Shown: positions 1-64,000, numbered from the stretch's first letter. The stretch is DNA of 64,000 nt from Bifidobacterium vansinderenii (GCF_002234915.1 NZ_NEWD01000007.1:1-64000); one strand, 5' to 3'. Notes: a model not told the origin generated them from the letters alone. Numbers and translations are program-made.

Positions 1-2175
1 ATAATCATTGCCGTAGATGCCGGCGATGGCGGAACGGAACGCATCCACCGCGTGCGTGGCCGGCAGGAACGGATGCACGTTCTGGAAGAACTCCGGCAGC
101 ATGGCCACCGGGAACGCGCCGCCCGCACCGGTGATCTGCATCACCATGATCAGCACGCACAACGCCTTGCCCGGATTGCCGAACGACACGACCAGCGTGT
201 ACACGATGAACGCGAACACCAGCGACGTGGTCCAGCCGGTCAGCATGAACAGCATCGGATGCTCGCACTGGATCCGCAGATACGCCAGCTCGCCAAGACA
301 GGTGACGGTGCTCTGCAGCAGCGCCACGAACGCGAACACGCCGAACCTGCCCAGATACAGCTCATGCGGGCGCGGCCGGTCAAGCGTATCCATCCGCTCA
401 CGCGACACCTGCGTGAGAATGGCCAGCGACATGAGCAGCGCGCCGAGCCACATGGACAGCGCCGTATACATCGGCGCCATGGCCGAACCGAAGTTCTCCA
501 CCGTGAACACAGCATGACGGTTCACTCCCGTGGGAGACACCATCGACGCGGCCAGCGCCGCCGGATCGTCGCCAAGCGCCGTCTTCACGGCCTGCATGTC
601 ATCGCTGTCCAACGCCTTCTGAATCTTGTCGTGCAGCGTCGTCATCTTGTCGGCCGAATCGCGCAGCGTCTGCGCGGCGGCCGTGATCTTGCCATGCGCG
701 GCGGTCATGTTCGACGCGATCGAATCAGCCGAACCAGACAGGTCGTCCACCGTGGACTGCAGTCGCGTGGCCGCCTCGGTGCCGTCGCTGTACGCCGAGG
801 ACACCGACGCGGCCATGCCGTCCAGCTTCTTCTTCAGTCCGGAATCGAAGTTACGGCTCGCCTGATCCATGGCGGCGCTCGCGGCCTGCGCCTTGGCCTT
901 GGCGTCGGCGCGCGCCTGATCGGCGTTCGCCATGCCCTTGTCCACGTTGTCGGCGGTGCCGTTGAGTGCATCACGCACGGACTGCTGCTTGGCGATCGAA
1001 TCGTCCAGATCGGCGAGCGTGCGCTCCAGCGCCTGCTTGCCGGCGTCGGTCTGCGGTTCGAGGGCGGCCAGATTGCCGCGTAACGTCTGATACGAACTGA
1101 TCTGCCCGTCGAGCTTGCCGGCGAGCGCGCGCAGCTGCTTGGACGTGTCCGTGCCCTGCGTGCCGATGGCGGCCATGGCGTTGTCGATGTCGGTGGCGGC
1201 GGTCGTGTAGCTGTCCGCGCTCTGACCGAGTGCGTCGGATACGCTCTGCGCCGACGAGTTGAGCGCGTCCGAAACGCTGGCCACGCCCTGCTTCGCCTGA
1301 TCGGTGGCGGTCTGCGCGGCCTTGGCGCTGTCCGATGCCTTGCCCACCAGGTCGGACGACGAGTCGATCAGCGACTGTGCCGAGGCGATGACATCTCCGT
1401 ACTGGTCGAGGTTGTCGGCGGTGGCGTTGAGTCGTCCGGCGGTCTGCGCGATGTTCGTGTTGAGGTTGCCCACGAGCGTGGTGGCTGAGTCGCTGTCGAG
1501 TGCGTCCACGAGTTCGGAGGCGATGGTCAGTCCCACCGTGGAGATCGTGGTGTCGAACACCTCGTTGACCTGCGCCTGCACGGCGTCGGCGCCCTGACTG
1601 GTCACCTTGGGGGCGAGCGGGTTCTTCTTCTCGTTCGAATAGTAGGTGAGGCTGGCGTGTTTCACGTCGGGGGAGAACACGGTCATCATGTCGCGGCTGA
1701 ACGATTTGGGGATCACCACGGCCGCATAGTATTCGCCCGACTTGGTGCCTTCGATGGCCTCCTCGCGGCTGGTGAACACCCAGTCGAGCTGGTCGTTGGC
1801 GCGCAGTGCGGAGATCACGTTTTCGCCCACGTTCACCTTCACGGGCACCAGGTCGCTGCGGTAGCCTTCGTCGTCGTTCGCCACGGCGAACTTGAGATTG
1901 CCGGTGCTGCCGAACGGATCCCAGTTGGCCGACACGTTGAACCATGCGAACAGCGAGGGGATGGCCACCAGTCCGATCACCATGGTGACGGCGGTGATGT
2001 TGCCGAACAGTCGGCGCAGATCGCCGACGATGATGCGGCCGATGTTCTTCAGGGAGCGTATGGGCGAGTAGGCGGGTTTGGCGGGGCCTCGCCTGCCGCG
2101 GGTCGTGCGGTCCGTGCCGGTCGTGCGGTCCGTGCCGGTCGTGCGGGTCGCGCCGGTCGTGCGGTTTCGGGTCAT
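1..2175 (-). CDS. YhgE/Pip domain membrane protein, 3' end beyond window
   Basis: The frame is open from an ATG at 2175 to the window edge, so the C-terminus is missing (725 codons seen). A basic N-terminal tail rich in Thr-Gly-Arg repeats precedes a first membrane segment (about residues 45-65). A long extracytoplasmic Ala/Ser/Asp/Gln-rich coiled region follows, then several membrane helices close to the edge. This is the YhgE/Pip layout: N-terminal TM, long coiled ectodomain, C-terminal ABC-2-like membrane domain. An RBS (AAGGAGAAC) lies just upstream. The start sits only 2 bp after the stop of the upstream YhgE/Pip gene (ends at 2178), so the two are co-transcribed and probably form a pair. 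Export or cell-surface roles are known for relatives; the substrate here is unknown. Confidence 0.85.
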   Translation of the reverse strand, partial: MTRNRTTGATRTTGTDRTTGTDRTTRGRRGPAKPAYSPIRSLKNIGRIIVGDLRRLFGNITAVTMVIGLVAIPSLFAWFNVSANWDPFGSTGNLKFAVANDDEGYRSDLVPVKVNVGENVISALRANDQLDWVFTSREEAIEGTKSGEYYAAVVIPKSFSRDMMTVFSPDVKHASLTYYSNEKKNPLAPKVTSQGADAVQAQVNEVFDTTISTVGLTIASELVDALDSDSATTLVGNLNTNIAQTAGRLNATADNLDQYGDVIASAQSLIDSSSDLVGKASDSAKAAQTATDQAKQGVASVSDALNSSAQSVSDALGQSADSYTTAATDIDNAMAAIGTQGTDTSKQLRALAGKLDGQISSYQTLRGNLAALEPQTDAGKQALERTLADLDDSIAKQQSVRDALNGTADNVDKGMANADQARADAKAKAQAASAAMDQASRNFDSGLKKKLDGMAASVSSAYSDGTEAATRLQSTVDDLSGSADSIASNMTAAHGKITAAAQTLRDSADKMTTLHDKIQKALDSDDMQAVKTALGDDPAALAASMVSPTGVNRHAVFTVENFGSAMAPMYTALSMWLGALLMSLAILTQVSRERMDTLDRPRPHELYLGRFGVFAFVALLQSTVTCLGELAYLRIQCEHPMLFMLTGWTTSLVFAFIVYTLVVSFGNPGKALCVLIMVMQITGAGGAFPVAMLPEFFQNVHPFLPATHAVDAFRSAIAGIYGNDY

Positions 2176-2177
2176 CG

Positions 2178-4784
2178 TCAGTTCTCCTTGGAAGCGGTAT
2201 GGGCACCGGCATGGGCGCCGGCGTGCGCGCTGAACGCGCCGAGGTCGGGAAGGCCGAGCGGTTTCTTGTGCAGGCGCTGCTCGCGGTAGATGTTGCGCAG
2301 CGCGTCGTCGTCCATGTCGCCGAGCGCCTTCTGCCGCTGGATGCTGTCGTTGATGAATTCGATGGCCATCAGGAAGCCGATGATCAGCACGATCCAGATG
2401 ATCCACGCCATCAGGATGGCGATCTTCTCGTTCGTGGACAGCGAGAAGACGGTCAGGCAGACGGGCAGGATCACGCCGGCGATCAGCGCGCCGAGCTTGA
2501 GGCGGGGGTATGCGCGCTCGAATCGTGCGGCCCTGCGCAGGATTCCGGCGCGGAACTCCGCCGAATCGCTCAGCGCGCGCATCACCTGATTGAGCGAGTA
2601 GCGGTTGCGCACGGCGATGGGCTTGTCGCCGTTCAGCAGGTCGGTCTCCCTGAGCTGGTGCGCGAGCAGCGTGTTGAGATTGTTCAGGTACGGGCGCACG
2701 GCCATGCCGATGAGGAACGCGACGGCCGCGAACAGCGCCAGCACGCCGAGATTGCTCCAGTACTGGTGGTCGTAGAATCCGCCGATGGTTTCACGGATCG
2801 CGTTGTTGCCGTACGTGATCGGCAGCCACGGGTAGATGCGCTGGAATTCGCTTGGCATCATTTCGATCGGATACATGCCGGACGATCCGGGTATCTGCAG
2901 CACGGTGAGCACCACGCACAGTCCGCGGCCCACATGGGCGAGTGACACGCACAGCGAGTAGATGATCGCGCTGTACACCAACGCGATGAGTATCGACGTG
3001 CCGACGTAGGCGAGCGGGTCCACCGTCTGGATGCCGATGACAAGATTGCCGACCGTGGTCACGACGGCCTGCAGGCAGGCGATCAGCCCCAGCAGCATCC
3101 AGCGGCCCATGTACTTCTGGTTCGCCTTCAGTCCGCGGATGCCCTCGTCGTCCACCTCCAGGTGGAAGAGCATGGCGAGTGAGAACGCGCCGATCCATAG
3201 GGACAGGTTGGTGAACATCGGCGCCACGGCGGAACCGTACGAGTTGAGCGGGTAGATGGTCTTCGTCGTCAGCGTGGTGGGGGAGGCGACGAACTTCGCC
3301 ACGTCCTCGTCCGAGGCGCCGAACATGCTTTTGATCCGGCCGGTCGCGTCGGCGGCGGAGACCGCGTCGAGATCGGTGCCGATGGTCTTCAGCGAATCCT
3401 TGGTGCTGCCGAGCGCATCCTTGGTGGTGGTCAGTGCCTTCGCCGTCTTGTCGAGTGTGGTCTGCAATTGGTCGAGCGCCACGGTGGCCTCGTCGATGGC
3501 GGGGCTCACGCCGGCGAGCGCTCCGGAAAGCGTGGTGGCGCTGGCGGAGAACGATCCGATCGCGCTGTTGAGCCCGGTGGAGGCGTTGCCGTTGATGGCG
3601 TTCTGCGTGTTCTGCAGCGAGGTGAGCGTGTTCTGCGTGGCGGTGTTGACGCTGTTCGACGCGTTGGCGATGGCGGTGGCGCTGTTGCCCGCGTTGGTGG
3701 AGGCGGTGCCGATGGCGTCGAGTGCGCTCTGGCTGTCCTTGTTGCGCTGTTCGAGTTCGCCGATGAGCTGTTTGCCGGCGTCGGTCTGCGCGAATTCCGA
3801 GGCCTTGAGGGTTTCGATGATGTCGCGGTTCGTGTCCACGGCGGTCTGCGCGGTGCTCACCGCGGAGTCGAGGCGCTGTTGGGCGCCGAGCATGGTGCCG
3901 CTGGCCTGGCCGATGAAGGTGTTCGCGGTCTGTGCGCCTTGGGAGAGTGACTGCGACGCGTTGGCGGATGCGGCGGCGAGTCCGGTGTTGAGCGTGGTCA
4001 GACCGTTCTGCGCGTCGGAGAGCGAGGCGATGCCATTGTCGAGCGTGGTGCGCGCGTTGGCGGCCTTGGCGTCGATGGCGTTGAGTCCTGCTTTGGCCTG
4101 CTGCACCTTGGCGCTGCCTTGGTTCACCGAGTCGATGAGTTCGGTGATCTGCTGTTGCGCGTCGTCCACGCCGGCGCTGGCCTTGCTGATGCCCTCGGAG
4201 GCTTTGTCATGGGCTTCGCCGGCGTGCGCGTCCACCTGATCGGCGGCGTTCGACAGCGTGGAGACGGCCACGCGGCTCACCGTGGAAACGAACTGGCTGT
4301 TGATCTGCCGTTCGAGCGTGGTGGCGCCGGTGTCGGTGACTCGGGGTGCGGTGGCGTTGATCTTCTCGTTGACGTAGTACTCGAGCTTCGGCTGTGTGAA
4401 GTCACCGCTGGTGATGGTGAGCAGGTCGGTGGAGAAGTCCTTGGGGATGATGATGGCCGCGTAGCTGGTGCCGCTGCGCACCTCGTCGAGTGCCTGATCG
4501 CGGTCCATGAACGTCCAGCCGAGCTGGTGGTTGCTCTTGAGCGACGTCTCCACCTGATCACCGATGTCGATGCGGCCGGTGGCGTCGCTGGTCGCGCCGC
4601 GGTCCTCGTTCACCACGGCCACGCGCAGATTGCCGGTGTTGTCGTACGGATTCCAGAACGCGGCCACGTTGAACCACGAATACAGGGCGGGGATCACGCA
4701 CAGGCCGGCCACGGTGACCACGGCCATGGGGATGGCGATGATGCGCCTGATGTCTCTGACCAGTACTTGGAATGCTTGCTTCAT
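2178..4784 (-). CDS. YhgE/Pip domain membrane protein
   Basis: This 868-residue protein has an N-terminal membrane helix (about 15-35) and a YhgE-type Pip domain. A coiled-coil Ala/Ser/Thr/Asn/Gln-rich ectodomain covers roughly 190-480, and five to six membrane helices lie between about 520 and 800. The C-terminal half resembles ABC-2 type permeases. It is first in a leftward pair with the partial YhgE/Pip gene and is divergent from a TetR regulator, with a shared 237-bp promoter region holding a strong inverted repeat. That arrangement is typical of a regulator controlling an adjacent export system. The family is known (YhgE, phage infection protein); the transported substrate is not inferable. 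Confidence 0.88.
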   Translation of the reverse strand: MKQAFQVLVRDIRRIIAIPMAVVTVAGLCVIPALYSWFNVAAFWNPYDNTGNLRVAVVNEDRGATSDATGRIDIGDQVETSLKSNHQLGWTFMDRDQALDEVRSGTSYAAIIIPKDFSTDLLTITSGDFTQPKLEYYVNEKINATAPRVTDTGATTLERQINSQFVSTVSRVAVSTLSNAADQVDAHAGEAHDKASEGISKASAGVDDAQQQITELIDSVNQGSAKVQQAKAGLNAIDAKAANARTTLDNGIASLSDAQNGLTTLNTGLAAASANASQSLSQGAQTANTFIGQASGTMLGAQQRLDSAVSTAQTAVDTNRDIIETLKASEFAQTDAGKQLIGELEQRNKDSQSALDAIGTASTNAGNSATAIANASNSVNTATQNTLTSLQNTQNAINGNASTGLNSAIGSFSASATTLSGALAGVSPAIDEATVALDQLQTTLDKTAKALTTTKDALGSTKDSLKTIGTDLDAVSAADATGRIKSMFGASDEDVAKFVASPTTLTTKTIYPLNSYGSAVAPMFTNLSLWIGAFSLAMLFHLEVDDEGIRGLKANQKYMGRWMLLGLIACLQAVVTTVGNLVIGIQTVDPLAYVGTSILIALVYSAIIYSLCVSLAHVGRGLCVVLTVLQIPGSSGMYPIEMMPSEFQRIYPWLPITYGNNAIRETIGGFYDHQYWSNLGVLALFAAVAFLIGMAVRPYLNNLNTLLAHQLRETDLLNGDKPIAVRNRYSLNQVMRALSDSAEFRAGILRRAARFERAYPRLKLGALIAGVILPVCLTVFSLSTNEKIAILMAWIIWIVLIIGFLMAIEFINDSIQRQKALGDMDDDALRNIYREQRLHKKPLGLPDLGAFSAHAGAHAGAHTASKEN

Positions 4785-4862
4785 GCCGTCCTCATGCTGT
4801 TCTCGAAAATGGGTTGGCGGTGTCGGCCGGCGCGGGTCTGGTCGACGATGTTCTTAACATCT

Positions 4863-4908
4863 GTTAGTTTTACTACAGTTATATGTTATACTACAACTGT
4901 AGTCTAAC
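4863..4908. promoter_or_regulatory. candidate TetR operator in the divergent promoter region
   Basis: Perfect inverted arms CTACAGTT (4873-4880) and AACTGTAG (4895-4902) are framed by an outer pair GTTAG (4863-4867) and CTAAC (4904-4908). The DNA is AT-rich compared with its surroundings. It lies between the start of the YhgE/Pip gene (4784) and the TetR gene (5022). Position and symmetry suit the binding site of the adjacent regulator; this is inferred from sequence only. Confidence 0.6.
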
Positions 4909-5021
4909 AAACAAGCGTGTATGATGACACGATGTCGTCGAGATGGGCATGACGTTGCGGAGATAACGCGATCTCATTGCGATGACGTGATGTCGTTGAT
5001 CAGAGGAAAGCGAGAACAAGC

Positions 5022-5705
5022 ATGACGGAACATCGTCGTTCGTCGGAGAATGGCGGAACCGAGGACCGTCGAGTACGTCGCACCCGTGCCCGGCTGACCG
5101 AGGCGCTGCTCGAGCTCATGAAGGACAAGCCCATCGACCGCATCACCGTGACCGAGCTGACCGAGCGCGCCGACGTGAACCGCGTGACCTTCTACTCGCA
5201 CTACGGCAACGTGCGCGCCCTGCTCGACACCGTCATGGACGATGCGATGCGCTCCTGCCGGCACCTGATCGACGTTCATGCCGAACGAATCATTGCCGGG
5301 GACTATCTGCCGTTCGCCATCGACATCCTCACGTACTTCGACGAGCATGAGGACGAATTCTCCGTAATCGCGTCATCCGAGGGCGGTGCCCTGTTCAATC
5401 GGCTCTCAGATGACATTCGGGACGTGTGCAACCGGGTGATCGATCCGGTCTCGTTGGCGATCGGCGACGGCGGGACGATGGGGGAGTCCGAGCGCCGCCG
5501 TGCCGAGGCGATCCGCGACTACCAGTTCGACTACATCATGGGCGGCATCATGAACGTGGCGCGTAACTGGTTCGCCGGCGGGCGCAAGGAGTCGATCGCG
5601 TTCATGGCGTCGATCATCGCCTCCACCACCCACGCCGCCGGTCCCGAATCCCTGCGCCGAAACCTTCCCCTCGCCCAGACGAGGGTGGGCGAGGGCGAGG
5701 CTTAG
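5022..5705 (+). CDS. TetR/AcrR family transcriptional regulator
   Basis: The protein has 227 residues. A TetR-type helix-turn-helix lies at about residues 25-70, with the recognition-helix pattern ITVTELTERADVNRVTFYSHY followed by a variable all-helical ligand-binding domain. It is transcribed away from the two YhgE/Pip genes, so it probably represses them and itself through the inverted repeat at 4863-4908. The start is preceded by AGAGGAAAGCGAGAACAAGC, a modest RBS. The C-terminal domain resembles the TetR_C_8 type often seen beside YhgE genes. The ligand is unknown. Confidence 0.88.
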   Translation: MTEHRRSSENGGTEDRRVRRTRARLTEALLELMKDKPIDRITVTELTERADVNRVTFYSHYGNVRALLDTVMDDAMRSCRHLIDVHAERIIAGDYLPFAIDILTYFDEHEDEFSVIASSEGGALFNRLSDDIRDVCNRVIDPVSLAIGDGGTMGESERRRAEAIRDYQFDYIMGGIMNVARNWFAGGRKESIAFMASIIASTTHAAGPESLRRNLPLAQTRVGEGEA

Positions 5706-5712
5706 CGGCGCG

Positions 5713-5970
5713 CCCTCCCTCTGTCGTGGCTTCGCCCCGACATCTCCCTCCCGCGGAGGGAGAACGCCCGTATCTTTGTGCTCCCTCCGGGGGAGGGAGC
5801 TGGCGGCCGTAGGCCGTCTGAGGGAGGGCCTTGCGGGGCTTGTGGGGGTAAGTGATCTTTGCGCTCGTGTTCCCTCCCTCTGTCGTGGCTTCGCCCCGAC
5901 ATCTCCCTCCCTAGGAGGGAGCACGAAGGAGTGAGATTCTCTCTCCCCGTAAGAGGGGAGAACGAAGGAG
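5713..5970. repeat. composite hairpin repeat, CTCCCTCC type, block A1
   Basis: The block fills the gap between the TetR gene and recQ. It holds several palindromes of CTCCCTCC and GGGAGGGAG form, each followed by a small hairpin such as GGCGGCCGTAGGCCGTC and then CTGAGGGAGGG. Two copies of CCCTCCCTCTGTCGTGGC occur (from about 5713 and 5875). The right end, GGGAGAACGAAGGAG, places a good ribosome-binding site 10 bases before the recQ start. Similar blocks lie at 7924-8200 and 15342-15495. Confidence 0.8.
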
Positions 5971-5980
5971 TGTCGGTGCT

Positions 5981-7903
5981 ATGGTCGAAACCATGGCAGA
6001 CATGAACGATGCGCGGGCCGCGCTCAGGCAATACTTCGGCTACGACGGGTTCCGCCCCGGCCAGGAGCCGCTGATCGACGCGATCCTGCAGGGCCGTGAC
6101 GCGCTCGGCGTCATGCCCACCGGCGCCGGCAAGTCCATCTGCTATCAGATCCCCGCCGTCCTCATGCACGGCGTCACCATCGTCATCTCCCCACTCGTCT
6201 CGCTCATGGCCGACCAGGTCGCCGGCCTTGAGGGCAACGGCATCCACGCCGTCTGCGTCAACTCTACACAGACCCCCGAGGAACAGTCGCTCGCGCTCGC
6301 CGAAGCCCGGTCCGGCCGCTGCAAGGTCATGTACGTGGCCCCCGAACGACTCGACACCCAACGATTCGTCGAATTCGCGTCTTCACTCGACATCGCACTT
6401 GTCGCCATCGACGAGGCGCACTGCGTATCTCAATGGGGTCAGGACTTCCGCCCCGCCTATCTCGGCATCGGAGACTTCCTGAACCGGCTGCCCGACCGTC
6501 CCGTCGTCGCCGCGTTCACCGCCACCGCCACCGAACGCGTGCGCCGCGACATCGTGAACCTCGTGGGCCTTCACGACCCGCAGATCAGCGTCACCGGATT
6601 TGATCGCACCAACCTGTACTTCGACGTGATCAAGGCCGTGCCCACCGTCAAACGTCAGTGGATCGAACGCTACGTGACCGCCCGCCCCGACGAATCCGGC
6701 ATCATCTACTGCGCCACCCGCAAGGAAACCGAATCGCTCGCCGCCGACCTGCGCGCACACGGGGTGAAGGCCGTCTGCTACCACGCCGGTATGCCGCCCG
6801 AGGAGCGTCACGCCGCCCAGCGTGCGTTCGTCAACGACGAGGCGCCCGTGGTGGTGGCCACCAACGCGTTCGGCATGGGCATCGACAAGTCCAACGTGCG
6901 CTACGTGATCCACCACAACATGCCCGACAGCATCGAGGCCTACTATCAGGAGGCCGGCCGCGCCGGACGAGACGGACTCGCCTCGCGCTGCACGCTCCTG
7001 TGGAGCGACGGCGACATCGCCACCCGACGCCGGTTCATCGAAATGGAGAACGGCAACGAACGACTCACCGACGAGGAGGCGCAGGCCGTGCGCAACCGCC
7101 GTCGCGTGCTGCTCGACGGCATGATCGGTTACTGCCGCACCACCAGCTGCCTGCACCAGTACATCACGTCGTACTTCGGCGAAACCGGTACGGTAAAGTG
7201 CTCCGGCTGCTCCAACTGCGACGGCGAATTCGAGACGATCGACGTGACCGACATCGCGCGCGCCGTGAGCCGATGCGTGCACGACGTGAATCAGCGTCTC
7301 GGTGCCGGCAAGATCGTGCAGGTGCTGCGCGGATCCGACGCTCAGGAGATGCACGACTGGCGGCATCTGGACTCCGTGCCGACCTACGGCATGCTGCGCG
7401 ACGTGCCCGCCGCGCGCGTCCGCGACGTGATCTCGCAGATGACGTCCGACGGCTATCTGGCTGTGGCCGAAGGCAAGTACGCGGTGGTGGTCTTCGGGCC
7501 GCGTGCGGCCGAAACCGTGGCGCCGGACTTCACCATGACGATCAAGCAGGTGAGCCGTCCGGTTGCCGAAAACGACGGCGGCGACGGCGCGACGTATGGC
7601 GGCTCCGGAAACGGTTCGGGTGCCGCGGGCTCAAGACGTTCGCGCGGCTCGGTGCCCGCCGAACTCGACGGGGAGGACGCCGATCTGTTCGTACGGCTGC
7701 GCGAGCTGCGCACGGAGATCGCGCGAGCGGCCGGCGTGCCGCCGTACATCGTGTTCGGCGACAAGACGCTACGCGACATGTGCGTGCGCCGTCCGCACAC
7801 CGACGACGATTTCCTCGAGGTCAACGGCGTGGGCCAGAAGAAGCTCGACCAGTACGGCGAGCGCTTCCTCGCCGTGATCCGCGATTTCGAAGAAGGGGAG
7901 TGA
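5981..7903 (+). CDS. recQ: ATP-dependent DNA helicase RecQ
   Basis: This 3'-5' DNA helicase acts in recombination and replication-fork repair. Walker A MPTGAGKS lies at residues 45-52 and the DEAH box at 144-147 within IDEAHCVSQW. Helicase motifs IV-VI follow, with an arginine finger region EAGRAGRDG. A RecQ-type zinc-binding segment carries CRTTSCLHQY and CSGCSNCDG, then a winged-helix region and a C-terminal HRDC domain (about 555-635). The length of 640 residues is normal. A start at 5981 has GAAGGAG 10 bases upstream; ATG 5993 in the same frame is an alternative. That RBS is part of the end of repeat block A1. It stands alone in transcription, with repeat blocks on both sides. Confidence 0.95.
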   Translation: MVETMADMNDARAALRQYFGYDGFRPGQEPLIDAILQGRDALGVMPTGAGKSICYQIPAVLMHGVTIVISPLVSLMADQVAGLEGNGIHAVCVNSTQTPEEQSLALAEARSGRCKVMYVAPERLDTQRFVEFASSLDIALVAIDEAHCVSQWGQDFRPAYLGIGDFLNRLPDRPVVAAFTATATERVRRDIVNLVGLHDPQISVTGFDRTNLYFDVIKAVPTVKRQWIERYVTARPDESGIIYCATRKETESLAADLRAHGVKAVCYHAGMPPEERHAAQRAFVNDEAPVVVATNAFGMGIDKSNVRYVIHHNMPDSIEAYYQEAGRAGRDGLASRCTLLWSDGDIATRRRFIEMENGNERLTDEEAQAVRNRRRVLLDGMIGYCRTTSCLHQYITSYFGETGTVKCSGCSNCDGEFETIDVTDIARAVSRCVHDVNQRLGAGKIVQVLRGSDAQEMHDWRHLDSVPTYGMLRDVPAARVRDVISQMTSDGYLAVAEGKYAVVVFGPRAAETVAPDFTMTIKQVSRPVAENDGGDGATYGGSGNGSGAAGSRRSRGSVPAELDGEDADLFVRLRELRTEIARAAGVPPYIVFGDKTLRDMCVRRPHTDDDFLEVNGVGQKKLDQYGERFLAVIRDFEEGE

Positions 7904-7923
7904 GAGCACCCAATATCTTCGTT

Positions 7924-8200
7924 CTCTCTCCCAGGGAGGGAGCTGGCGGCCGTAGGCCGTCTGAGGGAGGGGTTCGGGGGCTTTCTGCTTTCGTTCCCTC
8001 CCTCTGTCGTGGCGTTCGCCCCGACATCTCCCTCCCAAGGAGGGAGAACCCCCAAAAAATGTCTTCGTGCTCCCTCCTGGGGAGGGAGCTGGCCGGCGTA
8101 GCCGGACTGAGGGAGGGGTTCGGGGGCTATCCGCTCGTGTTCCCTCCCTCTGTCGCGGCTTCGCCCCGACATCTCCCTCCCCGGGAGGGAGAACGAAGGG
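7924..8200. repeat. composite hairpin repeat, CTCCCTCC type, block A2
   Basis: Three or four palindrome-plus-hairpin units lie in tandem or inverted order between recQ and the acetyltransferase gene. The small hairpins differ between units yet remain paired: GGCGGCCGTAGGCCGTC and GGCCGGCGTAGCCGGAC are both self-complementary. The conserved parts are the CTCCCTCC/GGAGGGAG stems, the AGCTG linker and CTGAGGGAGGGGTTCGGGGGCT. No gene is seen in this stretch. Confidence 0.8.
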
Positions 8201-8239
8201 AGTACGCTATTCGACGTGGGTCAGGATGAAGGAGACTGT

Positions 8240-8842
8240 ATGACCGGAAACGACAAGCGCAGCGTGCGCGTGGCCACGATGGACGATTTCGACGCGATCC
8301 GCGCGATGTATGCGCGTGCCCGCGAGCTCATGGCGGCGAACGGCAATCCCACGCAGTGGGCCGATCGGTTCCCGCTCGATTCCACGGTGCGCAACGACAT
8401 CGAGGAGGGGCGTGCCCGTCTGCTGGTCGATCATGCGGGGGCTGACGGTGCTGATACGGTCGCTGGACACGGTGCGATCGACGGCGAGGATATATACGCC
8501 GGAACCGATGCGCCCGCCGGAGCCGAGCGTATCCTCGCCGTGTTCGTGCTGTGCCCCGGCCCGGACCCGTCGTATGCGACGATCGACGGCGCGTGGCTGG
8601 ATGACGACGACTACATGGCCGTGCATCGCGTAGCCGCCTCCGGTCTCGGCCCGCACGCCGGCCGCGACTGCCTGGACTGGGCCGTCGCGCACTACGGCAA
8701 TGTGCGCATGGACACGCATCGCAACAATCGCGCCATGCAGCACGTGATGGAATCCAGCGGATTCACCCGCTGCGGCGTGATCGAACTTGTGAACCGTGAG
8801 GGCGACGCCGAACGCTTGGCCTACCAGCGTCACGATCGCTGA
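8240..8842 (+). CDS. GNAT family N-acetyltransferase
   Basis: This 200-residue protein looks like a GCN5-related acetyltransferase. The N-terminus (VRVATMDDFDAIRAMYARAR) matches the first strand and helix of the fold. The C-terminal part (GRDCLDWAVAHYGNVRMDTH, then NNRAMQHVMESSGF) matches the acetyl-CoA-binding and substrate-side elements. The ATG at 8240 is chosen over 8216 because GAAGGAG ends 5 bases before it. It lies between recQ and luxS and is probably its own transcript. The acceptor substrate is unknown. Confidence 0.8.
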   Translation: MTGNDKRSVRVATMDDFDAIRAMYARARELMAANGNPTQWADRFPLDSTVRNDIEEGRARLLVDHAGADGADTVAGHGAIDGEDIYAGTDAPAGAERILAVFVLCPGPDPSYATIDGAWLDDDDYMAVHRVAASGLGPHAGRDCLDWAVAHYGNVRMDTHRNNRAMQHVMESSGFTRCGVIELVNREGDAERLAYQRHDR

Positions 8843-9012
8843 CGGGTCGTGCATCTGCCGGGCCGGCCGTGAACCCCGTGGAACTATAGCCGTCGATAAC
8901 CGACATGCATGACGGGGTGGTTGACTTGGCGGCCTTGGCGGACCACAGTAGGGGATGGGTTTCGTATATTCCATCGGTATTCCGCCCATCGGGAATAGAA
9001 AAAGGAGTCATC

Positions 9013-9507
9013 ATGGCAGACGAGAAGTCCGAGAAGCCGGTCGTCGAAAGCTTCCAGTTGGACCACACCAAGGTCAAGGCGCCGTACGTGCGCTACATCG
9101 ACACGGAGACCGGCCCCCACGGCGATGTGATCTCCAACTACGACCTGCGTCTGGTGCAGCCGAACGAGAACGCCATCCCGACTGGCGGCCTGCACACCAT
9201 TGAACACACCATCGCCGTGCTGCTGCGTGAACGCATTCCGGGCTACATCGACTGCTCGCCGTTCGGCTGCCGTACCGGCTTCCATCTGCTCACGTGGGGC
9301 GAGCACTCCACCGAGGACGTGGCGAAGGCGCTCAAGGAGTCGCTCGAGTTCATCGCCTACAAGGCCACGTGGGACGATGTGCCGGCCACCACGATCGAAA
9401 GCTGCGGCAACTACCGCGACCACAGCCTGTTCACGGCCAAGGAATGGTGCAAGGACATCCTGGCCAAGGGCATCAGCTCCGACCCGTTCGAGCGCAAGAT
9501 CGTCTGA
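9013..9507 (+). CDS. luxS: S-ribosylhomocysteine lyase LuxS
   Basis: LuxS cleaves S-ribosylhomocysteine to homocysteine and DPD, the precursor of autoinducer-2, in the activated methyl cycle. The 164-residue protein has the metal-binding motif HTIEH (61-65), the catalytic cysteine at about 86 in [10 protein letters not shown], and the third metal ligand Cys131 in [17 protein letters not shown] sits 5 bases before the ATG at 9013, which decides this start over the upstream in-frame ATG at 8905. A strong hairpin terminator follows at 9555-9633. Confidence 0.97.
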
Positions 9508-9554
9508 GCCTGTCTGAGCCGTCTGAGTGCCGGAATCACCGGCCGAAATAGTCG

Positions 9555-9633
9555 AAATCCGCGATTCGCAGCGTCAAACGGAAGTCTTCCACCATCGGAA
9601 ACTTCCGAAAGGCGCTGTGAATCGCGGATTTTT
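9555..9633 (+). terminator. rho-independent terminator after luxS
   Basis: Arms at 9555-9573 and 9613-9631 form a 19-bp stem with one G-U pair. A nested hairpin CGGAAGT/ACTTCCG sits inside, and TTTTT closes the 3' side (9629-9633). It separates luxS from the convergent gntR-type gene that ends at 9658. Confidence 0.85.
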
Positions 9634-9657
9634 CGTTGTGGGACCGCCTTGTGGCGT

Positions 9658-10440
9658 CTACCGCGTGGCGATGACGGTGCTGACCTCGTCGACGATGTCG
9701 TGCATGCCCTTGCGGGCGCGTTCGGCGTCGCCCTTCCACACGGCGTCGGCCACGGCGTCGTGCGCGTCGAGGGCGCTCGCCGACGGGCGGCTCGGATACA
9801 TGTTGATCTCCACGCGTCCGCGCAGGATGGTCGCCACGATCGGCGCGAGCGAGGCGAACAGCTCGTTGCCGCTGTTGCGTAGCAGCATGGAGTGGAATTC
9901 GATGTCGAGTTCGTGGAACGGCTCGAGGTCGCCGGCCTCGCCGTGTCTGCGCATCTCCATGGCGAGCACGGGCATCTTGGCGCGCACGTCGAGCGATGCG
10001 CGGGTGGCGGCTCCTGCCGCGGCCGCCGGTTCGATGGCGAGTCGCAGCTCGGTGAGCGACATGAGCTCCCGTTTGCGCTGGCTGGAGTGCAGTTTCCACT
10101 GGATCACCTGCGGGTTGAGCGCGGCCCATGTGGCGGGATCCTGTGCCACGAGTCCCACGCGTCGGCGGATCGTCACCGCGTCGGCGGCCTCGAGGTAGCG
10201 TGCGGCGTCGCGCGCCACGGTGCGGGATACGCCGAACCGGTTCTGGATGTCCTCCAATGTGATGTTGCCGTTCACGGGCCAGTGCCCGTCGAGGATGTCG
10301 AGGGCCAGCCGGTCGGCGATCGGCAGATGCATGAGCTTGGCGTCGGTGGCTGCGGGGCCGGTCGATGATCCATGCGATGGGGATCGCAGTGCCGTCGGTT
10401 GTGCTGTTGGCGCGGCTGGTGATTTCGACGTATCTGTCAT
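9658..10440 (-). CDS. gntR: GntR/FadR-type regulator, probable gluconate repressor
   Basis: A winged-helix GntR domain (about residues 35-105, with ITLEDIQNRFGVSRTVARDA) is followed by an all-helical FCD ligand-binding domain. The FCD part carries the metal-site pattern ELDIEFHSMLL and a late HDAVADAVWKGD. The gene is divergent from gluconokinase with a short shared promoter region, so it most likely represses gntK and gnd and responds to gluconate or its phosphate. The ATG at 10440 is used (260 residues). In-frame starts at 10482 (ATG) and 10530 (TTG) exist, none with a good RBS, so the start is uncertain and the mRNA could be leaderless. Confidence 0.85.
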   Translation of the reverse strand: MTDTSKSPAAPTAQPTALRSPSHGSSTGPAATDAKLMHLPIADRLALDILDGHWPVNGNITLEDIQNRFGVSRTVARDAARYLEAADAVTIRRRVGLVAQDPATWAALNPQVIQWKLHSSQRKRELMSLTELRLAIEPAAAAGAATRASLDVRAKMPVLAMEMRRHGEAGDLEPFHELDIEFHSMLLRNSGNELFASLAPIVATILRGRVEINMYPSRPSASALDAHDAVADAVWKGDAERARKGMHDIVDEVSTVIATR

Positions 10441-10523
10441 AGGAAAAAGACTACCAATTCCGCGTATGGAATGCGATTCCATCGTGGCGATCGCGATTTT
10501 TTCATAAAAGTACTCTTTTTGAA

Positions 10524-10554
10524 TTGACAAAGATTATTTAATGTGACTATAGTA
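10524..10554 (+). promoter_or_regulatory. candidate gntK promoter
   Basis: TTGACA (10524-10529) and TATAGT (10549-10554) are separated by 19 bp, with TG two bases before the -10 hexamer. The stretch is AT-rich and sits 41 bases upstream of the gntK ATG. The spacer is longer than optimal, so confidence is moderate. Confidence 0.5.
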
Positions 10555-10595
10555 ATCATTAACAACGGCGCATCGATCAGGCAAAGGAGCAGACA

Positions 10596-11126
10596 ATGAA
10601 CGTGCATGTGGTGGTCATGGGAGTCGCGGGATGCGGCAAATCCACCGTGGCCGAGGCCATTCGTGACCGACTTGGCTACGTGATGGCCGAAGGCGACGAT
10701 TTTCACCCGCAGGCCAACGTCGACAAGATGGCGGCCGGCATTCCTCTGACCGACGAGGATCGCTGGCCGTGGCTCGGGCTCATCAACCGGTGGATGCGCG
10801 ACCATGACGCGAAGGGCGAATCCACCGTCGTCTCCTGCTCGGCGCTCAAGCGGTCCTATCGCGACGTGCTGCGCGAAGGGGTCCCCGTGTTCTTCGTGCA
10901 TATGGCCGGTAGCGAATCGCTGATCGGCGAACGCATCGCGGCGCGCAAAGGGCACTTCATGCCGCCGGCGCTGCTGCCCAGCCAGTTCGCCGCGCTCGAA
11001 CCGCTGCAGCCGGACGAACCTGGCATCGCGCTCTCCGTTGAGGGGGATATGGAAGAGATGATCGAACGGGCCGTAGCCGCGGTGAAGGCGCACGCCGCCA
11101 AGGAGGAGCGTGCGCTCGCTGAATAG
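10596..11126 (+). CDS. gntK: gluconokinase
   Basis: It phosphorylates gluconate to 6-phosphogluconate. The 176-residue protein has a P-loop GVAGCGKS at 9-16, the GDDFHP substrate motif (about 33-38) and the SCSALKRSYRD segment typical of GntK. AAAGGAG precedes the ATG by 7 bases. It is followed about 150 bp downstream by 6-phosphogluconate dehydrogenase, the next step. The regulator gene is divergent. Length and motifs are normal for the family. Confidence 0.93.
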   Translation: MNVHVVVMGVAGCGKSTVAEAIRDRLGYVMAEGDDFHPQANVDKMAAGIPLTDEDRWPWLGLINRWMRDHDAKGESTVVSCSALKRSYRDVLREGVPVFFVHMAGSESLIGERIAARKGHFMPPALLPSQFAALEPLQPDEPGIALSVEGDMEEMIERAVAAVKAHAAKEERALAE

Positions 11127-11278
11127 CGGACCGGATCGGCGTGGCGCATCCCCGACGTATTTCAACCCGTTCTCATGCCAGTCATTTCATGGCAATTCTG
11201 AAATCCGCAGACGGCACAGCCAATACAGACGACGTAAATAACACAAGCAACACAAAACAACACAGAAAGAAGGACATC

Positions 11279-12172
11279 ATGCAAATCGGAATGATCGGAC
11301 TCGGCCGCATGGGCGGCAACATGGTCAAGCGCCTGCGTGGCGGCGGTCACACCGTCGTCGGCTTCGACATGAACCCGGACTCCGCCCGCGACGTCAGCAG
11401 CCTCGAGGAGCTGGTCGCCGCGCTCGACGCCCCGCGCGTCGTATGGGTCATGGTCCCGGCCGGCAAGCCCACCGAATCCACCATCGAAAGCCTCAAGGGC
11501 CTGCTCGAACCGGGCGATGTGGTGATCGACGGCGGCAACTCCAAATACACCGAGGACCGCGAGCATGCCGCGTCGCTCGCCGAAAAGGGCATCCGCTTCC
11601 TCGACTGCGGCGTCTCCGGCGGCGTGTGGGGTGCCGAACGCGGCTATGCGCTCATGCTCGGCGGCGAGCGCGAGACCTTCGAATACGTGCGCCCGCTGCT
11701 TGAAACGCTCAAGCCGGAAGGCGAGCACGGTCTGGTTCTCGCCGGCCCGGTGGGCGGCGGCCACTTCGCCAAGATGGTGCACAACGGCATCGAATACGGC
11801 ATGATGCAGGCGTTCGGCGAGGGCTTCGCCACCATGATGAAGAGCGAGTACATCGACGACCCGGCCAAGACCATGGACTCGTGGCGCGAGGGCTCCGTGG
11901 TGGCTTCCTGGCTGCTCGACCTGTTCGACAACGCCACCGAGCATGATCCCGAACTGCAGGACGTGCCGGCCGTGGCGAACGAGTCCGGCGAGGCCCGTTG
12001 GATGATCGAGGCCGCGCTCGAGCTCGGCGTGCCCACCCCGGCTACCGCTGCCGCCCTGTGGCAGCGTCAGACCTCGCGCGGCGGCGCCGACGACATCCTG
12101 CGCGTGGTCACCGCCATGCGCGCCCAGTTCGGCGGCCACGTCACCAAGGTCGACGAGATCGCCACCTGGTGA
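11279..12172 (+). CDS. gnd: 6-phosphogluconate dehydrogenase, short decarboxylating type
   Basis: It oxidises 6-phosphogluconate to ribulose 5-phosphate, NAD(P) dependent. The Rossmann motif GLGRMG lies at 7-12 and the family motif VVIDGGNSKY at about 81-90. The catalytic Lys is in GGGHFAKMVHNGIEYG. The 297-residue length is that of the short GntZ/YqeC-type enzyme rather than the about 470-residue form. The start at 11279 is preceded by AGAAAGAAGGA; the longer in-frame ATG at 11141 is rejected because it overlaps an unstructured leader. It acts directly after GntK in gluconate use. Confidence 0.92.
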   Translation: MQIGMIGLGRMGGNMVKRLRGGGHTVVGFDMNPDSARDVSSLEELVAALDAPRVVWVMVPAGKPTESTIESLKGLLEPGDVVIDGGNSKYTEDREHAASLAEKGIRFLDCGVSGGVWGAERGYALMLGGERETFEYVRPLLETLKPEGEHGLVLAGPVGGGHFAKMVHNGIEYGMMQAFGEGFATMMKSEYIDDPAKTMDSWREGSVVASWLLDLFDNATEHDPELQDVPAVANESGEARWMIEAALELGVPTPATAAALWQRQTSRGGADDILRVVTAMRAQFGGHVTKVDEIATW

Positions 12173-12262
12173 CGCATCGCTGACACGTCGCCGGTGCGAC
12201 GCTACCGGATCGGTGGCGGGACCGTCGCCGCGCTTGCGGACTTACCCTTCCCTTCCTTCCTC

Positions 12263-12292
12263 CGGCCCGTACCCACAAGGTGCGGGCCGTTT
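12263..12292 (+). terminator. hairpin terminator after gnd
   Basis: CGGCCCGTACC (12263-12273) pairs with GGTGCGGGCCG (12279-12289) around a CACAA loop, followed by TTT. It ends the gntK-gnd unit. Confidence 0.75.
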
Positions 12293-12311
12293 ACGTTGTG
12301 ATGCGCATCCG

Positions 12312-12495
12312 AAACGGAACGTACTCGTATCGGGCTCCACGATTACGTTCCGTTTGCGTCGTGCGGCGGAACGTACTCGTGCCGGACTCTACGATTACGT
12401 TGCGTCATCGTCGTATGTCGGAACGTAACCGAGGCTGTGCGCTCGGTTACGTTCCGTATGGGATGGGAGAAGGAACGTACCCGGGGGACGAGGCG
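12312..12495. repeat. array of inverted repeats with GGAACGTA cores
   Basis: At least three hairpins lie in a row. Unit 1 has 12-bp arms AAACGGAACGTA (12312-12323) and TACGTTCCGTTT (12344-12355). Unit 2 is a degenerate copy from 12368. Unit 3 has 15-bp arms, CGGAACGTAACCGAG (12419-12433) and its complement (12442-12456). A fourth half, GGAACGTACCCGGGG, follows near 12473. No reading frame with codon-like structure was found. It lies in the 515-bp gap between gnd and the nan operon; the rest of that gap holds the gnd terminator and the nan operator. Confidence 0.8.
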
Positions 12496-12564
12496 ATCGT
12501 GTTTCGGTAGAGACGGAGTGATCGTGCTTCGGCGGGGCGGGGGATGCACTTGGCAACGATATAG

Positions 12565-12578
12565 ATCAGACGTCTGAT
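12565..12578. promoter_or_regulatory. candidate NanR operator O1
   Basis: ATCAGACGTCTGAT is a perfect 14-bp palindrome upstream of the DUF4862-nanK-nanE unit. The core ATCAGACGTCT recurs twice before the transporter gene (15546-15556 and 15584-15594). A GntR repressor is encoded at the end of the cluster. A possible -35 TTGGCA lies at 12550-12555. Confidence 0.75.
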
Positions 12579-12690
12579 GTCATGATAGACTGGGTTGGTC
12601 ACAGTCGGACCGTGCGCGCACGCTCCGACGATTGCCAGATGCTACGAGGATTCAACGATGAATCACGCAACGGTGAACCAAGGAGGAATG

Positions 12691-13605
12691 ATGATCCAGC
12701 CCACCTTCGTGGTCGGCGCGTACGCGTCGCTTCCACAGAACAGGGACGATCAGCGAAAGTACTACGATCTGCTCGGCGACCAACCGTGGGTCGACGCCAC
12801 CGAGATCCCATACCCCGGCAACATCGCCGACCCTGCCGACCGCGACTGGCTCGCCGACGCGCTGCCCACCCTCTGGTGTCGCAACGTGATCACCGCCATC
12901 CCCGGCACCATGCAGACCCTCGGCCGCAACCCGAACTTCGGCCTCGCCAGTCCCGACGACGCCGGCCGCCATGCCGCACTTGACTTCTTCGACTCCATCC
13001 GCGAGGCCATATCCGCCATGGCCGACCGTCGCGGCGCCAACGACGTGGCCTTCGTGGAACTCCACTCCGCGCCCACCGGGCATGCCGATGCCGACGCCAT
13101 GCGTCGCTCCCTCGACGAACTGACGGGACGGGACTGGTTCGGCACGCGACTGGTGATCGAACACTGCGACCGCTTCATCGACGGCCAGAAGCCGGAAAAG
13201 GGCTTCCTGCCGATCGAATCCGAAATCGACATCTGCCGTCAGACCGGCGTGGGCCTCACCGTGAACTGGGGACGCAGCTGCGTGGAGGGCCGCGACGCCG
13301 GACTGTCGCTCGAACATGTCGCCGCCGCGGCCCAGGCCGGCGTGCTCACCGGACTCATGTTCTCCGGCGCCGGCCCCGAGGCCACGCAGTACGGATACGA
13401 GTGGATCGACGGCCACCTGCCCATGAACCCCGACGAGCCCACGTCGCTGATGGATGCCGAGCGCATGCGCGCATGCATGGGCGTGGCGATGGACTGCGAA
13501 TCGCTGGAGTACGTTGGCGCCAAGGTGTGCGTGCCGGCCGACAGCAGTCTGAGCGAGCGGGTGGGCTACCTCGAGCGCATCCACCACGCTGTGATGGCGC
13601 GATGA
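12691..13605 (+). CDS. DUF4862 family protein of the sialic acid cluster
   Basis: This roughly 304-residue protein resembles the DUF4862 family found in bifidobacterial nan clusters. Its overall look is TIM-barrel-like, with strand ends such as VELHSAPTGH, LVIEHCDRF and VGLTVNWGRS, and glutamate/histidine residues (IEHCD, ELHS) that could bind metal or sugar. Its function is not established. AGGAGG at 12681-12686 favours ATG 12691 (12688 and 12658 are alternatives). It is first gene of a unit continuing into the ROK kinase with only a 12-bp gap, directly behind operator O1. By context it probably acts on a sialic acid or ManNAc derivative; that is inference. Confidence 0.75.
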   Translation: MIQPTFVVGAYASLPQNRDDQRKYYDLLGDQPWVDATEIPYPGNIADPADRDWLADALPTLWCRNVITAIPGTMQTLGRNPNFGLASPDDAGRHAALDFFDSIREAISAMADRRGANDVAFVELHSAPTGHADADAMRRSLDELTGRDWFGTRLVIEHCDRFIDGQKPEKGFLPIESEIDICRQTGVGLTVNWGRSCVEGRDAGLSLEHVAAAAQAGVLTGLMFSGAGPEATQYGYEWIDGHLPMNPDEPTSLMDAERMRACMGVAMDCESLEYVGAKVCVPADSSLSERVGYLERIHHAVMAR

Positions 13606-13616
13606 ACGGGGGAGTC

Positions 13617-14618
13617 ATGACACGCATGCATGACGATCGAACCGGTGTTGGCGGGCAGGCCGCCGACCGACGATACCTGGCCTTCGACATCGGCGGCACT
13701 AAGATCGCGTCCGGCGTGGTGTCGCTGCCGCCCGCCGACTCGCTCGCGACGCCCCTGGTCGAGGACGTGACGGAGATTCCCACGCTCGCCGACCGTGGCG
13801 GCGACGACGTGCGCGAACGACTGGTGGAATTCGCCGCGCGACGTCTGGAACAATGCGTGGCGGCCGGGGTCGACATCGCCGGAGTGGGCATCGGCTCGGC
13901 TGGCGTGGTCGACTCCGAGACGGGCGTGATCCTCTCCGCCACCGATCTGATGCCCGGATGGGCCGGACAGCACATCGCCGCGGCGGTGGGCGAGGCCACC
14001 GGACTGCCCGTGCACATGGTCGGCGACGTCGGCGCGCACGGGCTTGGCGAGGCGACATACGGCGCCGGCCGGGAATATCCGACCATGCTGTCGGTGGGCG
14101 TTGGCACCGGCATCGGCGGCGCCTACATAGATCACGGGCGACTGGTCACCGGCGCGCACGGCGTGGCCGGGCACGTGGGGCACATGCCGCACGGTCTGGG
14201 CGCGGGCATGCGATGCTCGTGCGGCACGACCAGTGGGCACATCGAACCCGTGGCGTCCGGCACCGGCATCGCCGACCTGTTCGAGGCACGACGGCCCGAC
14301 AGCGTGCCCCCGGCCGCGAATGCCGCCGAAATCTCCCGACGCGCGGCGGCGGGGGAGGAGTATGCGATCGAGATCCTGTCGACGAGCGCTCGCGCCCTCG
14401 GCGAATGCCTGGCCGGCATGGGCAATCTCATCGACCCGGCCGTGATCGTGCTGTCCGGATCGGTGGTCAACGCCGGCGAGGTGTGGTGGAAGGCCCTGCG
14501 CGAGGGATTTGCCGACGGCGCGCTGCCGCGCGTGCGCGCCACACCGCTGCTGCGCGGCCAGCTCGGCGGATCGGCTCCGCTGATCGGCGCCGCCGTGGGC
14601 TTCGTTACGGCCCAATGA
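13617..14618 (+). CDS. nanK: ROK family kinase, probable N-acetylmannosamine kinase
   Basis: By context it phosphorylates ManNAc to ManNAc-6-P, the substrate of the next gene product, NanE. The 333-residue protein has the ROK ATP-binding motif AFDIGGTKIASG near the N-terminus and a second phosphate motif GVGTGIGGAYID. The HVGHMPHG segment carries the catalytic region. The usual ROK zinc motif is reduced to CSCGTTSGHIE, with two cysteines. GGGGGAG lies just before ATG 13617; ATG 13602 overlaps the previous stop. It sits between the DUF4862 gene and nanE in one transcript. Kinase family is clear; substrate is inferred. Confidence 0.85.
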   Translation: MTRMHDDRTGVGGQAADRRYLAFDIGGTKIASGVVSLPPADSLATPLVEDVTEIPTLADRGGDDVRERLVEFAARRLEQCVAAGVDIAGVGIGSAGVVDSETGVILSATDLMPGWAGQHIAAAVGEATGLPVHMVGDVGAHGLGEATYGAGREYPTMLSVGVGTGIGGAYIDHGRLVTGAHGVAGHVGHMPHGLGAGMRCSCGTTSGHIEPVASGTGIADLFEARRPDSVPPAANAAEISRRAAAGEEYAIEILSTSARALGECLAGMGNLIDPAVIVLSGSVVNAGEVWWKALREGFADGALPRVRATPLLRGQLGGSAPLIGAAVGFVTAQ

Positions 14619-14643
14619 CATCAACCATGCAAAGGAGCATCAT

Positions 14644-15318
14644 ATGAATCCGATCATCGAACAGATCAAGGGCGGACTGGTCGTCAGCTGCCAGGCGTAC
14701 CCCGGCGAGCCGCTGCGCCACCCCGAAACGATGGCGCAGATGGCCATGGCCGCGGAGATCGGCGGCGCGGTCGCCATCCGATGCCAGGGGCTGGCCGACA
14801 TCGCCGCGATCAAGGGACAGGTGAAGGTGCCGGTCATCGGCATCTGGAAGGAGGGCGACGAAGGCGTGTACATCACGCCCACGCTGCGTCACGCCCGCTG
14901 CTGCGCCGCAGCCGGCGCCGACATCGTGGCCATCGACGCCACGCGCAGGCCTCGTCCGGATGGACTGACCTACGCGCAGACCGTGGAGGCGCTGCACCGG
15001 GACGGCGTGACCGTGATGGCCGACTGCGGCAGCTTCGCCGACGCGCAGCAGGCCGTGGACGCCGGCACCGACATCATCTCCACCACGCTGTCCGGTTACA
15101 CCGGCGAGCGTGAGAAGACCGACGGACCGGACTTCGAGCTGCTGGAACAGATGATCGCCGCGTTCCCTGACGTGCCGGTACTGTGCGAGGGGCGCATCCA
15201 CACGCCCGACCAGCTGGCCGCGGTGATGGAGCGCGGAGCGTGGGCGGCGGTCGTCGGCACGGCGATCACGCATCCGACGAGTATTACCCGTTGGTTCAAG
15301 GCGCGATTGAACGGCTGA
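14644..15318 (+). CDS. nanE: N-acetylmannosamine-6-phosphate 2-epimerase
   Basis: It converts ManNAc-6-P to GlcNAc-6-P in sialic acid catabolism. The 224-residue TIM-barrel protein shows NanE motifs: GLVVSCQAYPGEPL, AIRCQG, PVIGIWKE, IVAIDATRRPRP, VMADCG and the late VVGTAITHP phosphate-binding segment. AAAGGAG precedes the ATG. It ends the first nan transcription unit; a repeat block and two NanR-type operators separate it from the transporter genes. Confidence 0.95.
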   Translation: MNPIIEQIKGGLVVSCQAYPGEPLRHPETMAQMAMAAEIGGAVAIRCQGLADIAAIKGQVKVPVIGIWKEGDEGVYITPTLRHARCCAAAGADIVAIDATRRPRPDGLTYAQTVEALHRDGVTVMADCGSFADAQQAVDAGTDIISTTLSGYTGEREKTDGPDFELLEQMIAAFPDVPVLCEGRIHTPDQLAAVMERGAWAAVVGTAITHPTSITRWFKARLNG

Positions 15319-15341
15319 GTACAGCCGGTAAGCGGGGTGGG

Positions 15342-15495
15342 CCCTCCCTCAGTCCGCCCTGCGGGCGGCCAGCTCCCTCCCCGGGAGGGAGCACGAAAGA
15401 TATGCGCGTGCTTCCCGCGGCAGGGGCGCGCGCTTTTTTCTTTGTGCTCCCTCCTGGGGAGGGAGCTGTCGGGCGCAGTCTGACTGAGGGAGGGA
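15342..15495. repeat. composite hairpin repeat, CTCCCTCC type, block A3
   Basis: Two palindrome-plus-hairpin units lie after nanE in inverted order. Each has CTCCCTCC and GGAGGGAG stems, with small hairpins around GCCCTGCGGGC and GTCGGGCGCAGTCTGAC. The block may serve as the nanE terminator. No gene lies between 15319 and 15673. Confidence 0.75.
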
Positions 15496-15540
15496 CCACG
15501 CTCCAGCCACTTTCCGTATATGTCCATCCATCTCACCGTC

Positions 15541-15600
15541 AAGACATCAGACGTCTTACGACACTCCCAAATTGCGATAAGACATCAGACGTCTTATGAT
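15541..15600 (+). promoter_or_regulatory. transporter promoter with two NanR-type operators (O2, O3)
   Basis: The operator core ATCAGACGTCT occurs at 15546-15556 and 15584-15594, 38 bp apart, each within AAGAC...GTCTTA symmetry. A promoter reads TTGCGA (15572-15577), a 17-bp spacer, and TATGAT (15595-15600). O3 fills the spacer, so a bound repressor would block polymerase. The same core lies at O1 before the first nan unit. Confidence 0.8.
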
Positions 15601-15673
15601 TAAACCCAAGTTCGAGGCACACCGAAGCGTCTCGCACTTTCAAGGAAGTAGGAAATCAAAGGAGAGAACTACG

Positions 15674-17248
15674 ATGTCGTTCTTCAAAAACCGACTGATC
15701 AAGGCAACCGCCCTGGTCGTCGCCGGCGCCATGACGCTCAGTCTCGGCGCATGTGGCGGAGGCGGAGACTCCGCCAAGACCGCGGCCACCGGCACCTCCG
15801 TGGCCGACACCATCACCGCCCAGGTGGCATACGCCAGCCGCGACTTCGCCCCGTCCACCACGTCCAGCGCCCTCGCCATGGCCGGCAACTGGCACGTGAC
15901 CGAGCCGCTCTACGCGCTCAACTACTCGGACTTCTCCGTCTACAACGCCCTGGCCAAGGGTGAGCCGGAGCAGGTGTCCGACACCGAATACGTGGTCACC
16001 CTGCGCGACGGCGCCAAGTTCTCCGACGGCACCGCCGTCACCCCCGAGGACGTGGTCAGCTCCTGGAAGCGCACCACCGCCGAAGGCAGCCTCTACGTCT
16101 CCATGCTGGACTTCATCCAGAACGTCGAGGCCAAGGGCGACAACCAGGTGACCTTCACGCTCAAGCAGGCCTTCCCGATGTTCAAGCAGCGTCTGGCCCT
16201 CATCCAGATCGTGCCGACCTCCATGAGCGACGCCGACCTCAAGGCCCAGCCCGTCGGCTCCGGCCCGTGGAAGTACACCGAGATCACCGACCAGCAGGTC
16301 AAGTTCGACAAGAACGACAACTACAACGGCGACCACCCGGCCCAGACCAAGCACATGGTGTGGAACGTGGCAGTGGACGACACCTCCCGCGTCACCGCCA
16401 TGCAGGCCGGCAAGACCGACATCATGGAAATGGTGCCCGCCAACGCGTTCAAGACCCTCGAATCCTCCGGATCCGAGCTCGAGACCGTGCAGGGCTTCAA
16501 CCAGCCGTTCCTGATGTTCAACACCAAGAAGGCCCCGTTCGACAAGGCCGAGGTCCGTCAGGCCGTGTTCTACGCCATCGACACGCAGAAGCTCATCGAC
16601 AACCAGATGAACGGCCAGGCCACCGCCGCCACCAGCTTCCTGCCGGAGAACTTCCCCAACTACCACAAGGCCAGCACCGTCTACAAGAAGGACCTGAACA
16701 AGGCCAAGAAGCTGCTCAAGGAAGCCGGCGTGACCGGTGAGATCAACTTCACCCTGTACACCACCGACCAGTCCTGGATCACCCAGCTGGCCCCGCAGAT
16801 CAAGAACGATCTGGCCGAGATCGGCATGAACGTGGACATCCAGTCCATGGCCTCCTCCGCCCTCTACCCGAACGTGACCGACAAGGCCGACGCCGACTAC
16901 TCGATGGTCCTCGCCCCCGGCGACCCGTCCGTGTTCGGCAACGACCCCGACCTGCTCATGAACTGGTGGTACGGCGACAACGCCTGGACCAAGACCCGCA
17001 CCTTCTGGAAGGACTCCGACGGCTACAACCAGCTCCATGAGCTGATGAACAAGGCCATCTCCGCCACCAGCGAGAAGGAACGCCAGGAGTACTGGAACCA
17101 GTGCTTCGACCTGCTCAGCGAGCAGGTGCCGCTCTACCCGCTGTTCCACCGCAAGACAACCACCGCGGTCAAGAAGGGCGTGTTCGAGAAGTTCCAGCCC
17201 ATCGGATCCACCGGCATCAACCTGGTGGAGGCCAAGCTCAGCAAGTAG
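15674..17248 (+). CDS. ABC transporter substrate-binding lipoprotein, family 5, probable sialic acid binding
   Basis: The 524-residue precursor has a lipoprotein signal peptide with lipobox LGAC and acylated Cys27. The mature part is an SBP_bac_5 (DppA/OppA-type) solute-binding protein. Family signatures include the ALAKGEPEQVSDTEYVVTLR region and FSDGTAVTPEDVVSSWKR. AAAGGAG lies 9 bases before the ATG, and the two NanR-type operators control it. Placement between nanE and the permease genes points to sialic acid uptake; the fold alone would equally suit peptides. A large hairpin follows the stop. Confidence 0.9.
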   Translation: MSFFKNRLIKATALVVAGAMTLSLGACGGGGDSAKTAATGTSVADTITAQVAYASRDFAPSTTSSALAMAGNWHVTEPLYALNYSDFSVYNALAKGEPEQVSDTEYVVTLRDGAKFSDGTAVTPEDVVSSWKRTTAEGSLYVSMLDFIQNVEAKGDNQVTFTLKQAFPMFKQRLALIQIVPTSMSDADLKAQPVGSGPWKYTEITDQQVKFDKNDNYNGDHPAQTKHMVWNVAVDDTSRVTAMQAGKTDIMEMVPANAFKTLESSGSELETVQGFNQPFLMFNTKKAPFDKAEVRQAVFYAIDTQKLIDNQMNGQATAATSFLPENFPNYHKASTVYKKDLNKAKKLLKEAGVTGEINFTLYTTDQSWITQLAPQIKNDLAEIGMNVDIQSMASSALYPNVTDKADADYSMVLAPGDPSVFGNDPDLLMNWWYGDNAWTKTRTFWKDSDGYNQLHELMNKAISATSEKERQEYWNQCFDLLSEQVPLYPLFHRKTTTAVKKGVFEKFQPIGSTGINLVEAKLSK

Positions 17249-17255
17249 CAGACGT

Positions 17256-17319
17256 CCGGCCCGTGGAACGGATCGCGAACGATTCCACATCCACACAGGC
17301 GACCCGTTCCGCGGGCCGG
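17256..17319 (+). terminator. strong hairpin between binding-protein and permease genes
   Basis: CCGGCCCGTGGAACGG (17256-17271) pairs with CCGTTCCGCGGGCCGG (17304-17319), a 16-bp stem with one G-U pair and no clear T-run. Such stems after binding-protein genes usually stop part of the transcripts or protect the upstream mRNA, giving more binding protein than permease. The rest of the gap to 17687 holds no gene. Confidence 0.65.
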
Positions 17320-17687
17320 GCCCTCATCCGACAACTCACCCATCCGATCAGACCGATCATTCGAGCGTCCGATCAGTCCGAATGACCGCACGATCACCCG
17401 ATCGCCGAATCGCCCATGACGTCGACCGACGATCACAACCGCATCGACCGCACGCCGAAAGAAGGCGACGGACGGCCGACGCAACCGATCCGACGAAGGC
17501 ACGGGAGCCTTCCGACAGGGATCATCCTTTTTCTTTCCTTTCGCACACGGACCCGGCGACAGCCATGCCGTTTTCCGGAAAACACACGCCGGAAACGACC
17601 CGCGCATGACCGCCGCCGGCCCGCCACGCCCGGCCGGAACGCCCGGCCGACCCCATTCATGTTCACCATTCGTTGGGAGACACAGAC

Positions 17688-18644
17688 GTGAATAACCTCT
17701 TACGACTTCTCGGCAGGCGACTGATCGCCCTGCCGTTCATGGCATTCGGAGTGACGCTGCTCGTCTACTTCCTCATGTCGTTCTCGCAGTACGATCCCGC
17801 GGTCGCCGCGCTCGGCGAAAACGCCACCCCCGAGGCGCTCGCCGCCTACCGTCACGAAATGGGCTTCGACCGCCCCTGGTGGGAGCAGTTCTTCTCCTAC
17901 CTCGGCGGCCTGCTGCACGGCGATCTCGGCGTGTACGGCGTCAACAAGGACTCCGTGGGCGCCCGCATCGCCGACGCGTTCCCGATCACGCTGCAGCTGA
18001 CGTTCATCGGCCTGCTCATCGCCGTGGTCCTCGCCGTGATCTTCGGCGTGCTCGCCGCCCTCTACCGCGACACCTGGGTCGACCAGGCCATCCGCGTCGT
18101 GTCCATCATCGCCATCGCCACCCCGTCGTTCTGGCTCGGCGTGCTGCTCATCTACCTGCTGCAGATCCAGCTGTCCTGGCTGCCCGGCGCCGGCGAACTG
18201 CCCGCGTTCACGCAGGACCCGACCGGCTACCTCGCCCGCATGGCCATGCCCAGCTTCGCGCTCGGCCTGCCCGTCGCCGGCTCGCTGACCCGCATCATCC
18301 GCACGTCCATGGTCGAGGAGCTCGACAAGGACTACGTGCGCACCGCCATCGGCGCCGGCGTGCCCAAGCGTGTGGTCGTGGCCCGCAACGTGTTCCGCAA
18401 CGCGCTGATCACCCCGGTCACCGTGCTCGGCATGAAGATCGGCTACCTCATGGGCGGCGCCATCGTCATCGAGGTCATCTTCTCCCTGCCTGGCATGGGC
18501 ACGGCCATGTTCGACGGCATCAACAACAACCAGCCGATGCTGGTGCAGGGCGTGGTGCTCGTCGTGGCGCTCGCGTTCATGGTGGTCAACGTGATCGTCG
18601 ACCTGCTGTACGTGCTCATCAACCCGCGAATCAGGACGGTGTGA
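17688..18644 (+). CDS. ABC transporter permease, DppB type
   Basis: This 318-residue membrane protein has about six helices and the BPD_transp_1 cytoplasmic loop with the EAA-like segment (MVEELDKDYVRTAIGAGVPK). It is one half of the channel of the nan-cluster importer. GTG 17688 is used because GGGAGA lies 7 bases upstream; a TTG at 17673 is less likely. The next gene begins 1 bp after the stop, so translation is coupled. Confidence 0.9.
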   Translation: MNNLLRLLGRRLIALPFMAFGVTLLVYFLMSFSQYDPAVAALGENATPEALAAYRHEMGFDRPWWEQFFSYLGGLLHGDLGVYGVNKDSVGARIADAFPITLQLTFIGLLIAVVLAVIFGVLAALYRDTWVDQAIRVVSIIAIATPSFWLGVLLIYLLQIQLSWLPGAGELPAFTQDPTGYLARMAMPSFALGLPVAGSLTRIIRTSMVEELDKDYVRTAIGAGVPKRVVVARNVFRNALITPVTVLGMKIGYLMGGAIVIEVIFSLPGMGTAMFDGINNNQPMLVQGVVLVVALAFMVVNVIVDLLYVLINPRIRTV

Positions 18645-18645
18645 C

Positions 18646-20721
18646 ATGTTCGGAAGCAACAACGCAACCAAGGAATTCAGCAAACCCGGCACCAAGGTGA
18701 AGGTGCGCCGCTGGTCGAGCATGACCATCGGCACCCGCATCTCCGTGATCGTGATCGCCGTGCTGGCCCTGGCCGCCATTCTGGCGCCCGTCGTCACCCC
18801 GCACGACCCCACCGAGATCACCATGAGCTACGATTCGCCGAGCGGCGACCACTGGTTCGGCACCGACAACCTCGGCCGTGACGTGTTTTCCCGCGTGATC
18901 TACGGCGCCCGCTACTCGCTGGTCATCGGCCTGACGTCGATCGCGTTCGCCCTCGTCGTGGGCGCGATCATCGGCGCGATCGCCGCCGTCTCGCGCACGT
19001 GGATCTCCGAGATCATCATGCGACTGATCGACGTGGTCATGTCCGTGCCGACGATCGCCCTGGCGGCCGTGTTCGTGTCGATCCTCGGCCAGTCCATGAT
19101 CGGCATCATCATCTCCATCGGCGTGCTCTACGTGCCGCAGATCGCACGAATCGTGCGAGCGAACATCATCAGCGAATACGGCAAGGACTACGTGCGTGCC
19201 GTGATCGTCTCCGGCGCACGTGCCCCGTGGATCCTGTTCAAGCACGTGACGCGCAACATCGCCGCCCCCGTCATGGTGTTCACCACGCTGTCGGTGGCCG
19301 ACGCGATCGTGTTCGAGGCCTCGCTGAGCTTCATCAACGCCGGCATCCCCGAGCCCACGCCCACGTGGGGCAACATCCTGTCGTCCGCCAAGGCCGGCGT
19401 GCTGTACGGCTACTGGTGGCAGGCCATGTTCCCCGGTCTGGCGATCATGATCACCGTGCTGTGCCTCAACATCCTGTCCGAAGGCATCACCGACGCCATG
19501 GTGGCCGCCCCGACCGCGCCGATCAAGCAGACCGCCGACGAGGCCGAGCTCAAGCGCAAGGAAGACCAGCTGCTCATCGACCCGGTGGCCGCCTACAAGG
19601 CCCAGCACGACAGCCTGGAGCTGCGACTTGCCCAGCTGCGCGAGGCCGAGCTCAAGCGCAAGGACCGCTTCATCCCGCTCTCGCAGGAGAAGCCCGTCAT
19701 CGAGGTCAAGGACCTGTGCATCAAGTTCCCGCGTCACGGCGACGTGAACGTGGTGGACCACCTGTCGTTCTCCGTACGCCCCGGCGAGACCATGGGCCTG
19801 GTCGGCGAGTCCGGCTGCGGCAAGTCCATCACCTCGCTGGCCATCATGGGACTGCTGGACCCCAAGGCCCAGATCAGCGGCGAGATCCTGTTCGACGGCA
19901 AGAACCTCGTGGGCATGGATCCCAAGGAGCACAACGCCCTGCGCGGCCACGAGATCGCCATGGTCTACCAGGACGCGCTCTCCAGCCTCAACCCGTCCAT
20001 GCTCATCAAGGCACAGATGAAGCAGCTCACCTCCCGCGGCGGCACCCGCAGCGCCGAGGAACTGCTCGAACTCGTGGGCCTGGATCCCAAGCGCACGCTG
20101 GAATCCTACCCGCACGAGCTTTCCGGCGGCCAGCGCCAGCGCGTGCTCATCGCCATGGCCCTGACCCGCGACCCGAAGCTCATCATCGCCGACGAGCCCA
20201 CCACCGCGCTCGACGTGACCGTGCAGAAGCAGGTGATCGACCTGCTCAACGAGCTGCGCGAGAAGCTCGGCTTCGCCATGATCTTCGTCTCGCACGACCT
20301 GGCGCTCGTGGCCAAGGTTGCCCACTCCGTGACCGTCATGTACGCCGGCCAGGTGGTCGAGCAGGCCTCCATCAAGGAGATCCTCACCGACCCCCGCCAC
20401 GAGTACACGCGCGGCCTGCTCGGATCCGTCACCTCCATCGAGGCCGGCCAGGGACGCCTCCATCAGGTGCCCGGCACCGTGCCGAGCCCCGCCGACTTCC
20501 CCAAGGGCAACCGCTTCGCACCGCGCTCCTCTCGCCCCGACCACGGTCTCAACGAGAAGCCCGTGATGAAGGTCGTGCCCGGCACCCAGCACTACGTGGC
20601 CTGCCAGCCCGACGATCCCGAGCCGGGGCCGGCGCCCGACTTCACCTACGACTGGTTCGCGCCAACCCCAGAAGTGGCGGCCCGTGAGGCGGCCGAGGCG
20701 CTGAAAGGAGCACAGCGATGA
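18646..20721 (+). CDS. fused ABC permease and ATP-binding protein (DppC-DppD type)
   Basis: Residues 1-290 are a DppC-type permease: one N-terminal helix, a periplasmic stretch with HWFGTDNLGRDVFSR, and five more helices. A charged linker (about 295-345) contains two ELKRK repeats. Residues about 350-600 are a DppD-type ATPase with Walker A GESGCGKS (387-394), signature LSGGQ (492-496) and Walker B LIIADEP, ending in an oligopeptide-type C-terminal extension. The 691-residue length equals the two usual proteins joined. The frame is continuous, so this is a true fusion. Its stop overlaps the next ATG by 4 bp. Confidence 0.92.
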   Translation: MFGSNNATKEFSKPGTKVKVRRWSSMTIGTRISVIVIAVLALAAILAPVVTPHDPTEITMSYDSPSGDHWFGTDNLGRDVFSRVIYGARYSLVIGLTSIAFALVVGAIIGAIAAVSRTWISEIIMRLIDVVMSVPTIALAAVFVSILGQSMIGIIISIGVLYVPQIARIVRANIISEYGKDYVRAVIVSGARAPWILFKHVTRNIAAPVMVFTTLSVADAIVFEASLSFINAGIPEPTPTWGNILSSAKAGVLYGYWWQAMFPGLAIMITVLCLNILSEGITDAMVAAPTAPIKQTADEAELKRKEDQLLIDPVAAYKAQHDSLELRLAQLREAELKRKDRFIPLSQEKPVIEVKDLCIKFPRHGDVNVVDHLSFSVRPGETMGLVGESGCGKSITSLAIMGLLDPKAQISGEILFDGKNLVGMDPKEHNALRGHEIAMVYQDALSSLNPSMLIKAQMKQLTSRGGTRSAEELLELVGLDPKRTLESYPHELSGGQRQRVLIAMALTRDPKLIIADEPTTALDVTVQKQVIDLLNELREKLGFAMIFVSHDLALVAKVAHSVTVMYAGQVVEQASIKEILTDPRHEYTRGLLGSVTSIEAGQGRLHQVPGTVPSPADFPKGNRFAPRSSRPDHGLNEKPVMKVVPGTQHYVACQPDDPEPGPAPDFTYDWFAPTPEVAAREAAEALKGAQR

Positions 20722-21578
20722 GCGAGACGAACAGCAAGCGCATCGACGGCGTGCATGCCGATGACAAGACCACGCCCATCATCGAGCTCAAGGACATCGA
20801 GGTCGTGTTCACCACCCGTGCTGGCTCGCTCTTCCACCCCAAGAAGATCACCGCCGTCAACAAGGTGAACCTCCGGCTCATGCCCGGCCGCACGGTCGGC
20901 ATCGTGGGCGAGTCCGGCTGCGGCAAGTCCACCACCGCGAACGTGATGTGCGGACTGCAGAGCGTGACCGGCGGCAAGGTGTTCTTCAAGGGCCAGGACG
21001 TCACCCGCCGCACCGCCAAGGAGCGCATGGACATCGGCCGCGTGGTCTCCGTGGTCTTCCAGGACCCGGCCACCGCGCTCAACGCCCGCATGAGCGTGCA
21101 GGACCAGCTCATGGACCCGCTGATCGTGCACAGCCTCGGCGACGATGCGGCCCGCCGCAAGCGCGCCTACGAGCTGATCGACATGGTGGGCCTGCCCAAG
21201 TCCGCGCTCAACGCCCTGCCCGGACAGCTCTCCGGCGGCCAGCGACAGCGTGTGGCCATCGCCCGCGCCCTGTCGCTCAACCCGGACGCGATCATCGCCG
21301 ACGAGCCCACCTCCGCGCTCGACGTGTCGGTGCGCGCGCAGATCCTCAACCTGCTGAGCGACCTCAAGAAATCGCTCGGACTGTCGATGGTGTTCATCAG
21401 TCACGACATTCAGACTGTGCGATACGTGTCCGACGAGATCGTGGTGATGAACCACGGCACCATCGTCGAGCACGGCGAGGCGCACGACGTGCTCAACAAC
21501 CCGCAGGATCCGTACACGCAGATGCTGCTCGGCGCCGCGCCGTCGCTGCTGCACCCCACCCCCGACGAGTGCATCTGA
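20718..21578 (+). CDS. ABC transporter ATP-binding protein, DppF type
   Basis: The 286-residue ATPase has Walker A GESGCGKS (64-71), Q-loop VFQDP, signature LSGGQRQRV, Walker B AIIADEP and H-loop FISHD. It is the second ATPase of the nan-cluster importer, pairing with the ATPase half of the upstream fusion. The ATGA overlap with that gene shows translational coupling. It lacks the longer C-terminal zinc/oligopeptide extension of some DppF proteins. Confidence 0.92.
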
Positions 21579-21673
21579 GCGGACGGTCCCTCGTCCGCCG
21601 CGCCGGCATCGCCGGCGAGCATCACCATCCAATCACCTTTCCACCAATACACACCAAAAGGAAACCAACCATC

Positions 21674-22630
21674 ATGACCACCACATTCCGCGGCGTCATC
21701 CCGCCCGTCGTCACTCCGCTCACCGCCGACCGCGAGCTCGACCGCGCCAGCTTCAAGCGTTCGATCGACCGACTGATCGACGCCGGCGTCAACGGACTGT
21801 TCTTCCTCGGCTCCTCCGGCGAAGTCGCGTTCAGCACCGACGAACGTCGCCGCGAGATCATCGAGGCCGCCATCGAGTTCGTGGCCGGACGCGTGCCCGT
21901 GCTCGTCGGCTGCATCGACACCGAGACCAACCGCGTGATCGAACACGCCAAGGTCGCCAAGGAACTGGGCGCCGACGCCATCGTCGCCACCGCGCCGTTC
22001 TACGCGCTCGGCGGCCTGCCGGAGATCGAGAACCACTTCCGTCTGATTCACGAGGCCGTGGACCTGCCGCTGTTCGCCTACGACATCCCCGTGTGCGTGC
22101 ACGTCAAACTGCCCGGCGACCTGCTCGTGCGCCTCGGCCTCGACGGCGTTCTCGCCGGCGTGAAGGACTCGTCGAACGACGACGTGGCCTTCCGCTTCCT
22201 CGTGGACGACAACAACAAGGCCGGCCACCCGCTCACCCTGCTCACCGGACAGGAGGTCGTGGTCGACGGCGCGTACATGGCCGGCGCCGACGGCAGCGTG
22301 CCGGGCCTGGGCAACGTGGAATGCACCGGATACGTGCGCATGTGGCAGGCGTACGAGGCCGGCGACTGGGCCACCGTGCGCGCCGAACAGGACAAGCTCG
22401 CCGCACTCATGCGCATCGTCACCGTCACATCCGGAGTCTCCGGATTCGGCGCCGGCGTGGGTGCGTTCAAGACCGCCATGGCGCTGCTCGGCGTGTTCGA
22501 CACCAACCAAATGCCCAACCCGGTGCAGGCGCTGCAGGGCGAGAACGTGGAGGCCGTGGCCGCCGTGCTGCGCGAATGCGGACTCGAACCCGTGCACACC
22601 CCCGAGGAAGTCACCAACTCCACTCACTGA
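21674..22630 (+). CDS. nanA: DapA/NanA family aldolase, probable N-acetylneuraminate lyase
   Basis: The 318-residue class I aldolase belongs to the DHDPS/NAL superfamily. GSSGE lies at 46-50, the catalytic Tyr136 in AYDIP and the Schiff-base Lys164 in GVKDSSND. Together with nanK, nanE and nagB it probably cleaves Neu5Ac to ManNAc and pyruvate. Sequence alone does not exclude another pyruvate aldolase. AAAAGGAA is upstream of the ATG. It follows the importer genes after 95 bp and is part of the same unit. Confidence 0.85.
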   Translation: MTTTFRGVIPPVVTPLTADRELDRASFKRSIDRLIDAGVNGLFFLGSSGEVAFSTDERRREIIEAAIEFVAGRVPVLVGCIDTETNRVIEHAKVAKELGADAIVATAPFYALGGLPEIENHFRLIHEAVDLPLFAYDIPVCVHVKLPGDLLVRLGLDGVLAGVKDSSNDDVAFRFLVDDNNKAGHPLTLLTGQEVVVDGAYMAGADGSVPGLGNVECTGYVRMWQAYEAGDWATVRAEQDKLAALMRIVTVTSGVSGFGAGVGAFKTAMALLGVFDTNQMPNPVQALQGENVEAVAAVLRECGLEPVHTPEEVTNSTH

Positions 22631-22661
22631 AGCTTCAAAGGAACCCGCGAAAGGAACACCC

Positions 22662-23450
22662 ATGGCGGAAGTCATCATCGTCAAGAACCAGGATGAGGCC
22701 GGCGCGCTGTACGCCAAGTCCGTGGCCGATCTCATCGAACGCAAGCCGTTCGCCGTGCTCGGTCTAGCCACCGGATCCACGCCGCTGGTCGCCTACGAGC
22801 ATCTGGCGCTCGAGGTGCGCGACCGCGGCCTCGACGTCTCCCACGTGCGCGGCTTCGCGCTCGACGAGTACGCCGGCCTGCCGGTCGAACACCCCGAATC
22901 CTACCGCAGCGTGATCACGCGCACCGTGGTGGAGCCGCTCGGCCTCGACCCGAAGCACGTGCACGTGCCCAACGGCGCGCTCGAGACCATCGCCACCGCC
23001 GGCGCCGACTACGATCGCGCCATCGAGGAGGCCGGCGGCATCGACGTGCAGATCCTCGGCGTGGGCACCGACGGCCACATCGGATTCAACGAGCCCGGCA
23101 GCTCGCTGGCGTCCGGCACGCGCATCAAGACGCTCACCCAGCAGACCCGCGTCGACAACGCCCGCTTCTTCGACGGCGACATGAACCAGGTACCCACGCA
23201 CTGCATCACGCAGGGCATCGGCACGATCATGAAGGCCCGTCATCTGGTGCTGCTCGCGTTCGGCGAGAACAAGGCCGACGCCGTGGCCGCCAGCGTGGAG
23301 GGCGGCGTCTCGGCCATGTGTCCGGCATCCGCGCTGCAGTTGCACCCGCACGCCACGTTCATCGTGGACGAGGCGGCGGCCAGCAAGCTCAAGCTCGCCG
23401 ACTACTACCGCTGGGTCTACGCGAACAAGCCCGCCTGGCAGGGCATCTGA
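22662..23450 (+). CDS. nagB: glucosamine-6-phosphate deaminase
   Basis: It converts GlcN-6-P to Fru-6-P and ammonia, the exit to central metabolism. The 262-residue protein has the sugar phosphate isomerase motif LGLATGSTP (33-41), the catalytic Asp68 in ALDEYAGL, and GVGTDGHIGFNEPGS with the acid/base His. AAAGGAA precedes the ATG. It is the last gene of the transporter unit and is followed by a long hairpin terminator. No nagA deacetylase lies in the window, so that step must be encoded elsewhere. Confidence 0.94.
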   Translation: MAEVIIVKNQDEAGALYAKSVADLIERKPFAVLGLATGSTPLVAYEHLALEVRDRGLDVSHVRGFALDEYAGLPVEHPESYRSVITRTVVEPLGLDPKHVHVPNGALETIATAGADYDRAIEEAGGIDVQILGVGTDGHIGFNEPGSSLASGTRIKTLTQQTRVDNARFFDGDMNQVPTHCITQGIGTIMKARHLVLLAFGENKADAVAASVEGGVSAMCPASALQLHPHATFIVDEAAASKLKLADYYRWVYANKPAWQGI

Positions 23451-23507
23451 CCGGTCGGGGGAGTCCCACGGAACCTGCCATAGCCGCGTGACTCCTCTCG
23501 ACCGCAT

Positions 23508-23545
23508 GCCGGAGGCGGATCGGGTTTTCCCGGTCCGCCTCCGGC
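23508..23545 (+). terminator. terminator hairpin after nagB
   Basis: GCCGGAGGCGGA pairs with TCCGCCTCCGGC and the stem extends to about 17 bp around a TTTT loop. No T-run follows. It closes the nan transporter-catabolic unit. Confidence 0.75.
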
Positions 23546-23664
23546 GTACGCGCCTTCATCCATGTCGCGTATACCGCCCCCATCGCCGAGCGCCCCCGTC
23601 GAAGCCCACCATCCAGCGTCGTATGGTTCCGCTTTCGGTCGTTAAAGCGGTTCGATGTGAGTGC

Positions 23665-23684
23665 GGTGTTATAAAATAAACACC
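23665..23684. promoter_or_regulatory. AT-rich inverted repeat upstream of nanR
   Basis: GGTGTT and AACACC flank ATAAAATA, 129 bp before the nanR start. It could be part of the nanR promoter or a separate operator. It does not match the ATCAGACGTCT core, so autoregulation by the same site type is not supported. Confidence 0.4.
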
Positions 23685-23812
23685 TGTGGTTGTCGTTGAC
23701 GATATCCCGGTGCAGTTTGGAGGGGCACGACTCCAATTACGTAGTCGAACTTGAACCACATGTTCATGTCGACGCTGCTGTGACCGCACACGTTCTGGAA
23801 AGGAACACAGAG

Positions 23813-24604
23813 ATGTCATCCACGCCTTCGGCCAGTGATTTCGTGGCCGCCGTACCGTCGTTGGCCTACCTGGACCGTTCGCCGATCGACACGGACACCC
23901 CCCAGCAGCCCAGCCGCTGCGATATCACCATGGACGCGATCAAGTCGTACATCATCAATCACAAGCTCGTGCCGGGCGACAGCCTGCCCACCGAAACCGA
24001 ACTGTGCCAGGCCGTCAAGGCGTCACGATCCTCCGTACGCGAGGCCGTGCGCAAGCTCGAGGCCCTGCACATCGTCAAGGTGGTTCACGGCCGGGGCACG
24101 TTCGTGGGCGACCTGTCGCTGGAACCGCTCGTCGAGACGCTGGCCTTCCGTGCCATGGTCAAGGCCACCAGCAAACAGGACTTCAGCGAACTGCGCAACG
24201 TGGTGCAGGTCCGCCGTTCGCTCGACAAAGGCGTGGCCGAATCGATCGTCGCCGCGCTGAAGGGCACCGAACAGCCCGAACTCATGGAGATCACCGACCG
24301 CATGGTCGAACGCGCCGAACATGGCGACAGCTTCCTCGACGAGGACATCGCATTCCACTCCCGACTGCTCGCCTACGCGAACAACACCGTGCTCACCCAG
24401 CTGTCCGACAGCCTGTGGATGGTGCACATGGCCGTGCTGCCCAGCCTCGGACTGCAGGTGTCCGCACAGCTCAAGGACAGTGCCGAAGCACATCGCGCGA
24501 TGCTCGACGCCGCGCTCGCCGGAGACGCCGACGCCTACCGCAGGGCCGTGGACGACCACTACCGTCCCATCGACGCCATCCTCGCCGCCGCGCTGGATCG
24601 CTAG
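23813..24604 (+). CDS. nanR: GntR/FadR-type regulator, probable sialic acid repressor NanR
   Basis: The 263-residue protein has an N-terminal GntR winged helix (about 35-105, LPTETELCQAVKASRSSVRE and the wing VVHGRGTFVGD) and a C-terminal FCD domain (EDIAFHSRLLAYANN, EAHRAMLDAALAGD). It ends the nan cluster, and a palindromic operator is repeated in front of both nan units. In Bifidobacterium breve a GntR-type repressor is known to control sialic acid use, released by Neu5Ac. The start at 23813 has GGAAAGGAA upstream. Confidence 0.88.
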   Translation: MSSTPSASDFVAAVPSLAYLDRSPIDTDTPQQPSRCDITMDAIKSYIINHKLVPGDSLPTETELCQAVKASRSSVREAVRKLEALHIVKVVHGRGTFVGDLSLEPLVETLAFRAMVKATSKQDFSELRNVVQVRRSLDKGVAESIVAALKGTEQPELMEITDRMVERAEHGDSFLDEDIAFHSRLLAYANNTVLTQLSDSLWMVHMAVLPSLGLQVSAQLKDSAEAHRAMLDAALAGDADAYRRAVDDHYRPIDAILAAALDR

Positions 24605-24613
24605 ATATACGTA

Positions 24614-24640
24614 GGCTCCCCTCAGCGAGGGGAGCCATTG
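24614..24640. terminator. bidirectional terminator between nanR and the amino acid permease
   Basis: GGCTCCCCTC (24614-24623) and GAGGGGAGCC (24627-24636) form a 10-bp stem with an AGC loop between convergent genes. Its sequence is the palindrome half of the CTG-hairpin repeat superfamily. Confidence 0.8.
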
Positions 24641-24660
24641 TATTTGAGGCGTAAGCCGAA

Positions 24661-26223
24661 CTATTCCTTCGCCTCGGCCTCCTTGACCGCGGTTTCGGCC
24701 TTGACCTCGGCGGCCTCGGTGGCGGCGGCAACGGCCACGTCATTCTTGCCCTGCTGCTTGGCGACGGCCTCATTGATGGCCTTGCGGGCCTTCTTCTGCG
24801 CCTCCTGGCCGAGCTTGGAGTTCTTACGGCTGAAGCCGAAGTACACGGCCAGGCCGATGGCCATCCAGATGGCGAAACGCAGCCAGGTCTCCCAGTTCAG
24901 ACCGGCGATGAACACCAGGCAGAAGATGATGGACAGGATCGGCGTGAACGGCACGCCGGGCGCCTTGAATCCACGGTGTGCGTTCGGCTGGGTTTTGCGC
25001 ATCCACAGCACGCCGGCCGACACGATCATGAACGCGGACAGCGTACCGATGTTCACCAGCTCGAACAGGATGTTGATGTTGATGAAGCCGCCGGCGATGG
25101 CGGTGAGAATGCCGAAGAACCAGGTGCCCTTGAACGGGGTCAGGTACTTCTTGTGCACCTCGCCGAACAGCTTGGGGAACAGGCCGTCGCGGGCCATGGC
25201 GTAGCAGATGCGGGACTGGCCGTACAGCTGCACCAGCATCACGGTGGTCATGCCCACGAGCGCGCCGATGTTCACGATCACGGCCAGCCAGTTCAGGCCG
25301 GTCGCCAGGATCACGCCGGCCACCGGGGCGTCGATGAACTTCGCGAACTCCTTGTAGGGCACCACGCCGGTCATCACCAGCGTCATGATGATGTAGATCA
25401 CCGTGGAGACGGCCAGCGACAGCAGGATGCCGCGCGGCAGCGTCTTGTTCGGATTCACGGTCTCCTCGGCGGAGGAGGACACGGCGTCGAATCCGATGAA
25501 GCTGAAGAACACGATCGACGCGGCCGGAATGATGCCGTACGGCTGCGTCGAACCGGGCTGGAACGTGTAGATGCCGTACGGGGAGAACGGCTTCCAGTTC
25601 GCCGGGTTCACGTACCAGACGGTGCAGATGACGAACAGCACGATGATGGCGAGCTTGATCATCACCATGATGTCGTTGGCGCGCTTGGTCTGGTTGATGC
25701 CGATCGACAGCACCCACGTGATGATCAGCACGATCACGAAGCCCGGCAGGTTGAAGTACGTGGTCACGCCCGGCGTGGTGCCGTACGCGGCGGTCAGCTC
25801 AACGGGCAGATGCAGGCCGAAGCCCTCGAGCAGCTTGTTGAAGTAGCCCGCCCAGCCGGCTGACACCGTGGCCGCCTGCAGTGCGTATTCGAGGATCAGG
25901 TTCCATCCGATGACGAACGCCACGAGTTCGCCGAACGCCAGATAGGCGTAGGAGTATGCGGAACCGGAAACAGGGGCCATGGAAGCGAACTCCGCATAGC
26001 ACAGACCGGCGAAGCCGCAGCAGATGGCGGCCAGCAGGAACGACACCGCCAGAGCGGGGCCGGCGGTGAGTGCGCCCTTGCCGGTGAGCACGAAGATGCC
26101 GGTGCCGATGATCGCACCGATGCCCAGCATCGTCAGATCGAAGGTTTTCATCGTACGTTTCAACGGGGTGGACTCGGCGACGATGCTCGCCACGTCCTTT
26201 TTGCGCAGAAGGCTGCTGCTCAT
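24661..26223 (-). CDS. APC superfamily amino acid permease
   Basis: This 520-residue membrane protein has about 12 helices. The first carries the APC substrate-binding motif IGAIIGTGIFVLTG, and FSFIGFDAVSSSAEETVNP matches the conserved helix 6-loop of cationic amino acid transporter-like members. The cytoplasmic C-terminal tail is Ala/Lys/Glu-rich and probably forms a coiled helix. ATG 26223 has GAGAGGGA upstream. It is a single-gene transcript convergent with nanR. The exact amino acid is not inferable. Confidence 0.9.
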   Translation of the reverse strand: MSSSLLRKKDVASIVAESTPLKRTMKTFDLTMLGIGAIIGTGIFVLTGKGALTAGPALAVSFLLAAICCGFAGLCYAEFASMAPVSGSAYSYAYLAFGELVAFVIGWNLILEYALQAATVSAGWAGYFNKLLEGFGLHLPVELTAAYGTTPGVTTYFNLPGFVIVLIITWVLSIGINQTKRANDIMVMIKLAIIVLFVICTVWYVNPANWKPFSPYGIYTFQPGSTQPYGIIPAASIVFFSFIGFDAVSSSAEETVNPNKTLPRGILLSLAVSTVIYIIMTLVMTGVVPYKEFAKFIDAPVAGVILATGLNWLAVIVNIGALVGMTTVMLVQLYGQSRICYAMARDGLFPKLFGEVHKKYLTPFKGTWFFGILTAIAGGFININILFELVNIGTLSAFMIVSAGVLWMRKTQPNAHRGFKAPGVPFTPILSIIFCLVFIAGLNWETWLRFAIWMAIGLAVYFGFSRKNSKLGQEAQKKARKAINEAVAKQQGKNDVAVAAATEAAEVKAETAVKEAEAKE

Positions 26224-26421
26224 GATTCCCTCTCGTATTCGACAGTTCACAATTACGAAACTCTCACATCATACGGGGAGAACATGAGCGTTTATGTTTC
26301 GGATGCCTGAAAACAGAGAAAAATCCCAAATTATAGGACGAAAAACACTGATCTTCACCATAACGACACGCCGAAGCCCATTTATAGCGTGTTCAAAATT
26401 CCCTGTGCGGTCGCGTTCCAT

Positions 26422-26470
26422 GGCTCCCCTCAGTCCGCTTCGCGGCCAGCTCCCCTCAAAGAGGGGAGCC
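26422..26470. repeat. CTG-hairpin repeat unit with GGCTCCCC ends
   Basis: Read on the minus strand the unit is a palindrome CTCCCCTC TTT GAGGGGAG, then CTG, a hairpin GCCGCGAAGCGG and ACTGAGGGGAGCC. This is the same layout as the larger blocks. It lies in the 324-bp gap between two divergent genes, in which nothing else was seen. Confidence 0.75.
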
Positions 26471-26547
26471 GAGAGTAGAAGATAGTATGGAAACGGCTTC
26501 CGGAGTCGATTCAGAATCGACGGGCCGGACCCGGACGAGGAGGAATC

Positions 26548-27387
26548 ATGGGATTGCTGGACATGTTCTCACGCGGCAGGCAGATCGACACGCGCGCACG
26601 ATCGCTGTCGTTCGTGCTGAACGATACAGGAGCCACATACGAGGACGGCCGCATCGGTCTCGAACCCACCACGCTGACCATCTCCGAAAAACGCGTCGCC
26701 GTGATCGGCCTCAACGGTGCCGGCAAATCCACGCTGCTCAAACTCATCGACGGGGCGATGAAGCCCACGGCCGGCACCGTAAGCGTGGTCCGCCACGTGC
26801 TCGACGACGACGGCAATCCCGAACCCGGTCAGGACACCGCCTACAATCCCTCACGCAAATCCGACGCCAAGGCGCTCAAGGATCTGATCGGCATCGTGCG
26901 TCGCGAGGAGATCCCCAACAGCTACTACATGGCGGACAACATCTCGGACGCCGTGGCCGCCCCGCTCAAGAAGCGCAAACTGCCCGAAGCCTACTGCAAC
27001 GAGACTATCGGCATGCTGTTCGCCCACTTCGGCCTGACCGCCTACGCCCGGCAGAAGGCCGACGCGCTCGACAGCGAGAAGCGCCACCTGCTCGCCATCG
27101 TCAGCGCGCTCGCCATCAATCCGGCCGCCATCGTGGCCGACGAGCCGACCAAGGGACTCGACGAACACGCCACCCGCAACGTGGCGCGAGCCCTATTCGG
27201 CTACGACAAGCAGGTCGTGTTCGCCACGCACGACCTGAGCCTGGTGACCGACCCCATCTACGCGATCGACCGCGTGCTGCTGCTCGACGAACACCGCGTG
27301 GCCTTCGACGGCGCTCCCGCCGAGGCCGTCGATCATTACAACGAACTGATCCGCAAGCGCTACGAGGCGATGAAAGCAGGAAAGTAG
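26548..27387 (+). CDS. ABC transporter ATP-binding protein, CbiO/BioM-like, degenerate signature
   Basis: The 279-residue ATPase has Walker A GLNGAGKS (54-61), Walker B AIVADEPTKGLD and H-loop FATHDLSL. In place of the LSGGQ signature it reads ALDSEKRHLLAIV, lacking the Ser-Gly-Gly that normally contacts ATP in the partner subunit. The C-terminal tail is of cobalt/biotin ECF ATPase type. No permease or S-component gene is adjacent. GAGGAGGAATC precedes the ATG. It may work with a partner encoded elsewhere or be a regulatory ATPase. Confidence 0.8.
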   Translation: MGLLDMFSRGRQIDTRARSLSFVLNDTGATYEDGRIGLEPTTLTISEKRVAVIGLNGAGKSTLLKLIDGAMKPTAGTVSVVRHVLDDDGNPEPGQDTAYNPSRKSDAKALKDLIGIVRREEIPNSYYMADNISDAVAAPLKKRKLPEAYCNETIGMLFAHFGLTAYARQKADALDSEKRHLLAIVSALAINPAAIVADEPTKGLDEHATRNVARALFGYDKQVVFATHDLSLVTDPIYAIDRVLLLDEHRVAFDGAPAEAVDHYNELIRKRYEAMKAGK

Positions 27388-27494
27388 GCAATCCGCATTC
27401 GATCTCCGCATTCGAACGGAACGAATGTCAAGAAAATCGAAGGAAAATGACACGCGCCGCCCGTCCGTCGCATAGCCGGGCCACAATAGGGCAC

Positions 27495-28853
27495 ATGACA
27501 TTGAGTGCAGCGCCCGAATGGGCTTTCTCATCGGAAACCGGACGAAACAACTATGCGCGGGCATGCGAACAGTATCCGGCGCAGTGCATCGTCGATCTCA
27601 AGGCATTGCGTGACAACATGCGCCATCTGGTCGACGTGGTCGGCGGACCGGAATCCAAGACCGCGGTGATGGGCGTGGTCAAGGCCGACGCCTACGGACA
27701 CGGACTGATCCCCGCCGCGCTCGCCGCGCTCGCCGGCGGCGCCACATGGCTCGGCACCGCGCAGTCGCACGAGGCGCTGCTGCTGCGCCAGGCCGGCATT
27801 GGACCGGACCGCTGCCATATTCTCACGTGGGTGTACAACGGCCGCAACGTGCCGTTCGACAAGCTCATCGAAAACGACATCGACATCTCCATCGGTTCCA
27901 AGGCCGGCATCGAAGCCGCCGCCGAGGCCGCGCGCAAGGTGGGCAAGACCGCACGCGTGCACGTGAAGGTCGACTCCGGATTCGGCCGCAACGGCTTCAC
28001 CGAGGAGACGTTCGACGCGGCGCTCAAGCGCTTCGTGGAGCTCTCGCACGAGGGCGTGTTCCACATCGTGGGCCAGTGGAGCCACCTCGCCGTGGCCGAC
28101 TCGCCCGACGTTCCCGAATTCGTGGCGTCCACCGACCGTCAGATCGAGCATTTCAACGCGTTCACCGCACGCATGGAAAAGGCCGGCATCGCCCCCGAGA
28201 TCCGTCACCTCGCCAACACGGCGGCCACGCTCGACCGTCCCGAGATCCACTTCGAGCTCACCCGTCCGGGCATCGGCCTGTACGGCTACGAGCCCGACCC
28301 GGCCATGGGCACCCCCTCCACGTGGGATCTCAAGCCCGCCATGACGCTGCAGGCGCAGCTCGGCACCGTCAAGCACGTTGAGGCCGGCCACGGCATCTCC
28401 TACGGCCGCACCTACCTGACCCCCGACGACACGTCCACCGCCATCGTGCCGATCGGCTACGCGGACGGCATCCACCGCTCCGCCTCCGGATTCGACATGC
28501 AGGGCGCCAAGCACGTGCAGAAGACCGGCGGTCCGGTGCGCGTGATGACGAACGAGGGCCCCAAGGTCTACCACGTGTCCGGCCGCGTGTGCATGGACCA
28601 GTTCATGATCGACCTGCACGGCAAGTGCGAGGACCTCAACGTGCACGAGGGCGACACCGTGGTGCTGTTCGGCCCCGGACGCGGTGAGGATCACGCCGAG
28701 CCGACCGCCGACGACTGGGCCCGCGCCGCCGGTACGATCAGCTACGAGATCTTCACCTGCCTGCGCAACCGCATTCCGCGCCTCTACCTGCACGCGGCCG
28801 AGGTGCTGCCGCCCGAGGATCTGGCCAAGCTCGACCCGGCGTCGCTGCTGTAG
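27495..28853 (+). CDS. alr: alanine racemase
   Basis: It supplies D-alanine for peptidoglycan and is PLP dependent. PLP-binding Lys63 lies in VVKADAYGHG, the phosphate-binding region near HLANTAATL, and the second catalytic base Tyr in PIGYADGIHR. SGRVCMDQFMID is also typical. At 452 residues it is longer than most, with an N-terminal extension of about 30 and an insertion around AKHVQKTGGPVRVM. The ATG at 27495 lacks a strong RBS. The gene ends 8 bp before dgt; alr-dgt-dnaG form one unit. Confidence 0.94.
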   Translation: MTLSAAPEWAFSSETGRNNYARACEQYPAQCIVDLKALRDNMRHLVDVVGGPESKTAVMGVVKADAYGHGLIPAALAALAGGATWLGTAQSHEALLLRQAGIGPDRCHILTWVYNGRNVPFDKLIENDIDISIGSKAGIEAAAEAARKVGKTARVHVKVDSGFGRNGFTEETFDAALKRFVELSHEGVFHIVGQWSHLAVADSPDVPEFVASTDRQIEHFNAFTARMEKAGIAPEIRHLANTAATLDRPEIHFELTRPGIGLYGYEPDPAMGTPSTWDLKPAMTLQAQLGTVKHVEAGHGISYGRTYLTPDDTSTAIVPIGYADGIHRSASGFDMQGAKHVQKTGGPVRVMTNEGPKVYHVSGRVCMDQFMIDLHGKCEDLNVHEGDTVVLFGPGRGEDHAEPTADDWARAAGTISYEIFTCLRNRIPRLYLHAAEVLPPEDLAKLDPASLL

Positions 28854-28861
28854 GACTCGGC

Positions 28862-30217
28862 ATGGGCATCGGGGGAGTGGACGACCTTACGAAAGCGTGT
28901 GCCGCCCGGACTTTTGACGACGGCTACACCGCGTTCGACCGGGAACGCTGGGCGGTCGAGCCGCCGAAGACCAGCACGCGCACCGCGTTCCAGCGCGATC
29001 GCGCCCGCGTCATCCACTCCTCGGCGTTCCGCCGTCTCGGCGCGAAAACCCAAGTGCTGGTGGCCGGCAGCGACGACTTCGCCCGCACCCGGCTCACCCA
29101 CACGCTTGAGGTGGCGCAGATCGGCCGTCAGATCGCCGAATCCCTAGGCTCCAACCCCGACGTGGTCGACTGCGCCTGCCTGGCGCACGATCTGGGCCAT
29201 CCGCCGTTCGGCCACAACGGCGAGCGCGCGCTGGCCTCGCTGGCCGGCGGCATCGGCGGGTTCGAGGGCAACGCGCAGACCCTGCGTCTGCTCACCCGGC
29301 TTGAACCGAAGTTCTTCTTGCCGGATGGCCGCTCCGCCGGGGTGAATCTGACCCGCACGTCACTCGATGCCGCAGTGAAATACCCGTGGACGGCGGCCGA
29401 CGCACCCCTGCGCGCGGACGGCACGCGCAGCCCGAAGTTCTGCGTGTACCCGGACGATCTGCCGATGTTCCAATGGCTCAAACGGGACAATCCCCACTGC
29501 GTGAAACCGACGACGACGGCGAAGCCGGTGGAATGCCAGATCATGGATCTGTCCGACGACATCGCGTACAGCGTGCACGACGTGGAGGACGGCATCGTCT
29601 GCGGTTCGATCAATCCCACACTGCTGCACGACGGTCACGTGATCGACGCGATCGTGGAATCCGCGCGGCAGTGGTACGGCGAGACGTGGGACGGCGACGG
29701 GCTGGTCCGCGCGTTCGACCGTCTTCGTGCGGCGGGCATGCTGCCCGAACGATTCGACGGTTCACGCCGATCGCTGGCCGTGCTCAAGAACCTCACCAGC
29801 GCGCAGATCGGCCGGTTCGCCGACTCGGTGGAGCGCGCCACGCGCGAACGGCATGGCAGCGGTCCGCTCACGCGGTATCACGCGTCGCTGGTCATTCCCG
29901 AAGAGACGGCGTACGAGATCACGGCGCTCAAGGGCGTGGCCGTGCACTTCGTGATGGCGCCGCACGAGAACGACGCCATGCATCGGCGGCAACGGCGGAT
30001 CATCGAGGAACTGGTCGATGCGCTGATGGACGGCACGACCACCGCGGACGGCGGTCGCAGCCCGTCGCCGCTGCTCGAACCCGTGTTCCTCGACGACTGG
30101 CGCCGCGCGTCCGACGACAATGAACGACTGCGCGTGGCCATCGACCAGGTGGCCAGCCTCACCGACACCTCCGCCATGACCCTGCACCGTCGGCTGCACG
30201 GGATGGAACGCGGGTAG
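28862..30217 (+). CDS. dgt: deoxyguanosinetriphosphate triphosphohydrolase-like protein
   Basis: It removes triphosphate from dGTP or other dNTPs. The 451-residue HD-domain protein has RLTHTLEVAQ and the metal-binding HD motif in CLAHDLGHPPFGHNGE, then LSDDIAYSVHDVEDG with the fourth ligand. It resembles the actinobacterial dGTPase-like group. The gene sits between alr (8-bp gap) and dnaG (11-bp gap), a link of nucleotide-pool control to replication priming. Confidence 0.93.
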   Translation: MGIGGVDDLTKACAARTFDDGYTAFDRERWAVEPPKTSTRTAFQRDRARVIHSSAFRRLGAKTQVLVAGSDDFARTRLTHTLEVAQIGRQIAESLGSNPDVVDCACLAHDLGHPPFGHNGERALASLAGGIGGFEGNAQTLRLLTRLEPKFFLPDGRSAGVNLTRTSLDAAVKYPWTAADAPLRADGTRSPKFCVYPDDLPMFQWLKRDNPHCVKPTTTAKPVECQIMDLSDDIAYSVHDVEDGIVCGSINPTLLHDGHVIDAIVESARQWYGETWDGDGLVRAFDRLRAAGMLPERFDGSRRSLAVLKNLTSAQIGRFADSVERATRERHGSGPLTRYHASLVIPEETAYEITALKGVAVHFVMAPHENDAMHRRQRRIIEELVDALMDGTTTADGGRSPSPLLEPVFLDDWRRASDDNERLRVAIDQVASLTDTSAMTLHRRLHGMERG

Positions 30218-30228
30218 ACTGGAGCGTT

Positions 30229-32364
30229 ATGCCGGGATTGATTCTGAAAGAAGACATTGAGAAAGTACGCGCCGCAGCCGACCTGTACGACATCGTCTCC
30301 GCCGACGTCACATTGAAGCCGTCGGGTTCCGGCACCTACATGGGCCTGTGCCCGTTCCATGACGAGAAGACGCCAAGCTTCTCCGTACGCCCCGGACTCG
30401 GCGCATGGCACTGCTTCGGCTGCGGTCTCGGCGGCGACGTGTTCAAATACGTGGAACAGTCCGAAAACGTCGGATTCGCCGACGCCGTGGAGATCCTCGC
30501 CGACAAATACCACATCGAACTGCGCTACGACTCCAACCAGCCGCAGCAGCGTCAAGGCTCCAAACGTTCCCGACTGCTCGAGGCCAACGAGGTCGCGCAG
30601 AAGTTCTTCGTCTCCCAGATCATGAGCAAGGAGGCGCTCGCCGCGCGCAAGCTGCTCGCCGGCCGCAACTTCTCACAGGCCGACTGCGAACGCTTCGGCT
30701 GCGGGTACGCGCCGCAGGGCTGGGACAATCTGGTCCGTCATCTCGCGTCGAAGGGCTTCACACAGCAGGAGATGCTCGACGCCGGTCTCGCCCGTCAGGG
30801 TCAGCGCGGCGTGTACGACTATTTTCGCGGCCGCGTGACGTGGCCGATCCGCGACGCCACCGGCCGTACGCTCGGCTTCGGCGCGCGCAAGCTGTTCGAC
30901 GACGACACGATCCAGGCGAAGTACATCAATACGCCCGACACCACGCTCTATCACAAGAACCAGGTGCTGTACGGCCTTGATCTGGCCAAGGCGAACATCG
31001 TGAAGAAGCGTCAGGTGGTGATCGTCGAGGGGTACACCGACGTGATGGCCTGCCATCTGGCCGGCGTGGACACGGCCGTCGCCACGTGCGGTACGGCGTT
31101 CGGCAACGAGCATGCGAAGATCGTGCGCCGTCTGATCTCCGACGACAAGCTCGGCGCGTTGCAGCTGATCGGTCCGGGCAAGAACCATACGTCGCGCGTG
31201 GTGTTCACGTTCGACGGCGACGCGGCCGGGCAGAAGGCCGCGCTGCATGCGTTCGGCCTCGATGGCGCGTTCCTGTCGCAGACGTTCGTGGCCGTGGCCG
31301 ACAACAATCTCGACCCGTGCGATCTGCGCATCCAGCAGGGGGATACGGCCGTGCGTCGTCTGGTGGAGAACGCGTCGCCGTTGTATGACTTCGTGATCAA
31401 CGCGGCGATCGACCAGTTCGGCACCGAGTATACGACCGGGCAGATGGGGGCGGTGAAGGCCGTGGCGCCGATCATCGCGCAAATTCGCGACCGTTCGCTG
31501 GTCGACATGTATGCGCGCAAGGCGGCCCGTCGCATCGGCGTGGATTTGGACGTGATGATTCGCGAGGTGCAGACGGCTCGGCGTCGTCTGCGTGTGCGCG
31601 ACGAGGACGCGTATGCTCCGCGTGGCAACCGGTACGGCAATAATGGCGGCGGCGATCGGTTCGGCGATCGTTTTGGTGATGGGTATGGCGACGAGCGTGG
31701 CACGGTCAGTCCGGCCAGGCGTCGTCAGATCGAGCATCAGGACGCGCTCATGCAGGGCTACTACCGGGTGGATGACGCGGTGTTCATCTGCGAACAGCAG
31801 TTCATGGGGATTCTGATTCAGGTGCCGCGCGCGGTGAACCGCGATCTGTTCTCGCGTTTGGACGAGGAGAGTTTTACTACGCCGGTGTTCCGGTCGCTGT
31901 ATCAGGCGTTGGAGGCGGCCGGTGGATTGCCTCCGGACGAGACGCCGCAGGGACTGTGGCTGCATAACCTGTCGAAGGCGGCCGGTCCAATGCTTGAGCA
32001 GGTGATCAACGAGCTTGCCGTGATGCCGCTGCCGTTGCCGAACTTGGACAAGGGGGTCGCCGGTTCCGGCTCGGGTTCGGGGGCTAACGGGATGGTGCCC
32101 GGCCCCGATGGGCCGATCGACCCGCAGGCCAACGGCGCCGCGAACCCGATGCGCCCGGCCAGCGAGGCCGAACGACAGTACGCGTCGGAACTGCTGGTGC
32201 GTCTGCTCGACATGGCGTGCATGCGCAGGATCGCCATGTGGAAGCGGCGCATGAACCTGTTGCCGGAGGGGGAGGAGAAGTTCCGTCTGCTCGGCGAGAT
32301 CACCAAGCAGGAGGCCGCCCGCAAGAACCTTCAGGCCGAAATCTACGGCAACACGGTCGGCTGA
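30229..32364 (+). CDS. dnaG: DNA primase DnaG
   Basis: It makes RNA primers at the replication fork. The CHC2-type zinc finger uses CPFH (41-44) and CFGC (62-65). The primase core carries the GYAPQGW-like region, TOPRIM motif VVIVEGYTDVMA and acidic FTFDGDAAGQKA. The C-terminal helicase-binding domain follows a Gly/Asn/Asp-rich linker near 470-495. At 711 residues it is slightly longer than usual, with an insertion of about 20 residues in the TOPRIM region (LGALQLIGPGKNHTS). It is the last gene of the alr-dgt-dnaG unit and ends just before repeat B1. Confidence 0.96.
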   Translation: MPGLILKEDIEKVRAAADLYDIVSADVTLKPSGSGTYMGLCPFHDEKTPSFSVRPGLGAWHCFGCGLGGDVFKYVEQSENVGFADAVEILADKYHIELRYDSNQPQQRQGSKRSRLLEANEVAQKFFVSQIMSKEALAARKLLAGRNFSQADCERFGCGYAPQGWDNLVRHLASKGFTQQEMLDAGLARQGQRGVYDYFRGRVTWPIRDATGRTLGFGARKLFDDDTIQAKYINTPDTTLYHKNQVLYGLDLAKANIVKKRQVVIVEGYTDVMACHLAGVDTAVATCGTAFGNEHAKIVRRLISDDKLGALQLIGPGKNHTSRVVFTFDGDAAGQKAALHAFGLDGAFLSQTFVAVADNNLDPCDLRIQQGDTAVRRLVENASPLYDFVINAAIDQFGTEYTTGQMGAVKAVAPIIAQIRDRSLVDMYARKAARRIGVDLDVMIREVQTARRRLRVRDEDAYAPRGNRYGNNGGGDRFGDRFGDGYGDERGTVSPARRRQIEHQDALMQGYYRVDDAVFICEQQFMGILIQVPRAVNRDLFSRLDEESFTTPVFRSLYQALEAAGGLPPDETPQGLWLHNLSKAAGPMLEQVINELAVMPLPLPNLDKGVAGSGSGSGANGMVPGPDGPIDPQANGAANPMRPASEAERQYASELLVRLLDMACMRRIAMWKRRMNLLPEGEEKFRLLGEITKQEAARKNLQAEIYGNTVG

Positions 32365-32377
32365 GTTTTCATTCCTA

Positions 32378-32562
32378 GGCTTCCCCTTGAGGGGAAGCTG
32401 GCAGCCGAAGGCTGACTGATGAGGTGACCGCCGTCGAAGATGGCAAGCACGTGTCGGCGTAGCCGATTCCATATTGAGTCGGCTACGCCGACACGTTACT
32501 TCGCCTACGGCGATTCACCTCATCAGTCTGCTGTGCAGACAGCTTCCCCTCAAGGGGAAGCC
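32378..32562. repeat. 185-bp palindromic composite element B1
   Basis: Outer ends GGCTTCCCCTTGAGGGGAAG lie in inverted orientation at both edges. Next come CTG plus a small hairpin (left GCAGCCGAAGGCTG, right TCTGCTGTGCAGA) and the conserved CTGATGAGGTGA (right: TCACCTCATCAG). The centre is a hairpin with 16-bp arms GTGTCGGCGTAGCCGA and TCGGCTACGCCGACAC around TTCCATATTGAG. It separates dnaG from the convergent lacI-type gene. Confidence 0.85.
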
Positions 32563-32571
32563 TGCGGGCAT

Positions 32572-33606
32572 CTACCGTGCGAGGACCGAATCGGCCTCGA
32601 CCACGGTTACGGGGAGGGTGATCTGACGGCTCCTGGCATACGGGTCGCCGGTACGGTCCTCGCCGCGCGCCCCGATCTGGTCGAGCAGGTTCCTCGCCGC
32701 CTCACGGCCCAGCGCCTGCGGATCCTGCTCCAGCAGATAGATGCCGTCCTGCACGTACTGCGACCAGCGCCAGTCGTCGAAGCTCACCAGACCGACGTCA
32801 TTCGGGAATCGAATCCCCAATGTTTTCAACGCGGCGAGGATATCGAACAGCAGCGGTCCCATCAGGGACACGAGCACCGTCCGTCCGCTGAGATGATCGA
32901 GCGTGGTGCGGATCCGCCGCTCCAGCCAGTCCTGATCGTGCGAATCGGCCTCGACCGGCACCATGAGCACATGCCGTTCCTCGGCGGCACTGGCGAATCC
33001 GGCCACACGCGCCGCCTGTGCGGAGATCTCGCTGCGCGTGCGGCTGAGCACAACGATGTTGTCGTACCCCATGTCGGCCAGCGTCAGTCCCATGCGATGG
33101 CACGACTCCTCGTTGTCGGCCACCACCTTGGCCACGCCGTCCGGCTGGTCGGCGCATTCGCGGTCGACCATGACCAGCGGCGTGCGCGACGAGACGATTG
33201 GCTCGTAGGCGGCGAACTCGCGCGCATTCGGCTGGATGATCAGTCCGTCGACCTCCTGAGAGAGCAGACGGTTGATCTCGTCGTGCTCCTGCGTGGTGGA
33301 ATTGTTGGCGTTCATGAGCATCACGTCGTATCCGGCCGGCTGCAGTTGGGCGTAGATGCCGCTGAACAGCAGCGACGAGAACACGTTGGAGATGTCGGCC
33401 ACGATCACGCCCACCACGTGCGTGGACTGCTGCCGCATGCGTCGGGCGGACGCGCTGGGCCGGTATTCGAGCCGGTCGACGGTCTCCTGGATGCGCGTAC
33501 GCGTGGCTTGGCTCATCTTGCCGTAGTTGCCGTTAATGAATCGCGAGACCGTGGTCACCGAAACCTGCGCCTCGCGTGCGATGTCGGCAATGGTTACCTT
33601 GGCCAT
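32572..33606 (-). CDS. LacI family transcriptional regulator
   Basis: The 344-residue protein has the LacI helix-turn-helix at the N-terminus (VTIADIAREAQVSVTTVSRF) and hinge helix YRPSASARRMRQ. A periplasmic-binding-protein-like effector domain follows (VVGVIVADISNVFSS, GLIIQPNA, DVGLVSFDDW). It is divergent from an SDR dehydrogenase, with a GntP-type permease beyond, so it probably controls sugar-acid use through the two TATCGATA palindromes between the genes. ATG 33606 has AAGAAGGAG upstream. The effector is unknown. Confidence 0.92.
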   Translation of the reverse strand: MAKVTIADIAREAQVSVTTVSRFINGNYGKMSQATRTRIQETVDRLEYRPSASARRMRQQSTHVVGVIVADISNVFSSLLFSGIYAQLQPAGYDVMLMNANNSTTQEHDEINRLLSQEVDGLIIQPNAREFAAYEPIVSSRTPLVMVDRECADQPDGVAKVVADNEESCHRMGLTLADMGYDNIVVLSRTRSEISAQAARVAGFASAAEERHVLMVPVEADSHDQDWLERRIRTTLDHLSGRTVLVSLMGPLLFDILAALKTLGIRFPNDVGLVSFDDWRWSQYVQDGIYLLEQDPQALGREAARNLLDQIGARGEDRTGDPYARSRQITLPVTVVEADSVLAR

Positions 33607-33720
33607 GATGCTCCTTCTTTGCGGGCGTTCGGGGGTCTCTAGTGCGAGTCTAATGCGTTTCCGACGGCCGGCCGGGGTGTGTTTTCGAAAAACGGTGACA
33701 AATTGCGGCAACACGCCGTA

Positions 33721-33815
33721 TTGACATGATTTATGACTCGGGTATATCTTTAGGGTATCGATACACCACAACGAATGCAAAGAAGTTTATCAACGTTAGG
33801 GTATCGATAACCTAA
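33721..33815 (+). promoter_or_regulatory. promoter with two LacI-type operators
   Basis: A promoter TTGACA (33721-33726), 16-bp spacer and TATATC (33743-33748) faces the SDR gene. Two palindromes follow: GTATCGATAC (33755-33764) just after the -10 and TTAGGGTATCGATAACCTAA (33796-33815, 18 of 20 symmetric), 46 bp centre to centre. Placement after the promoter fits repression by roadblock. The adjacent LacI protein is the likely binder. Confidence 0.8.
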
Positions 33816-33922
33816 GTTTTGACCGGTCGACGACAGTGCGGTGACGCAGCAGAATCGTCCGGCCGGACCAGATACGACAACCAACGGGACACCAAACCGA
33901 CCGACCATCAAAGGAGAGCATC

Positions 33923-34696
33923 ATGGCCGAGTTTTCCATCAAGAGCTTCGATCTGACCGACAAGGTCGTCCTCATCACCGGCGGCGCCAGCGGACTGGGC
34001 CAGTACTATACGCAGGCCGTCAGCAAGGTCGGCGCCGACGTGTTCATCGTCTCCTACGACCAGCAGGGCTGGGAGGAGACCCGCGCCGCCGTCGAGGCCA
34101 ACGGGCGCAAGGCCGTCTTCATGCTGCAGGACATCACCGAACCCGGCGCCGCCAAGAAGATCGTCGACCGCGCCATGGAGGAGTTCGGCCGCATCGACGT
34201 GCTCATCAACAACGCCGGCATGCAGCGCCGCCACGATCTCGTCGACTTCCCCGACTCCGACTGGAAGGCCGTGATCGAACTCAACCTCAACGCGCTGTAC
34301 TACCTCTCGCACGAGGTCGCCAAGATCATGATCAAGCAGAACAGCGGCAAGATCGTGAACATCGGATCCATGCAGTCCTACCGCGCCGGCAAGTTCATCT
34401 ACCCGTACGCCGCCAGCAAGCACGCCGTCATGGGCCTCACCCGCGCCTACGCCGACGCGCTCGCGCCGCACAACATCCAGGTCAACGGCCTGGCGCCCGG
34501 CTACATCAACACCCCCATGACCAAGGCCCTGCAGGAGGACCCGGTGCGCAGCGTGGAGATCCGCGAGCACATTCCCGCCGGACACTGGGGCGAGCCCAAG
34601 GAGCTCATGGGCGCCATGGTGTTCCTTTGCTCCGCCGCCTCCGACTACATCAACGGCGTGATGCTCCCCGTCGACGGCGGCTACCTGCTGCGCTAG
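33923..34696 (+). CDS. SDR family oxidoreductase, gluconate 5-dehydrogenase/KduD-like
   Basis: The 257-residue short-chain dehydrogenase has the cofactor motif TGGASGLG, NNAG in the fourth strand, catalytic Ser in NIGSMQSY and YAASK. It resembles gluconate 5-dehydrogenase and 2-deoxy-D-gluconate 3-dehydrogenase (KduD) sequences. Control by a LacI-type regulator and the nearby GntP permease suggest sugar-acid metabolism. AAAGGAG precedes the ATG by 7 bases. Exact substrate is not resolved. Confidence 0.85.
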   Translation: MAEFSIKSFDLTDKVVLITGGASGLGQYYTQAVSKVGADVFIVSYDQQGWEETRAAVEANGRKAVFMLQDITEPGAAKKIVDRAMEEFGRIDVLINNAGMQRRHDLVDFPDSDWKAVIELNLNALYYLSHEVAKIMIKQNSGKIVNIGSMQSYRAGKFIYPYAASKHAVMGLTRAYADALAPHNIQVNGLAPGYINTPMTKALQEDPVRSVEIREHIPAGHWGEPKELMGAMVFLCSAASDYINGVMLPVDGGYLLR

Positions 34697-34721
34697 TTGT
34701 TCCCGCACGCGGGCTCCTCTC

Positions 34722-34907
34722 GGCTTCCCCTTGAGGGGAAGCTGTCTGCGCAGCAGACTGATGAGGTGAATCGCCGTCGAAGACGGCACAAGCACGGATC
34801 GGCGTAGCCGATTCCATATTGAGTCGGCTACGCCGACATATGCTTCGCCTACGGCGGTCACCTCATCAGTCAACCTTCGGCTGCCAGCTTCCCCTCAAGG
34901 GGAAGCC
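34722..34907. repeat. 186-bp palindromic composite element B2
   Basis: It is nearly the same length as B1 and has the same ends and the same central hairpin (TCGGCGTAGCCGA, TTCCATATTGAG, TCGGCTACGCCGA) in the same orientation. The two outer small hairpins are exchanged: left is TCTGCGCAGCAGA, right is CCTTCGGCTG. It lies between the SDR and GntP genes, so B1 and B2 bracket the lacI-SDR pair. Confidence 0.85.
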
Positions 34908-34962
34908 GGGAACCATATTCGTTCATCTATCCATCACCCAGAGCTAGCAAAGGAGCTGACTC

Positions 34963-36297
34963 ATGCCTCTGGTCATCGTGGCCTGCGCCGTCGCGGTCCT
35001 CATCTTCCTTATCGTCAAACTCAAGCTCAACACGTTCGTCTCGCTGGTCATCGTCTCGTTCCTCACCGCGCTCGTACTGCAGATCCCGGTGGACAAGATC
35101 CCCACCACCATCGAGACCGGCATCGGCGGCCAGCTCGGCCACCTCGCCGTGATCTTCGGCTTCGGCTCCATGCTCGGTAAGCTCGTCTCCGACTCCGGCG
35201 GCGGCCACCGCATCGCCATGACGCTGATCAAGCGCTTCGGCCGCAAGCACATCCAGATCGCCGTGGTGCTCGCCTCGTTCATCGTGGGCATCGCCCTGTT
35301 CTTCGAGGTCGGCCTCGTGGTGCTGCTGCCGATCATCTTCGTGATCGCCCGCGAGCTCGACATGCCGCTCATGTTCCTCGGCATCCCCATGGCCATCACA
35401 CTCAACGTGGCGCACGCGTTCCTGCCGCCGCACCCCGCGCCCACCGCCATCACTTCCACGCTCGGCGCCAACATGGGCCACGTGCTGCTCTACGGCATCA
35501 TCGTCTCCATCCCCACCATCATCGTGGCCGGACCGCTGTTCAACTTGCTGCTGCACAAGTTCAGGCCCGACCTGTACCACACCGACGTCGAAGTGACCGC
35601 GCTCGGCGAGTTCAAGGAGTTCAAGGAGGAGGACACCCCCGGCTTCGGCATCTCCGTCGTCACCTCCATGATGCCGGTCATCCTCATCGCCGTGGCCACC
35701 ATCTGCTCGTTCGTGCTGCCCGAAGGCAACGTCGTCAACGAGGTGATCCAGTTCGTGGGTGCACCCGACGCCGCCATGCTGCTGTCCATGCTGTTCGCCG
35801 TGTGGACCATGGGCCTGGCCCGCAAGCGCACCATGGCCGACATCGCCGGTAGCATGACCGAATCCGTCAAGCAGATCGCCATGATGCTGCTCATCATCGG
35901 CGGTGGCGGTGCCTTCAAGCAGGTGCTCGTCGACGGCGGCATCTCCGACTACATCTCCACCATGTTCTCCAACATCAACATGCCGCCGCTGATCGCCGCC
36001 TGGCTCGTGGCCGCCGTGCTGCGCGTGTGCCTCGGCTCCGCCACGGTCGCCTCGCTCACCGCCGCCGGCCTGGTGGCTCCGATGGTCGCCATGTCCGGCG
36101 TGAATCCGGCGCTCATGGTGCTGGCCGTCGGTGCGGGCTCCGTGATCGCCGACCATGTGAACGACGCCGGCTTCTGGATGATCAAGGAGTACTTCGGCCT
36201 CTCGCTCAAGGAGACGTTCATGTCGTGGACGGCCGCCACCACCGTGATGTCGGTGATGGGCCTGATCTCCGTGCTCACGCTCTCCCTGTTCGTGTGA
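34963..36297 (+). CDS. GntP family permease (gluconate/sugar acid symporter)
   Basis: The 444-residue membrane protein has about 12-14 helices and GntP family signatures: GGGHRIAMTLIKRFGRKH, FFEVGLVVLLPIIF and FLPPHPAPTAI. It imports gluconate or related acids with protons. AAAGGAG lies 7 bases before the ATG. It may share LacI-type control with the SDR gene, though repeat B2 separates them. Its last 23 bp overlap the convergent DNA glycosylase gene. Confidence 0.92.
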   Translation: MPLVIVACAVAVLIFLIVKLKLNTFVSLVIVSFLTALVLQIPVDKIPTTIETGIGGQLGHLAVIFGFGSMLGKLVSDSGGGHRIAMTLIKRFGRKHIQIAVVLASFIVGIALFFEVGLVVLLPIIFVIARELDMPLMFLGIPMAITLNVAHAFLPPHPAPTAITSTLGANMGHVLLYGIIVSIPTIIVAGPLFNLLLHKFRPDLYHTDVEVTALGEFKEFKEEDTPGFGISVVTSMMPVILIAVATICSFVLPEGNVVNEVIQFVGAPDAAMLLSMLFAVWTMGLARKRTMADIAGSMTESVKQIAMMLLIIGGGGAFKQVLVDGGISDYISTMFSNINMPPLIAAWLVAAVLRVCLGSATVASLTAAGLVAPMVAMSGVNPALMVLAVGAGSVIADHVNDAGFWMIKEYFGLSLKETFMSWTAATTVMSVMGLISVLTLSLFV

Positions 36298-36823
36298 TCG
36301 CTTCGACGACCACCTGATATGCGGCTGTCAGATCTGGCAGCCGCATTCTTGCGTTCGCAGGGCTCGTGGACGGCAGGGGAGTCATGGGAACGTCGATGCC
36401 CGCGCTCGCAAGATGCGGCGCGCAAAGTCTTCGATACAGCTGTGCCGCCTTGCCTCCGGTCGTGAATACATGTGCGATGCGCGACGCTCGGATGATCGGT
36501 GCAAGATCGTTCGGCACGGCGTTGCGAATCGACGAATCACTGGCGCCCACGATGTCGCATTCGGCGATCACGTCCCACAACGCGAACCGATGATCCAATG
36601 CGAACTCACGTCGTGCCTCCGGTTCGGCGGCGGGCGTCGGCTCGTCGAACAGCGCGGCCATCACCGGCCAGAACCGGTTCTGCGGATGCATGTAGTAGAA
36701 CGACGCCTCGCGCGACTTCGGACTCGGCATCGAACCGAGGATCAGCACGCGCGAATCCGCATCCCACACCGGGCCGAACCCGTGGGTCACGTGGAGAAGG
36801 GGAGAACTTGGGTGCATGGCCAT
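36275..36823 (-). CDS. DNA-deoxyinosine glycosylase, uracil-DNA glycosylase superfamily
   Basis: The 182-residue protein matches UDG family 6 (hypoxanthine-DNA glycosylase). The N-terminal active-site region is LILGSMPSPKSREASFYYMHPQNRFW, shown here as LILGSMPSPKSREASF and YYMHPQNRFW. A central ALWDVIAECDIVGASDSSIRN follows, with a C-terminal LPSTSPANA loop that inserts into the minor groove. It probably excises deaminated bases. The gene overlaps the 3' end of the GntP gene by 23 bp in convergent orientation. Confidence 0.85.
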   Translation of the reverse strand: MAMHPSSPLLHVTHGFGPVWDADSRVLILGSMPSPKSREASFYYMHPQNRFWPVMAALFDEPTPAAEPEARREFALDHRFALWDVIAECDIVGASDSSIRNAVPNDLAPIIRASRIAHVFTTGGKAAQLYRRLCAPHLASAGIDVPMTPLPSTSPANARMRLPDLTAAYQVVVEAITRTGRA

Positions 36824-36839
36824 GGTGTCTAGCGTAATT

Positions 36840-36920
36840 GCGGTTCACAAATCGAAGAAACCTCGGGATGGGTGTTGAAAATCCGCGGCACGATTTCCAT
36901 ATCTTCGATTTGTGAACCGC
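36840..36920. repeat. 81-bp inverted-repeat element, copy 1
   Basis: GCGGTTCACAAATCGAAGA (36840-36858) is perfectly inverted at 36902-36920, leaving a 43-bp loop. It is one of two copies with identical arms and identical total length but different loops. Immediately upstream of the glycosylase gene start. No reading frame is evident. Confidence 0.85.
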
Positions 36921-37046
36921 TTCTTCTGAGGCGTCGTCCGCAAACGTTCCCTATTGGTGCTTTTTATTCGGATTCTTTCAAAAATTCCGAGGATATGTTC
37001 GATTCTGTGCGTGTTGTGGTTCTTGAATCTGAAGAATGGTGGAATT

Positions 37047-37127
37047 GCGGTTCACAAATCGAAGAAACCCGTAAAACGTGGTGATATTTCAACGGGATTG
37101 GTTGTATATCTTCGATTTGTGAACCGC
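37047..37127. repeat. 81-bp inverted-repeat element, copy 2
   Basis: The same 19-bp arms as copy 1 lie at 37047-37065 and 37109-37127, again with a 43-bp loop, here containing a nested CCCGT/ACGGG pair. The right arm touches the TAG stop of the PPOX-type gene on the minus strand, so it may act as its terminator. The 126 bp between copies are AT-rich and hold no gene. Confidence 0.85.
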
Positions 37128-37762
37128 TAATGGCGTTTATGAGGCTTGGCATGAATCTTCGCGGTGAATCGCGTCGACTCGATCTTCCATACCGCAACGC
37201 TCGCCGCCTGCTGCGGGGTGAACGGAATGTTCGCGGTGCCCATCTGCTGCTCCATGAGCAGCTGCAGACCGCGGATCTTCTCATCCACGTCGGTCACGAT
37301 GCTCGCCGTACCGTTGCCGATCACCGATTTGAACGCCTCGCCCCAATTGCACCAAGCGCGTCCCTCGATGATTTCCCGATCCGTGTTCATCTCGAACGCC
37401 ACCGGCAGCGCATTGCCTGCCGCCGTGATCGCATCATACTTGCGGCCCTCCGGCGCGGAATGCATATACAGGGTCAGCGTGCCGGCGAGGTCGCCGGTAT
37501 CTGCGGCGCCATCGGTATTGTCGGTGTCTCCGGCGTCGTATGCGAATCCGAAGTTCATCGGCACGATCGTCAGCCCCTCGGCGTCCACATACGACACGTG
37601 CACCACATCACAGTGCCGCACGATATCAAGCATCTGCTGGATATCGGTCACTTCACGGTCGGCGCGACGCATACGCCGATGCGCGCCGGCGATGGTCTTC
37701 TCATCATGGCGTTTGGCTGGCTTGTGCAGAGCCGCAAGATCCTCGGGACGTTCATCGGTCAT
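37127..37762 (-). CDS. pyridoxamine 5'-phosphate oxidase family protein
   Basis: The 211-residue protein has the flavin-binding split-barrel pattern of the PPOX-like/FMN-binding group related to NimA: MRRADREVTDIQQMLDIVRH, then HVSYVDAEGLTIVPMNFGFAY, TLYMHSAPEGRKYDAI and the late FTAKIHAKPHKRH. It probably binds FMN or heme; the reaction is unknown. ATG 37762 is chosen because the longer upstream frame reads antisense across an integrase relic. It is the last chromosomal gene before the integrated element. Confidence 0.85.
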   Translation of the reverse strand: MTDERPEDLAALHKPAKRHDEKTIAGAHRRMRRADREVTDIQQMLDIVRHCDVVHVSYVDAEGLTIVPMNFGFAYDAGDTDNTDGAADTGDLAGTLTLYMHSAPEGRKYDAITAAGNALPVAFEMNTDREIIEGRAWCNWGEAFKSVIGNGTASIVTDVDEKIRGLQLLMEQQMGTANIPFTPQQAASVAVWKIESTRFTAKIHAKPHKRH

Positions 37763-37870
37763 GATCGCCACTGTAGTCGCCGCGCGTAAAGGATGATGGC
37801 ATGATTCCGGGTGCCGGGCGATGGCCGATTCGACGGGCGACGCCTCGGAAGCGATTGGGCATATGGGGGC

Positions 37871-37993
37871 GTGGCCGTGACGCTGAACACGTACGCGGCC
37901 CTGTTCCCGAGCAGGCTGGATGATGTGGCGGACGCCTTGGAACGCAACCGCGCCGCCGCCATCGTGTCCCATCGTGTCCCGAAGCAGTCGTAG
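37871..37993 (+). pseudogene. 3' relic of a tyrosine integrase gene
   Basis: The 40 codons before the stop at 37991-37993 encode VAVTLNTYAALFPSRLDDVADAL and more, matching the C-terminus of the intact integrase at 44800-46101 (AAVTLNTYAALFPDRMDDVADAL), including the catalytic Tyr. It ends 13 bp before the 75-bp attL repeat, just as the intact gene ends before attR. Everything upstream of the Tyr motif is lost. This is the remnant of an earlier element at the same tRNA. Confidence 0.85.
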
Positions 37994-38006
37994 CGGATAT
38001 GACGAA

Positions 38007-38081
38007 GCCCTTGGATCCTAATGTTTCCAAGGGCTGTGTGGTGACCCCGGCCGGGTTCGAACCGGCGACCTACAGATTAGA
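38007..38081. repeat. attL, 75-bp direct repeat
   Basis: Identical to 46103-46177. It contains the hairpin GCCCTTGGA/TCCAAGGGC and the 3' half of tRNA-Arg up to the anticodon region (ends GATTAGA). The sequences diverge immediately on both sides, which marks the recombined core. Confidence 0.95.
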
Positions 38082-38405
38082 TTCAAACCGTGTTGGCAGA
38101 TGCCGACTGACTGTAAAAGGTTGCAGCAGAAGGGGTATTTGCCTATTGAAGGGTATCGATTGGTTGCAACCTGGACTAGCTGATTACGGCAAAATGAGTA
38201 GTTCAGTGCGTCCCAATTGCGTCCAGCAGGGCAGCGGATCCGTGCCCGATGCCGGCGCTATCAAGATTGGCCGGCACCCTCTCACATAAAGTGTCCAAAG
38301 TGGCCGACATGGCCGAAGTGTCCAATGGCAGTGGATCCACAGCAGGTGCCTGCGCTACCGACATCAGCCAACCTCCGGTCCGACAGCGCTGCGGAACTGT
38401 ATGAT

Positions 38406-38494
38406 GAAAGCAATGAAGCGCCCTAGATTGACACCTCCTTTCAACACATGCGGTGACGCATGTGGGTGACATTCTAGGGCGCTTCATTGCTTTC
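38406..38494. other. nested hairpin with perfect 22-bp arms
   Basis: Arms 38406-38427 and 38473-38494 are perfectly complementary (beginning GAAAGCAATGAAGCG). The 45-base loop holds a second hairpin CACATGCG GTGA CGCATGTG with a GNRA-type loop. The left part of the loop reads CACCTCCTTTC, like the anti-Shine-Dalgarno tail of 16S rRNA. It lies downstream of the leftward capsid operon and may terminate it, be a processed RNA, or be a replication or packaging signal. The region 38082-38724 has no convincing gene; it also holds AAGTGTCCAA twice (38289, 38316), three GGTGACG motifs and a small hairpin CCCCGA/TCGGGG (38551-38565). Confidence 0.7.
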
Positions 38495-38724
38495 ACGGGA
38501 ATGGTGATCCCCGAAAAGAGCAAAGGCGCTCAACTGGGATACTCTCCGTACCCCGATCGTCGGGGTGACGCAACGGTGACGGTAACCGTAACGCTTATAA
38601 GGCTGGAAGCCAAGCGCGACAACGGTCTTAGCCGTGACATGTCACGGATACGAATCCTCGGGGAGATATCGGCCCTATGCCGGTGGTGGCCTTGAAGGCT
38701 AGGGGAGGGTGTATCCCCCTACCC

Positions 38725-38910
38725 CTATGCCACGTCCACGACGCGGTTGCCCTTCACGGTGTCGTACAGCAGCTGCGCCGGTGTCGGGGAATGTTCTCCT
38801 GCGCCGAAGAAGCTGCCGGTGTACAGGCCGAATGCCGAATCGTCCGCCAGTCTTTCGGCGATCTCCGTGTCCACGGTGGAGTCAGGCAGTCGGTCGGTCG
38901 TGCTGGCCAT
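38725..38910 (-). CDS. small hypothetical protein downstream of capsid
   Basis: The 61-residue acidic protein contains TEIAERLADDSAFGLYTGSF. It is not recognised. The start overlaps the upstream ORF by 29 bp and has AAGGA nine bases before the ATG. It is the last gene of the leftward operon. Position directly after the capsid gene would suit a decoration, scaffolding or head-completion role, which is speculation. Confidence 0.55.
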   Translation of the reverse strand: MASTTDRLPDSTVDTEIAERLADDSAFGLYTGSFFGAGEHSPTPAQLLYDTVKGNRVVDVA

Positions 38911-39109
38911 CGGAGTCGTCCTTGTCGTCGAGAAGGTGGTTGAGAGCTACCGCGCACAGGCAGTCCGAGATACGGCAGAGCGCTTCAAGGCGAATGAGTT
39001 CGCCTTCCGTGGCCAAGGTGTTGAACGCCTTGGCCCTGTTGAGCTTGGCGGTCATGTTGTCGCCCTGCATGGACTGGGGGAGGGCGAAGTCGTTTTCCGC
39101 AATGTTCAT
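38882..39109 (-). CDS. small hypothetical protein downstream of capsid
   Basis: The 75-residue protein (starting MNIAENDFALPQSMQGDN) is helical in character, with AFNTLATEGELIRLEALCRI and a charged C-terminus. AAAGGA lies seven bases before ATG 39109, preferred over ATG 39124. It follows the capsid stop by 11 bp, so it is co-transcribed. Not recognised. A scaffold or head protein is possible from position only. Confidence 0.6.
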   Translation of the reverse strand: MNIAENDFALPQSMQGDNMTAKLNRAKAFNTLATEGELIRLEALCRISDCLCAVALNHLLDDKDDSDGQHDRPTA

Positions 39110-39120
39110 GATTGGTCCTT

Positions 39121-39975
39121 TCACTCGTTGTCGGTGGTGTCGGTGGTGGTGATGATGGAGAGTCGGTTGGGGTGGACGACGCCGAAGCCGAAGCGGAACG
39201 TGCTGCGCATGAGCGTGATGTCACGCTCGAAGTACCTGTCCCTGCTGGCGTCGCCGGACACGCCGCCTGCGGCTGCGATGATCTCCCCCTTGTCGGTGAT
39301 GATGATCTTGTCGGCGGGGGCCTGCGCGTTGAGGGTTACGGGGATGCCGAACAGGACGGGGACGGGCGCGTTGGCGACGTCCGGGCTGATCTGCGGGGTG
39401 CCGTCCGCCAAGCGGAGTTTCAGCAGCTTGGCCCATGTGCCGTACCCCATGATGATGTGGGTCGGGGTGCCGCCGTTCTCGCTGATCTGGGTGATGCCGT
39501 CGATGATCGGGTTAAGTCCGTCGTTGCTGTCGGCGATGTTGCCGGCAACGGGGATGCCGGGATAGTTGAACAGTCCCGTCACGCCGGACGCGCCTTCGGC
39601 GGGCGCGGGATTCTGGAGGAACACGGCGTCGGCCTTGGCGATGATGCTACGTGCCATGCCTTTCCCGAGCATGGTTTTCACGCCTGCAGCGTAGTTGGCC
39701 TCATTGGTGATCGGGTTGATTACGGCGACCTTCTGCGTATGAATGGTCAGAACGCTGACAGCGGCGTTGCCTTCGGGGATTTCCTCGCCTTCCTTGACGA
39801 TCTGCGCTGCGGGGAGGGTTTCGACGTAGGGGACGTTGAGTACCGGAGTGTCGCCCTCGACCTGTCCGCCTGCGGTGGCGTGGGTGAGGATGAGCGCGTC
39901 CGGGATGATCGATTCGGCCTGAAAGTAGTTCGCGCTGTATACGCTTGGCGCGTTTCCTGTGGTGACTTCCGCCAT
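39121..39975 (-). CDS. phage major capsid protein, HK97 fold type
   Basis: The 284-residue protein resembles HK97-type major capsid proteins. The early VPYVETLPAAQIVKEGEEIP strand and E-loop-like stretch, the central GLFNYPGIPV, the IIMGYGTWAKLLKL segment and the final STFRFGFGVVHPNRLSI are the usual landmarks. It starts almost at the E-loop, with no N-terminal delta/scaffold domain, and no protease gene is adjacent. The RBS is GGAAAGAAGAA. An intrinsic terminator sits 35 bp upstream, so expression may need antitermination or a helper-phage signal. Encapsulin is less likely since the gene lies in an integrated element. Confidence 0.82.
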   Translation of the reverse strand: MAEVTTGNAPSVYSANYFQAESIIPDALILTHATAGGQVEGDTPVLNVPYVETLPAAQIVKEGEEIPEGNAAVSVLTIHTQKVAVINPITNEANYAAGVKTMLGKGMARSIIAKADAVFLQNPAPAEGASGVTGLFNYPGIPVAGNIADSNDGLNPIIDGITQISENGGTPTHIIMGYGTWAKLLKLRLADGTPQISPDVANAPVPVLFGIPVTLNAQAPADKIIITDKGEIIAAAGGVSGDASRDRYFERDITLMRSTFRFGFGVVHPNRLSIITTTDTTDNE

Positions 39976-40008
39976 GTTTTTTCTTCTTTCCGCGCCCTCA
40001 CGGGCTGC

Positions 40009-40069
40009 GAAAAAAGAGGAACGCAGTCGTCGGGCGCAATAGTCGTGTTGCGCCGTCCGGCTGCGTTCC
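40009..40069 (-). terminator. intrinsic terminator in the capsid gene leader
   Basis: On the minus strand, GGAACGCAG/CTGCGTTCC (40061-40069 with 40018-40026) and inner GGCGCAA/TTGCGCC form a long stem followed by TCTTTTTT (A-run 40010-40015 on plus). A second hairpin GCCC GTGA GGGC lies between it and the capsid RBS. The stem separates early genes from the capsid gene. Confidence 0.8.
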
Positions 40070-40114
40070 GTATAACCTTCAAACGAGACCGATCATTTGA
40101 ATGGCTTACAGGGG

Positions 40115-40294
40115 TTATTCTACACCCTGTCGTGTTTCCTCCCCTGATTGCTGTTGCTGTGCGAGGGTTTTCCAGTAGCGTTTCTCACGTCGGCGTCTGG
40201 CGGATTCCAAGGTGAGGGACTGGATTTGTCGTATGAGCTGCGCGCGGCTCATGTGCCGGTAGGGTTCCGGCTCATTGGCCCTGTCCGTGTCCAT
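40115..40294 (-). CDS. small hypothetical protein, 59 residues
   Basis: Reading MDTDRANEPEPYRHMSRAQL and continuing with a highly basic helix (LESARRRREKRYWKTLAQQQQ) to TAA at 40115. GGAGG lies 10 bases before the ATG. It overlaps the stop of the upstream ORF by 23 bp, in line with the coupled operon. Not recognised. The charge pattern could suit a nucleic-acid-binding role, but that is only suggestive. It is the last gene before the capsid leader terminator. Confidence 0.6.
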   Translation of the reverse strand: MDTDRANEPEPYRHMSRAQLIRQIQSLTLESARRRREKRYWKTLAQQQQSGEETRQGVE

Positions 40295-40454
40295 TCGGGG
40301 TGTCCTCCGTGAGTCTGTCGCCTATGCGGGTGAGCTGGTCGGCTATCCGGCACAATGCGTGCAGCATGTCGTCTCGCTGTCCGCCCTGTCCGAGTTCCGA
40401 TAGGTATCGGTCCTCGAGGGACTTGTGTTTGGTGCGTGTTCGTCGTCTCGGCAC
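40272..40454 (-). CDS. small hypothetical protein, 60 residues, GTG start
   Basis: From GTG 40454 the protein has a basic N-terminus (VPRRRTRTKHKS) and a helix DDMLHALCRIADQLTRIGDR with heptad-like spacing. AGGAG lies seven bases before the GTG. The frame overlaps the 3' part of the neighbouring ORF in another frame. The helix composition looks genuine; function is unknown. Confidence 0.5.
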   Translation of the reverse strand: MPRRRTRTKHKSLEDRYLSELGQGGQRDDMLHALCRIADQLTRIGDRLTEDTPNGHGQGQ

Positions 40455-40594
40455 TGGCTGTCTCCTTGCTGTTGTTGCTTGGCCTTCTGGTAGGCGCGTA
40501 TGAATGGCGTGGGGTGCTTCCATGGCTTGCCGTGGTGGGCTGCCTGTCGTTGGCTGAGTGCCTGCTCGGCCGGGGGGATCCGTACCACGCTCAT
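40343..40594 (-). CDS. small hypothetical protein, 83 residues
   Basis: It starts at ATG 40594 in an ATGA overlap with the HTH gene upstream. The first 45 residues (MSVVRIPPAEQALSQRQAAH, then PWKHPTPFIRAYQKAKQQQQ) look protein-like; the remainder is low complexity and overlaps the 60-residue ORF in another frame. The tail may be non-conserved. Not recognised. Confidence 0.45.
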   Translation of the reverse strand: MSVVRIPPAEQALSQRQAAHHGKPWKHPTPFIRAYQKAKQQQQGDSQCRDDEHAPNTSPSRTDTYRNSDRADSETTCCTHCAG

Positions 40595-41289
40595 TCGGCC
40601 CCCGTCGTGGACATGGTGGGCTGCTGGATCCGCGCGCCGGGGTAGCGGCGGCGTATGGTGCGGACGACGGACGCCATGTCCAGAAGCCATGAATGCAGTC
40701 CCATGACGTTCCCGGCCAAGCGTTCCAGATCATCGGGGGATGTCACCTGAATGTCGTCCGTCTCCAGAGTGAAGTCGATCAGCTGGTCGTCCCTCCCGTC
40801 AGTGGCGATGCTTGCGACGAAGCCGAGTCCGAAGAGAGGGGCCTTCCCCGTGTACAGCAGGGTGTACGAGTTGTCCATGTCGTCCGGCCTGCCGTCCGTC
40901 CATTCCTCGAGCCTGCCGGGCCTGTATTCCGGTATGGGTTCCCGTTCGCATTCTGCGACGAACTCGGCGAACGGCATGTTGAACGCCTTGGCGAACCGGT
41001 CCATGTCCTCGATGTTGACGGAACAGTTCGCGTCGAGGATCCGGTCAAGCAGTTCGGGGTGGATCCCCGAATGGTCGGCCAGATCATCGCGTGTCCAGTC
41101 GCGCTCGTTGGCGAGTCGGGCCACGACGTCCAGAATGGCGTCGTCCCCGGCGTTGCTGCTGCGTGGTGGCATGTTGTGTTCGACGGTGAGCGTCGGCGTG
41201 GCTGCGGTGGGCGTGGCCTGCACGCCTTCTGCGGCGTCGGACGGTTCGGACTGTTTGGCCGGTTTGGACGCTTGGTGTGTGAGGGTCAT
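40591..41289 (-). CDS. HTH domain protein (XRE-like) of the element
   Basis: The 232-residue protein has a disordered Ala/Thr/Pro-rich N-terminus and a lambda-repressor-like HTH at about 60-120 (RDWTRDDLADHSGIHPELLD, then FAKAFNMPFAEFVAECE). The C-terminal region of about 100 residues is unassigned. It may regulate the element or take part in replication control. ATG 41289 overlaps the upstream stop (ATGA) and AAGGAG precedes it. Alternative upstream starts read through the other frame of the neighbour and are rejected. Confidence 0.65.
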   Translation of the reverse strand: MTLTHQASKPAKQSEPSDAAEGVQATPTAATPTLTVEHNMPPRSSNAGDDAILDVVARLANERDWTRDDLADHSGIHPELLDRILDANCSVNIEDMDRFAKAFNMPFAEFVAECEREPIPEYRPGRLEEWTDGRPDDMDNSYTLLYTGKAPLFGLGFVASIATDGRDDQLIDFTLETDDIQVTSPDDLERLAGNVMGLHSWLLDMASVVRTIRRRYPGARIQQPTMSTTGAE

Positions 41290-41543
41290 TTCGTGTACTC
41301 CTTGGGGTTGTTGCTGGTTGCGATGATGTGGGCGAGTCTGGTGAGGCTGGCGCCGGTCACTGCCGCGTCGTCGGGCATGGCGGGCAGTTGCAGGGTGATG
41401 GTGTTTGGATTCCCGGTCATGATCGCCTGCGCGCACTCCGCGAGGATCCGCGCTGCCAAGAGTCGGGCTTGCAGGCGTGGCGCGTCGAGGTCCGGTTGGG
41501 CGCGGATGTCCAGAGTCGGCGGGTAGGTCTTCGGTGCGCTCAC
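41286..41543 (-). CDS. small hypothetical protein, 85 residues, GTG start
   Basis: GTG 41543 overlaps the TGA of the upstream gene (GTGA). The protein (MSAPKTYPPTLDIRAQPDLD, then helices RLQARLLAARILAECAQAIM and TGASLTRLAHIIATSNN) looks well formed. GGAG lies six bases before the start. Not recognised. Tight coupling on both sides supports a genuine operon gene. Confidence 0.6.
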   Translation of the reverse strand: MSAPKTYPPTLDIRAQPDLDAPRLQARLLAARILAECAQAIMTGNPNTITLQLPAMPDDAAVTGASLTRLAHIIATSNNPKEYTK

Positions 41544-41785
41544 GTCGTCTCCATTCCCTCGAGTGGCGGTTGGATCCAATGGCGTGGCCGGCGTGGCGGG
41601 GGAGTGTCGGGCAGTTGCAGTGAGTCCAAGAGAAGCGCCGTCTCGCACAGGGGGCAGCTCTCCCACGGTCCCGACTGCTTGGCCTGCCGTGTGGCGGTGT
41701 GGTCCGAGTACATGGTCAGTCCGCACAGGGTACGGACGGTCACATGATCGGACATGGTGTAGGTGCGGTGGATGATGCATGTCAT
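41540..41785 (-). CDS. small Cys-containing hypothetical protein
   Basis: The 81-residue protein has VRTLCGLTMYSDHTATRQ and ESCPLCETALLL. The Cys/His pairs could bind zinc, as in short actinobacteriophage proteins of the TCGxT...CPxC kind. The RBS is weak. It is the first gene to the left of the iteron region. Confidence 0.55.
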   Translation of the reverse strand: MTCIIHRTYTMSDHVTVRTLCGLTMYSDHTATRQAKQSGPWESCPLCETALLLDSLQLPDTPPPRRPRHWIQPPLEGMETT

Positions 41786-41830
41786 GGTGTCGTCTCGCTT
41801 CGTTTTCTCCGATGTATTGCGTCTATCTGG

Positions 41831-42215
41831 TGCCTACACTGCCTACACGTTGGAATCATTGGGTTCCGGGTACCTACATTGCGGTGCCTACTGGTGCCTG
41901 CAACTGCCTACATCGTGGCGTCGTGTAGGCAGTCGTAGGCAGTTGTGGGCAGTCCCGTGTAGGCAGTCGAAAGCGTTGCGGCAGTAGGTGTAGGCACTGT
42001 AGGCACCTATTTTCCGCGTTCCCTTTCGGGGGAGAGTGAGTAGAACGTGCCGCCTGTCGGTCTTCCCGAGGAAGGGGTGTAACTTGTGTAACTGTGTAAC
42101 TATCCCCGACTGAGGCAAAGTTACAGAGTTACACAAGTTACACGGTTCCGGAAAGCGGGAGTGATACTTTCGACCACTCCGGAAAGTTACAGAGTTACAC
42201 AAGTTACACGGTTCC
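41831..42215. other. candidate replication origin with two iteron families
   Basis: Family 1: TGCCTACAC at 41831, 41840, 41905 (with variants at 41871, 41885, 41895), then the inverse GTGTAGGCA at 41923, 41957, 41988 and variants at 41934, 41943, 41997. The arrays face each other. Family 2: GTGTAAC at 42077, 42086, 42094, then GTTACAC/G at 42120, 42128, 42137, 42186, 42194, 42203, inside a perfect 33-bp direct repeat (42117-42149 and 42183-42215). It lies directly after the RepA-type gene, as in satellites whose initiator binds adjacent iterons. No gene lies in 41786-42228. Confidence 0.75.
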
Positions 42216-42228
42216 AGAAGGGGGGCTG

Positions 42229-43329
42229 TCACTCTGCCGGTATCGGCTCATAGACACCCCGTTTCCGCTGGCGGATCCGTCCCGCATCCAAGGCCCTGCG
42301 CAGGTAAAGACGCGCCTTGCCGTCATCGATGCCGAGCGTGGCGGCGACATCCTTGGGCGAAACGCCCTCGGAGTGATCGTTCACGACGCGGATCACTTCG
42401 GCCATCATGTCGCCCACTGGCGAGGTCTGCCGGTACTCCCTAGCAGCCTCCGCGGCCTTCTCGAGACTGTCGCCGCACAGGGTCCATAAGCCGTTCTCCC
42501 CGAATTCCAGCAGGTAGTCACCCTCCGCGCCGTCCCTCGAGGTCACCTGAAGCGTTCCCTTGGACTCGCCACGCTTGCGGTCAAGCTTCAGGATCGCGTC
42601 GGCGGCGCCGGCCACGCCGTTCGTTCCCGACACGCTGTCGAGGAAGTCGCCCGACTCCGCCTTGCGGGTATGATGCACCACTATCATGGTCGCGCCGTCA
42701 CAGTCGGCCACCATCTCCTGAAGATCGCCCAGAAGCCGGTAGTCGCGCTCGTAGTCGGTCTCCCCTCCGCGCTTGGGGGAGAGCACCTTGTATTTGCCGA
42801 GCGTGTCCAGAATTATCAGTGGCTGCTTGTCGCGGTTGCTGCGGAGGAACTGGCCCACCACTTCGGTCAGGCTCATGTTTTCCGGGATCCTCACAGTGAA
42901 CTCGAGGTTGTCCGGAACTCCCTTGTCTGTCACTCCCAGTGAGTGAAGACGATTCTGCAAGCGTCGGAAACCGTCCTCGAGTGCCAAGTACAGTACCGGC
43001 CGTTCGTCCACCTTGATGGCGCCGAACGCATATCCTCCGATCGCTGCCGTGTACGCCAAGTGCAGCGACAGCCATGACTTGCCGATCTTGGGTGCTGCCA
43101 CGAGCAGCACAAGGCCTGTCTGGATCACACCTGTCACCAATTCCTTTACCGGGGGAAATTTCATCATCATCAGTTCCGAAGCCTTGCATGACTCCTGCTT
43201 GAGGAAGTCCCTGATATCCTTCTGGGTCATTGCGTTCTCCGCCACGTCAGACGTGGTGAAGATATTTTCCGATGGTTCATCGCGTTGCTTCTGATCCGTC
43301 ATCATCCTGTGGTCGAATGTCACTGTCAT
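42229..43329 (-). CDS. AAA ATPase of the RepA/DnaB helicase type, probable replication initiator
   Basis: The 366-residue protein has a RecA-fold core: Walker A APKIGKS (79-85), Walker B LIILDTLGK and the sensor VVHHTRK. This is the hexameric RepA/RSF1010 helicase group used by plasmids and phages. A C-terminal winged helix (about 318-360, GVSPKDVAATLGIDDGKARL) may bind the iterons. It overlaps the upstream gene by ATGA and ends 14 bp before the iteron region. It most likely drives replication of the excised element. Confidence 0.85.
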   Translation of the reverse strand: MTVTFDHRMMTDQKQRDEPSENIFTTSDVAENAMTQKDIRDFLKQESCKASELMMMKFPPVKELVTGVIQTGLVLLVAAPKIGKSWLSLHLAYTAAIGGYAFGAIKVDERPVLYLALEDGFRRLQNRLHSLGVTDKGVPDNLEFTVRIPENMSLTEVVGQFLRSNRDKQPLIILDTLGKYKVLSPKRGGETDYERDYRLLGDLQEMVADCDGATMIVVHHTRKAESGDFLDSVSGTNGVAGAADAILKLDRKRGESKGTLQVTSRDGAEGDYLLEFGENGLWTLCGDSLEKAAEAAREYRQTSPVGDMMAEVIRVVNDHSEGVSPKDVAATLGIDDGKARLYLRRALDAGRIRQRKRGVYEPIPAE

Positions 43330-43532
43330 AGCGTGGTCCTTACGTTCAGTGGCTCATAGGGGTGTCCCGCTGCGGTGCGGGGGATGCCGTCTCCCCGGTA
43401 CCAACCGCGTAGTGGGGGTGCGCCGTGCAGCAGCTCGGCTTCGTACTGGCGGCGCGCGTTCAAATATTCGTGGAAGTGGATGGCGCCGGGCGTTTCGTAG
43501 AGCGCCCTGAGCGCCTGCGTGATGTCCGTCAT
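43326..43532 (-). CDS. small hypothetical protein, 68 residues
   Basis: It contains ALRALYETPGAIHFHEYLNA and a proline/glycine-rich C-terminus. Its start is 4 bp after the stop of the upstream gene and its stop overlaps the ATPase start by 4 bp, so it is an operon member. Not recognised. Confidence 0.6.
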   Translation of the reverse strand: MTDITQALRALYETPGAIHFHEYLNARRQYEAELLHGAPPLRGWYRGDGIPRTAAGHPYEPLNVRTTL

Positions 43533-43536
43533 GGGT

Positions 43537-43845
43537 CTAGCCTTCGTCGGCCTTCATCTGCCTGTGGTCGGCGTTGTGGACTAGCCACGCGCACCACATG
43601 GCGGTCGCCTGTTCGGGGTCCAAGCGGATCTCGCCTGCGGTCAGTCCCTCGCCCTGAGTGATGAGCATTCCCCCGTCATCGAGCATGGTGACGTGCAGGG
43701 GACGCCATGGGCGGGCGTGGTTCACGAGGTCGAGCGTGTCCGTGTAGACTGGATCCTGATTCAGGGCTTGAGTATGTACCGAATCATTCTTATTGGGCGT
43801 CTGGGGTGCTGCAACACTCCGGGCGCCGTTCTTCTTCCTGTTCAT
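43537..43845 (-). CDS. small hypothetical protein, 102 residues
   Basis: The protein has a basic, disordered N-terminus and an ordered C-terminal half (RPLHVTMLDDGGMLITQGEG, then LDPEQATAMWCAWLVHNADH). AAGGAGG precedes it. ATG 43845 shares one base with the upstream TGA (TGATG). A GTG at 43848 is also in frame. Not recognised; probably an accessory of the replication module. Confidence 0.6.
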   Translation of the reverse strand: MNRKKNGARSVAAPQTPNKNDSVHTQALNQDPVYTDTLDLVNHARPWRPLHVTMLDDGGMLITQGEGLTAGEIRLDPEQATAMWCAWLVHNADHRQMKADEG

Positions 43846-44102
43846 CACTGGTTGCCCTCCTTGGCTTCGGCGGTGCTGGTGTAGGTGTTCCTAGAGATGA
43901 AGTCCAAGACGTCGGACTTCTTGTAGCGGACCACGCGGCCCATCTTCACGAACGGGATACCACGGCCCTCGCTGCGCCAGAACGCGAGCGTGCTGGTCGG
44001 GATCCCCGTCGTGTTGAACACCTGCTGCGGACTGTTCAACGGATCCAGCTGCGCGGCGATGGCGTCCAAGTCAGACGACGGGGTGACGGTCGGCATAGAC
44101 AT
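43845..44102 (-). CDS. AlpA/excisionase-like helix-turn-helix protein
   Basis: The 85-residue protein has the MerR/AlpA-type HTH: VFNTTGIPTSTLAFWRSEGR, then IPFVKMGRVVRYKKSDVLDF. Such proteins act as excisionases or activators in phages and satellites. AAAGGAG lies six bases before the ATG. It is the first gene of the leftward operon, transcribed from the operator region shared with the XRE repressor. In PICIs AlpA-like proteins control excision; the role here is inferred. Confidence 0.8.
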   Translation of the reverse strand: MSMPTVTPSSDLDAIAAQLDPLNSPQQVFNTTGIPTSTLAFWRSEGRGIPFVKMGRVVRYKKSDVLDFISRNTYTSTAEAKEGNQ

Positions 44103-44124
44103 AACAACTCCTTTGGCTGTCCTT

Positions 44125-44192
44125 ATGTTGACTACTTAGTCAACATTGCAATACTGAATATATTCTTATGTTGACATATGTGTCAACATAAG
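44125..44192. promoter_or_regulatory. two palindromic operators and leftward promoter of the element
   Basis: Operator 1 is a 22-bp palindrome, ATGTTGACTA CT TAGTCAACAT (44125-44146). Operator 2 has 12-bp arms CTTATGTTGACA (44165-44176) and TGTCAACATAAG (44181-44192). Both share ATGTTGAC, centres 43 bp apart. A leftward promoter has -35 TTGACA (44186-44181, in operator 2) and -10 TATATT (44162-44157), 18 bp apart. The XRE repressor gene starts at 44243. Confidence 0.85.
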
Positions 44193-44242
44193 AGTGTCGA
44201 GTTGTTTATAGTTCAGTCGAGATTTCGACATACGCTTTCCAT

Positions 44243-44764
44243 ATGAATGAAGATCTGACGATAGGTCAAAACGTCAAACGCTTGCGTGGTGGAGTCTCCC
44301 AAGAGGAACTAGCGAAAAGGATGCGGGAGAAGGGATTCGACTTCACGAAAATGACTGTCTACAACATCGAACGCGGTAGACGGCAACTCCGGTTGTCAGA
44401 AGCAAGGGCAATGCTCGATATCCTCGGATACAACAAGCAGCAGGACATGGACGAACTGTTTGTGGATGGAGTTGACTCAAAAGTTCATGAAGCTATCAGA
44501 GATTTAAAAGTTGCCGTGAGCGATGCAGCGTCATCATGCCGGGATGTTTATACCTGCCGGATGGCGGCGGAATATCTTTTGGCCCCCTCTACCTATTCGT
44601 ACGTTGATCCAGACGGGAATGTCGTAGAAGAGCCTGCGCCATCTGATGAAGCTATCGCGTTGTTGAAAAAAGTCGTTGCGGAGACCGAAGTAAATGCGTT
44701 ATCCCGTAAGTTATCAACAATTTTGGCGACTGGCGATGATGCCTTTTCAGAAGAAGAAAAATGA
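44243..44764 (+). CDS. XRE family repressor of the element
   Basis: The 173-residue protein has an N-terminal XRE HTH (LTIGQNVKRLRGGVSQEELA, then MTVYNIERGRRQLRLSEARA) and a helical C-terminal domain. It is divergent from the AlpA-like gene, with two palindromic operators between, the usual layout of a CI-like switch. No canonical RBS precedes the ATG, so the message may be leaderless. GC content is lower than in the core genome. No LexA-type peptidase motif is seen, so release is not by self-cleavage. Confidence 0.82.
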   Translation: MNEDLTIGQNVKRLRGGVSQEELAKRMREKGFDFTKMTVYNIERGRRQLRLSEARAMLDILGYNKQQDMDELFVDGVDSKVHEAIRDLKVAVSDAASSCRDVYTCRMAAEYLLAPSTYSYVDPDGNVVEEPAPSDEAIALLKKVVAETEVNALSRKLSTILATGDDAFSEEEK

Positions 44765-44799
44765 GTGGCTGCTCGAGCACTGGTGAATGGTGATGTGTG

Positions 44800-46101
44800 A
44801 TGGCTAAGGCGTGGATAGTTGACCGATGGCTGAGGAAGGACGCGCCGGCAAGCGTGAAACGCCGGCTCAACGCCAGTCGTGATCCCCTCAAGGCCAAGAT
44901 TCCCGACCAATACAAGAGCGCCCGATACGGGCAGGGCAGTCGATGGTCTGTCCAATGGTTCGAAACCGACGCGAACGGCAAACGCAGGAAGGCAGGCAGA
45001 AGCGTCGAAACCAGAGCAGAGGCCGAACAGCTCGTAACGCGGATCTCCGCCGACCAACTCACCGGGCAGTACGTCACGGTCGAGAACCGCAACCGGCCCT
45101 ATGGCGACGTCTGGCGGGAATGGTTCAACGCCCAACACCATGTGAAGGATCGGACGGGCAACCGGTACGAAGACGACTACGACAGGTACGTGAAACCACG
45201 ATGGGCGAACGTCCGGATAGGATCCATCGACGCCGTGGCGATAAACGCATGGGTGGGGCAGCTGCGCGACGGTACCGCCGTGCACGACTTCAAGACCAAG
45301 CATTCCAAGAAGCCGAGGAAGCCGAAACCACTGTCCGCAAGCTCTATCAAGGGCATAGTCACGGTCGCGTTCGGCGCCACGCTCGGCTACGCGGCCAAAC
45401 GACGAATCATCCCCTTCAATCCCATGGACGGGGTGAGCCTGCCCAAGGACAACGAGCCGGACGACCCCGTGTACCTGCGCTACGAGGAAGTCGAGGACTT
45501 GGCCGGCGTATGCGACTCCCGGAACGCCCTGATAATCCGAATGCTGGCGTACACGGGGCTGAGGCCCAACGAGCTGTTTTCCCTGCATATCGACGCCTTG
45601 GACTTCGAACGCCGGCGTATCCGAGTGGTGCGTAACTTCACCGAAGACAGGAAGGGGCACATAGTCGAGGGGTCGCCGAAGACGTGGGAGACTCGCACGG
45701 TCGCCATGCCCGAATTCCTGATCGACGATCTACGCGCCCAGTGCGACGGCCGGCCACTGGAAGCCTACGTGTTCACGTCGCCCAGAGGCAGGGCGGTGAA
45801 TCTGGCGAACTGGCGCAACCGGGAGTGGAAGAAGATCGTTCTCGGATCCGGCGTGGAAGTCGAGGGACTGACCATCTACTCGCTGCGTCACACGTACGCG
45901 AGTCTGGCGATAGCGGCCGGCTGCGACGTGAAGACGCTGCAGAAGGCCATGGGCCACAAGGACGCGGCTGTGACGCTGAACACGTATGCGGCCCTGTTCC
46001 CGGATCGCATGGATGATGTGGCGGACGCGTTGGCGAAGGCGAGGGCATTGGCGTTGAGTGCGTCCGATGGCGTCCATATGGTCGAATACCCGGTACGGTA
46101 A
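44800..46101 (+). CDS. int: tyrosine recombinase/integrase
   Basis: The 433-residue integrase of the element has an AP2-like arm-binding N-terminus, SAM-like core-binding domain and catalytic domain with Arg in YTGLRPNELF, His-x-x-Arg in SLRHTYASL, and the Tyr nucleophile in VTLNTYAALFP. It integrates at the 3' end of tRNA-Arg. The stop lies 1 bp before attR. The ATG at 44800 follows a GTG at 44797 that could also serve. A C-terminal relic of a related enzyme lies outside attL. Confidence 0.94.
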   Translation: MAKAWIVDRWLRKDAPASVKRRLNASRDPLKAKIPDQYKSARYGQGSRWSVQWFETDANGKRRKAGRSVETRAEAEQLVTRISADQLTGQYVTVENRNRPYGDVWREWFNAQHHVKDRTGNRYEDDYDRYVKPRWANVRIGSIDAVAINAWVGQLRDGTAVHDFKTKHSKKPRKPKPLSASSIKGIVTVAFGATLGYAAKRRIIPFNPMDGVSLPKDNEPDDPVYLRYEEVEDLAGVCDSRNALIIRMLAYTGLRPNELFSLHIDALDFERRRIRVVRNFTEDRKGHIVEGSPKTWETRTVAMPEFLIDDLRAQCDGRPLEAYVFTSPRGRAVNLANWRNREWKKIVLGSGVEVEGLTIYSLRHTYASLAIAAGCDVKTLQKAMGHKDAAVTLNTYAALFPDRMDDVADALAKARALALSASDGVHMVEYPVR

Positions 46102-46102
46102 G

Positions 46103-46177
46103 GCCCTTGGATCCTAATGTTTCCAAGGGCTGTGTGGTGACCCCGGCCGGGTTCGAACCGGCGACCTACAGATTAGA
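46103..46177. repeat. attR, 75-bp direct repeat
   Basis: Identical to 38007-38081. It includes the tRNA 3' half through the anticodon region and a hairpin GCCCTTGGA/TCCAAGGGC (46103-46130) that terminates tRNA transcription. The tRNA is complete on this side. Confidence 0.95.
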
Positions 46178-46211
46178 AGTCAGTTGCTCTATCCAACTGA
46201 GCTACGGGGCC
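46135..46211 (-). tRNA. tRNA-Arg (anticodon TCT)
   Basis: The minus-strand sequence folds as a cloverleaf. Acceptor GGCCCCG pairs with CGGGGTC (one G-U), D arm is GCTCAGTTGGATAGAGC, anticodon arm ACTGA CTTCTAA TCTGT, T arm GCCGG TTCGAAC CCGGC, discriminator A and encoded CCA. It reads AGA codons. The anticodon stem has a T-T mismatch at its central pair. The 3' half comes from the integrated element. Confidence 0.93.
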
Positions 46212-46508
46212 GAAAAGCAACGAGAAGCCATTGTAGCAACCTCATGCCATTTTCGCCATGACGTGAGTCACACAGATCGCGGGATTTTGCAAAACCCGGG
46301 CAACAGGATTCCTTCAGGCTCGTTCCGTCCTACGATGATGGATGCGTATCCAACCCCCTCATCGCTCGGAGGACGCCTGTTAGCGTAGGCCAATTAACGC
46401 AGGCCAATCGGCACAGGGGGTGTGAGCGATGCGCGGGAAGTGGATAGTATTGTAGGTTGGCGTCGCGAGCCGGGTCGGCCACGACGACGTAGAGGGAAGG
46501 GTGATGAT

Positions 46509-47183
46509 ATGCAGCTGAACATGCTGGCCAGCTTGACCACGGAGCCGGCGGGAACTCCCGTCGAGCCTGTCACCGGACAGATCGTGCCGCAGAACGGCGT
46601 GACCAGCGACATCGTCTACGTGATGTTCCACGGTTACGGCAACGACGAGCATGAGATGGTCCGCATCATCACCGCAGTGGACCCCGGCTGCGACTACATC
46701 TCCGTGCAGGGCCCCATCCATCGCCAGTATCTCGGCGGTCACGCCTGGTACAACAGCACCGACTGGGATGATGCGCAGATCCAGTCGCAGTGCTCCGCCA
46801 TCGGCGATCAGGTCGTTGGCATGCTCGACTCGTCGGCGCTCAAGGGCCGTCGCAAGGTACTCGTCGGTTTCTCTCAGGGCGGATACCTCGCATACCGAAT
46901 TCTCGCCGACCATCCCGATATGTTCGCCGCGGCCGTGCTGTTCGCCCCGTCGTTCCACGACGCGCAGGTGCGATTCGTTGAACCGACCCGTCGCCCCAAG
47001 GTGTTCCTCGGCTACGGCAGCCTCGACCAGCAGATCCCCGAGGAGCAGAAGTCCTCGATCCGCGCGTCGCTCGCCACGTTCGCCAACGTGGAGGAGCGTG
47101 CCTACCTCGGCATGCGTCACGACGTGTGCGATGCCGAACTCACCGACGTCTACCGTTTCCTCCAGTCGCTGCCGCGTATCTGA
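46509..47183 (+). CDS. alpha/beta hydrolase, phospholipase/carboxylesterase family
   Basis: The 224-residue serine hydrolase has the oxyanion region VMFHGYGNDEHEM, nucleophile elbow GFSQGG, Asp in GSLDQQIP and late His in LGMRHDVCD. It resembles the dienelactone-hydrolase-like carboxylesterase group. ATG 46509 is used, with GGAAGGG upstream. It is probably a soluble esterase with unknown substrate. The gap 46212-46508 holds the tRNA promoter on the minus strand and two GCGTAGGCCAA/ACGCAGGCCAA-like repeats. Confidence 0.85.
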   Translation: MQLNMLASLTTEPAGTPVEPVTGQIVPQNGVTSDIVYVMFHGYGNDEHEMVRIITAVDPGCDYISVQGPIHRQYLGGHAWYNSTDWDDAQIQSQCSAIGDQVVGMLDSSALKGRRKVLVGFSQGGYLAYRILADHPDMFAAAVLFAPSFHDAQVRFVEPTRRPKVFLGYGSLDQQIPEEQKSSIRASLATFANVEERAYLGMRHDVCDAELTDVYRFLQSLPRI

Positions 47184-47330
47184 CCGTCGCGTATCCCGTC
47201 ACTCGTGGCGTATGCCACCGTCGTATGCCACCGTCGCCCATCGTTCGCGACACGTCGGCGTCAGCGGCACCGATATGGTCGGGTTGATATGGTCGGGAGG
47301 GATGGGACGAACTGACCGGAGGACGCGCAT

Positions 47331-50300
47331 ATGAACTGGCGATCGGACGTATACGGACGTGGTGCCGGCGGCTCCGGCAGTTTCGGCAGTTTCGGCGGCA
47401 GTCTGAGTGACGATGACGGATACTACGACGACGGATACGACGATTACGCCGCGAACATCGACGGTATGAATGCCGCCGCCGACGCGGATTCCCCCGCCTA
47501 CGGCCATCAGGCCGACGCCATTCCCGAATACGAGCTGCGCAGCCTCGGCGGCACCGCCTTCTACCGCGCCTACGACGTCATCACCAGCGGGCGCATGCAC
47601 AGCCTCCGCTGCGAAGTTGACGCCGACGGCGACACCGTGATCTCCGCCCTCGTCCACAGCAACGCCAGCGGTCGCGACGACTACGCCACGCACGCCACCA
47701 TCGACGAAACCACTCACGAACTGGTCGACTCCTTCTGCACGTGCCCCGCCTACGGCGTCTACAGCACAACATGCAAGCACGTGATCGCGCTGATCATGCA
47801 ATACAACGACCATCCCCAGGCGTTCGCGCAGATCGGCGACCCCACGCAGGCGAAAACGCATCACACCTCGCGCCTGCTGCAGCTCTACATGCGCCAACGA
47901 GAACACGAAACGGCGATGCACGCGCATGAACAGCGACTGAACCTGCTCAAACAGGTCAGCGCGCTCGCCGAATCCAACGGGGACATGGCGGGAACGGACG
48001 ATTCGGCGGGCACTACCGACATGTCCGGCGTCAGCCGTCGCATGCCCATCGGCAGCGTGAGCCTGACCCCGTGTCTGCACCCGTCCAACGACGGATGGCG
48101 GCTGAAACTGCGGATCCGCGTGCCCCGCAACGGCATCGAATACACGGTGAAGAACATCCGTGCCACATTGAACGCCATCCAGAACGGCGACTACTTCTAC
48201 TACGGTAAGAGACTCGGATTCGTGCACACGCGCGACTCGTTCGACGAACGCTCCCGGCGACTGATCGACGTGCTCACGCAGGCGCTTGCCATTCGTGCCG
48301 CGTTGGGCGTCCACGAATCGTATGACGGCTATTATCGGCGCAAGCCCGTGCTGAACGAGATGGAACTGATCGCCGACGAGGTCGTCGAACTGTTGGACGT
48401 CTATCTCGATTCGGGGGAGTGCATCGACTACGTTCCCGTCGGGTCGCCCTCCGCGACGTCCACTTCCGCGTCCGTCGTCTCTTCGTCGTTCCGCGAGGCG
48501 GTTCCAGTCGCAGTGATCGACGGCGATCCCGACCCGGGCATCACCGTGCGTGAGGATGACTCCGGCGACGGCTACGTGATCGACCACACCACGTATTTCG
48601 ATCTGCTGGTCGAAGGGCGAAACACTGCCTACGTCGTTGTGCGGCAGACCGCCGAAACCCGTCGCCCGGTGTTCCGCAAGTGCAGCGCGCAGTTCGTCAA
48701 GGATTTCGACATGCTGTCGATCCTGTGCAATGACGCCGATCGCGGACTGTTCCTCAACCGCGACGATCTGGACATGTTCAGCCGAACCATCCTGCCGTAT
48801 CTGGGCACGAACGTGACCGTGAACGAGGACGGCACGACCTCCACGCACGGCATTCCCGCCGAGCTGCCGAGCGATCTGCTGCGACGCAAACGTCTGCCCT
48901 GCGTGATCGAAACCTATCTGGACCGTGACCGCGACGGCATCAGCTGCGACGTGCAGGCTCGGTACGGCGACCAGCGGTTCCACGTGTTCGCCGGCATCGC
49001 GCCCGGCGACGTGACGCGTGACCCCGACGTTGAACGGCTGGCCGTGGAGGCCATACGGCACTACTTCCCGCAGCCCGACGACGTGGTGGCGCGCATCCCC
49101 GAATCCGACGATGACGCCATCTACCGGCTGCTTACCGAGGGGCTGCCGGTGCTGCGCGGGCTCGGCGAGGTGTTCTCCACGCCCGCGTTCGACGGCCTTA
49201 CCGACGCGCCGCGGCCGACGATCCGCGTCGGCCTGTCCGTTGCATCCGATCTGGTGCGCATATCGCCCATTGCCGACGAGATCGATCCCAAGGACGTGCC
49301 GGCGCTGCTGAACAGCTATCGGTGCAAACAGCGTTTCCACCGTCTGTCCAACGGTGCGTTCGTAGACATGCGCGATGTGGACGCCAGCGCGATCGACGAA
49401 GTCGCCGCCGATCTGGGGGTGTCCGCCGCGAGCCTGGACGCCGGAACATTGGAGGTGCCCGCCTACGAGGCGTATTACCTCGATCATCAGGTCGACGACG
49501 CCGACAAGAGCGCGAGCTTCACGGCGTATCTGGACGGTCTGCGCGTGATCGACCCGGCCATGTATACGGTTCCCGCGTCGCTCGCCGACGTGCTGCGGCC
49601 GTATCAGGTGGAAGGGTTCCGATGGCTGAACGCGGTGTGCGACAAGGGATTCGGCGGGATTCTCGCCGACGAGATGGGTCTGGGCAAGACCGTGCAGATG
49701 CTGTCGCTGCTCGTGGCGCGACGGGAGCGGGGGAGTGCCGGCGAGGCCGATGATGCCGGTGCGGGGACTGGCGACGCGGGTGATGCCGGCTTCGGCAATG
49801 CCGCCGCCGGCAACGCCAATACCCATCCCAGTCTGATCGTCTGCCCGGCGTCACTGGTCTACAACTGGCTTGCCGAATGCGGCAAATTCGCGCCCGGACT
49901 GCGTGCGGCGGCGGTCGCAGGTACCAAGGCCGCGCGCCGGTCGATGATCGAGGCGGCCAAACGCGGCGACTACGACGTGATCATCACGTCGTACGATCTG
50001 CTGCGCCGTGACGTCGCCGACTACGACGGGCTCGACTTCGACGTCATGGCGCTCGACGAGGCGCAGTACGTGAAAAACCACGCCACCAAGGCGTCTCGCG
50101 CGGTACGGTCGATCCACGCGCGGCATCGGTTCGCGCTCACCGGCACGCCGATCGAGAACCGGCTGAGCGAACTGTGGAGCATCTTCGACTTCCTCATGCC
50201 CGGCATGCTCGGCTCGTACGCGCACTTCCGCGAACGGTTCGAAATGCCCATCCTTGCGGGCGACGAGAACGCGCAGGCCAAGCTGCAGGCGTTCGTCGGA

Positions 50301-51233
50301 CCGTTCATTCTGCGCAGGCTCAAGGCCGACGTGCTCGCGGACCTGCCCGACAAGATAGAGAACGTGATCACCGTGCAGCTTGCCGGCGAGCAGCGACGGC
50401 TGTATGCGGCGCTCGAACAGCGGCTGCGTGACACGCTTACCCGGCAGAAGGACAAGGATTTCAACGAGTCCAAGATCCAGGTGCTCGCGCAGTTGACCCG
50501 GCTGCGGCAGGTGTGCTGCGACCCCAGGCTCGCGTTTGGCGAGCGGAACGAGGCTGTGGAATCCGTTTCGGAGTCTACGGTTGGTGGTCGAACCTCGAGT
50601 TTTGTGGTCGATGCTAACGACACGGCGACCACAGAGCCTGCGGCATCCAAGCCGGAGAAGGGCTCCCGGTCCACAGCCGGGGCTGTGAAGCCAAGAAAGA
50701 CCACAAAACTCGGCTCCGCGAAGCTCGATGCCATCGAGGAGCTGGTGTCGAACTGCCGCGACGCCGGCCGCAAGATGCTGATCTTCTCGCAGTTCACCAG
50801 CTACCTCGACCTCATCGCCGAACGGCTGCGCGCCAACGGCGTCGACTACGACGTGATCACCGGCGCCACGCCCAAACGCACGCGCCTCGAGCTCGTCGAC
50901 GCGTTCAACAGCGACAGCACCCCCGTGTTCCTCATCTCCCTCAAAGCCGGCAACACTGGACTCAACCTCACCGGCGCCTGCGTGGTGGTGCACGCCGACC
51001 CCTGGTGGAACGCCGCCGCGCAGAATCAGGCCACCGACCGCGCGCATAGGATCGGTCAGACACAGGACGTGAACGTGTACCAGATCGTGGCCAAGGACAC
51101 GATCGAGGAACGCATCCTGAACCTGCAGCGCACCAAGACCGATCTCGCCGCACGGTTCGTCGACGCGGCATCCACCGGCGGCAATGCCATCGGCGCCCTC
51201 ACCAAGGACGACCTGCTTCGACTGCTCGGATGA
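47331..51233 (+). CDS. SNF2 family DNA-dependent ATPase with SWIM zinc finger
   Basis: This 1300-residue Swi2/Snf2-type helicase has a SWIM zinc finger near residues 136-150 (CTCPAYGVYSTTCKH), a long central region of helicase-associated type, then the SNF2 ATPase core with Walker A DEMGLGKT (about 782-789) and DEAQ box (about 909). The helicase C-terminal lobe (about 1140-1260) includes INLTG-like LNLTGACVVVHADPWWN. It probably remodels protein-DNA complexes, as do RapA-like proteins. Insertions rich in Ala/Gly/Asp (about 805-830) and Ser/Thr (about 1075-1120) are low complexity. It stands alone in its transcript. Confidence 0.92.
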   Translation: MNWRSDVYGRGAGGSGSFGSFGGSLSDDDGYYDDGYDDYAANIDGMNAAADADSPAYGHQADAIPEYELRSLGGTAFYRAYDVITSGRMHSLRCEVDADGDTVISALVHSNASGRDDYATHATIDETTHELVDSFCTCPAYGVYSTTCKHVIALIMQYNDHPQAFAQIGDPTQAKTHHTSRLLQLYMRQREHETAMHAHEQRLNLLKQVSALAESNGDMAGTDDSAGTTDMSGVSRRMPIGSVSLTPCLHPSNDGWRLKLRIRVPRNGIEYTVKNIRATLNAIQNGDYFYYGKRLGFVHTRDSFDERSRRLIDVLTQALAIRAALGVHESYDGYYRRKPVLNEMELIADEVVELLDVYLDSGECIDYVPVGSPSATSTSASVVSSSFREAVPVAVIDGDPDPGITVREDDSGDGYVIDHTTYFDLLVEGRNTAYVVVRQTAETRRPVFRKCSAQFVKDFDMLSILCNDADRGLFLNRDDLDMFSRTILPYLGTNVTVNEDGTTSTHGIPAELPSDLLRRKRLPCVIETYLDRDRDGISCDVQARYGDQRFHVFAGIAPGDVTRDPDVERLAVEAIRHYFPQPDDVVARIPESDDDAIYRLLTEGLPVLRGLGEVFSTPAFDGLTDAPRPTIRVGLSVASDLVRISPIADEIDPKDVPALLNSYRCKQRFHRLSNGAFVDMRDVDASAIDEVAADLGVSAASLDAGTLEVPAYEAYYLDHQVDDADKSASFTAYLDGLRVIDPAMYTVPASLADVLRPYQVEGFRWLNAVCDKGFGGILADEMGLGKTVQMLSLLVARRERGSAGEADDAGAGTGDAGDAGFGNAAAGNANTHPSLIVCPASLVYNWLAECGKFAPGLRAAAVAGTKAARRSMIEAAKRGDYDVIITSYDLLRRDVADYDGLDFDVMALDEAQYVKNHATKASRAVRSIHARHRFALTGTPIENRLSELWSIFDFLMPGMLGSYAHFRERFEMPILAGDENAQAKLQAFVGPFILRRLKADVLADLPDKIENVITVQLAGEQRRLYAALEQRLRDTLTRQKDKDFNESKIQVLAQLTRLRQVCCDPRLAFGERNEAVESVSESTVGGRTSSFVVDANDTATTEPAASKPEKGSRSTAGAVKPRKTTKLGSAKLDAIEELVSNCRDAGRKMLIFSQFTSYLDLIAERLRANGVDYDVITGATPKRTRLELVDAFNSDSTPVFLISLKAGNTGLNLTGACVVVHADPWWNAAAQNQATDRAHRIGQTQDVNVYQIVAKDTIEERILNLQRTKTDLAARFVDAASTGGNAIGALTKDDLLRLLG

Positions 51234-51375
51234 AGTTGACATATTCGCGGTTATTCGCGTGTATTCGCATCTGGTTATAAACGTGATCTGGATAACAATA
51301 ACCGGGATTTGAAGGATCCAAACGTGACCTGCGTAACGTTTGTTATGGAATTCGTGTGCAACACATGGAAAATTG

Positions 51376-51404
51376 TTGCCGCGTAACAATCAGGTTCTTA
51401 TAGT
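51376..51404 (+). promoter_or_regulatory. promoter of the 41-residue ORF
   Basis: TTGCCG (51376-51381), a 17-bp spacer and TATAGT (51399-51404) precede the small ORF, giving a leader of about 60 bases. The region from 51240 is clearly AT-rich compared with flanking genes. Confidence 0.6.
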
Positions 51405-51471
51405 CGCAGATGTCAGTTGGAAATCAACGCCAACGACAACAACCATATACAACGTATAAGGAGCAGAAAAA

Positions 51472-51597
51472 ATGAAGTTCGGTAAGATGATGTCTCTTGG
51501 TCTGGCAATGTCCGATTTCGCCGCCAGCGACTACGTGAACGGTGAGACCCTGAAGACCATGGCCTACGTTGCTCGCCAGCTCGAAGAGGAGAAGTGA
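51472..51597 (+). CDS. 41-residue small protein, unrecognised
   Basis: The peptide reads MKFGKMMSLGLAMSDFAASD, then YVNGETLKTMAYVARQLEEEK. It has an amphipathic start and an acidic C-terminal helix. AAGGAG lies 8 bases before the ATG and a promoter lies upstream. It has no Cys and no obvious cleavage motif, so a modified peptide is not indicated. It sits alone between a helicase and a membrane protein in AT-rich DNA. Codon choice (GGT, CTG, GCC) resembles that of well-expressed genes. Function unknown. Confidence 0.65.
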   Translation: MKFGKMMSLGLAMSDFAASDYVNGETLKTMAYVARQLEEEK

Positions 51598-51796
51598 TTC
51601 GTCGATTCGCTGACTGCGGATCGTGATAATCGCTTCGGAATCATAGCGATTCCAAATATTTTAATATTGCAACTCATTTCCAATCAGTGAAAAGATGCGG
51701 CCAATGGCGTCCGTATTCTGTTCATTTTTCTTCTATTCTTTGTGTTTTTCTGTGTGCTGGTGGATTGAATATCCCAACGGTATTCCAGAGGAAGAG

Positions 51797-51858
51797 CAAT
51801 CTTCGAGTTCTGAAGTTATCAGGGCGCATTGCAGACACCAATCTTCAAGTTCTGAAGT
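51797..51858. repeat. direct repeat of a 20-bp hairpin motif
   Basis: CAATCTTCGAGTTCTGAAGT (51797-51816) and the same with one change (51839-51858) lie 42 bp apart. Each holds a CTTC/GAAG hairpin. They lie in the 321-bp AT-rich gap after the small ORF, in which no other gene is seen. Confidence 0.7.
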
Positions 51859-51918
51859 AGCAATGGCGGGTATTCGTTGAATGCGGAGCGCGGCAGAATT
51901 CCGGGGCAACGCTCCGGC

Positions 51919-53298
51919 TCACTCGTACTTCGGATCAGCCTTGGCATTGTCGAAGACGAGGTTGCGGTCGAAGGGATTCTGGTCGTTGCCCCAGTAGGTG
52001 AGCAGCAGATGACGCCCCTCCTGCCCCGACTGCCGTTCGATCGTGGGTCGCTGGTCCCAGTCGGTGGTGATGGTGAGGGTCTTCCCATTGTCGGTCTGGA
52101 AGTGGAAGTCGGCGTAGATGGTGGTGGAATCGTCGTCGGTTTCCTCGCGACGTTCCACTCCCTGATAGGTGACGGACACGGTCTGCGGCCCGGCCATCGC
52201 CGTCTGTATGGGGCCGATCAGCGTAAGCGCGGTGAGCGCGGCCACGATGATCGCACCGATCGTATGCGATACCAGGTTGGAATGCAGCTCGCCGTCGATC
52301 TCCTTCTGCGGCAGATGGACGCGCTCCCCAACGGTGCGGTCCCAGAACGTCACCTGCCTTCCGACGCGACGCAACAGTATGCGCTTGCCGATCATGTGCA
52401 CCAGTATCCACACGACACAGCAACTGCATATCAATCCCATCGACATGTTCTTGTACACGCCTTGAATGCCGAACGATGAGAGACTGCCCGCCCATGTCAG
52501 CATCGTGACGATGATGATGAGCATGATGGCCATGAGTGTGCGGCTGAATCGCTTGAACGGTGCGGGGTTCTGCTCCTTGATCGGCGGCTTGGAGGACGCG
52601 GAGCTGCCGTTGCCGTTTCCACTGCTCGTGCCACCGGCACCGCCCGCGTTGCTCGTGTCTTCGGTGCTTCCCGCGTAGCTCATGCGACTCGTGCCGTCGG
52701 GGTTGGCGTCGGTCCCCGCCGATGCGAACGCCCGATCCATCGTCTCGTCCAGCTTCCGATCCAGCTCCGGATTCCAATCCGGGTTGGCGATCCGATGCCG
52801 TTCGTCGGCGGTGGCCGGCACGGGATGCTCGGGGTCGGGCCGCAGCGCCACGCAGACGAACGGCTTCTCATACCATGTCATGATCACGTATGTGCCCGGC
52901 GTGATGAACTTGTCCCACATCATGCCGTCGCGGAACGCTGACTGCGGGATCTGGTCGATGCCATGCAGAATCTCACCGTCGTCCAGACGCATGGTATGCG
53001 TGACGCTCGTGACCGTATCGCCGTCGGAGTCCGTGGTCTCCGTCTTCTTGTACTCCCAGATCATGCCGTGCGTAGTGCGCGGGCCTTCCCTCAGCAGCAG
53101 GATGTACGTGGCGATCTTGTAGAGGCAGAAGCACAGCAATGGCAGAAGCACGATGATTCCGATGACGTCACTGCCGGTGCTCTTCATCCACTGATAGGCC
53201 ACCGGCTTCAGCAGATCGTAGACCGCTCCCCACAGATTCTGCAGCGAGATCAGGATTCCGAATCCGGCCAGCGCCATTCGTATGATCAGTCGGTGCAT
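51919..53298 (-). CDS. membrane protein of unknown function
   Basis: The 459-residue protein has two N-terminal helices (about 5-25 and 42-65), a soluble region with a Ser/Gly/Asn-rich linker (about 215-240), two helices near 255-275 and 285-305, and one near 345-365. The C-terminal extracytoplasmic-like domain ends with LVFDNAKADPKYE. It resembles a DUF3592-type membrane protein in the repeated VSVTYQGVERREE-like and IWEYKKTETTDSDGD segments, though that assignment is tentative. RBS AGGAGTCGTAGGGG precedes the ATG. Confidence 0.7.
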   Translation of the reverse strand: MHRLIIRMALAGFGILISLQNLWGAVYDLLKPVAYQWMKSTGSDVIGIIVLLPLLCFCLYKIATYILLLREGPRTTHGMIWEYKKTETTDSDGDTVTSVTHTMRLDDGEILHGIDQIPQSAFRDGMMWDKFITPGTYVIMTWYEKPFVCVALRPDPEHPVPATADERHRIANPDWNPELDRKLDETMDRAFASAGTDANPDGTSRMSYAGSTEDTSNAGGAGGTSSGNGNGSSASSKPPIKEQNPAPFKRFSRTLMAIMLIIIVTMLTWAGSLSSFGIQGVYKNMSMGLICSCCVVWILVHMIGKRILLRRVGRQVTFWDRTVGERVHLPQKEIDGELHSNLVSHTIGAIIVAALTALTLIGPIQTAMAGPQTVSVTYQGVERREETDDDSTTIYADFHFQTDNGKTLTITTDWDQRPTIERQSGQEGRHLLLTYWGNDQNPFDRNLVFDNAKADPKYE

Positions 53299-53559
53299 CC
53301 CCTACGACTCCTCTCGGCGACATTGACGCTCGACGTGCCGGACTCGTCCACGACGGCACACCCGGCATGCGACGTGTCAGACATGCATCTGACACGTGCC
53401 TGACACGCTTCCGATTCCAGTATTTCGCGGGACCGCAGGGCGGGGGAGTGCCTTCGCGGGGGATTCGTCCATTGTTCACCGGCGGGATTCGCTCCGTTCA
53501 CCGATTTTCGGTGCGGGATTGCCGGATTGCCGTGTCGACGTGTTGCGTGATGTTCAAGT

Positions 53560-53760
53560 ACGTTCGGTTGTCGATCCATGACGGACCGTATCCGGGCGAC
53601 GTCGTTCGGATACGGTCCGCAGCACGACAAAAACCAATCGTATCCGAAGCACGATTTTCGGATACGATTCATTGGGGATTCGTGATGAAACGTACCCGAA
53701 GAGGACCATGCGAGTACGTTCCGCAACGATCGCAGAACAAAACGTATCGGAGCCGGGCTC
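53560..53760. repeat. array of inverted repeats with CGTATCCG/CGTACYCG cores
   Basis: Hairpin 1: CGGACCGTATCCG (53582-53594) with its complement (53607-53619). Hairpin 2: AATCGTATCCGAA (53636-53648) with its complement (53657-53669). Further on, ACGTACCCG and the inverse CGAGTACGTTCC form a looser pair near 53692-53720. GGAACGTACTCG also occurs in the 12.3-kb array. The array fills most of the 469-bp gap between two minus-strand genes; 53299-53560 shows nothing else. Confidence 0.8.
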
Positions 53761-53767
53761 CTCGAAG

Positions 53768-55885
53768 TCAGACTCCGGATCCGTCGCCGCCCCGACCGCC
53801 GAGCATCTTCAGACGGTACGTCTGCCAGATTTCGCTGAGCTTCTGCCCGTTCGACTGCCGCCGCCACACGTCCAGCCCCGCGCCGGACGCCTTGCCGCTC
53901 GCCGCGCGCGCCGCCGCCGTGGGCGTGGCATGCTTCGACCCGTCCTCCAACTGCAGCCTGCCGTCGCGCGTCACCGTGGCGATCCACTCCTGGCCGAGCC
54001 GCGGCCGCTTCCACACCAGCGTCTCGCCGGGCACCAGCAGTCCCGCATCGATCACCTGACCGATCGTGATGCGCTTCGACCCGTTCGTCGCCCGTCTGCC
54101 GCCGCGCGTCAGATGATCCTCGCTGAGCGTGGTCAGATCCACCTTGTCCGCGTCGAACCGGATCCGCCAGTATTCGGCGATCAGATGCACGATCTCCTCC
54201 TGCCGGCGTTCCAGCACGTCCGGCGTGAGCTCACGCACCGATTCGAGCTCAGCGGTCAGCGGATACTTCAGCGACTTGTGCTGCGCCAGAATCCGTTCGG
54301 CACGCGGCGCGTAACTGTCGAGCTTGGCGATCATCTGCTCGTTCGTGGACGTGAGCACCAGATTGCCGATCCGATCCACCCAATGATCGCGTGTCGCCTC
54401 CGGCCATGCCGCGAACGACGAGTTCGGGCCGATCCGCTCCGGCAGAATCCGCACCACGTTGATGCTGCGCGGCCGTACGATGCGCATGCCGGCCCGCTGA
54501 TCGTTGGCACGCAGCAACAGTAGCTTCTTGAGCGTGCCTGTGGCCTGCAGTTCGCCGCGCAGTCGGGCGAGCGCGGTCTTGCGTTCGTCGTCGCCGATCG
54601 CGAATCCGGTGGACTTGTCGAGATCCTTGCTCTTCCTGAGATCCTTGAGGATCTGTACCACGCGCGTGCGCCGCATGGACGACGACTGCCGGGCCAGATT
54701 ATCCACGCCGGTCACGCGTTCCAGAGCGGTCAGCAGCTTCACCAGCTTGCGCTGCCGTTTCTCCGACAGTCCGATCAGACCGTTGGCTCCCGTCGCGTCG
54801 TCGTCGGCCGCGGTCACGGCTTCCGCGAGCCCGCCCACGTTCGTCAGCGCCCACATGGCCACGGGTCTCCATTCGCCGGTGGGGAAGTCGTTCAATGCCA
54901 CCAGCCAGTCCGACACCTCGGCCGGCAGATCGAACGCGTGCGGCCGGTTCACCATCAGCCACGCCCTGGAATACGGCACGAGTACGGTGTTGATGAAGTC
55001 GGTGGCCGTGCTCTTCTTCAGATAGTCGTCGAACACCTTGATGCGGAATCCGTCGACCGGTCCGCGCGCACCGGACTTGGGCGATGTGACCAGCAGCAGA
55101 TCGTTGAAGAACGCCTCCACGTCATCGCCCAGCGGGTCGATCGCATCGTCCCAGCGTCTGCCGTAGATGTCGCGGTCGACCAGCGGAATCGACGATATCG
55201 CCTTGGCCTTGAACACGTCGGACGCGGTGAGCGGCAGTCCGCGCATGTTCATCACGTCGAAGATGCGGTGCGCTCCCGCCAGATCGTCGGTGACCACGAT
55301 GATCAGGAACACGTTGCTCACCAGATACGTGGCCAGCGCCCGGCGTTCGTCGTCGGTCAGTGCCTCCAGCGCGTCGTACGCGGCCTTGGTGTTCTGCACG
55401 ATGTTGCGCTGCGCGTTCGAGTCCATGTCACTGTCGCGCAGGTCGAACAGCGATTCGAGATTGCCCTCCTGCACGTAGTCGCGGAAGAACGCGGCGTCGC
55501 GCTCGCGCAGCGCCAGCCGCGGTTCGGCGTTGCGCCCGAACAGACGGTTGCCCTCCTCGAGGATCAGCGCGTTGAGGTTGGCGATCAGCTCCGGATCCTT
55601 TTCGAGGTCGCGCAGGATCGCGATGATGATGGTGAGCGAGGTGAGCCGTTGCTGCCCGTCGATCACCTGATACGCGCGTCCGGTGGAATCCGTGCCGCCC
55701 ACGAGGATCAGCGAGCCGAGGAAGTACGGGTGGGCGGGGTCGTGTGCCGCGTCCTCGAGATCCTCCACCAGTTGCAGCATGTTGTCCACCTGCCATGAGT
55801 AGGCGCGCTGGAATGCGGGGATGACGAACCGGTAGTCGGTGGAGAACACCTTGCCTAGTGGCTGTTCGCTTGCGTTGATACCCAT
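53768..55885 (-). CDS. DUF262/DUF1524 domain protein, GmrSD-like
   Basis: The 705-residue protein has an N-terminal DUF262 domain with PAFQRAYSW (25-31 region) and the ParB-like DGQQR motif at 76-80. A helical middle follows, then a DUF1524-like domain around 475-560 with HWVDRIGNLVLTSTNEQMI, and a C-terminal DUF4357-like segment (GETLVWKRPRLGQEW). This is the layout of GmrSD type IV restriction enzymes that cut modified phage DNA. The position of the usual HNH histidine reads VVRILPERI, with Arg instead of His, so nuclease activity is doubtful. ATG 55885 has AAGGGAG upstream. Confidence 0.8.
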   Translation of the reverse strand: MGINASEQPLGKVFSTDYRFVIPAFQRAYSWQVDNMLQLVEDLEDAAHDPAHPYFLGSLILVGGTDSTGRAYQVIDGQQRLTSLTIIIAILRDLEKDPELIANLNALILEEGNRLFGRNAEPRLALRERDAAFFRDYVQEGNLESLFDLRDSDMDSNAQRNIVQNTKAAYDALEALTDDERRALATYLVSNVFLIIVVTDDLAGAHRIFDVMNMRGLPLTASDVFKAKAISSIPLVDRDIYGRRWDDAIDPLGDDVEAFFNDLLLVTSPKSGARGPVDGFRIKVFDDYLKKSTATDFINTVLVPYSRAWLMVNRPHAFDLPAEVSDWLVALNDFPTGEWRPVAMWALTNVGGLAEAVTAADDDATGANGLIGLSEKRQRKLVKLLTALERVTGVDNLARQSSSMRRTRVVQILKDLRKSKDLDKSTGFAIGDDERKTALARLRGELQATGTLKKLLLLRANDQRAGMRIVRPRSINVVRILPERIGPNSSFAAWPEATRDHWVDRIGNLVLTSTNEQMIAKLDSYAPRAERILAQHKSLKYPLTAELESVRELTPDVLERRQEEIVHLIAEYWRIRFDADKVDLTTLSEDHLTRGGRRATNGSKRITIGQVIDAGLLVPGETLVWKRPRLGQEWIATVTRDGRLQLEDGSKHATPTAAARAASGKASGAGLDVWRRQSNGQKLSEIWQTYRLKMLGGRGGDGSGV

Positions 55886-56195
55886 CCCGGCTCCCTTCGT
55901 TGGTTGGTTTTGACTATAGCCGTGCGCGCCGATCGATTGCGCCCGTCGCGGACGGTCGTCGCGCACGAGGTGGCGGTGCGTTCGTTGTGGGTTCGTCGTG
56001 ACGCCGTTACGAACCTGCAACGAAAGTATCGGCCTCGGGGTAGCATCAATAAGTTTGCACAGGCCGGAGGAACCGGTCTGGATTGTGATGATCCGCGGCG
56101 TGACCCATCCGAATATGAATGCCTATGAATAATCGGAATATCGTTGCGGATTCATACCGATTGACTGTCTGCTGATTTTGTTTTGAAAGGCTGCC

Positions 56196-57932
56196 GTGCC
56201 GAAGCACACCACTGATTTTGACGATACCGTCGTGTCCGATGCCGTTGAATCCGATTCCATGACCGATATGAATGAGTCCGACGCCGATGCTGTGATCGAC
56301 GACGCCGATACCGCCGGCGACGACGCTGCCGAAGTGGTCGCCGAGCCCGTCTCCTTCGCCGAACTCGGCGTGCCGAAGCCGCTCGTTCGCGTGCTGGCCG
56401 CCGAAGGCAAGACCGAGGCGTTCCCCATCCAGGCCGATACGCTGCCCGATTCGCTGGCCGGCCGCGATCTGCTCGGCCGCGGCAGAACCGGTTCGGGCAA
56501 GACGCTCGCCTTCTCCATTCCGCTGGTGGCCCGACTGGCCAAGCATGCCAGGGGCAAGGGATCCAACCGTCGCCATGAGAAGCGCGCCAACGGCAACGTG
56601 CCGCATCCGCTGGGCCTGGTGCTGGCCCCCACGCGCGAGCTGGTGAACCAGATCGACGAGGTGATCCAGCCGCTCGCCGCCATGATGGGCATGAGCACCG
56701 TGACGATCTACGGCGGTGTGAAGCAGGGCCGTCAGGTCGAGGGCCTCAACCGTGGCGCCGAGATCGTGGTCGCATGCCCGGGACGACTGGAGGATCTGCT
56801 CGGTCAGGGTCTGCTGTCGCTGGAATCCGTGGAGATCACTGTGCTCGACGAGGCCGACGAGATGGCCGACATGGGCTTCCTGCCGTCCGTGACCCGACTG
56901 CTCGAGAAGGTCGACCCCCGTGGCCAGCGCATGCTGTTCTCCGCCACGCTCGACCATGGTGTGGACGGTCTGGTCAAGCGATTCATGCACAACGCCAAGG
57001 TGCACGAGGTGGATGATGCCGACGCCCAGGTCGACACCATGACCCATCACCTGTTCGTCGTCTCGCAGGGCAACAAGGCCACGCTGGTGAACAAGCTCGC
57101 CGGCGGCAAGGGTAAGCGCATCCTGTTCACGCGCACCAAGTTCCAGGCGCAGAAGCTGGCCGCCAAGCTCGTCAAGTCCGGCATTCCGGCCGTGGACCTG
57201 CAGGGCAACCTCAACCAGAACCAGCGAGACCGCCATCTTGCCGCCTTCACGAGCGGCGACGTGAACGTGCTCGTGGCCACCGACGTGGCGGCTCGCGGCA
57301 TCGACGTGAGCGACGTGACGCTGGTGGTGCAGGTGGATCCGCCGATGGACCCGAAGTCGTTCCTGCACCGTTCCGGTCGTACCGCGCGCGCCGGCGAGTC
57401 CGGCGACGTGGTGACGTTGGTGCTGCCGAGCCAGGAGCGTGGCGTGCGCGCCACGATGCGCCGCGCCGGCATCCAGGTGAAGTCCACGTGGGTCAAGCCC
57501 GAGGATCCGGCCGTCAAGGAGCTCGTGGGCGAGTACGCGCCGCTGGTGTTCGACTGGAAGCTCAAGGCTCCGGCCAAGCCGAAGACGGGCGCCAAGCACT
57601 CGCATCATGGCGGTCGCCGTGGTGCCGCCGAGCGTGGCGAGTCCAGGCGTGGCGCCGAAAACCGTGGTGGCGGTAAGCGCGGCGCTGTGGCGCGGAACTC
57701 CGAAGAGCGCGGCCGCGGTCGTCGCGGAGCCGACGCCCGGTACGCCGACCAGCATGCCGCCGAACGCAAGGCCAAGCGTCATGGCAAGAACGGTGCCATG
57801 AGCGGTGGTTCCTACGGTTCCGGCTCTCACGGCTCGCATTCGCACGGCGGACACACCACGTCCCGCGCCGCGCAGGGCTTCCGCAAGTCCCGCAAGAAGG
57901 CCGCCCCCTTCCGCGTCTCCCGCGGCCGCTGA
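56196..57932 (+). CDS. DEAD/DEAH-box ATP-dependent RNA helicase
   Basis: The 578-residue helicase has an acidic N-terminus (1-50), Q-motif region FPIQADTLP, Walker A GRTGSGKT (about 97-104), DEAD box in VLDEADEMADMGF (about 218), SAT motif FSATL and motif VI HRSGRTARAG. The C-terminal 130 residues are rich in Arg, Gly, His and Ser, typical RNA-binding tails. It starts at GTG 56196 with GAAAGG five bases upstream. A strong terminator follows. It probably serves ribosome assembly or mRNA turnover. The 310-bp upstream gap holds divergent promoters but no clear gene. Confidence 0.92.
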   Translation: MPKHTTDFDDTVVSDAVESDSMTDMNESDADAVIDDADTAGDDAAEVVAEPVSFAELGVPKPLVRVLAAEGKTEAFPIQADTLPDSLAGRDLLGRGRTGSGKTLAFSIPLVARLAKHARGKGSNRRHEKRANGNVPHPLGLVLAPTRELVNQIDEVIQPLAAMMGMSTVTIYGGVKQGRQVEGLNRGAEIVVACPGRLEDLLGQGLLSLESVEITVLDEADEMADMGFLPSVTRLLEKVDPRGQRMLFSATLDHGVDGLVKRFMHNAKVHEVDDADAQVDTMTHHLFVVSQGNKATLVNKLAGGKGKRILFTRTKFQAQKLAAKLVKSGIPAVDLQGNLNQNQRDRHLAAFTSGDVNVLVATDVAARGIDVSDVTLVVQVDPPMDPKSFLHRSGRTARAGESGDVVTLVLPSQERGVRATMRRAGIQVKSTWVKPEDPAVKELVGEYAPLVFDWKLKAPAKPKTGAKHSHHGGRRGAAERGESRRGAENRGGGKRGAVARNSEERGRGRRGADARYADQHAAERKAKRHGKNGAMSGGSYGSGSHGSHSHGGHTTSRAAQGFRKSRKKAAPFRVSRGR

Positions 57933-57960
57933 CGGTCCCTTCCGCTAGGTATTAGACATT

Positions 57961-57987
57961 CGGCTCCCCTCTTAGGGGAGCCGTTTT
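57961..57987 (+). terminator. terminator after the RNA helicase gene
   Basis: CGGCTCCCCT (57961-57970) pairs with AGGGGAGCCG (57974-57983), loop CTT, then TTTT. It is another GGCTCCCC palindrome. The following gap to 58271 holds no gene. Confidence 0.88.
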
Positions 57988-58271
57988 GCAATCCGCCCGA
58001 CACCGTCGTCGGGAAATCATCCCGGGGGACTATGGGGGTGTCGTTCCGATTCGCGATACGCTGGAAACAGCGTCGTCATGCTGCGCGAAAACCGTCCGAT
58101 ACACCTGTCCTGCCGTGTCTGGCACGGCAAGGGTTGACCATCGGAGAAACCCATACGATCCTTGATCGTGCAGCGGCGATCAGCGATGGCTGAACGCCGT
58201 CGAGGAAGAGACGATCCGCCGACCGCCATCAACGCCAAGGTGCGTACGGTCGACGGCAAAGGAGGTGAGCC

Positions 58272-58985
58272 ATGGGTGAATCCGAACACGGACCATCCCG
58301 ACCCATCATCGAAGTGCGGAACCTACGCAAGGAATATCCGGTCGGCGACGAGGTCGTCGTGGCGCTCGAACGCGTGAACCTGCGCATACCCAAAGGACAG
58401 ATCTGCTGCATCTTCGGCGAATCCGGATCCGGCAAAAGCACGCTGCTCAACCAACTCGCCGGCATGGAAAAGCCCACGCGCGGCGGCGTGATGATCGGCG
58501 GCGTGCCCATCTCCAGACTCGAGGAGCATGAACTGGCCGAATTCCGTCAGAAGCATCTCGGATTCGTGTTCCAGTCATACAATCTGCTGCCCAACCTCAC
58601 CGCCGTGGAGAACGTGGCCATGCCGCTCATGTTCCGCGGCGTGCCCAAGGAACAGCGGGAGGCTGCGGCCCGGGCCATGCTCAGACGCGTCGGCCTCGAA
58701 CGACGCATGAAGCACTTCCCATACCAGATGTCGGGCGGACAGCAGCAGCGCGTGGGCATCGCACGCGCGTTCGTGGCCAAACCGCAGGTGGTGTTCGCCG
58801 ACGAGCCGACCGGCAACCTCGACTCCAAGACCAAGACCGACGTGATGGAGATGATGTGCTCGTTCGCGCGGCGACTCGACCAGACGATCGTGCTGGTCTC
58901 GCACGACGGCAACATGGCCTCCTACGCCGACCGCATCGTCACCCTGCTCGACGGCCGCATCATCGACGACACCATGAACGACTGA
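58272..58985 (+). CDS. ABC transporter ATP-binding protein, MacB/LolD type
   Basis: The 237-residue ATPase has Walker A GESGSGKS (49-56), Q-loop FQSYNLLPNLTAVEN, signature MSGGQQQRVGIARAF, Walker B VFADEPTGNLDSKT and H-loop LVSHDG. It powers the MacB-like complex formed with the permease at 60710 and the secreted protein between. AAAGGAGGTGAGCC precedes the ATG. Confidence 0.9.
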   Translation: MGESEHGPSRPIIEVRNLRKEYPVGDEVVVALERVNLRIPKGQICCIFGESGSGKSTLLNQLAGMEKPTRGGVMIGGVPISRLEEHELAEFRQKHLGFVFQSYNLLPNLTAVENVAMPLMFRGVPKEQREAAARAMLRRVGLERRMKHFPYQMSGGQQQRVGIARAFVAKPQVVFADEPTGNLDSKTKTDVMEMMCSFARRLDQTIVLVSHDGNMASYADRIVTLLDGRIIDDTMND

Positions 58986-59100
58986 CCGACTTTTCCCCCT
59001 CCCTGACGCGTGCAGCCGGCAGCCGCGGCAACGCCTGAGACCCTTCGCATTCGCTGCTGGGAAGCCGGCAGCCGCGAGACGCCTGAAATGCTCCGCATGT

Positions 59101-59292
59101 GCTTCCCCTTGAGGGGAAGCTGGCAGCCGAAGGCTGACTGATGAGGTGAACACAGAACACACAGTCGTCGAAGACGACCCGATCCACGACTGGCGAAACG
59201 AAACCGGCCGATGACGAATGCACAGGCGTTGCGGCTGGCTGCGGCGTCACCTCATCCGTCGGCTTCGCCGACACCTTCCCCTCAAGGGGAAG
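59101..59292. repeat. palindromic composite element B3
   Basis: The left half is GCTTCCCCTTGAGGGGAAGC with CTGGCAGCCGAAGGCTGACTGATGAGGTGA split by its hairpin. The right half is TCACCTCATCCGTCGGCTTCGCCGACACCTTCCCCTCAAGGGGAAGG in the same sense. The central part differs from B1 and B2. It lies in the 419-bp gap inside the MacB-like operon. Confidence 0.8.
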
Positions 59293-59404
59293 GCGGCAAG
59301 AGAGACCGATCGGCATGGCCTTCCCCGGAAGAGAAGGGAAGAGAGCGATCGGCTGGGCTCGACATCGTACTTGACAACAACGGAACTAGAAGAAGGAAAC
59401 CCCC

Positions 59405-60697
59405 ATGAACGTCACATCCACCCGCCGTGCGTCGGCCACAGACTCGCCGATACGCCGACTGATCGGCATGCTGCTCGCGGTCATGACGAGTCTGACGCTC
59501 GGACTGGCCGTCAGCGCGCCATCCGCGCTCGCCGACGACAACACCGGCGCATCCTCGGCGAACGGCACCGCCACGACCGCCACGGACAACGGCTCCGGCT
59601 CCACGCAGACCGTGATCGCCGGACCCGTGCCGAACATCATCGTCACCGGCTACACGTACGGCGGCAACACCGTGGCCGCGGGCGCCACGTTCCCGCTCAA
59701 CTTCACGTTCCAGAACAAGGGCAAGGTGCGCGTGGAGAACATGGTCGTCACGGTGGACGGCGGCGAGAACTTCACCATCGCCGGCGGCACGAACACGTTC
59801 TACTTCGACCGTCTGGCCGCGGGCAACAGCCTGAGCCAGGAGGTGCAGATGCAGGCGGTGACCGGCGCGAAGAGCGGCGCGCAGGGCATCACCGTGAGCT
59901 TCCGCTACGAGTATGTGGATCAGGACCAGCGCGGCTCGAACAACACCGACATCAAACTGTCCGTGCCGGTGAGCCAGCCCGACCGTTTCCAGGTGAACGA
60001 CCCACAGATCCCCGAGACCGTCAACTCTGGCGAGGAGACCACCGTCACCATGGAATACGTGAACAAGGGCAAGGGCGACATCGCCAACGTGGAGGCCACG
60101 GTGGATGGCGACGGCATCGAGGCGGTGACCAAGACCCAGTATCTCGGCAACGTGGCGTCCGGCGCGTCCGGTTCGATCGGATTCGCGTTCACGCCCACCA
60201 CCACGGGCGAGGTGAACGCCAAGTTCACCGTCACCTACGAGGATTCCGACGGCCATCCGCAGACCAAGGAGTTCCCGGTCACGCTCAACGTGCAGGAGCC
60301 GCCGACCCCGATCGAGTCCGACACAGCCGCCGACGCGACCGTGCAGGAGCAGCAGGGCGTACCGTGGTGGGCGTACGCCATCGCCGCAGTCGCCGTGGTG
60401 CTGCTGATCGTCGTGATCGTGGTGGTGCGTCGCAGGAGGAAGCGCAAGAAGAAGGCCAGCGTCGACGAGGCCTGGGATGACTGGGAGAAGGGCACCGACA
60501 GTACCTCGGCCGCCGGAGAGTCTGCCGCCGGCACGGGTGCAGGTGCGGCAGCCGCGGACGGCGCCGCCACCACGGTCATCACGCCCAACGACGACACGAT
60601 GGACATGCCCGCAGTCGCATCCGTCTCCGACATGCCCGGCACCGGTCTGTCCGGCACGCACGACGCACCGAACGGCGCTCGCCGTCGCGGCCGCTAG
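59405..60697 (+). CDS. membrane-anchored CARDB-like accessory protein of the ABC operon
   Basis: The 430-residue protein has a long N-terminal signal sequence (basic 1-18, hydrophobic about 19-38, AlaSerAla-type site before DDN). Two beta-sandwich repeats of CARDB type follow (FPLNFTFQNKGKVRVENMVV and TVTMEYVNKGKGDIANVEAT). A single C-terminal helix (about 320-345) is followed by a basic stop-transfer RRRKRKKK and a cytoplasmic tail. It probably presents substrate or links the permease to the surface. It lies between ATPase and permease genes. Confidence 0.82.
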   Translation: MNVTSTRRASATDSPIRRLIGMLLAVMTSLTLGLAVSAPSALADDNTGASSANGTATTATDNGSGSTQTVIAGPVPNIIVTGYTYGGNTVAAGATFPLNFTFQNKGKVRVENMVVTVDGGENFTIAGGTNTFYFDRLAAGNSLSQEVQMQAVTGAKSGAQGITVSFRYEYVDQDQRGSNNTDIKLSVPVSQPDRFQVNDPQIPETVNSGEETTVTMEYVNKGKGDIANVEATVDGDGIEAVTKTQYLGNVASGASGSIGFAFTPTTTGEVNAKFTVTYEDSDGHPQTKEFPVTLNVQEPPTPIESDTAADATVQEQQGVPWWAYAIAAVAVVLLIVVIVVVRRRRKRKKKASVDEAWDDWEKGTDSTSAAGESAAGTGAGAAAADGAATTVITPNDDTMDMPAVASVSDMPGTGLSGTHDAPNGARRRGR

Positions 60698-60709
60698 ACG
60701 GAGCCGGCC

Positions 60710-62236
60710 ATGCGTTTCGACGATATCCTGCGCCTGTGCGCGCAGAACATGTTCCGACGCAAATCACGAACGATCCTCACCGTGCTCGGCGTGATCGTCG
60801 GCTGCTGCTCGATCGTGCTGATGATCTCGCTCGGCGCGGGCGTGAGCGAACAGAACCGCGCCATGCTCAAGCAGATGGGCGATCTCAACATCATCACCGT
60901 GTACCGGCCCGGTTCCGATTACGGCACCGCGTCGAGCACGTCCACAAGCTCGTCGGGCACCGGAGCGGACGGCGAGGTGAAGCTCGACGACGACGCCATC
61001 GCGGCGATAAAGAACATTCCCGGCGTGGTGGGCGCCACCGGGCAGATGACGATCGACTATCCGCTGACGGTCAGCACCGACAACGGCCGCTACTACACGA
61101 CCTACGTCATGATCGACGCGATCGACATGGCCGAATCCGCGACCATGGGACTGGAGCTTACCCAAGGCGAGTCTCCCAAACGCGCCGACGAGGTGCTTGT
61201 CGGACAGTACTTCGCCTACCAGTTCATGGACAAGTATCGGCCCGACGGCTACAACATGCGCAACCAGCCGTATGACGCCGGCGACGGTCAGGTGACGCAG
61301 TGCGACAACACCGGCAACTGCGAGACCGTGCCCGCGGACGAGGCGCAGAAGCCGTTCTTCGATCCGCTCAAGTCCACGATCACGGTCACGCTCGGATCCA
61401 CGGACGGCTCGTCTTCGGGCCTCGCCGGCTCAACGGGATCCGGCGCGTCCGGTGGCTCGACCGGGTCAACGGGTTCCGGCGACGGCGCGTCCGGTTCGGG
61501 GGCGTCCTCGGCGAACACGTTCAAGTTCAAGCCGACCGGCATCCTCAAGGAGGACTACAACAAGGGGCAGGCCACGTCCACCGGCATGCTGCTGGACATC
61601 ACGCAGGTCAGGGCCATGCTCGCCAAGCTCGACAAGTCGACGGCACTGAAAAGCACGTCGTACACCCAGGCGATGGTCAAGGTGAGCGACATCTCGCAGG
61701 TGCCGGACGTGGAACAGCAGATCCGCGACATGGGATTCGGCACCATGTCGTACGAGCAGATGCGCAAGGATCTGGAGCAGCAGTCGCGGTTCATCCAGCT
61801 CATGCTCGGCGGTATCGGCGCGGTGTCGCTGCTTGTGGCGGCGATCGGTATCACGAACACGATGGTCATGTCCGTGACCGAACGCACGCGCGAGATCGGC
61901 ATCATGAAGGCGCTTGGCTGCTATGTGCGCGACATCCGCATGATGTTCCTCGGCGAGGCGGGTGCAATCGGATTCCTCGGCGGCATGATCGGTTGTGTGC
62001 TGAGCGGCGTGATTTCGTTGGGCCTCAATCTGATCGTGCTCGGCGGATTCAGTTGGGAGCATGTGCGGCAGGCGATCATGGGCGGCGACGACGTGACCAG
62101 ACTGTCGGTGATCCCGCCGTGGCTGTTCGTGTTCGCGATCCTGTTCTCCATGGCGATCGGCCTGATCTCCGGCTTCGGCCCATCCAACAAGGCCGTAAGA
62201 ATCCCCGCCCTCGACGCCATCAAGAACGAACAGTAG
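60710..62236 (+). CDS. ABC transporter permease, MacB/FtsX type
   Basis: The 508-residue protein starts with a cytoplasmic helix (MRFDDILRLCAQNMFRRKSR) and first TM (about 20-45). The MacB-type periplasmic domain (about 50-345) contains a Gly/Ser-rich insertion (about 225-265). Three C-terminal helices end it, with TERTREIGIMKALG typical of FtsX-like permeases. It starts 12 bp after the CARDB-like gene. With the ATPase at 58272 it forms a mechanotransmission-type exporter; substrate is unknown. Confidence 0.9.
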   Translation: MRFDDILRLCAQNMFRRKSRTILTVLGVIVGCCSIVLMISLGAGVSEQNRAMLKQMGDLNIITVYRPGSDYGTASSTSTSSSGTGADGEVKLDDDAIAAIKNIPGVVGATGQMTIDYPLTVSTDNGRYYTTYVMIDAIDMAESATMGLELTQGESPKRADEVLVGQYFAYQFMDKYRPDGYNMRNQPYDAGDGQVTQCDNTGNCETVPADEAQKPFFDPLKSTITVTLGSTDGSSSGLAGSTGSGASGGSTGSTGSGDGASGSGASSANTFKFKPTGILKEDYNKGQATSTGMLLDITQVRAMLAKLDKSTALKSTSYTQAMVKVSDISQVPDVEQQIRDMGFGTMSYEQMRKDLEQQSRFIQLMLGGIGAVSLLVAAIGITNTMVMSVTERTREIGIMKALGCYVRDIRMMFLGEAGAIGFLGGMIGCVLSGVISLGLNLIVLGGFSWEHVRQAIMGGDDVTRLSVIPPWLFVFAILFSMAIGLISGFGPSNKAVRIPALDAIKNEQ

Positions 62237-62348
62237 TCTCGAGGAATCGGCAATCACGATCGTGCGCTGCCGATGCCGTCCTGTGAACGAGCGGCAGACG
62301 TGTGGAATCGGCCGGTGGCCGATGTGGCATCGCTGCGGCTTCGCCGCG

Positions 62349-62526
62349 TCATCTCATCCGTCCGGCTATCGCCGGACACCTTCCCCTCAAGGGGAAGGCG
62401 GGTATAACCCGTTTGACGTACAAAGGGAAGCATGAGCCTGTTCATATTGCGGCAAGGACGAAATGCATACCGGCCCTTCCTTCCCCTTGAGGGGAAGGTG
62501 TCGGCGCCAGCCGACGGATGAGGTGA
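62349..62526. repeat. two inverted CTG-hairpin units, block B4
   Basis: Units 62349-62398 and 62479-62526 point away from each other: CTCATCCG, small hairpin TCCGGCTATCGCCGGA, CCTTCCCCTCAAGGGGAAGG; and the inverse with hairpin GTCGGCGCCAGCCGAC. They lie between the convergent permease and dxs genes. The rest of the 392-bp gap is empty. Confidence 0.8.
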
Positions 62527-62628
62527 CCCCGACGCAGTCGGCAACAACACAGTATCGGTCGTAGACCGATACCTCATTCACCACCGCTTCCGCTCACGTC
62601 TCCGCTATGCCGAGAACCCGGAAGCCAC

Positions 62629-64000
62629 TCACAGCGCCGCGAGCGCGCGTTCGGCGATGTGTTCCGGCGTGAGTCCGTAACGTTCGCGCAGCGTGGCCAG
62701 TGGCACGCGGTCGGTGACTTCCTTACGGGCACCGAAGTTGATCACGCGCATCGGAGTCGTACGGATCGGCTGCGTCTGGTCCGTCCGACCGTAGTATGAG
62801 GCGATCTTCTCGCCCCAGCCGCCCTCGAGCTGACCGTCCTCAACGGTCACGACCACCGTGTGATCGGCGCGCAGCGCGTCGAGCGTGGCGACGTCGATCG
62901 TGGAGAACTGATGCGGGTTGATCACCGTGGCCGTGACGCCGCGCGCGTCGAGTTCGCGAGCGGCGGCCTCCGCGGTGGGGTAGGCGTCGCCGAGGCCGAT
63001 CAGCGCGATCTGCGATCCGGCACGCGTGACGGTGTACCGCGCCCACGGGTTGCCGACGGTCGGTGTGACGGTGATGTCGCGCTCGTCGTGCGCGCCGACG
63101 CCGGCGGTGTTCTCGCCGATCGTCGTCGTGCCGCCGAACGTCGGATATCCGCCCAACCGTTCCGCAGCGAGCACGTCGTTGCCGGGCATGCGGATCGCCA
63201 CGGGGCGTGCGGCCGGTCCGGTCGACCAGGCGAGCATGTCGAGCAGTTCGCGGCCGCTCGTCGGCGCCAGGCAGGTCAGGCCGGGAACGTTGCCGAACAT
63301 CATGATGTCGCCCGCGCCGGAATGCGTGTTGTCGGTGCCGGAGATGCCGCCGCCGAAGATCAGCAGCGTGCCGGGCGCCTGGTTGAGCGCGAACTCCTGA
63401 TGGATCTGGTCGTACGCGCGCTGGAAGAACGTGGCGCTCGTGGCCAGCACCGGCGTGCCGCCCGCACGCGCTACTCCCGCGGCGAATGCGACGGCATGCT
63501 CCTCGGTGATGCCCGTGTCGAGATAATGCGCTCCGGCCGCGGCACGCCATTCGCGGGTGATGCCGTTCGAACCGGGCGTGGCGGGGGAGATGACCAGCAG
63601 GCCCGGCTCGCGGTCGAATCGTGCGGCCAGCGCGTCCATCGCCATCATGCCGTACGTCTTGCGCGCGTTAAGGGGGGATCCGGCCGCGGAATCGGGGTTA
63701 TGCCAGTGGTTGCTCTCCACCGACCCCTCCTCATCGCCGAGCCCCTTGCCCTTGAGCGTGTGGATGTGCACCACGATCGGATGGTCGATGTTCTTCACCT
63801 CGTCGAACGCGCGGACCAGCGCGGCCACGTCGTTGCCGTCCTCCACATACCGGTAGTCGAGTCCCATGGAACGGAACAAATTGCGCTGCGCACGGCCTTT
63901 CGATACACGCAGTTCCGCAAGATCGTCGTACATGCCGCCATGATCCTCGGCGATCGACATCTCGTTGTCGTTGAGCACGATGATCAGATTGCCGTGCAGT
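62629..64000 (-). CDS. dxs: 1-deoxy-D-xylulose-5-phosphate synthase, 5' end beyond window
   Basis: The open frame covers the C-terminal 457 residues and runs off the window edge. The thiamine diphosphate-binding region is partly visible (LIIVLNDNEMSIAEDHGG). The transketolase pyrimidine-binding domain (DTGITEEHAVAFAAGVARAG, with the catalytic Glu) and C-terminal domain (VTVEDGQLEGGWGEKI) follow. It makes DXP from pyruvate and glyceraldehyde 3-phosphate in the MEP isoprenoid pathway. FGGGISGTDNTHSGAGDIMM is DXS-like. The assignment to a divergent DXS rather than another transketolase-type enzyme is likely. Confidence 0.85.
   Translation of the reverse strand, partial: LHGNLIIVLNDNEMSIAEDHGGMYDDLAELRVSKGRAQRNLFRSMGLDYRYVEDGNDVAALVRAFDEVKNIDHPIVVHIHTLKGKGLGDEEGSVESNHWHNPDSAAGSPLNARKTYGMMAMDALAARFDREPGLLVISPATPGSNGITREWRAAAGAHYLDTGITEEHAVAFAAGVARAGGTPVLATSATFFQRAYDQIHQEFALNQAPGTLLIFGGGISGTDNTHSGAGDIMMFGNVPGLTCLAPTSGRELLDMLAWSTGPAARPVAIRMPGNDVLAAERLGGYPTFGGTTTIGENTAGVGAHDERDITVTPTVGNPWARYTVTRAGSQIALIGLGDAYPTAEAAARELDARGVTATVINPHQFSTIDVATLDALRADHTVVVTVEDGQLEGGWGEKIASYYGRTDQTQPIRTTPMRVINFGARKEVTDRVPLATLRERYGLTPEHIAERALAAL

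Follow-up and report, generated by a model that had tools for sequence, protein, structure and literature searches.

A conserved 8-kb integrated element of Bifidobacteriaceae carries an HK97-type capsid gene and may be a reduced phage satellite

Introduction

What does a capsid gene do in an integrated element of 8.1 kb that has no other recognised gene for a phage head, a packaging motor or a tail? We met this question in a stretch of 64,000 nucleotides from Bifidobacterium vansinderenii (GCF_002234915.1, NZ_NEWD01000007.1:1-64000; hereafter the window), in which the element occupies positions 38007-46177. A survey of bifidobacterial prophages, in which sizes had a mode of 9.9 kb, took elements below 13 kb as remnants (PMC8705816), and an earlier reading made from the sequence alone had instead proposed a reduced satellite that makes its own shell or alters that of a helper phage.

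Results

The element and its attachment site

The element is flanked by perfect 75-bp direct repeats at 38007-38081 and 46103-46177, which are 100% identical and lie 8096 bp apart, confirming the attachment repeats of the sequence-only reading. The left copy includes 43 nt from the 3' end of the tRNA, and since a tRNA-Arg gene (TCT; 46135-46211, minus strand) overlaps the right copy, the attachment repeat spans the tRNA 3' half, the usual target of tyrosine integrases. The sister genome G153 has an empty, uninterrupted site with an intact tRNA-Arg gene, and the flanks of the element (window 34001-37817 and 46101-49741) map there to positions 8013 and 7893 of locus L114, almost next to each other. 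This tRNA-Arg site has been used repeatedly, as the 3' end of another, related integrase gene is found immediately beyond the left repeat (about 37811-37993) and another orphan integrase adjoins the same tRNA in genome G160. The element also holds a 31-bp inverted repeat at 38405-38495 (94% complementary, with a 29-nt spacer that has a small palindrome of its own), which is present in a single copy in the genome and is therefore not a dispersed repeat.

Integration, regulation and replication genes

Searches of Pfam, PHROGs and NCBIfam, together with a repeat scan, recovered the whole of the control and replication layout that had been read from the DNA: an integrase, a divergent XRE/AlpA-like pair across two palindromes, and a RepA-type ATPase next to repeats. 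On the plus strand lie the genes of a tyrosine integrase (44797-46101; PF00589, E = 6e-22) and of an XRE-type repressor (44243-44764; HTH_31, E = 1e-7). Divergent from the repressor, on the minus strand, is a gene for an AlpA/Xis-type HTH protein (43845-44102; HTH_17, E = 2e-5; PHROG 66, excisionase, E = 4e-6), and between the two are operator-like palindromes at 44122-44146 and 44165-44189 that read TGTTGAC...GTCAACA. The RepA-type AAA_25 ATPase, which has a C-terminal winged helix, is encoded at 42229-43329 (minus strand; AAA_25, E = 2e-22), and directly 3' of its gene, at 41829-42225, are repeats of a GTAGGCA type and of a AAAGTTACAGAGTTACACAAGTTACAC type, which probably form the replication origin. 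In about 16 of the 24 intact elements described below, the most repeat-rich stretch is near the 3' end of rep. A second XRE-type HTH protein is encoded at 40591-41289 on the minus strand, in a frame that runs to 41436; its start is uncertain.

Several small ORFs, all on the minus strand, complete the element. Downstream of the capsid gene is an acidic ORF of 80 aa (38882-39124) with no family match, and a similar ORF follows the capsid gene in L033. The ORF at 40272-40733, whose start is uncertain, has a C-terminal part (SLEDRYLSELG...) that, read by eye, is similar to small ORFs of L035 and L051. An ORF at 41286-41543 has its longest frame to 41780, an 81-aa ORF at 41540-41785 is kept in five other loci, a 68-aa ORF at 43326-43532 has a similar ORF in two other loci, and a 103-aa ORF lies at 43537-43848. 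In searches of Pfam, PHROGs and NCBIfam, none of the other small ORFs tested showed a recognisable phage function.

A family of related elements

We searched for the capsid across 189 Bifidobacteriaceae genomes and fetched about 20 kb around each match. Relatives were found in 28 of the 189 genomes, the host genome included; among the nine genomes searched from the host's genus, the one match is the host genome itself. Twenty-four intact elements (the one in the window included) were recognised in 22 genomes of five Bifidobacteriaceae genera, and all share one order, with integrase and repressor on one strand and the genes for AlpA and Rep, the small ORFs and the capsid gene on the opposite strand. 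Among the named hosts are Bifidobacterium pseudolongum, B. simiiventris, B. magnum, B. cuniculi, Alloscardovia macacae and A. criceti and, more distantly, Gordonia. Most elements lie between direct repeats overlapping a tRNA gene, and the sites include tRNA-Gly, Val, Phe, Lys, Leu, Arg, Ala, Pro and others. The suggested search for the same gene order at tRNA-Arg in other bifidobacteria thus found that order at a variety of tRNA genes. Size is narrowly distributed, at 8241 +/- 548 bp in the 20 elements with both ends defined. An HNH endonuclease gene occurs in a few relatives; outside the Bifidobacteriaceae, a head-tail adaptor is added in L073 and L086 and a tape-measure-like gene in L072. 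Four related loci (L046, L056, L057 and L058) are decayed.

The capsid protein

The gene at 39121-39975 (minus strand) encodes an intact HK97-fold major capsid protein of 284 aa, and matches to PF05065 (E = 9e-18) and TIGR01554 (E = 3e-19) agree with its first assignment as an HK97-type capsid. In HK97, the N-terminal delta domain serves as a built-in scaffold. The window capsid aligns to positions 147-383 only of TIGR01554, the HK97 capsid model, and as the match begins at position 147 the protein has no delta domain, so that a separate scaffold would be expected. An AlphaFold2 model has the HK97 fold (pLDDT 86, pTM 0.84), and VIA-align placed it at Z 19.4 to HK97 and likewise at Z 19.4 to the capsid of the cf-PICI EcCI2.

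Encapsulins are nearly as close to the model as HK97 (Z 17.9), which raises the question of whether the protein forms a shell free of element DNA, one that might, for instance, serve as a protein compartment or act as a decoy and poison the assembly of a helper. Such a use, which would also suit the lack of any packaging gene, seems improbable to us, as the sequence matches in Pfam, PHROGs and NCBIfam are to phage capsid families only, the scaffold-type neighbour and the HNH gene of some relatives point to phage morphogenesis, and no cargo gene was recognised.

Taken together, the 24 element capsids are too divergent for their alignment to serve in pattern scans. In the closest pair, L047 and L048, dN is 0.076, dS 1.03 and dN/dS 0.07, and the capsid gene is therefore under purifying selection where this is measurable. 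As for whether relatives carry full structural modules or a broken capsid gene, we found the opposite, namely 24 intact capsids and a gene that is maintained.

The gene upstream of the capsid gene

A scaffold profile was built from 12 genes located upstream of capsid genes. In 18 of the 24 elements the gene upstream of the capsid matches it; beyond the source genes of the profile, these include L045, L049 and L052, with E 4e-19 to 3e-15, and L041, L042 and L044, with weaker matches. It further matches the gene before the capsid in L060 (E = 9e-6), a full prophage with terminase and portal, where the same gene matches a PHROG head scaffolding protein (E = 9e-13).

In the other six elements (the one in the window, L032, L033, L034, L036 and L038), a conserved ORF of 57-66 aa occupies the upstream position, and in L036 and L038 it sits at the end of a longer frame. 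In the window this ORF has 59 aa (40115-40294, minus strand) and immediately precedes the capsid gene; it has no PHROG match and belongs to the conserved capsid operon. The short ORF has a weak likeness to the scaffold segment 'LS.EAA.YR' (hhalign probability 27%, P = 7e-4), and because the likeness is weak we say only that it may be a reduced scaffold. No full-size scaffold gene was found in the window element; in L032 and L036 a scaffold-like gene also lies downstream of the capsid (PHROG 9857, E 3e-9 and 9e-12). The description of the gene as a lone capsid is imprecise, because a capsid of this family is normally paired with a scaffold gene.

A capsid lineage apart from sampled phages

In a FastTree phylogeny, the 24 element capsids and five from Mycobacterium-like and Gordonia elements form one clade (support 0.86), which contains none of the 31 sampled Bifidobacteriaceae prophage capsids. 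The window capsid found nothing at E <= 1e-3 by tblastn against 50,697 phage genomes (best E = 0.1), and it had no close relatives in phages, plasmids or IMG/VR, where a search with the alignment as query gave matches at 24-25% only. When four divergent element capsids were searched against phages, three had no match and that of L073 had one, at 27% identity; as a control, the capsid of a resident prophage matched 990 phage records. Closer relatives may exist in unsampled helper phages.

Packaging and tail genes and the resident prophages

In Pfam, PHROGs and NCBIfam, the ORFs of the element gave no match to any family of terminases, portals, proteases or tail proteins, in agreement with what the sequence-only reading had noticed. 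Among the Pfam matches listed for 202 other ORFs from 26 related loci, ordered by member number and then by E-value and leaving single matches at E > 0.0037 unlisted, there was likewise no terminase, portal, protease or tail family. For the relatives, the absence of terminase and portal rests on Pfam, as the PHROG tallies give the best 25 of 59-80 families.

The host genome carries late-gene modules with terminase, portal and capsid at C20 and C56; a further, third gene for a terminase is at C12. Short-word blastn for cos-like DNA shared between the element and the three resident prophage regions gave only matches of 14-22 bp, which are at chance level and so neither support nor exclude a cos site.

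Discussion

We consider the element a PICI-like phage satellite that would make its own small shell and borrow portal, motor and tail, a reading to which we give a probability of roughly 55%. Its character as a reduced satellite is well supported, since the relatives share the minimal layout without late-gene families among the Pfam matches listed for the 202 ORFs. The reading is backed by two further points. Gram-positive PICIs are arranged as integrase, a repressor divergent from xis/AlpA, rep, and an origin 3' of rep (PMC6092414), which is the layout of the element, and the resident modules at C20 and C56 hold terminase and portal genes of the kind that a helper would have to supply. Building of its own shell is suggested by the capsid operon, which includes a scaffold-type gene in most relatives, and the narrow size distribution fits a fixed container.

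By analogy with PICIs (PMC6092414), the XRE repressor would keep the element silent in the chromosome until a helper phage relieves repression, whereupon AlpA/Xis and the integrase would excise it at the tRNA-Arg site and Rep would replicate it from the repeats 3' of its gene. The capsid, with a possibly reduced scaffold, would then be expressed to form a small shell, to be completed by the portal, terminase and tail of the helper and filled with the 8.1-kb DNA. Helper dependence, induction, excision, shell building and the borrowing of parts are all things we infer. The HK97 shell is T=7 and holds about 40 kb; scaling from it, we estimate that a T=3 shell (about 11 kb) would take one genome and a T=4 shell (17 kb) would take two.

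A broader proposal is more tentative, and we would put it at somewhat under even odds: that satellites of bifidobacteria and related actinobacteria have a satellite-only lineage of capsid plus scaffold; that they assemble small shells of their own, T=3 or T=4 for instance, to which helpers whose capsids are unrelated contribute portal, motor and tail; and that in the subclade of the window element the scaffold has been reduced to some 60 residues.

The sequence-only reading had left the choice between an own shell and an altered helper shell to inference, as do we, and the main rival is a role in the shell of the helper. SaPIbov5 encodes Ccm, a homologue of the helper capsid protein that co-assembles with it and shrinks the phi12 shell (PMC8569155); the capsid homologue here could in the same way be built into a helper shell, for example as pentamers, and redirect its size, so that the satellite is packaged in the remodelled shell. 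Having one capsid gene and no full-size scaffold, the window element would suit such a role, and PICI-like islands offer two precedents for it, Ccm (PMC8569155) and the capsid homologue of PmCI172 (PMC6092414). However, Ccm is homologous to the helper capsid, whereas the capsids of the elements are in a clade apart from those of the sampled prophages, no close homologue was seen among resident prophages, sampled prophages or the 50,697 phages, the window capsid having no match there at E <= 1e-3, and the scaffold-type gene beside the capsid in 18 of the 24 elements suggests autonomous shell building. We therefore regard size redirection as possible but rather unlikely, though clearly ahead of the encapsulin-like use. 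Slightly less probable still is a decayed prophage whose other late genes were lost and whose capsid gene is a relic, a reading that suits the small size, the assumption of the survey that elements under 13 kb are remnants (PMC8705816) and the existence of truly decayed copies, but which is largely refuted by a minimal gene set and a size that recur across 24 elements from five genera, by a conserved capsid under purifying selection and by a lineage distinct from the sampled bifidobacterial prophage capsids.

As an actinobacterial island with an integrase and a capsid gene, the element belongs to a kind that is already known, because islands with an integrase and a major capsid protein, including phiRv1/phiRv2, have been proposed as candidate PICIs in Mycobacterium (PMC10654092). 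They too are small elements integrated in actinobacterial genomes, with an integrase, a gene for replication and an HK97-type capsid, some of them at tRNA genes and some carrying scaffold or terminase, and the window element has the integration machinery and major capsid, and is not a known phage, by which they were defined (PMC10654092). The differences are that the present elements have Bifidobacteriaceae hosts, keep tightly to 8 kb and have no recognised terminase, protease or connector; the likeness to phiRv1/phiRv2 is by description. Islands with a capsid gene and no full head module have precedents in the mycobacterial ones (PMC10654092), in SaPIbov5 with Ccm (PMC8569155) and in PmCI172 (PMC6092414). 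The cf-PICIs also encode their own HK97-type capsid, together with protease, portal, connectors, both terminase subunits (TerS and TerL) and HNH (PMC10690885), of which only an occasional HNH was recognised here (in the relatives by Pfam). The cos PICIs of the SaPIbov5/Ccm type likewise have a capsid-protein homologue of their own instead of a full head module, but the capsid here is a separate lineage and usually comes with its own scaffold. With classical Gram-positive PICIs (SaPIs), the element shares the divergent repressor and AlpA, the integrase beside the repressor, a rep module in the opposite direction, and repeats directly 3' of rep that end next to its stop. Those islands measure about 15 kb and are defined by having no phage structural genes; the elements here measure about 8 kb and include a capsid gene, joined in relatives by scaffold genes. 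Gram-positive PICIs have att sites that prophages never use, and they are induced by a helper phage and packaged with it (PMC6092414); the present site served a related integrase earlier, and the host genome has resident prophage modules. In the literature searched we found no description of the Bifidobacteriaceae family, of its capsid-plus-scaffold-only content or of its capsid lineage, and the SatelliteFinder and cf-PICI primary papers could mention bifidobacterial islands. We regard the family as a new variant that is further reduced.

In conclusion, the element belongs to a widespread family that is probably one of virus parasites, and it matters because the lineage of the window's shell gene had no match in more than 50,000 virus genomes, apart from one distant member (L073, 27% identity). 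A module of capsid plus scaffold only would be a minimal point between the shell stealers (SaPIs) and the shell makers (cf-PICIs), and it makes testable whether a satellite shell accepts the portal and motor of a phage with an unrelated capsid. A conserved family of 8-kb satellites would change how small elements, so far taken as remnants, are read in one of the major genera of the gut, and would suggest that there are helper phages yet to be identified.

Repeats within and beside the element

The left att repeat, one of the two identical 75-bp direct repeats that bound the satellite candidate, is abutted on its left by an orphan integrase 3′ end (window 37811-37993). The gene it comes from is related to the element's own integrase, and the fragment is the leftover of a previous insertion of an element here. 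Further out, outside the element, two copies of a segment (window 36836-36921 and 37043-37128) contain 19-bp inverted repeats (GCGGTTCACAAATCGAAGA), and the same segment occupies the equivalent place in sister genome G153, at the locus matching the window flanks (L114). Inside the element, we found a 31-bp inverted repeat (window 38405-38495) whose spacer holds a second small palindrome; it sits in the gene-free part and is the only copy in this genome, and a packaging, origin or terminator structure is possible.

Contigs and gene content of related elements

Among the loci with capsid relatives, the entire 8140-bp contig of L053 is one element that begins and finishes in the att core, each end carrying an identical tRNA-derived sequence; this is suggestive of either an excised circle or an assembly break at att. 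The 8684-bp contig of L059 has ends identical over 127 bp and carries other phage-like genes besides an ORF of 543 aa that matches a capsid; the contig may represent a circular molecule or have arisen as an artefact of assembly. In L071, the 5′ part of the capsid gene is partially duplicated (10663-10998), immediately upstream of the full gene.

At the att end of several relatives, downstream of capsid, lies a gene for a zinc-finger and primase-polymerase-like protein (L035 8236-8853, PHROG 8643, E=3e-61; L040 8174-8797; L056 7219-7833). The related element L072, in a Mycobacterium-like genome, has a 978-aa gene (6374-9310) downstream of the capsid gene and within the att repeats, whose product matches both a tape measure (E=3e-24) and an endolysin (E=3e-42). 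A head-tail adaptor gene (PHROG 1290) immediately follows the capsid gene in L073 (7895-8452) and L086 (10858-11331), two related elements from outside Bifidobacteriaceae; this suggests a stepwise reduction.
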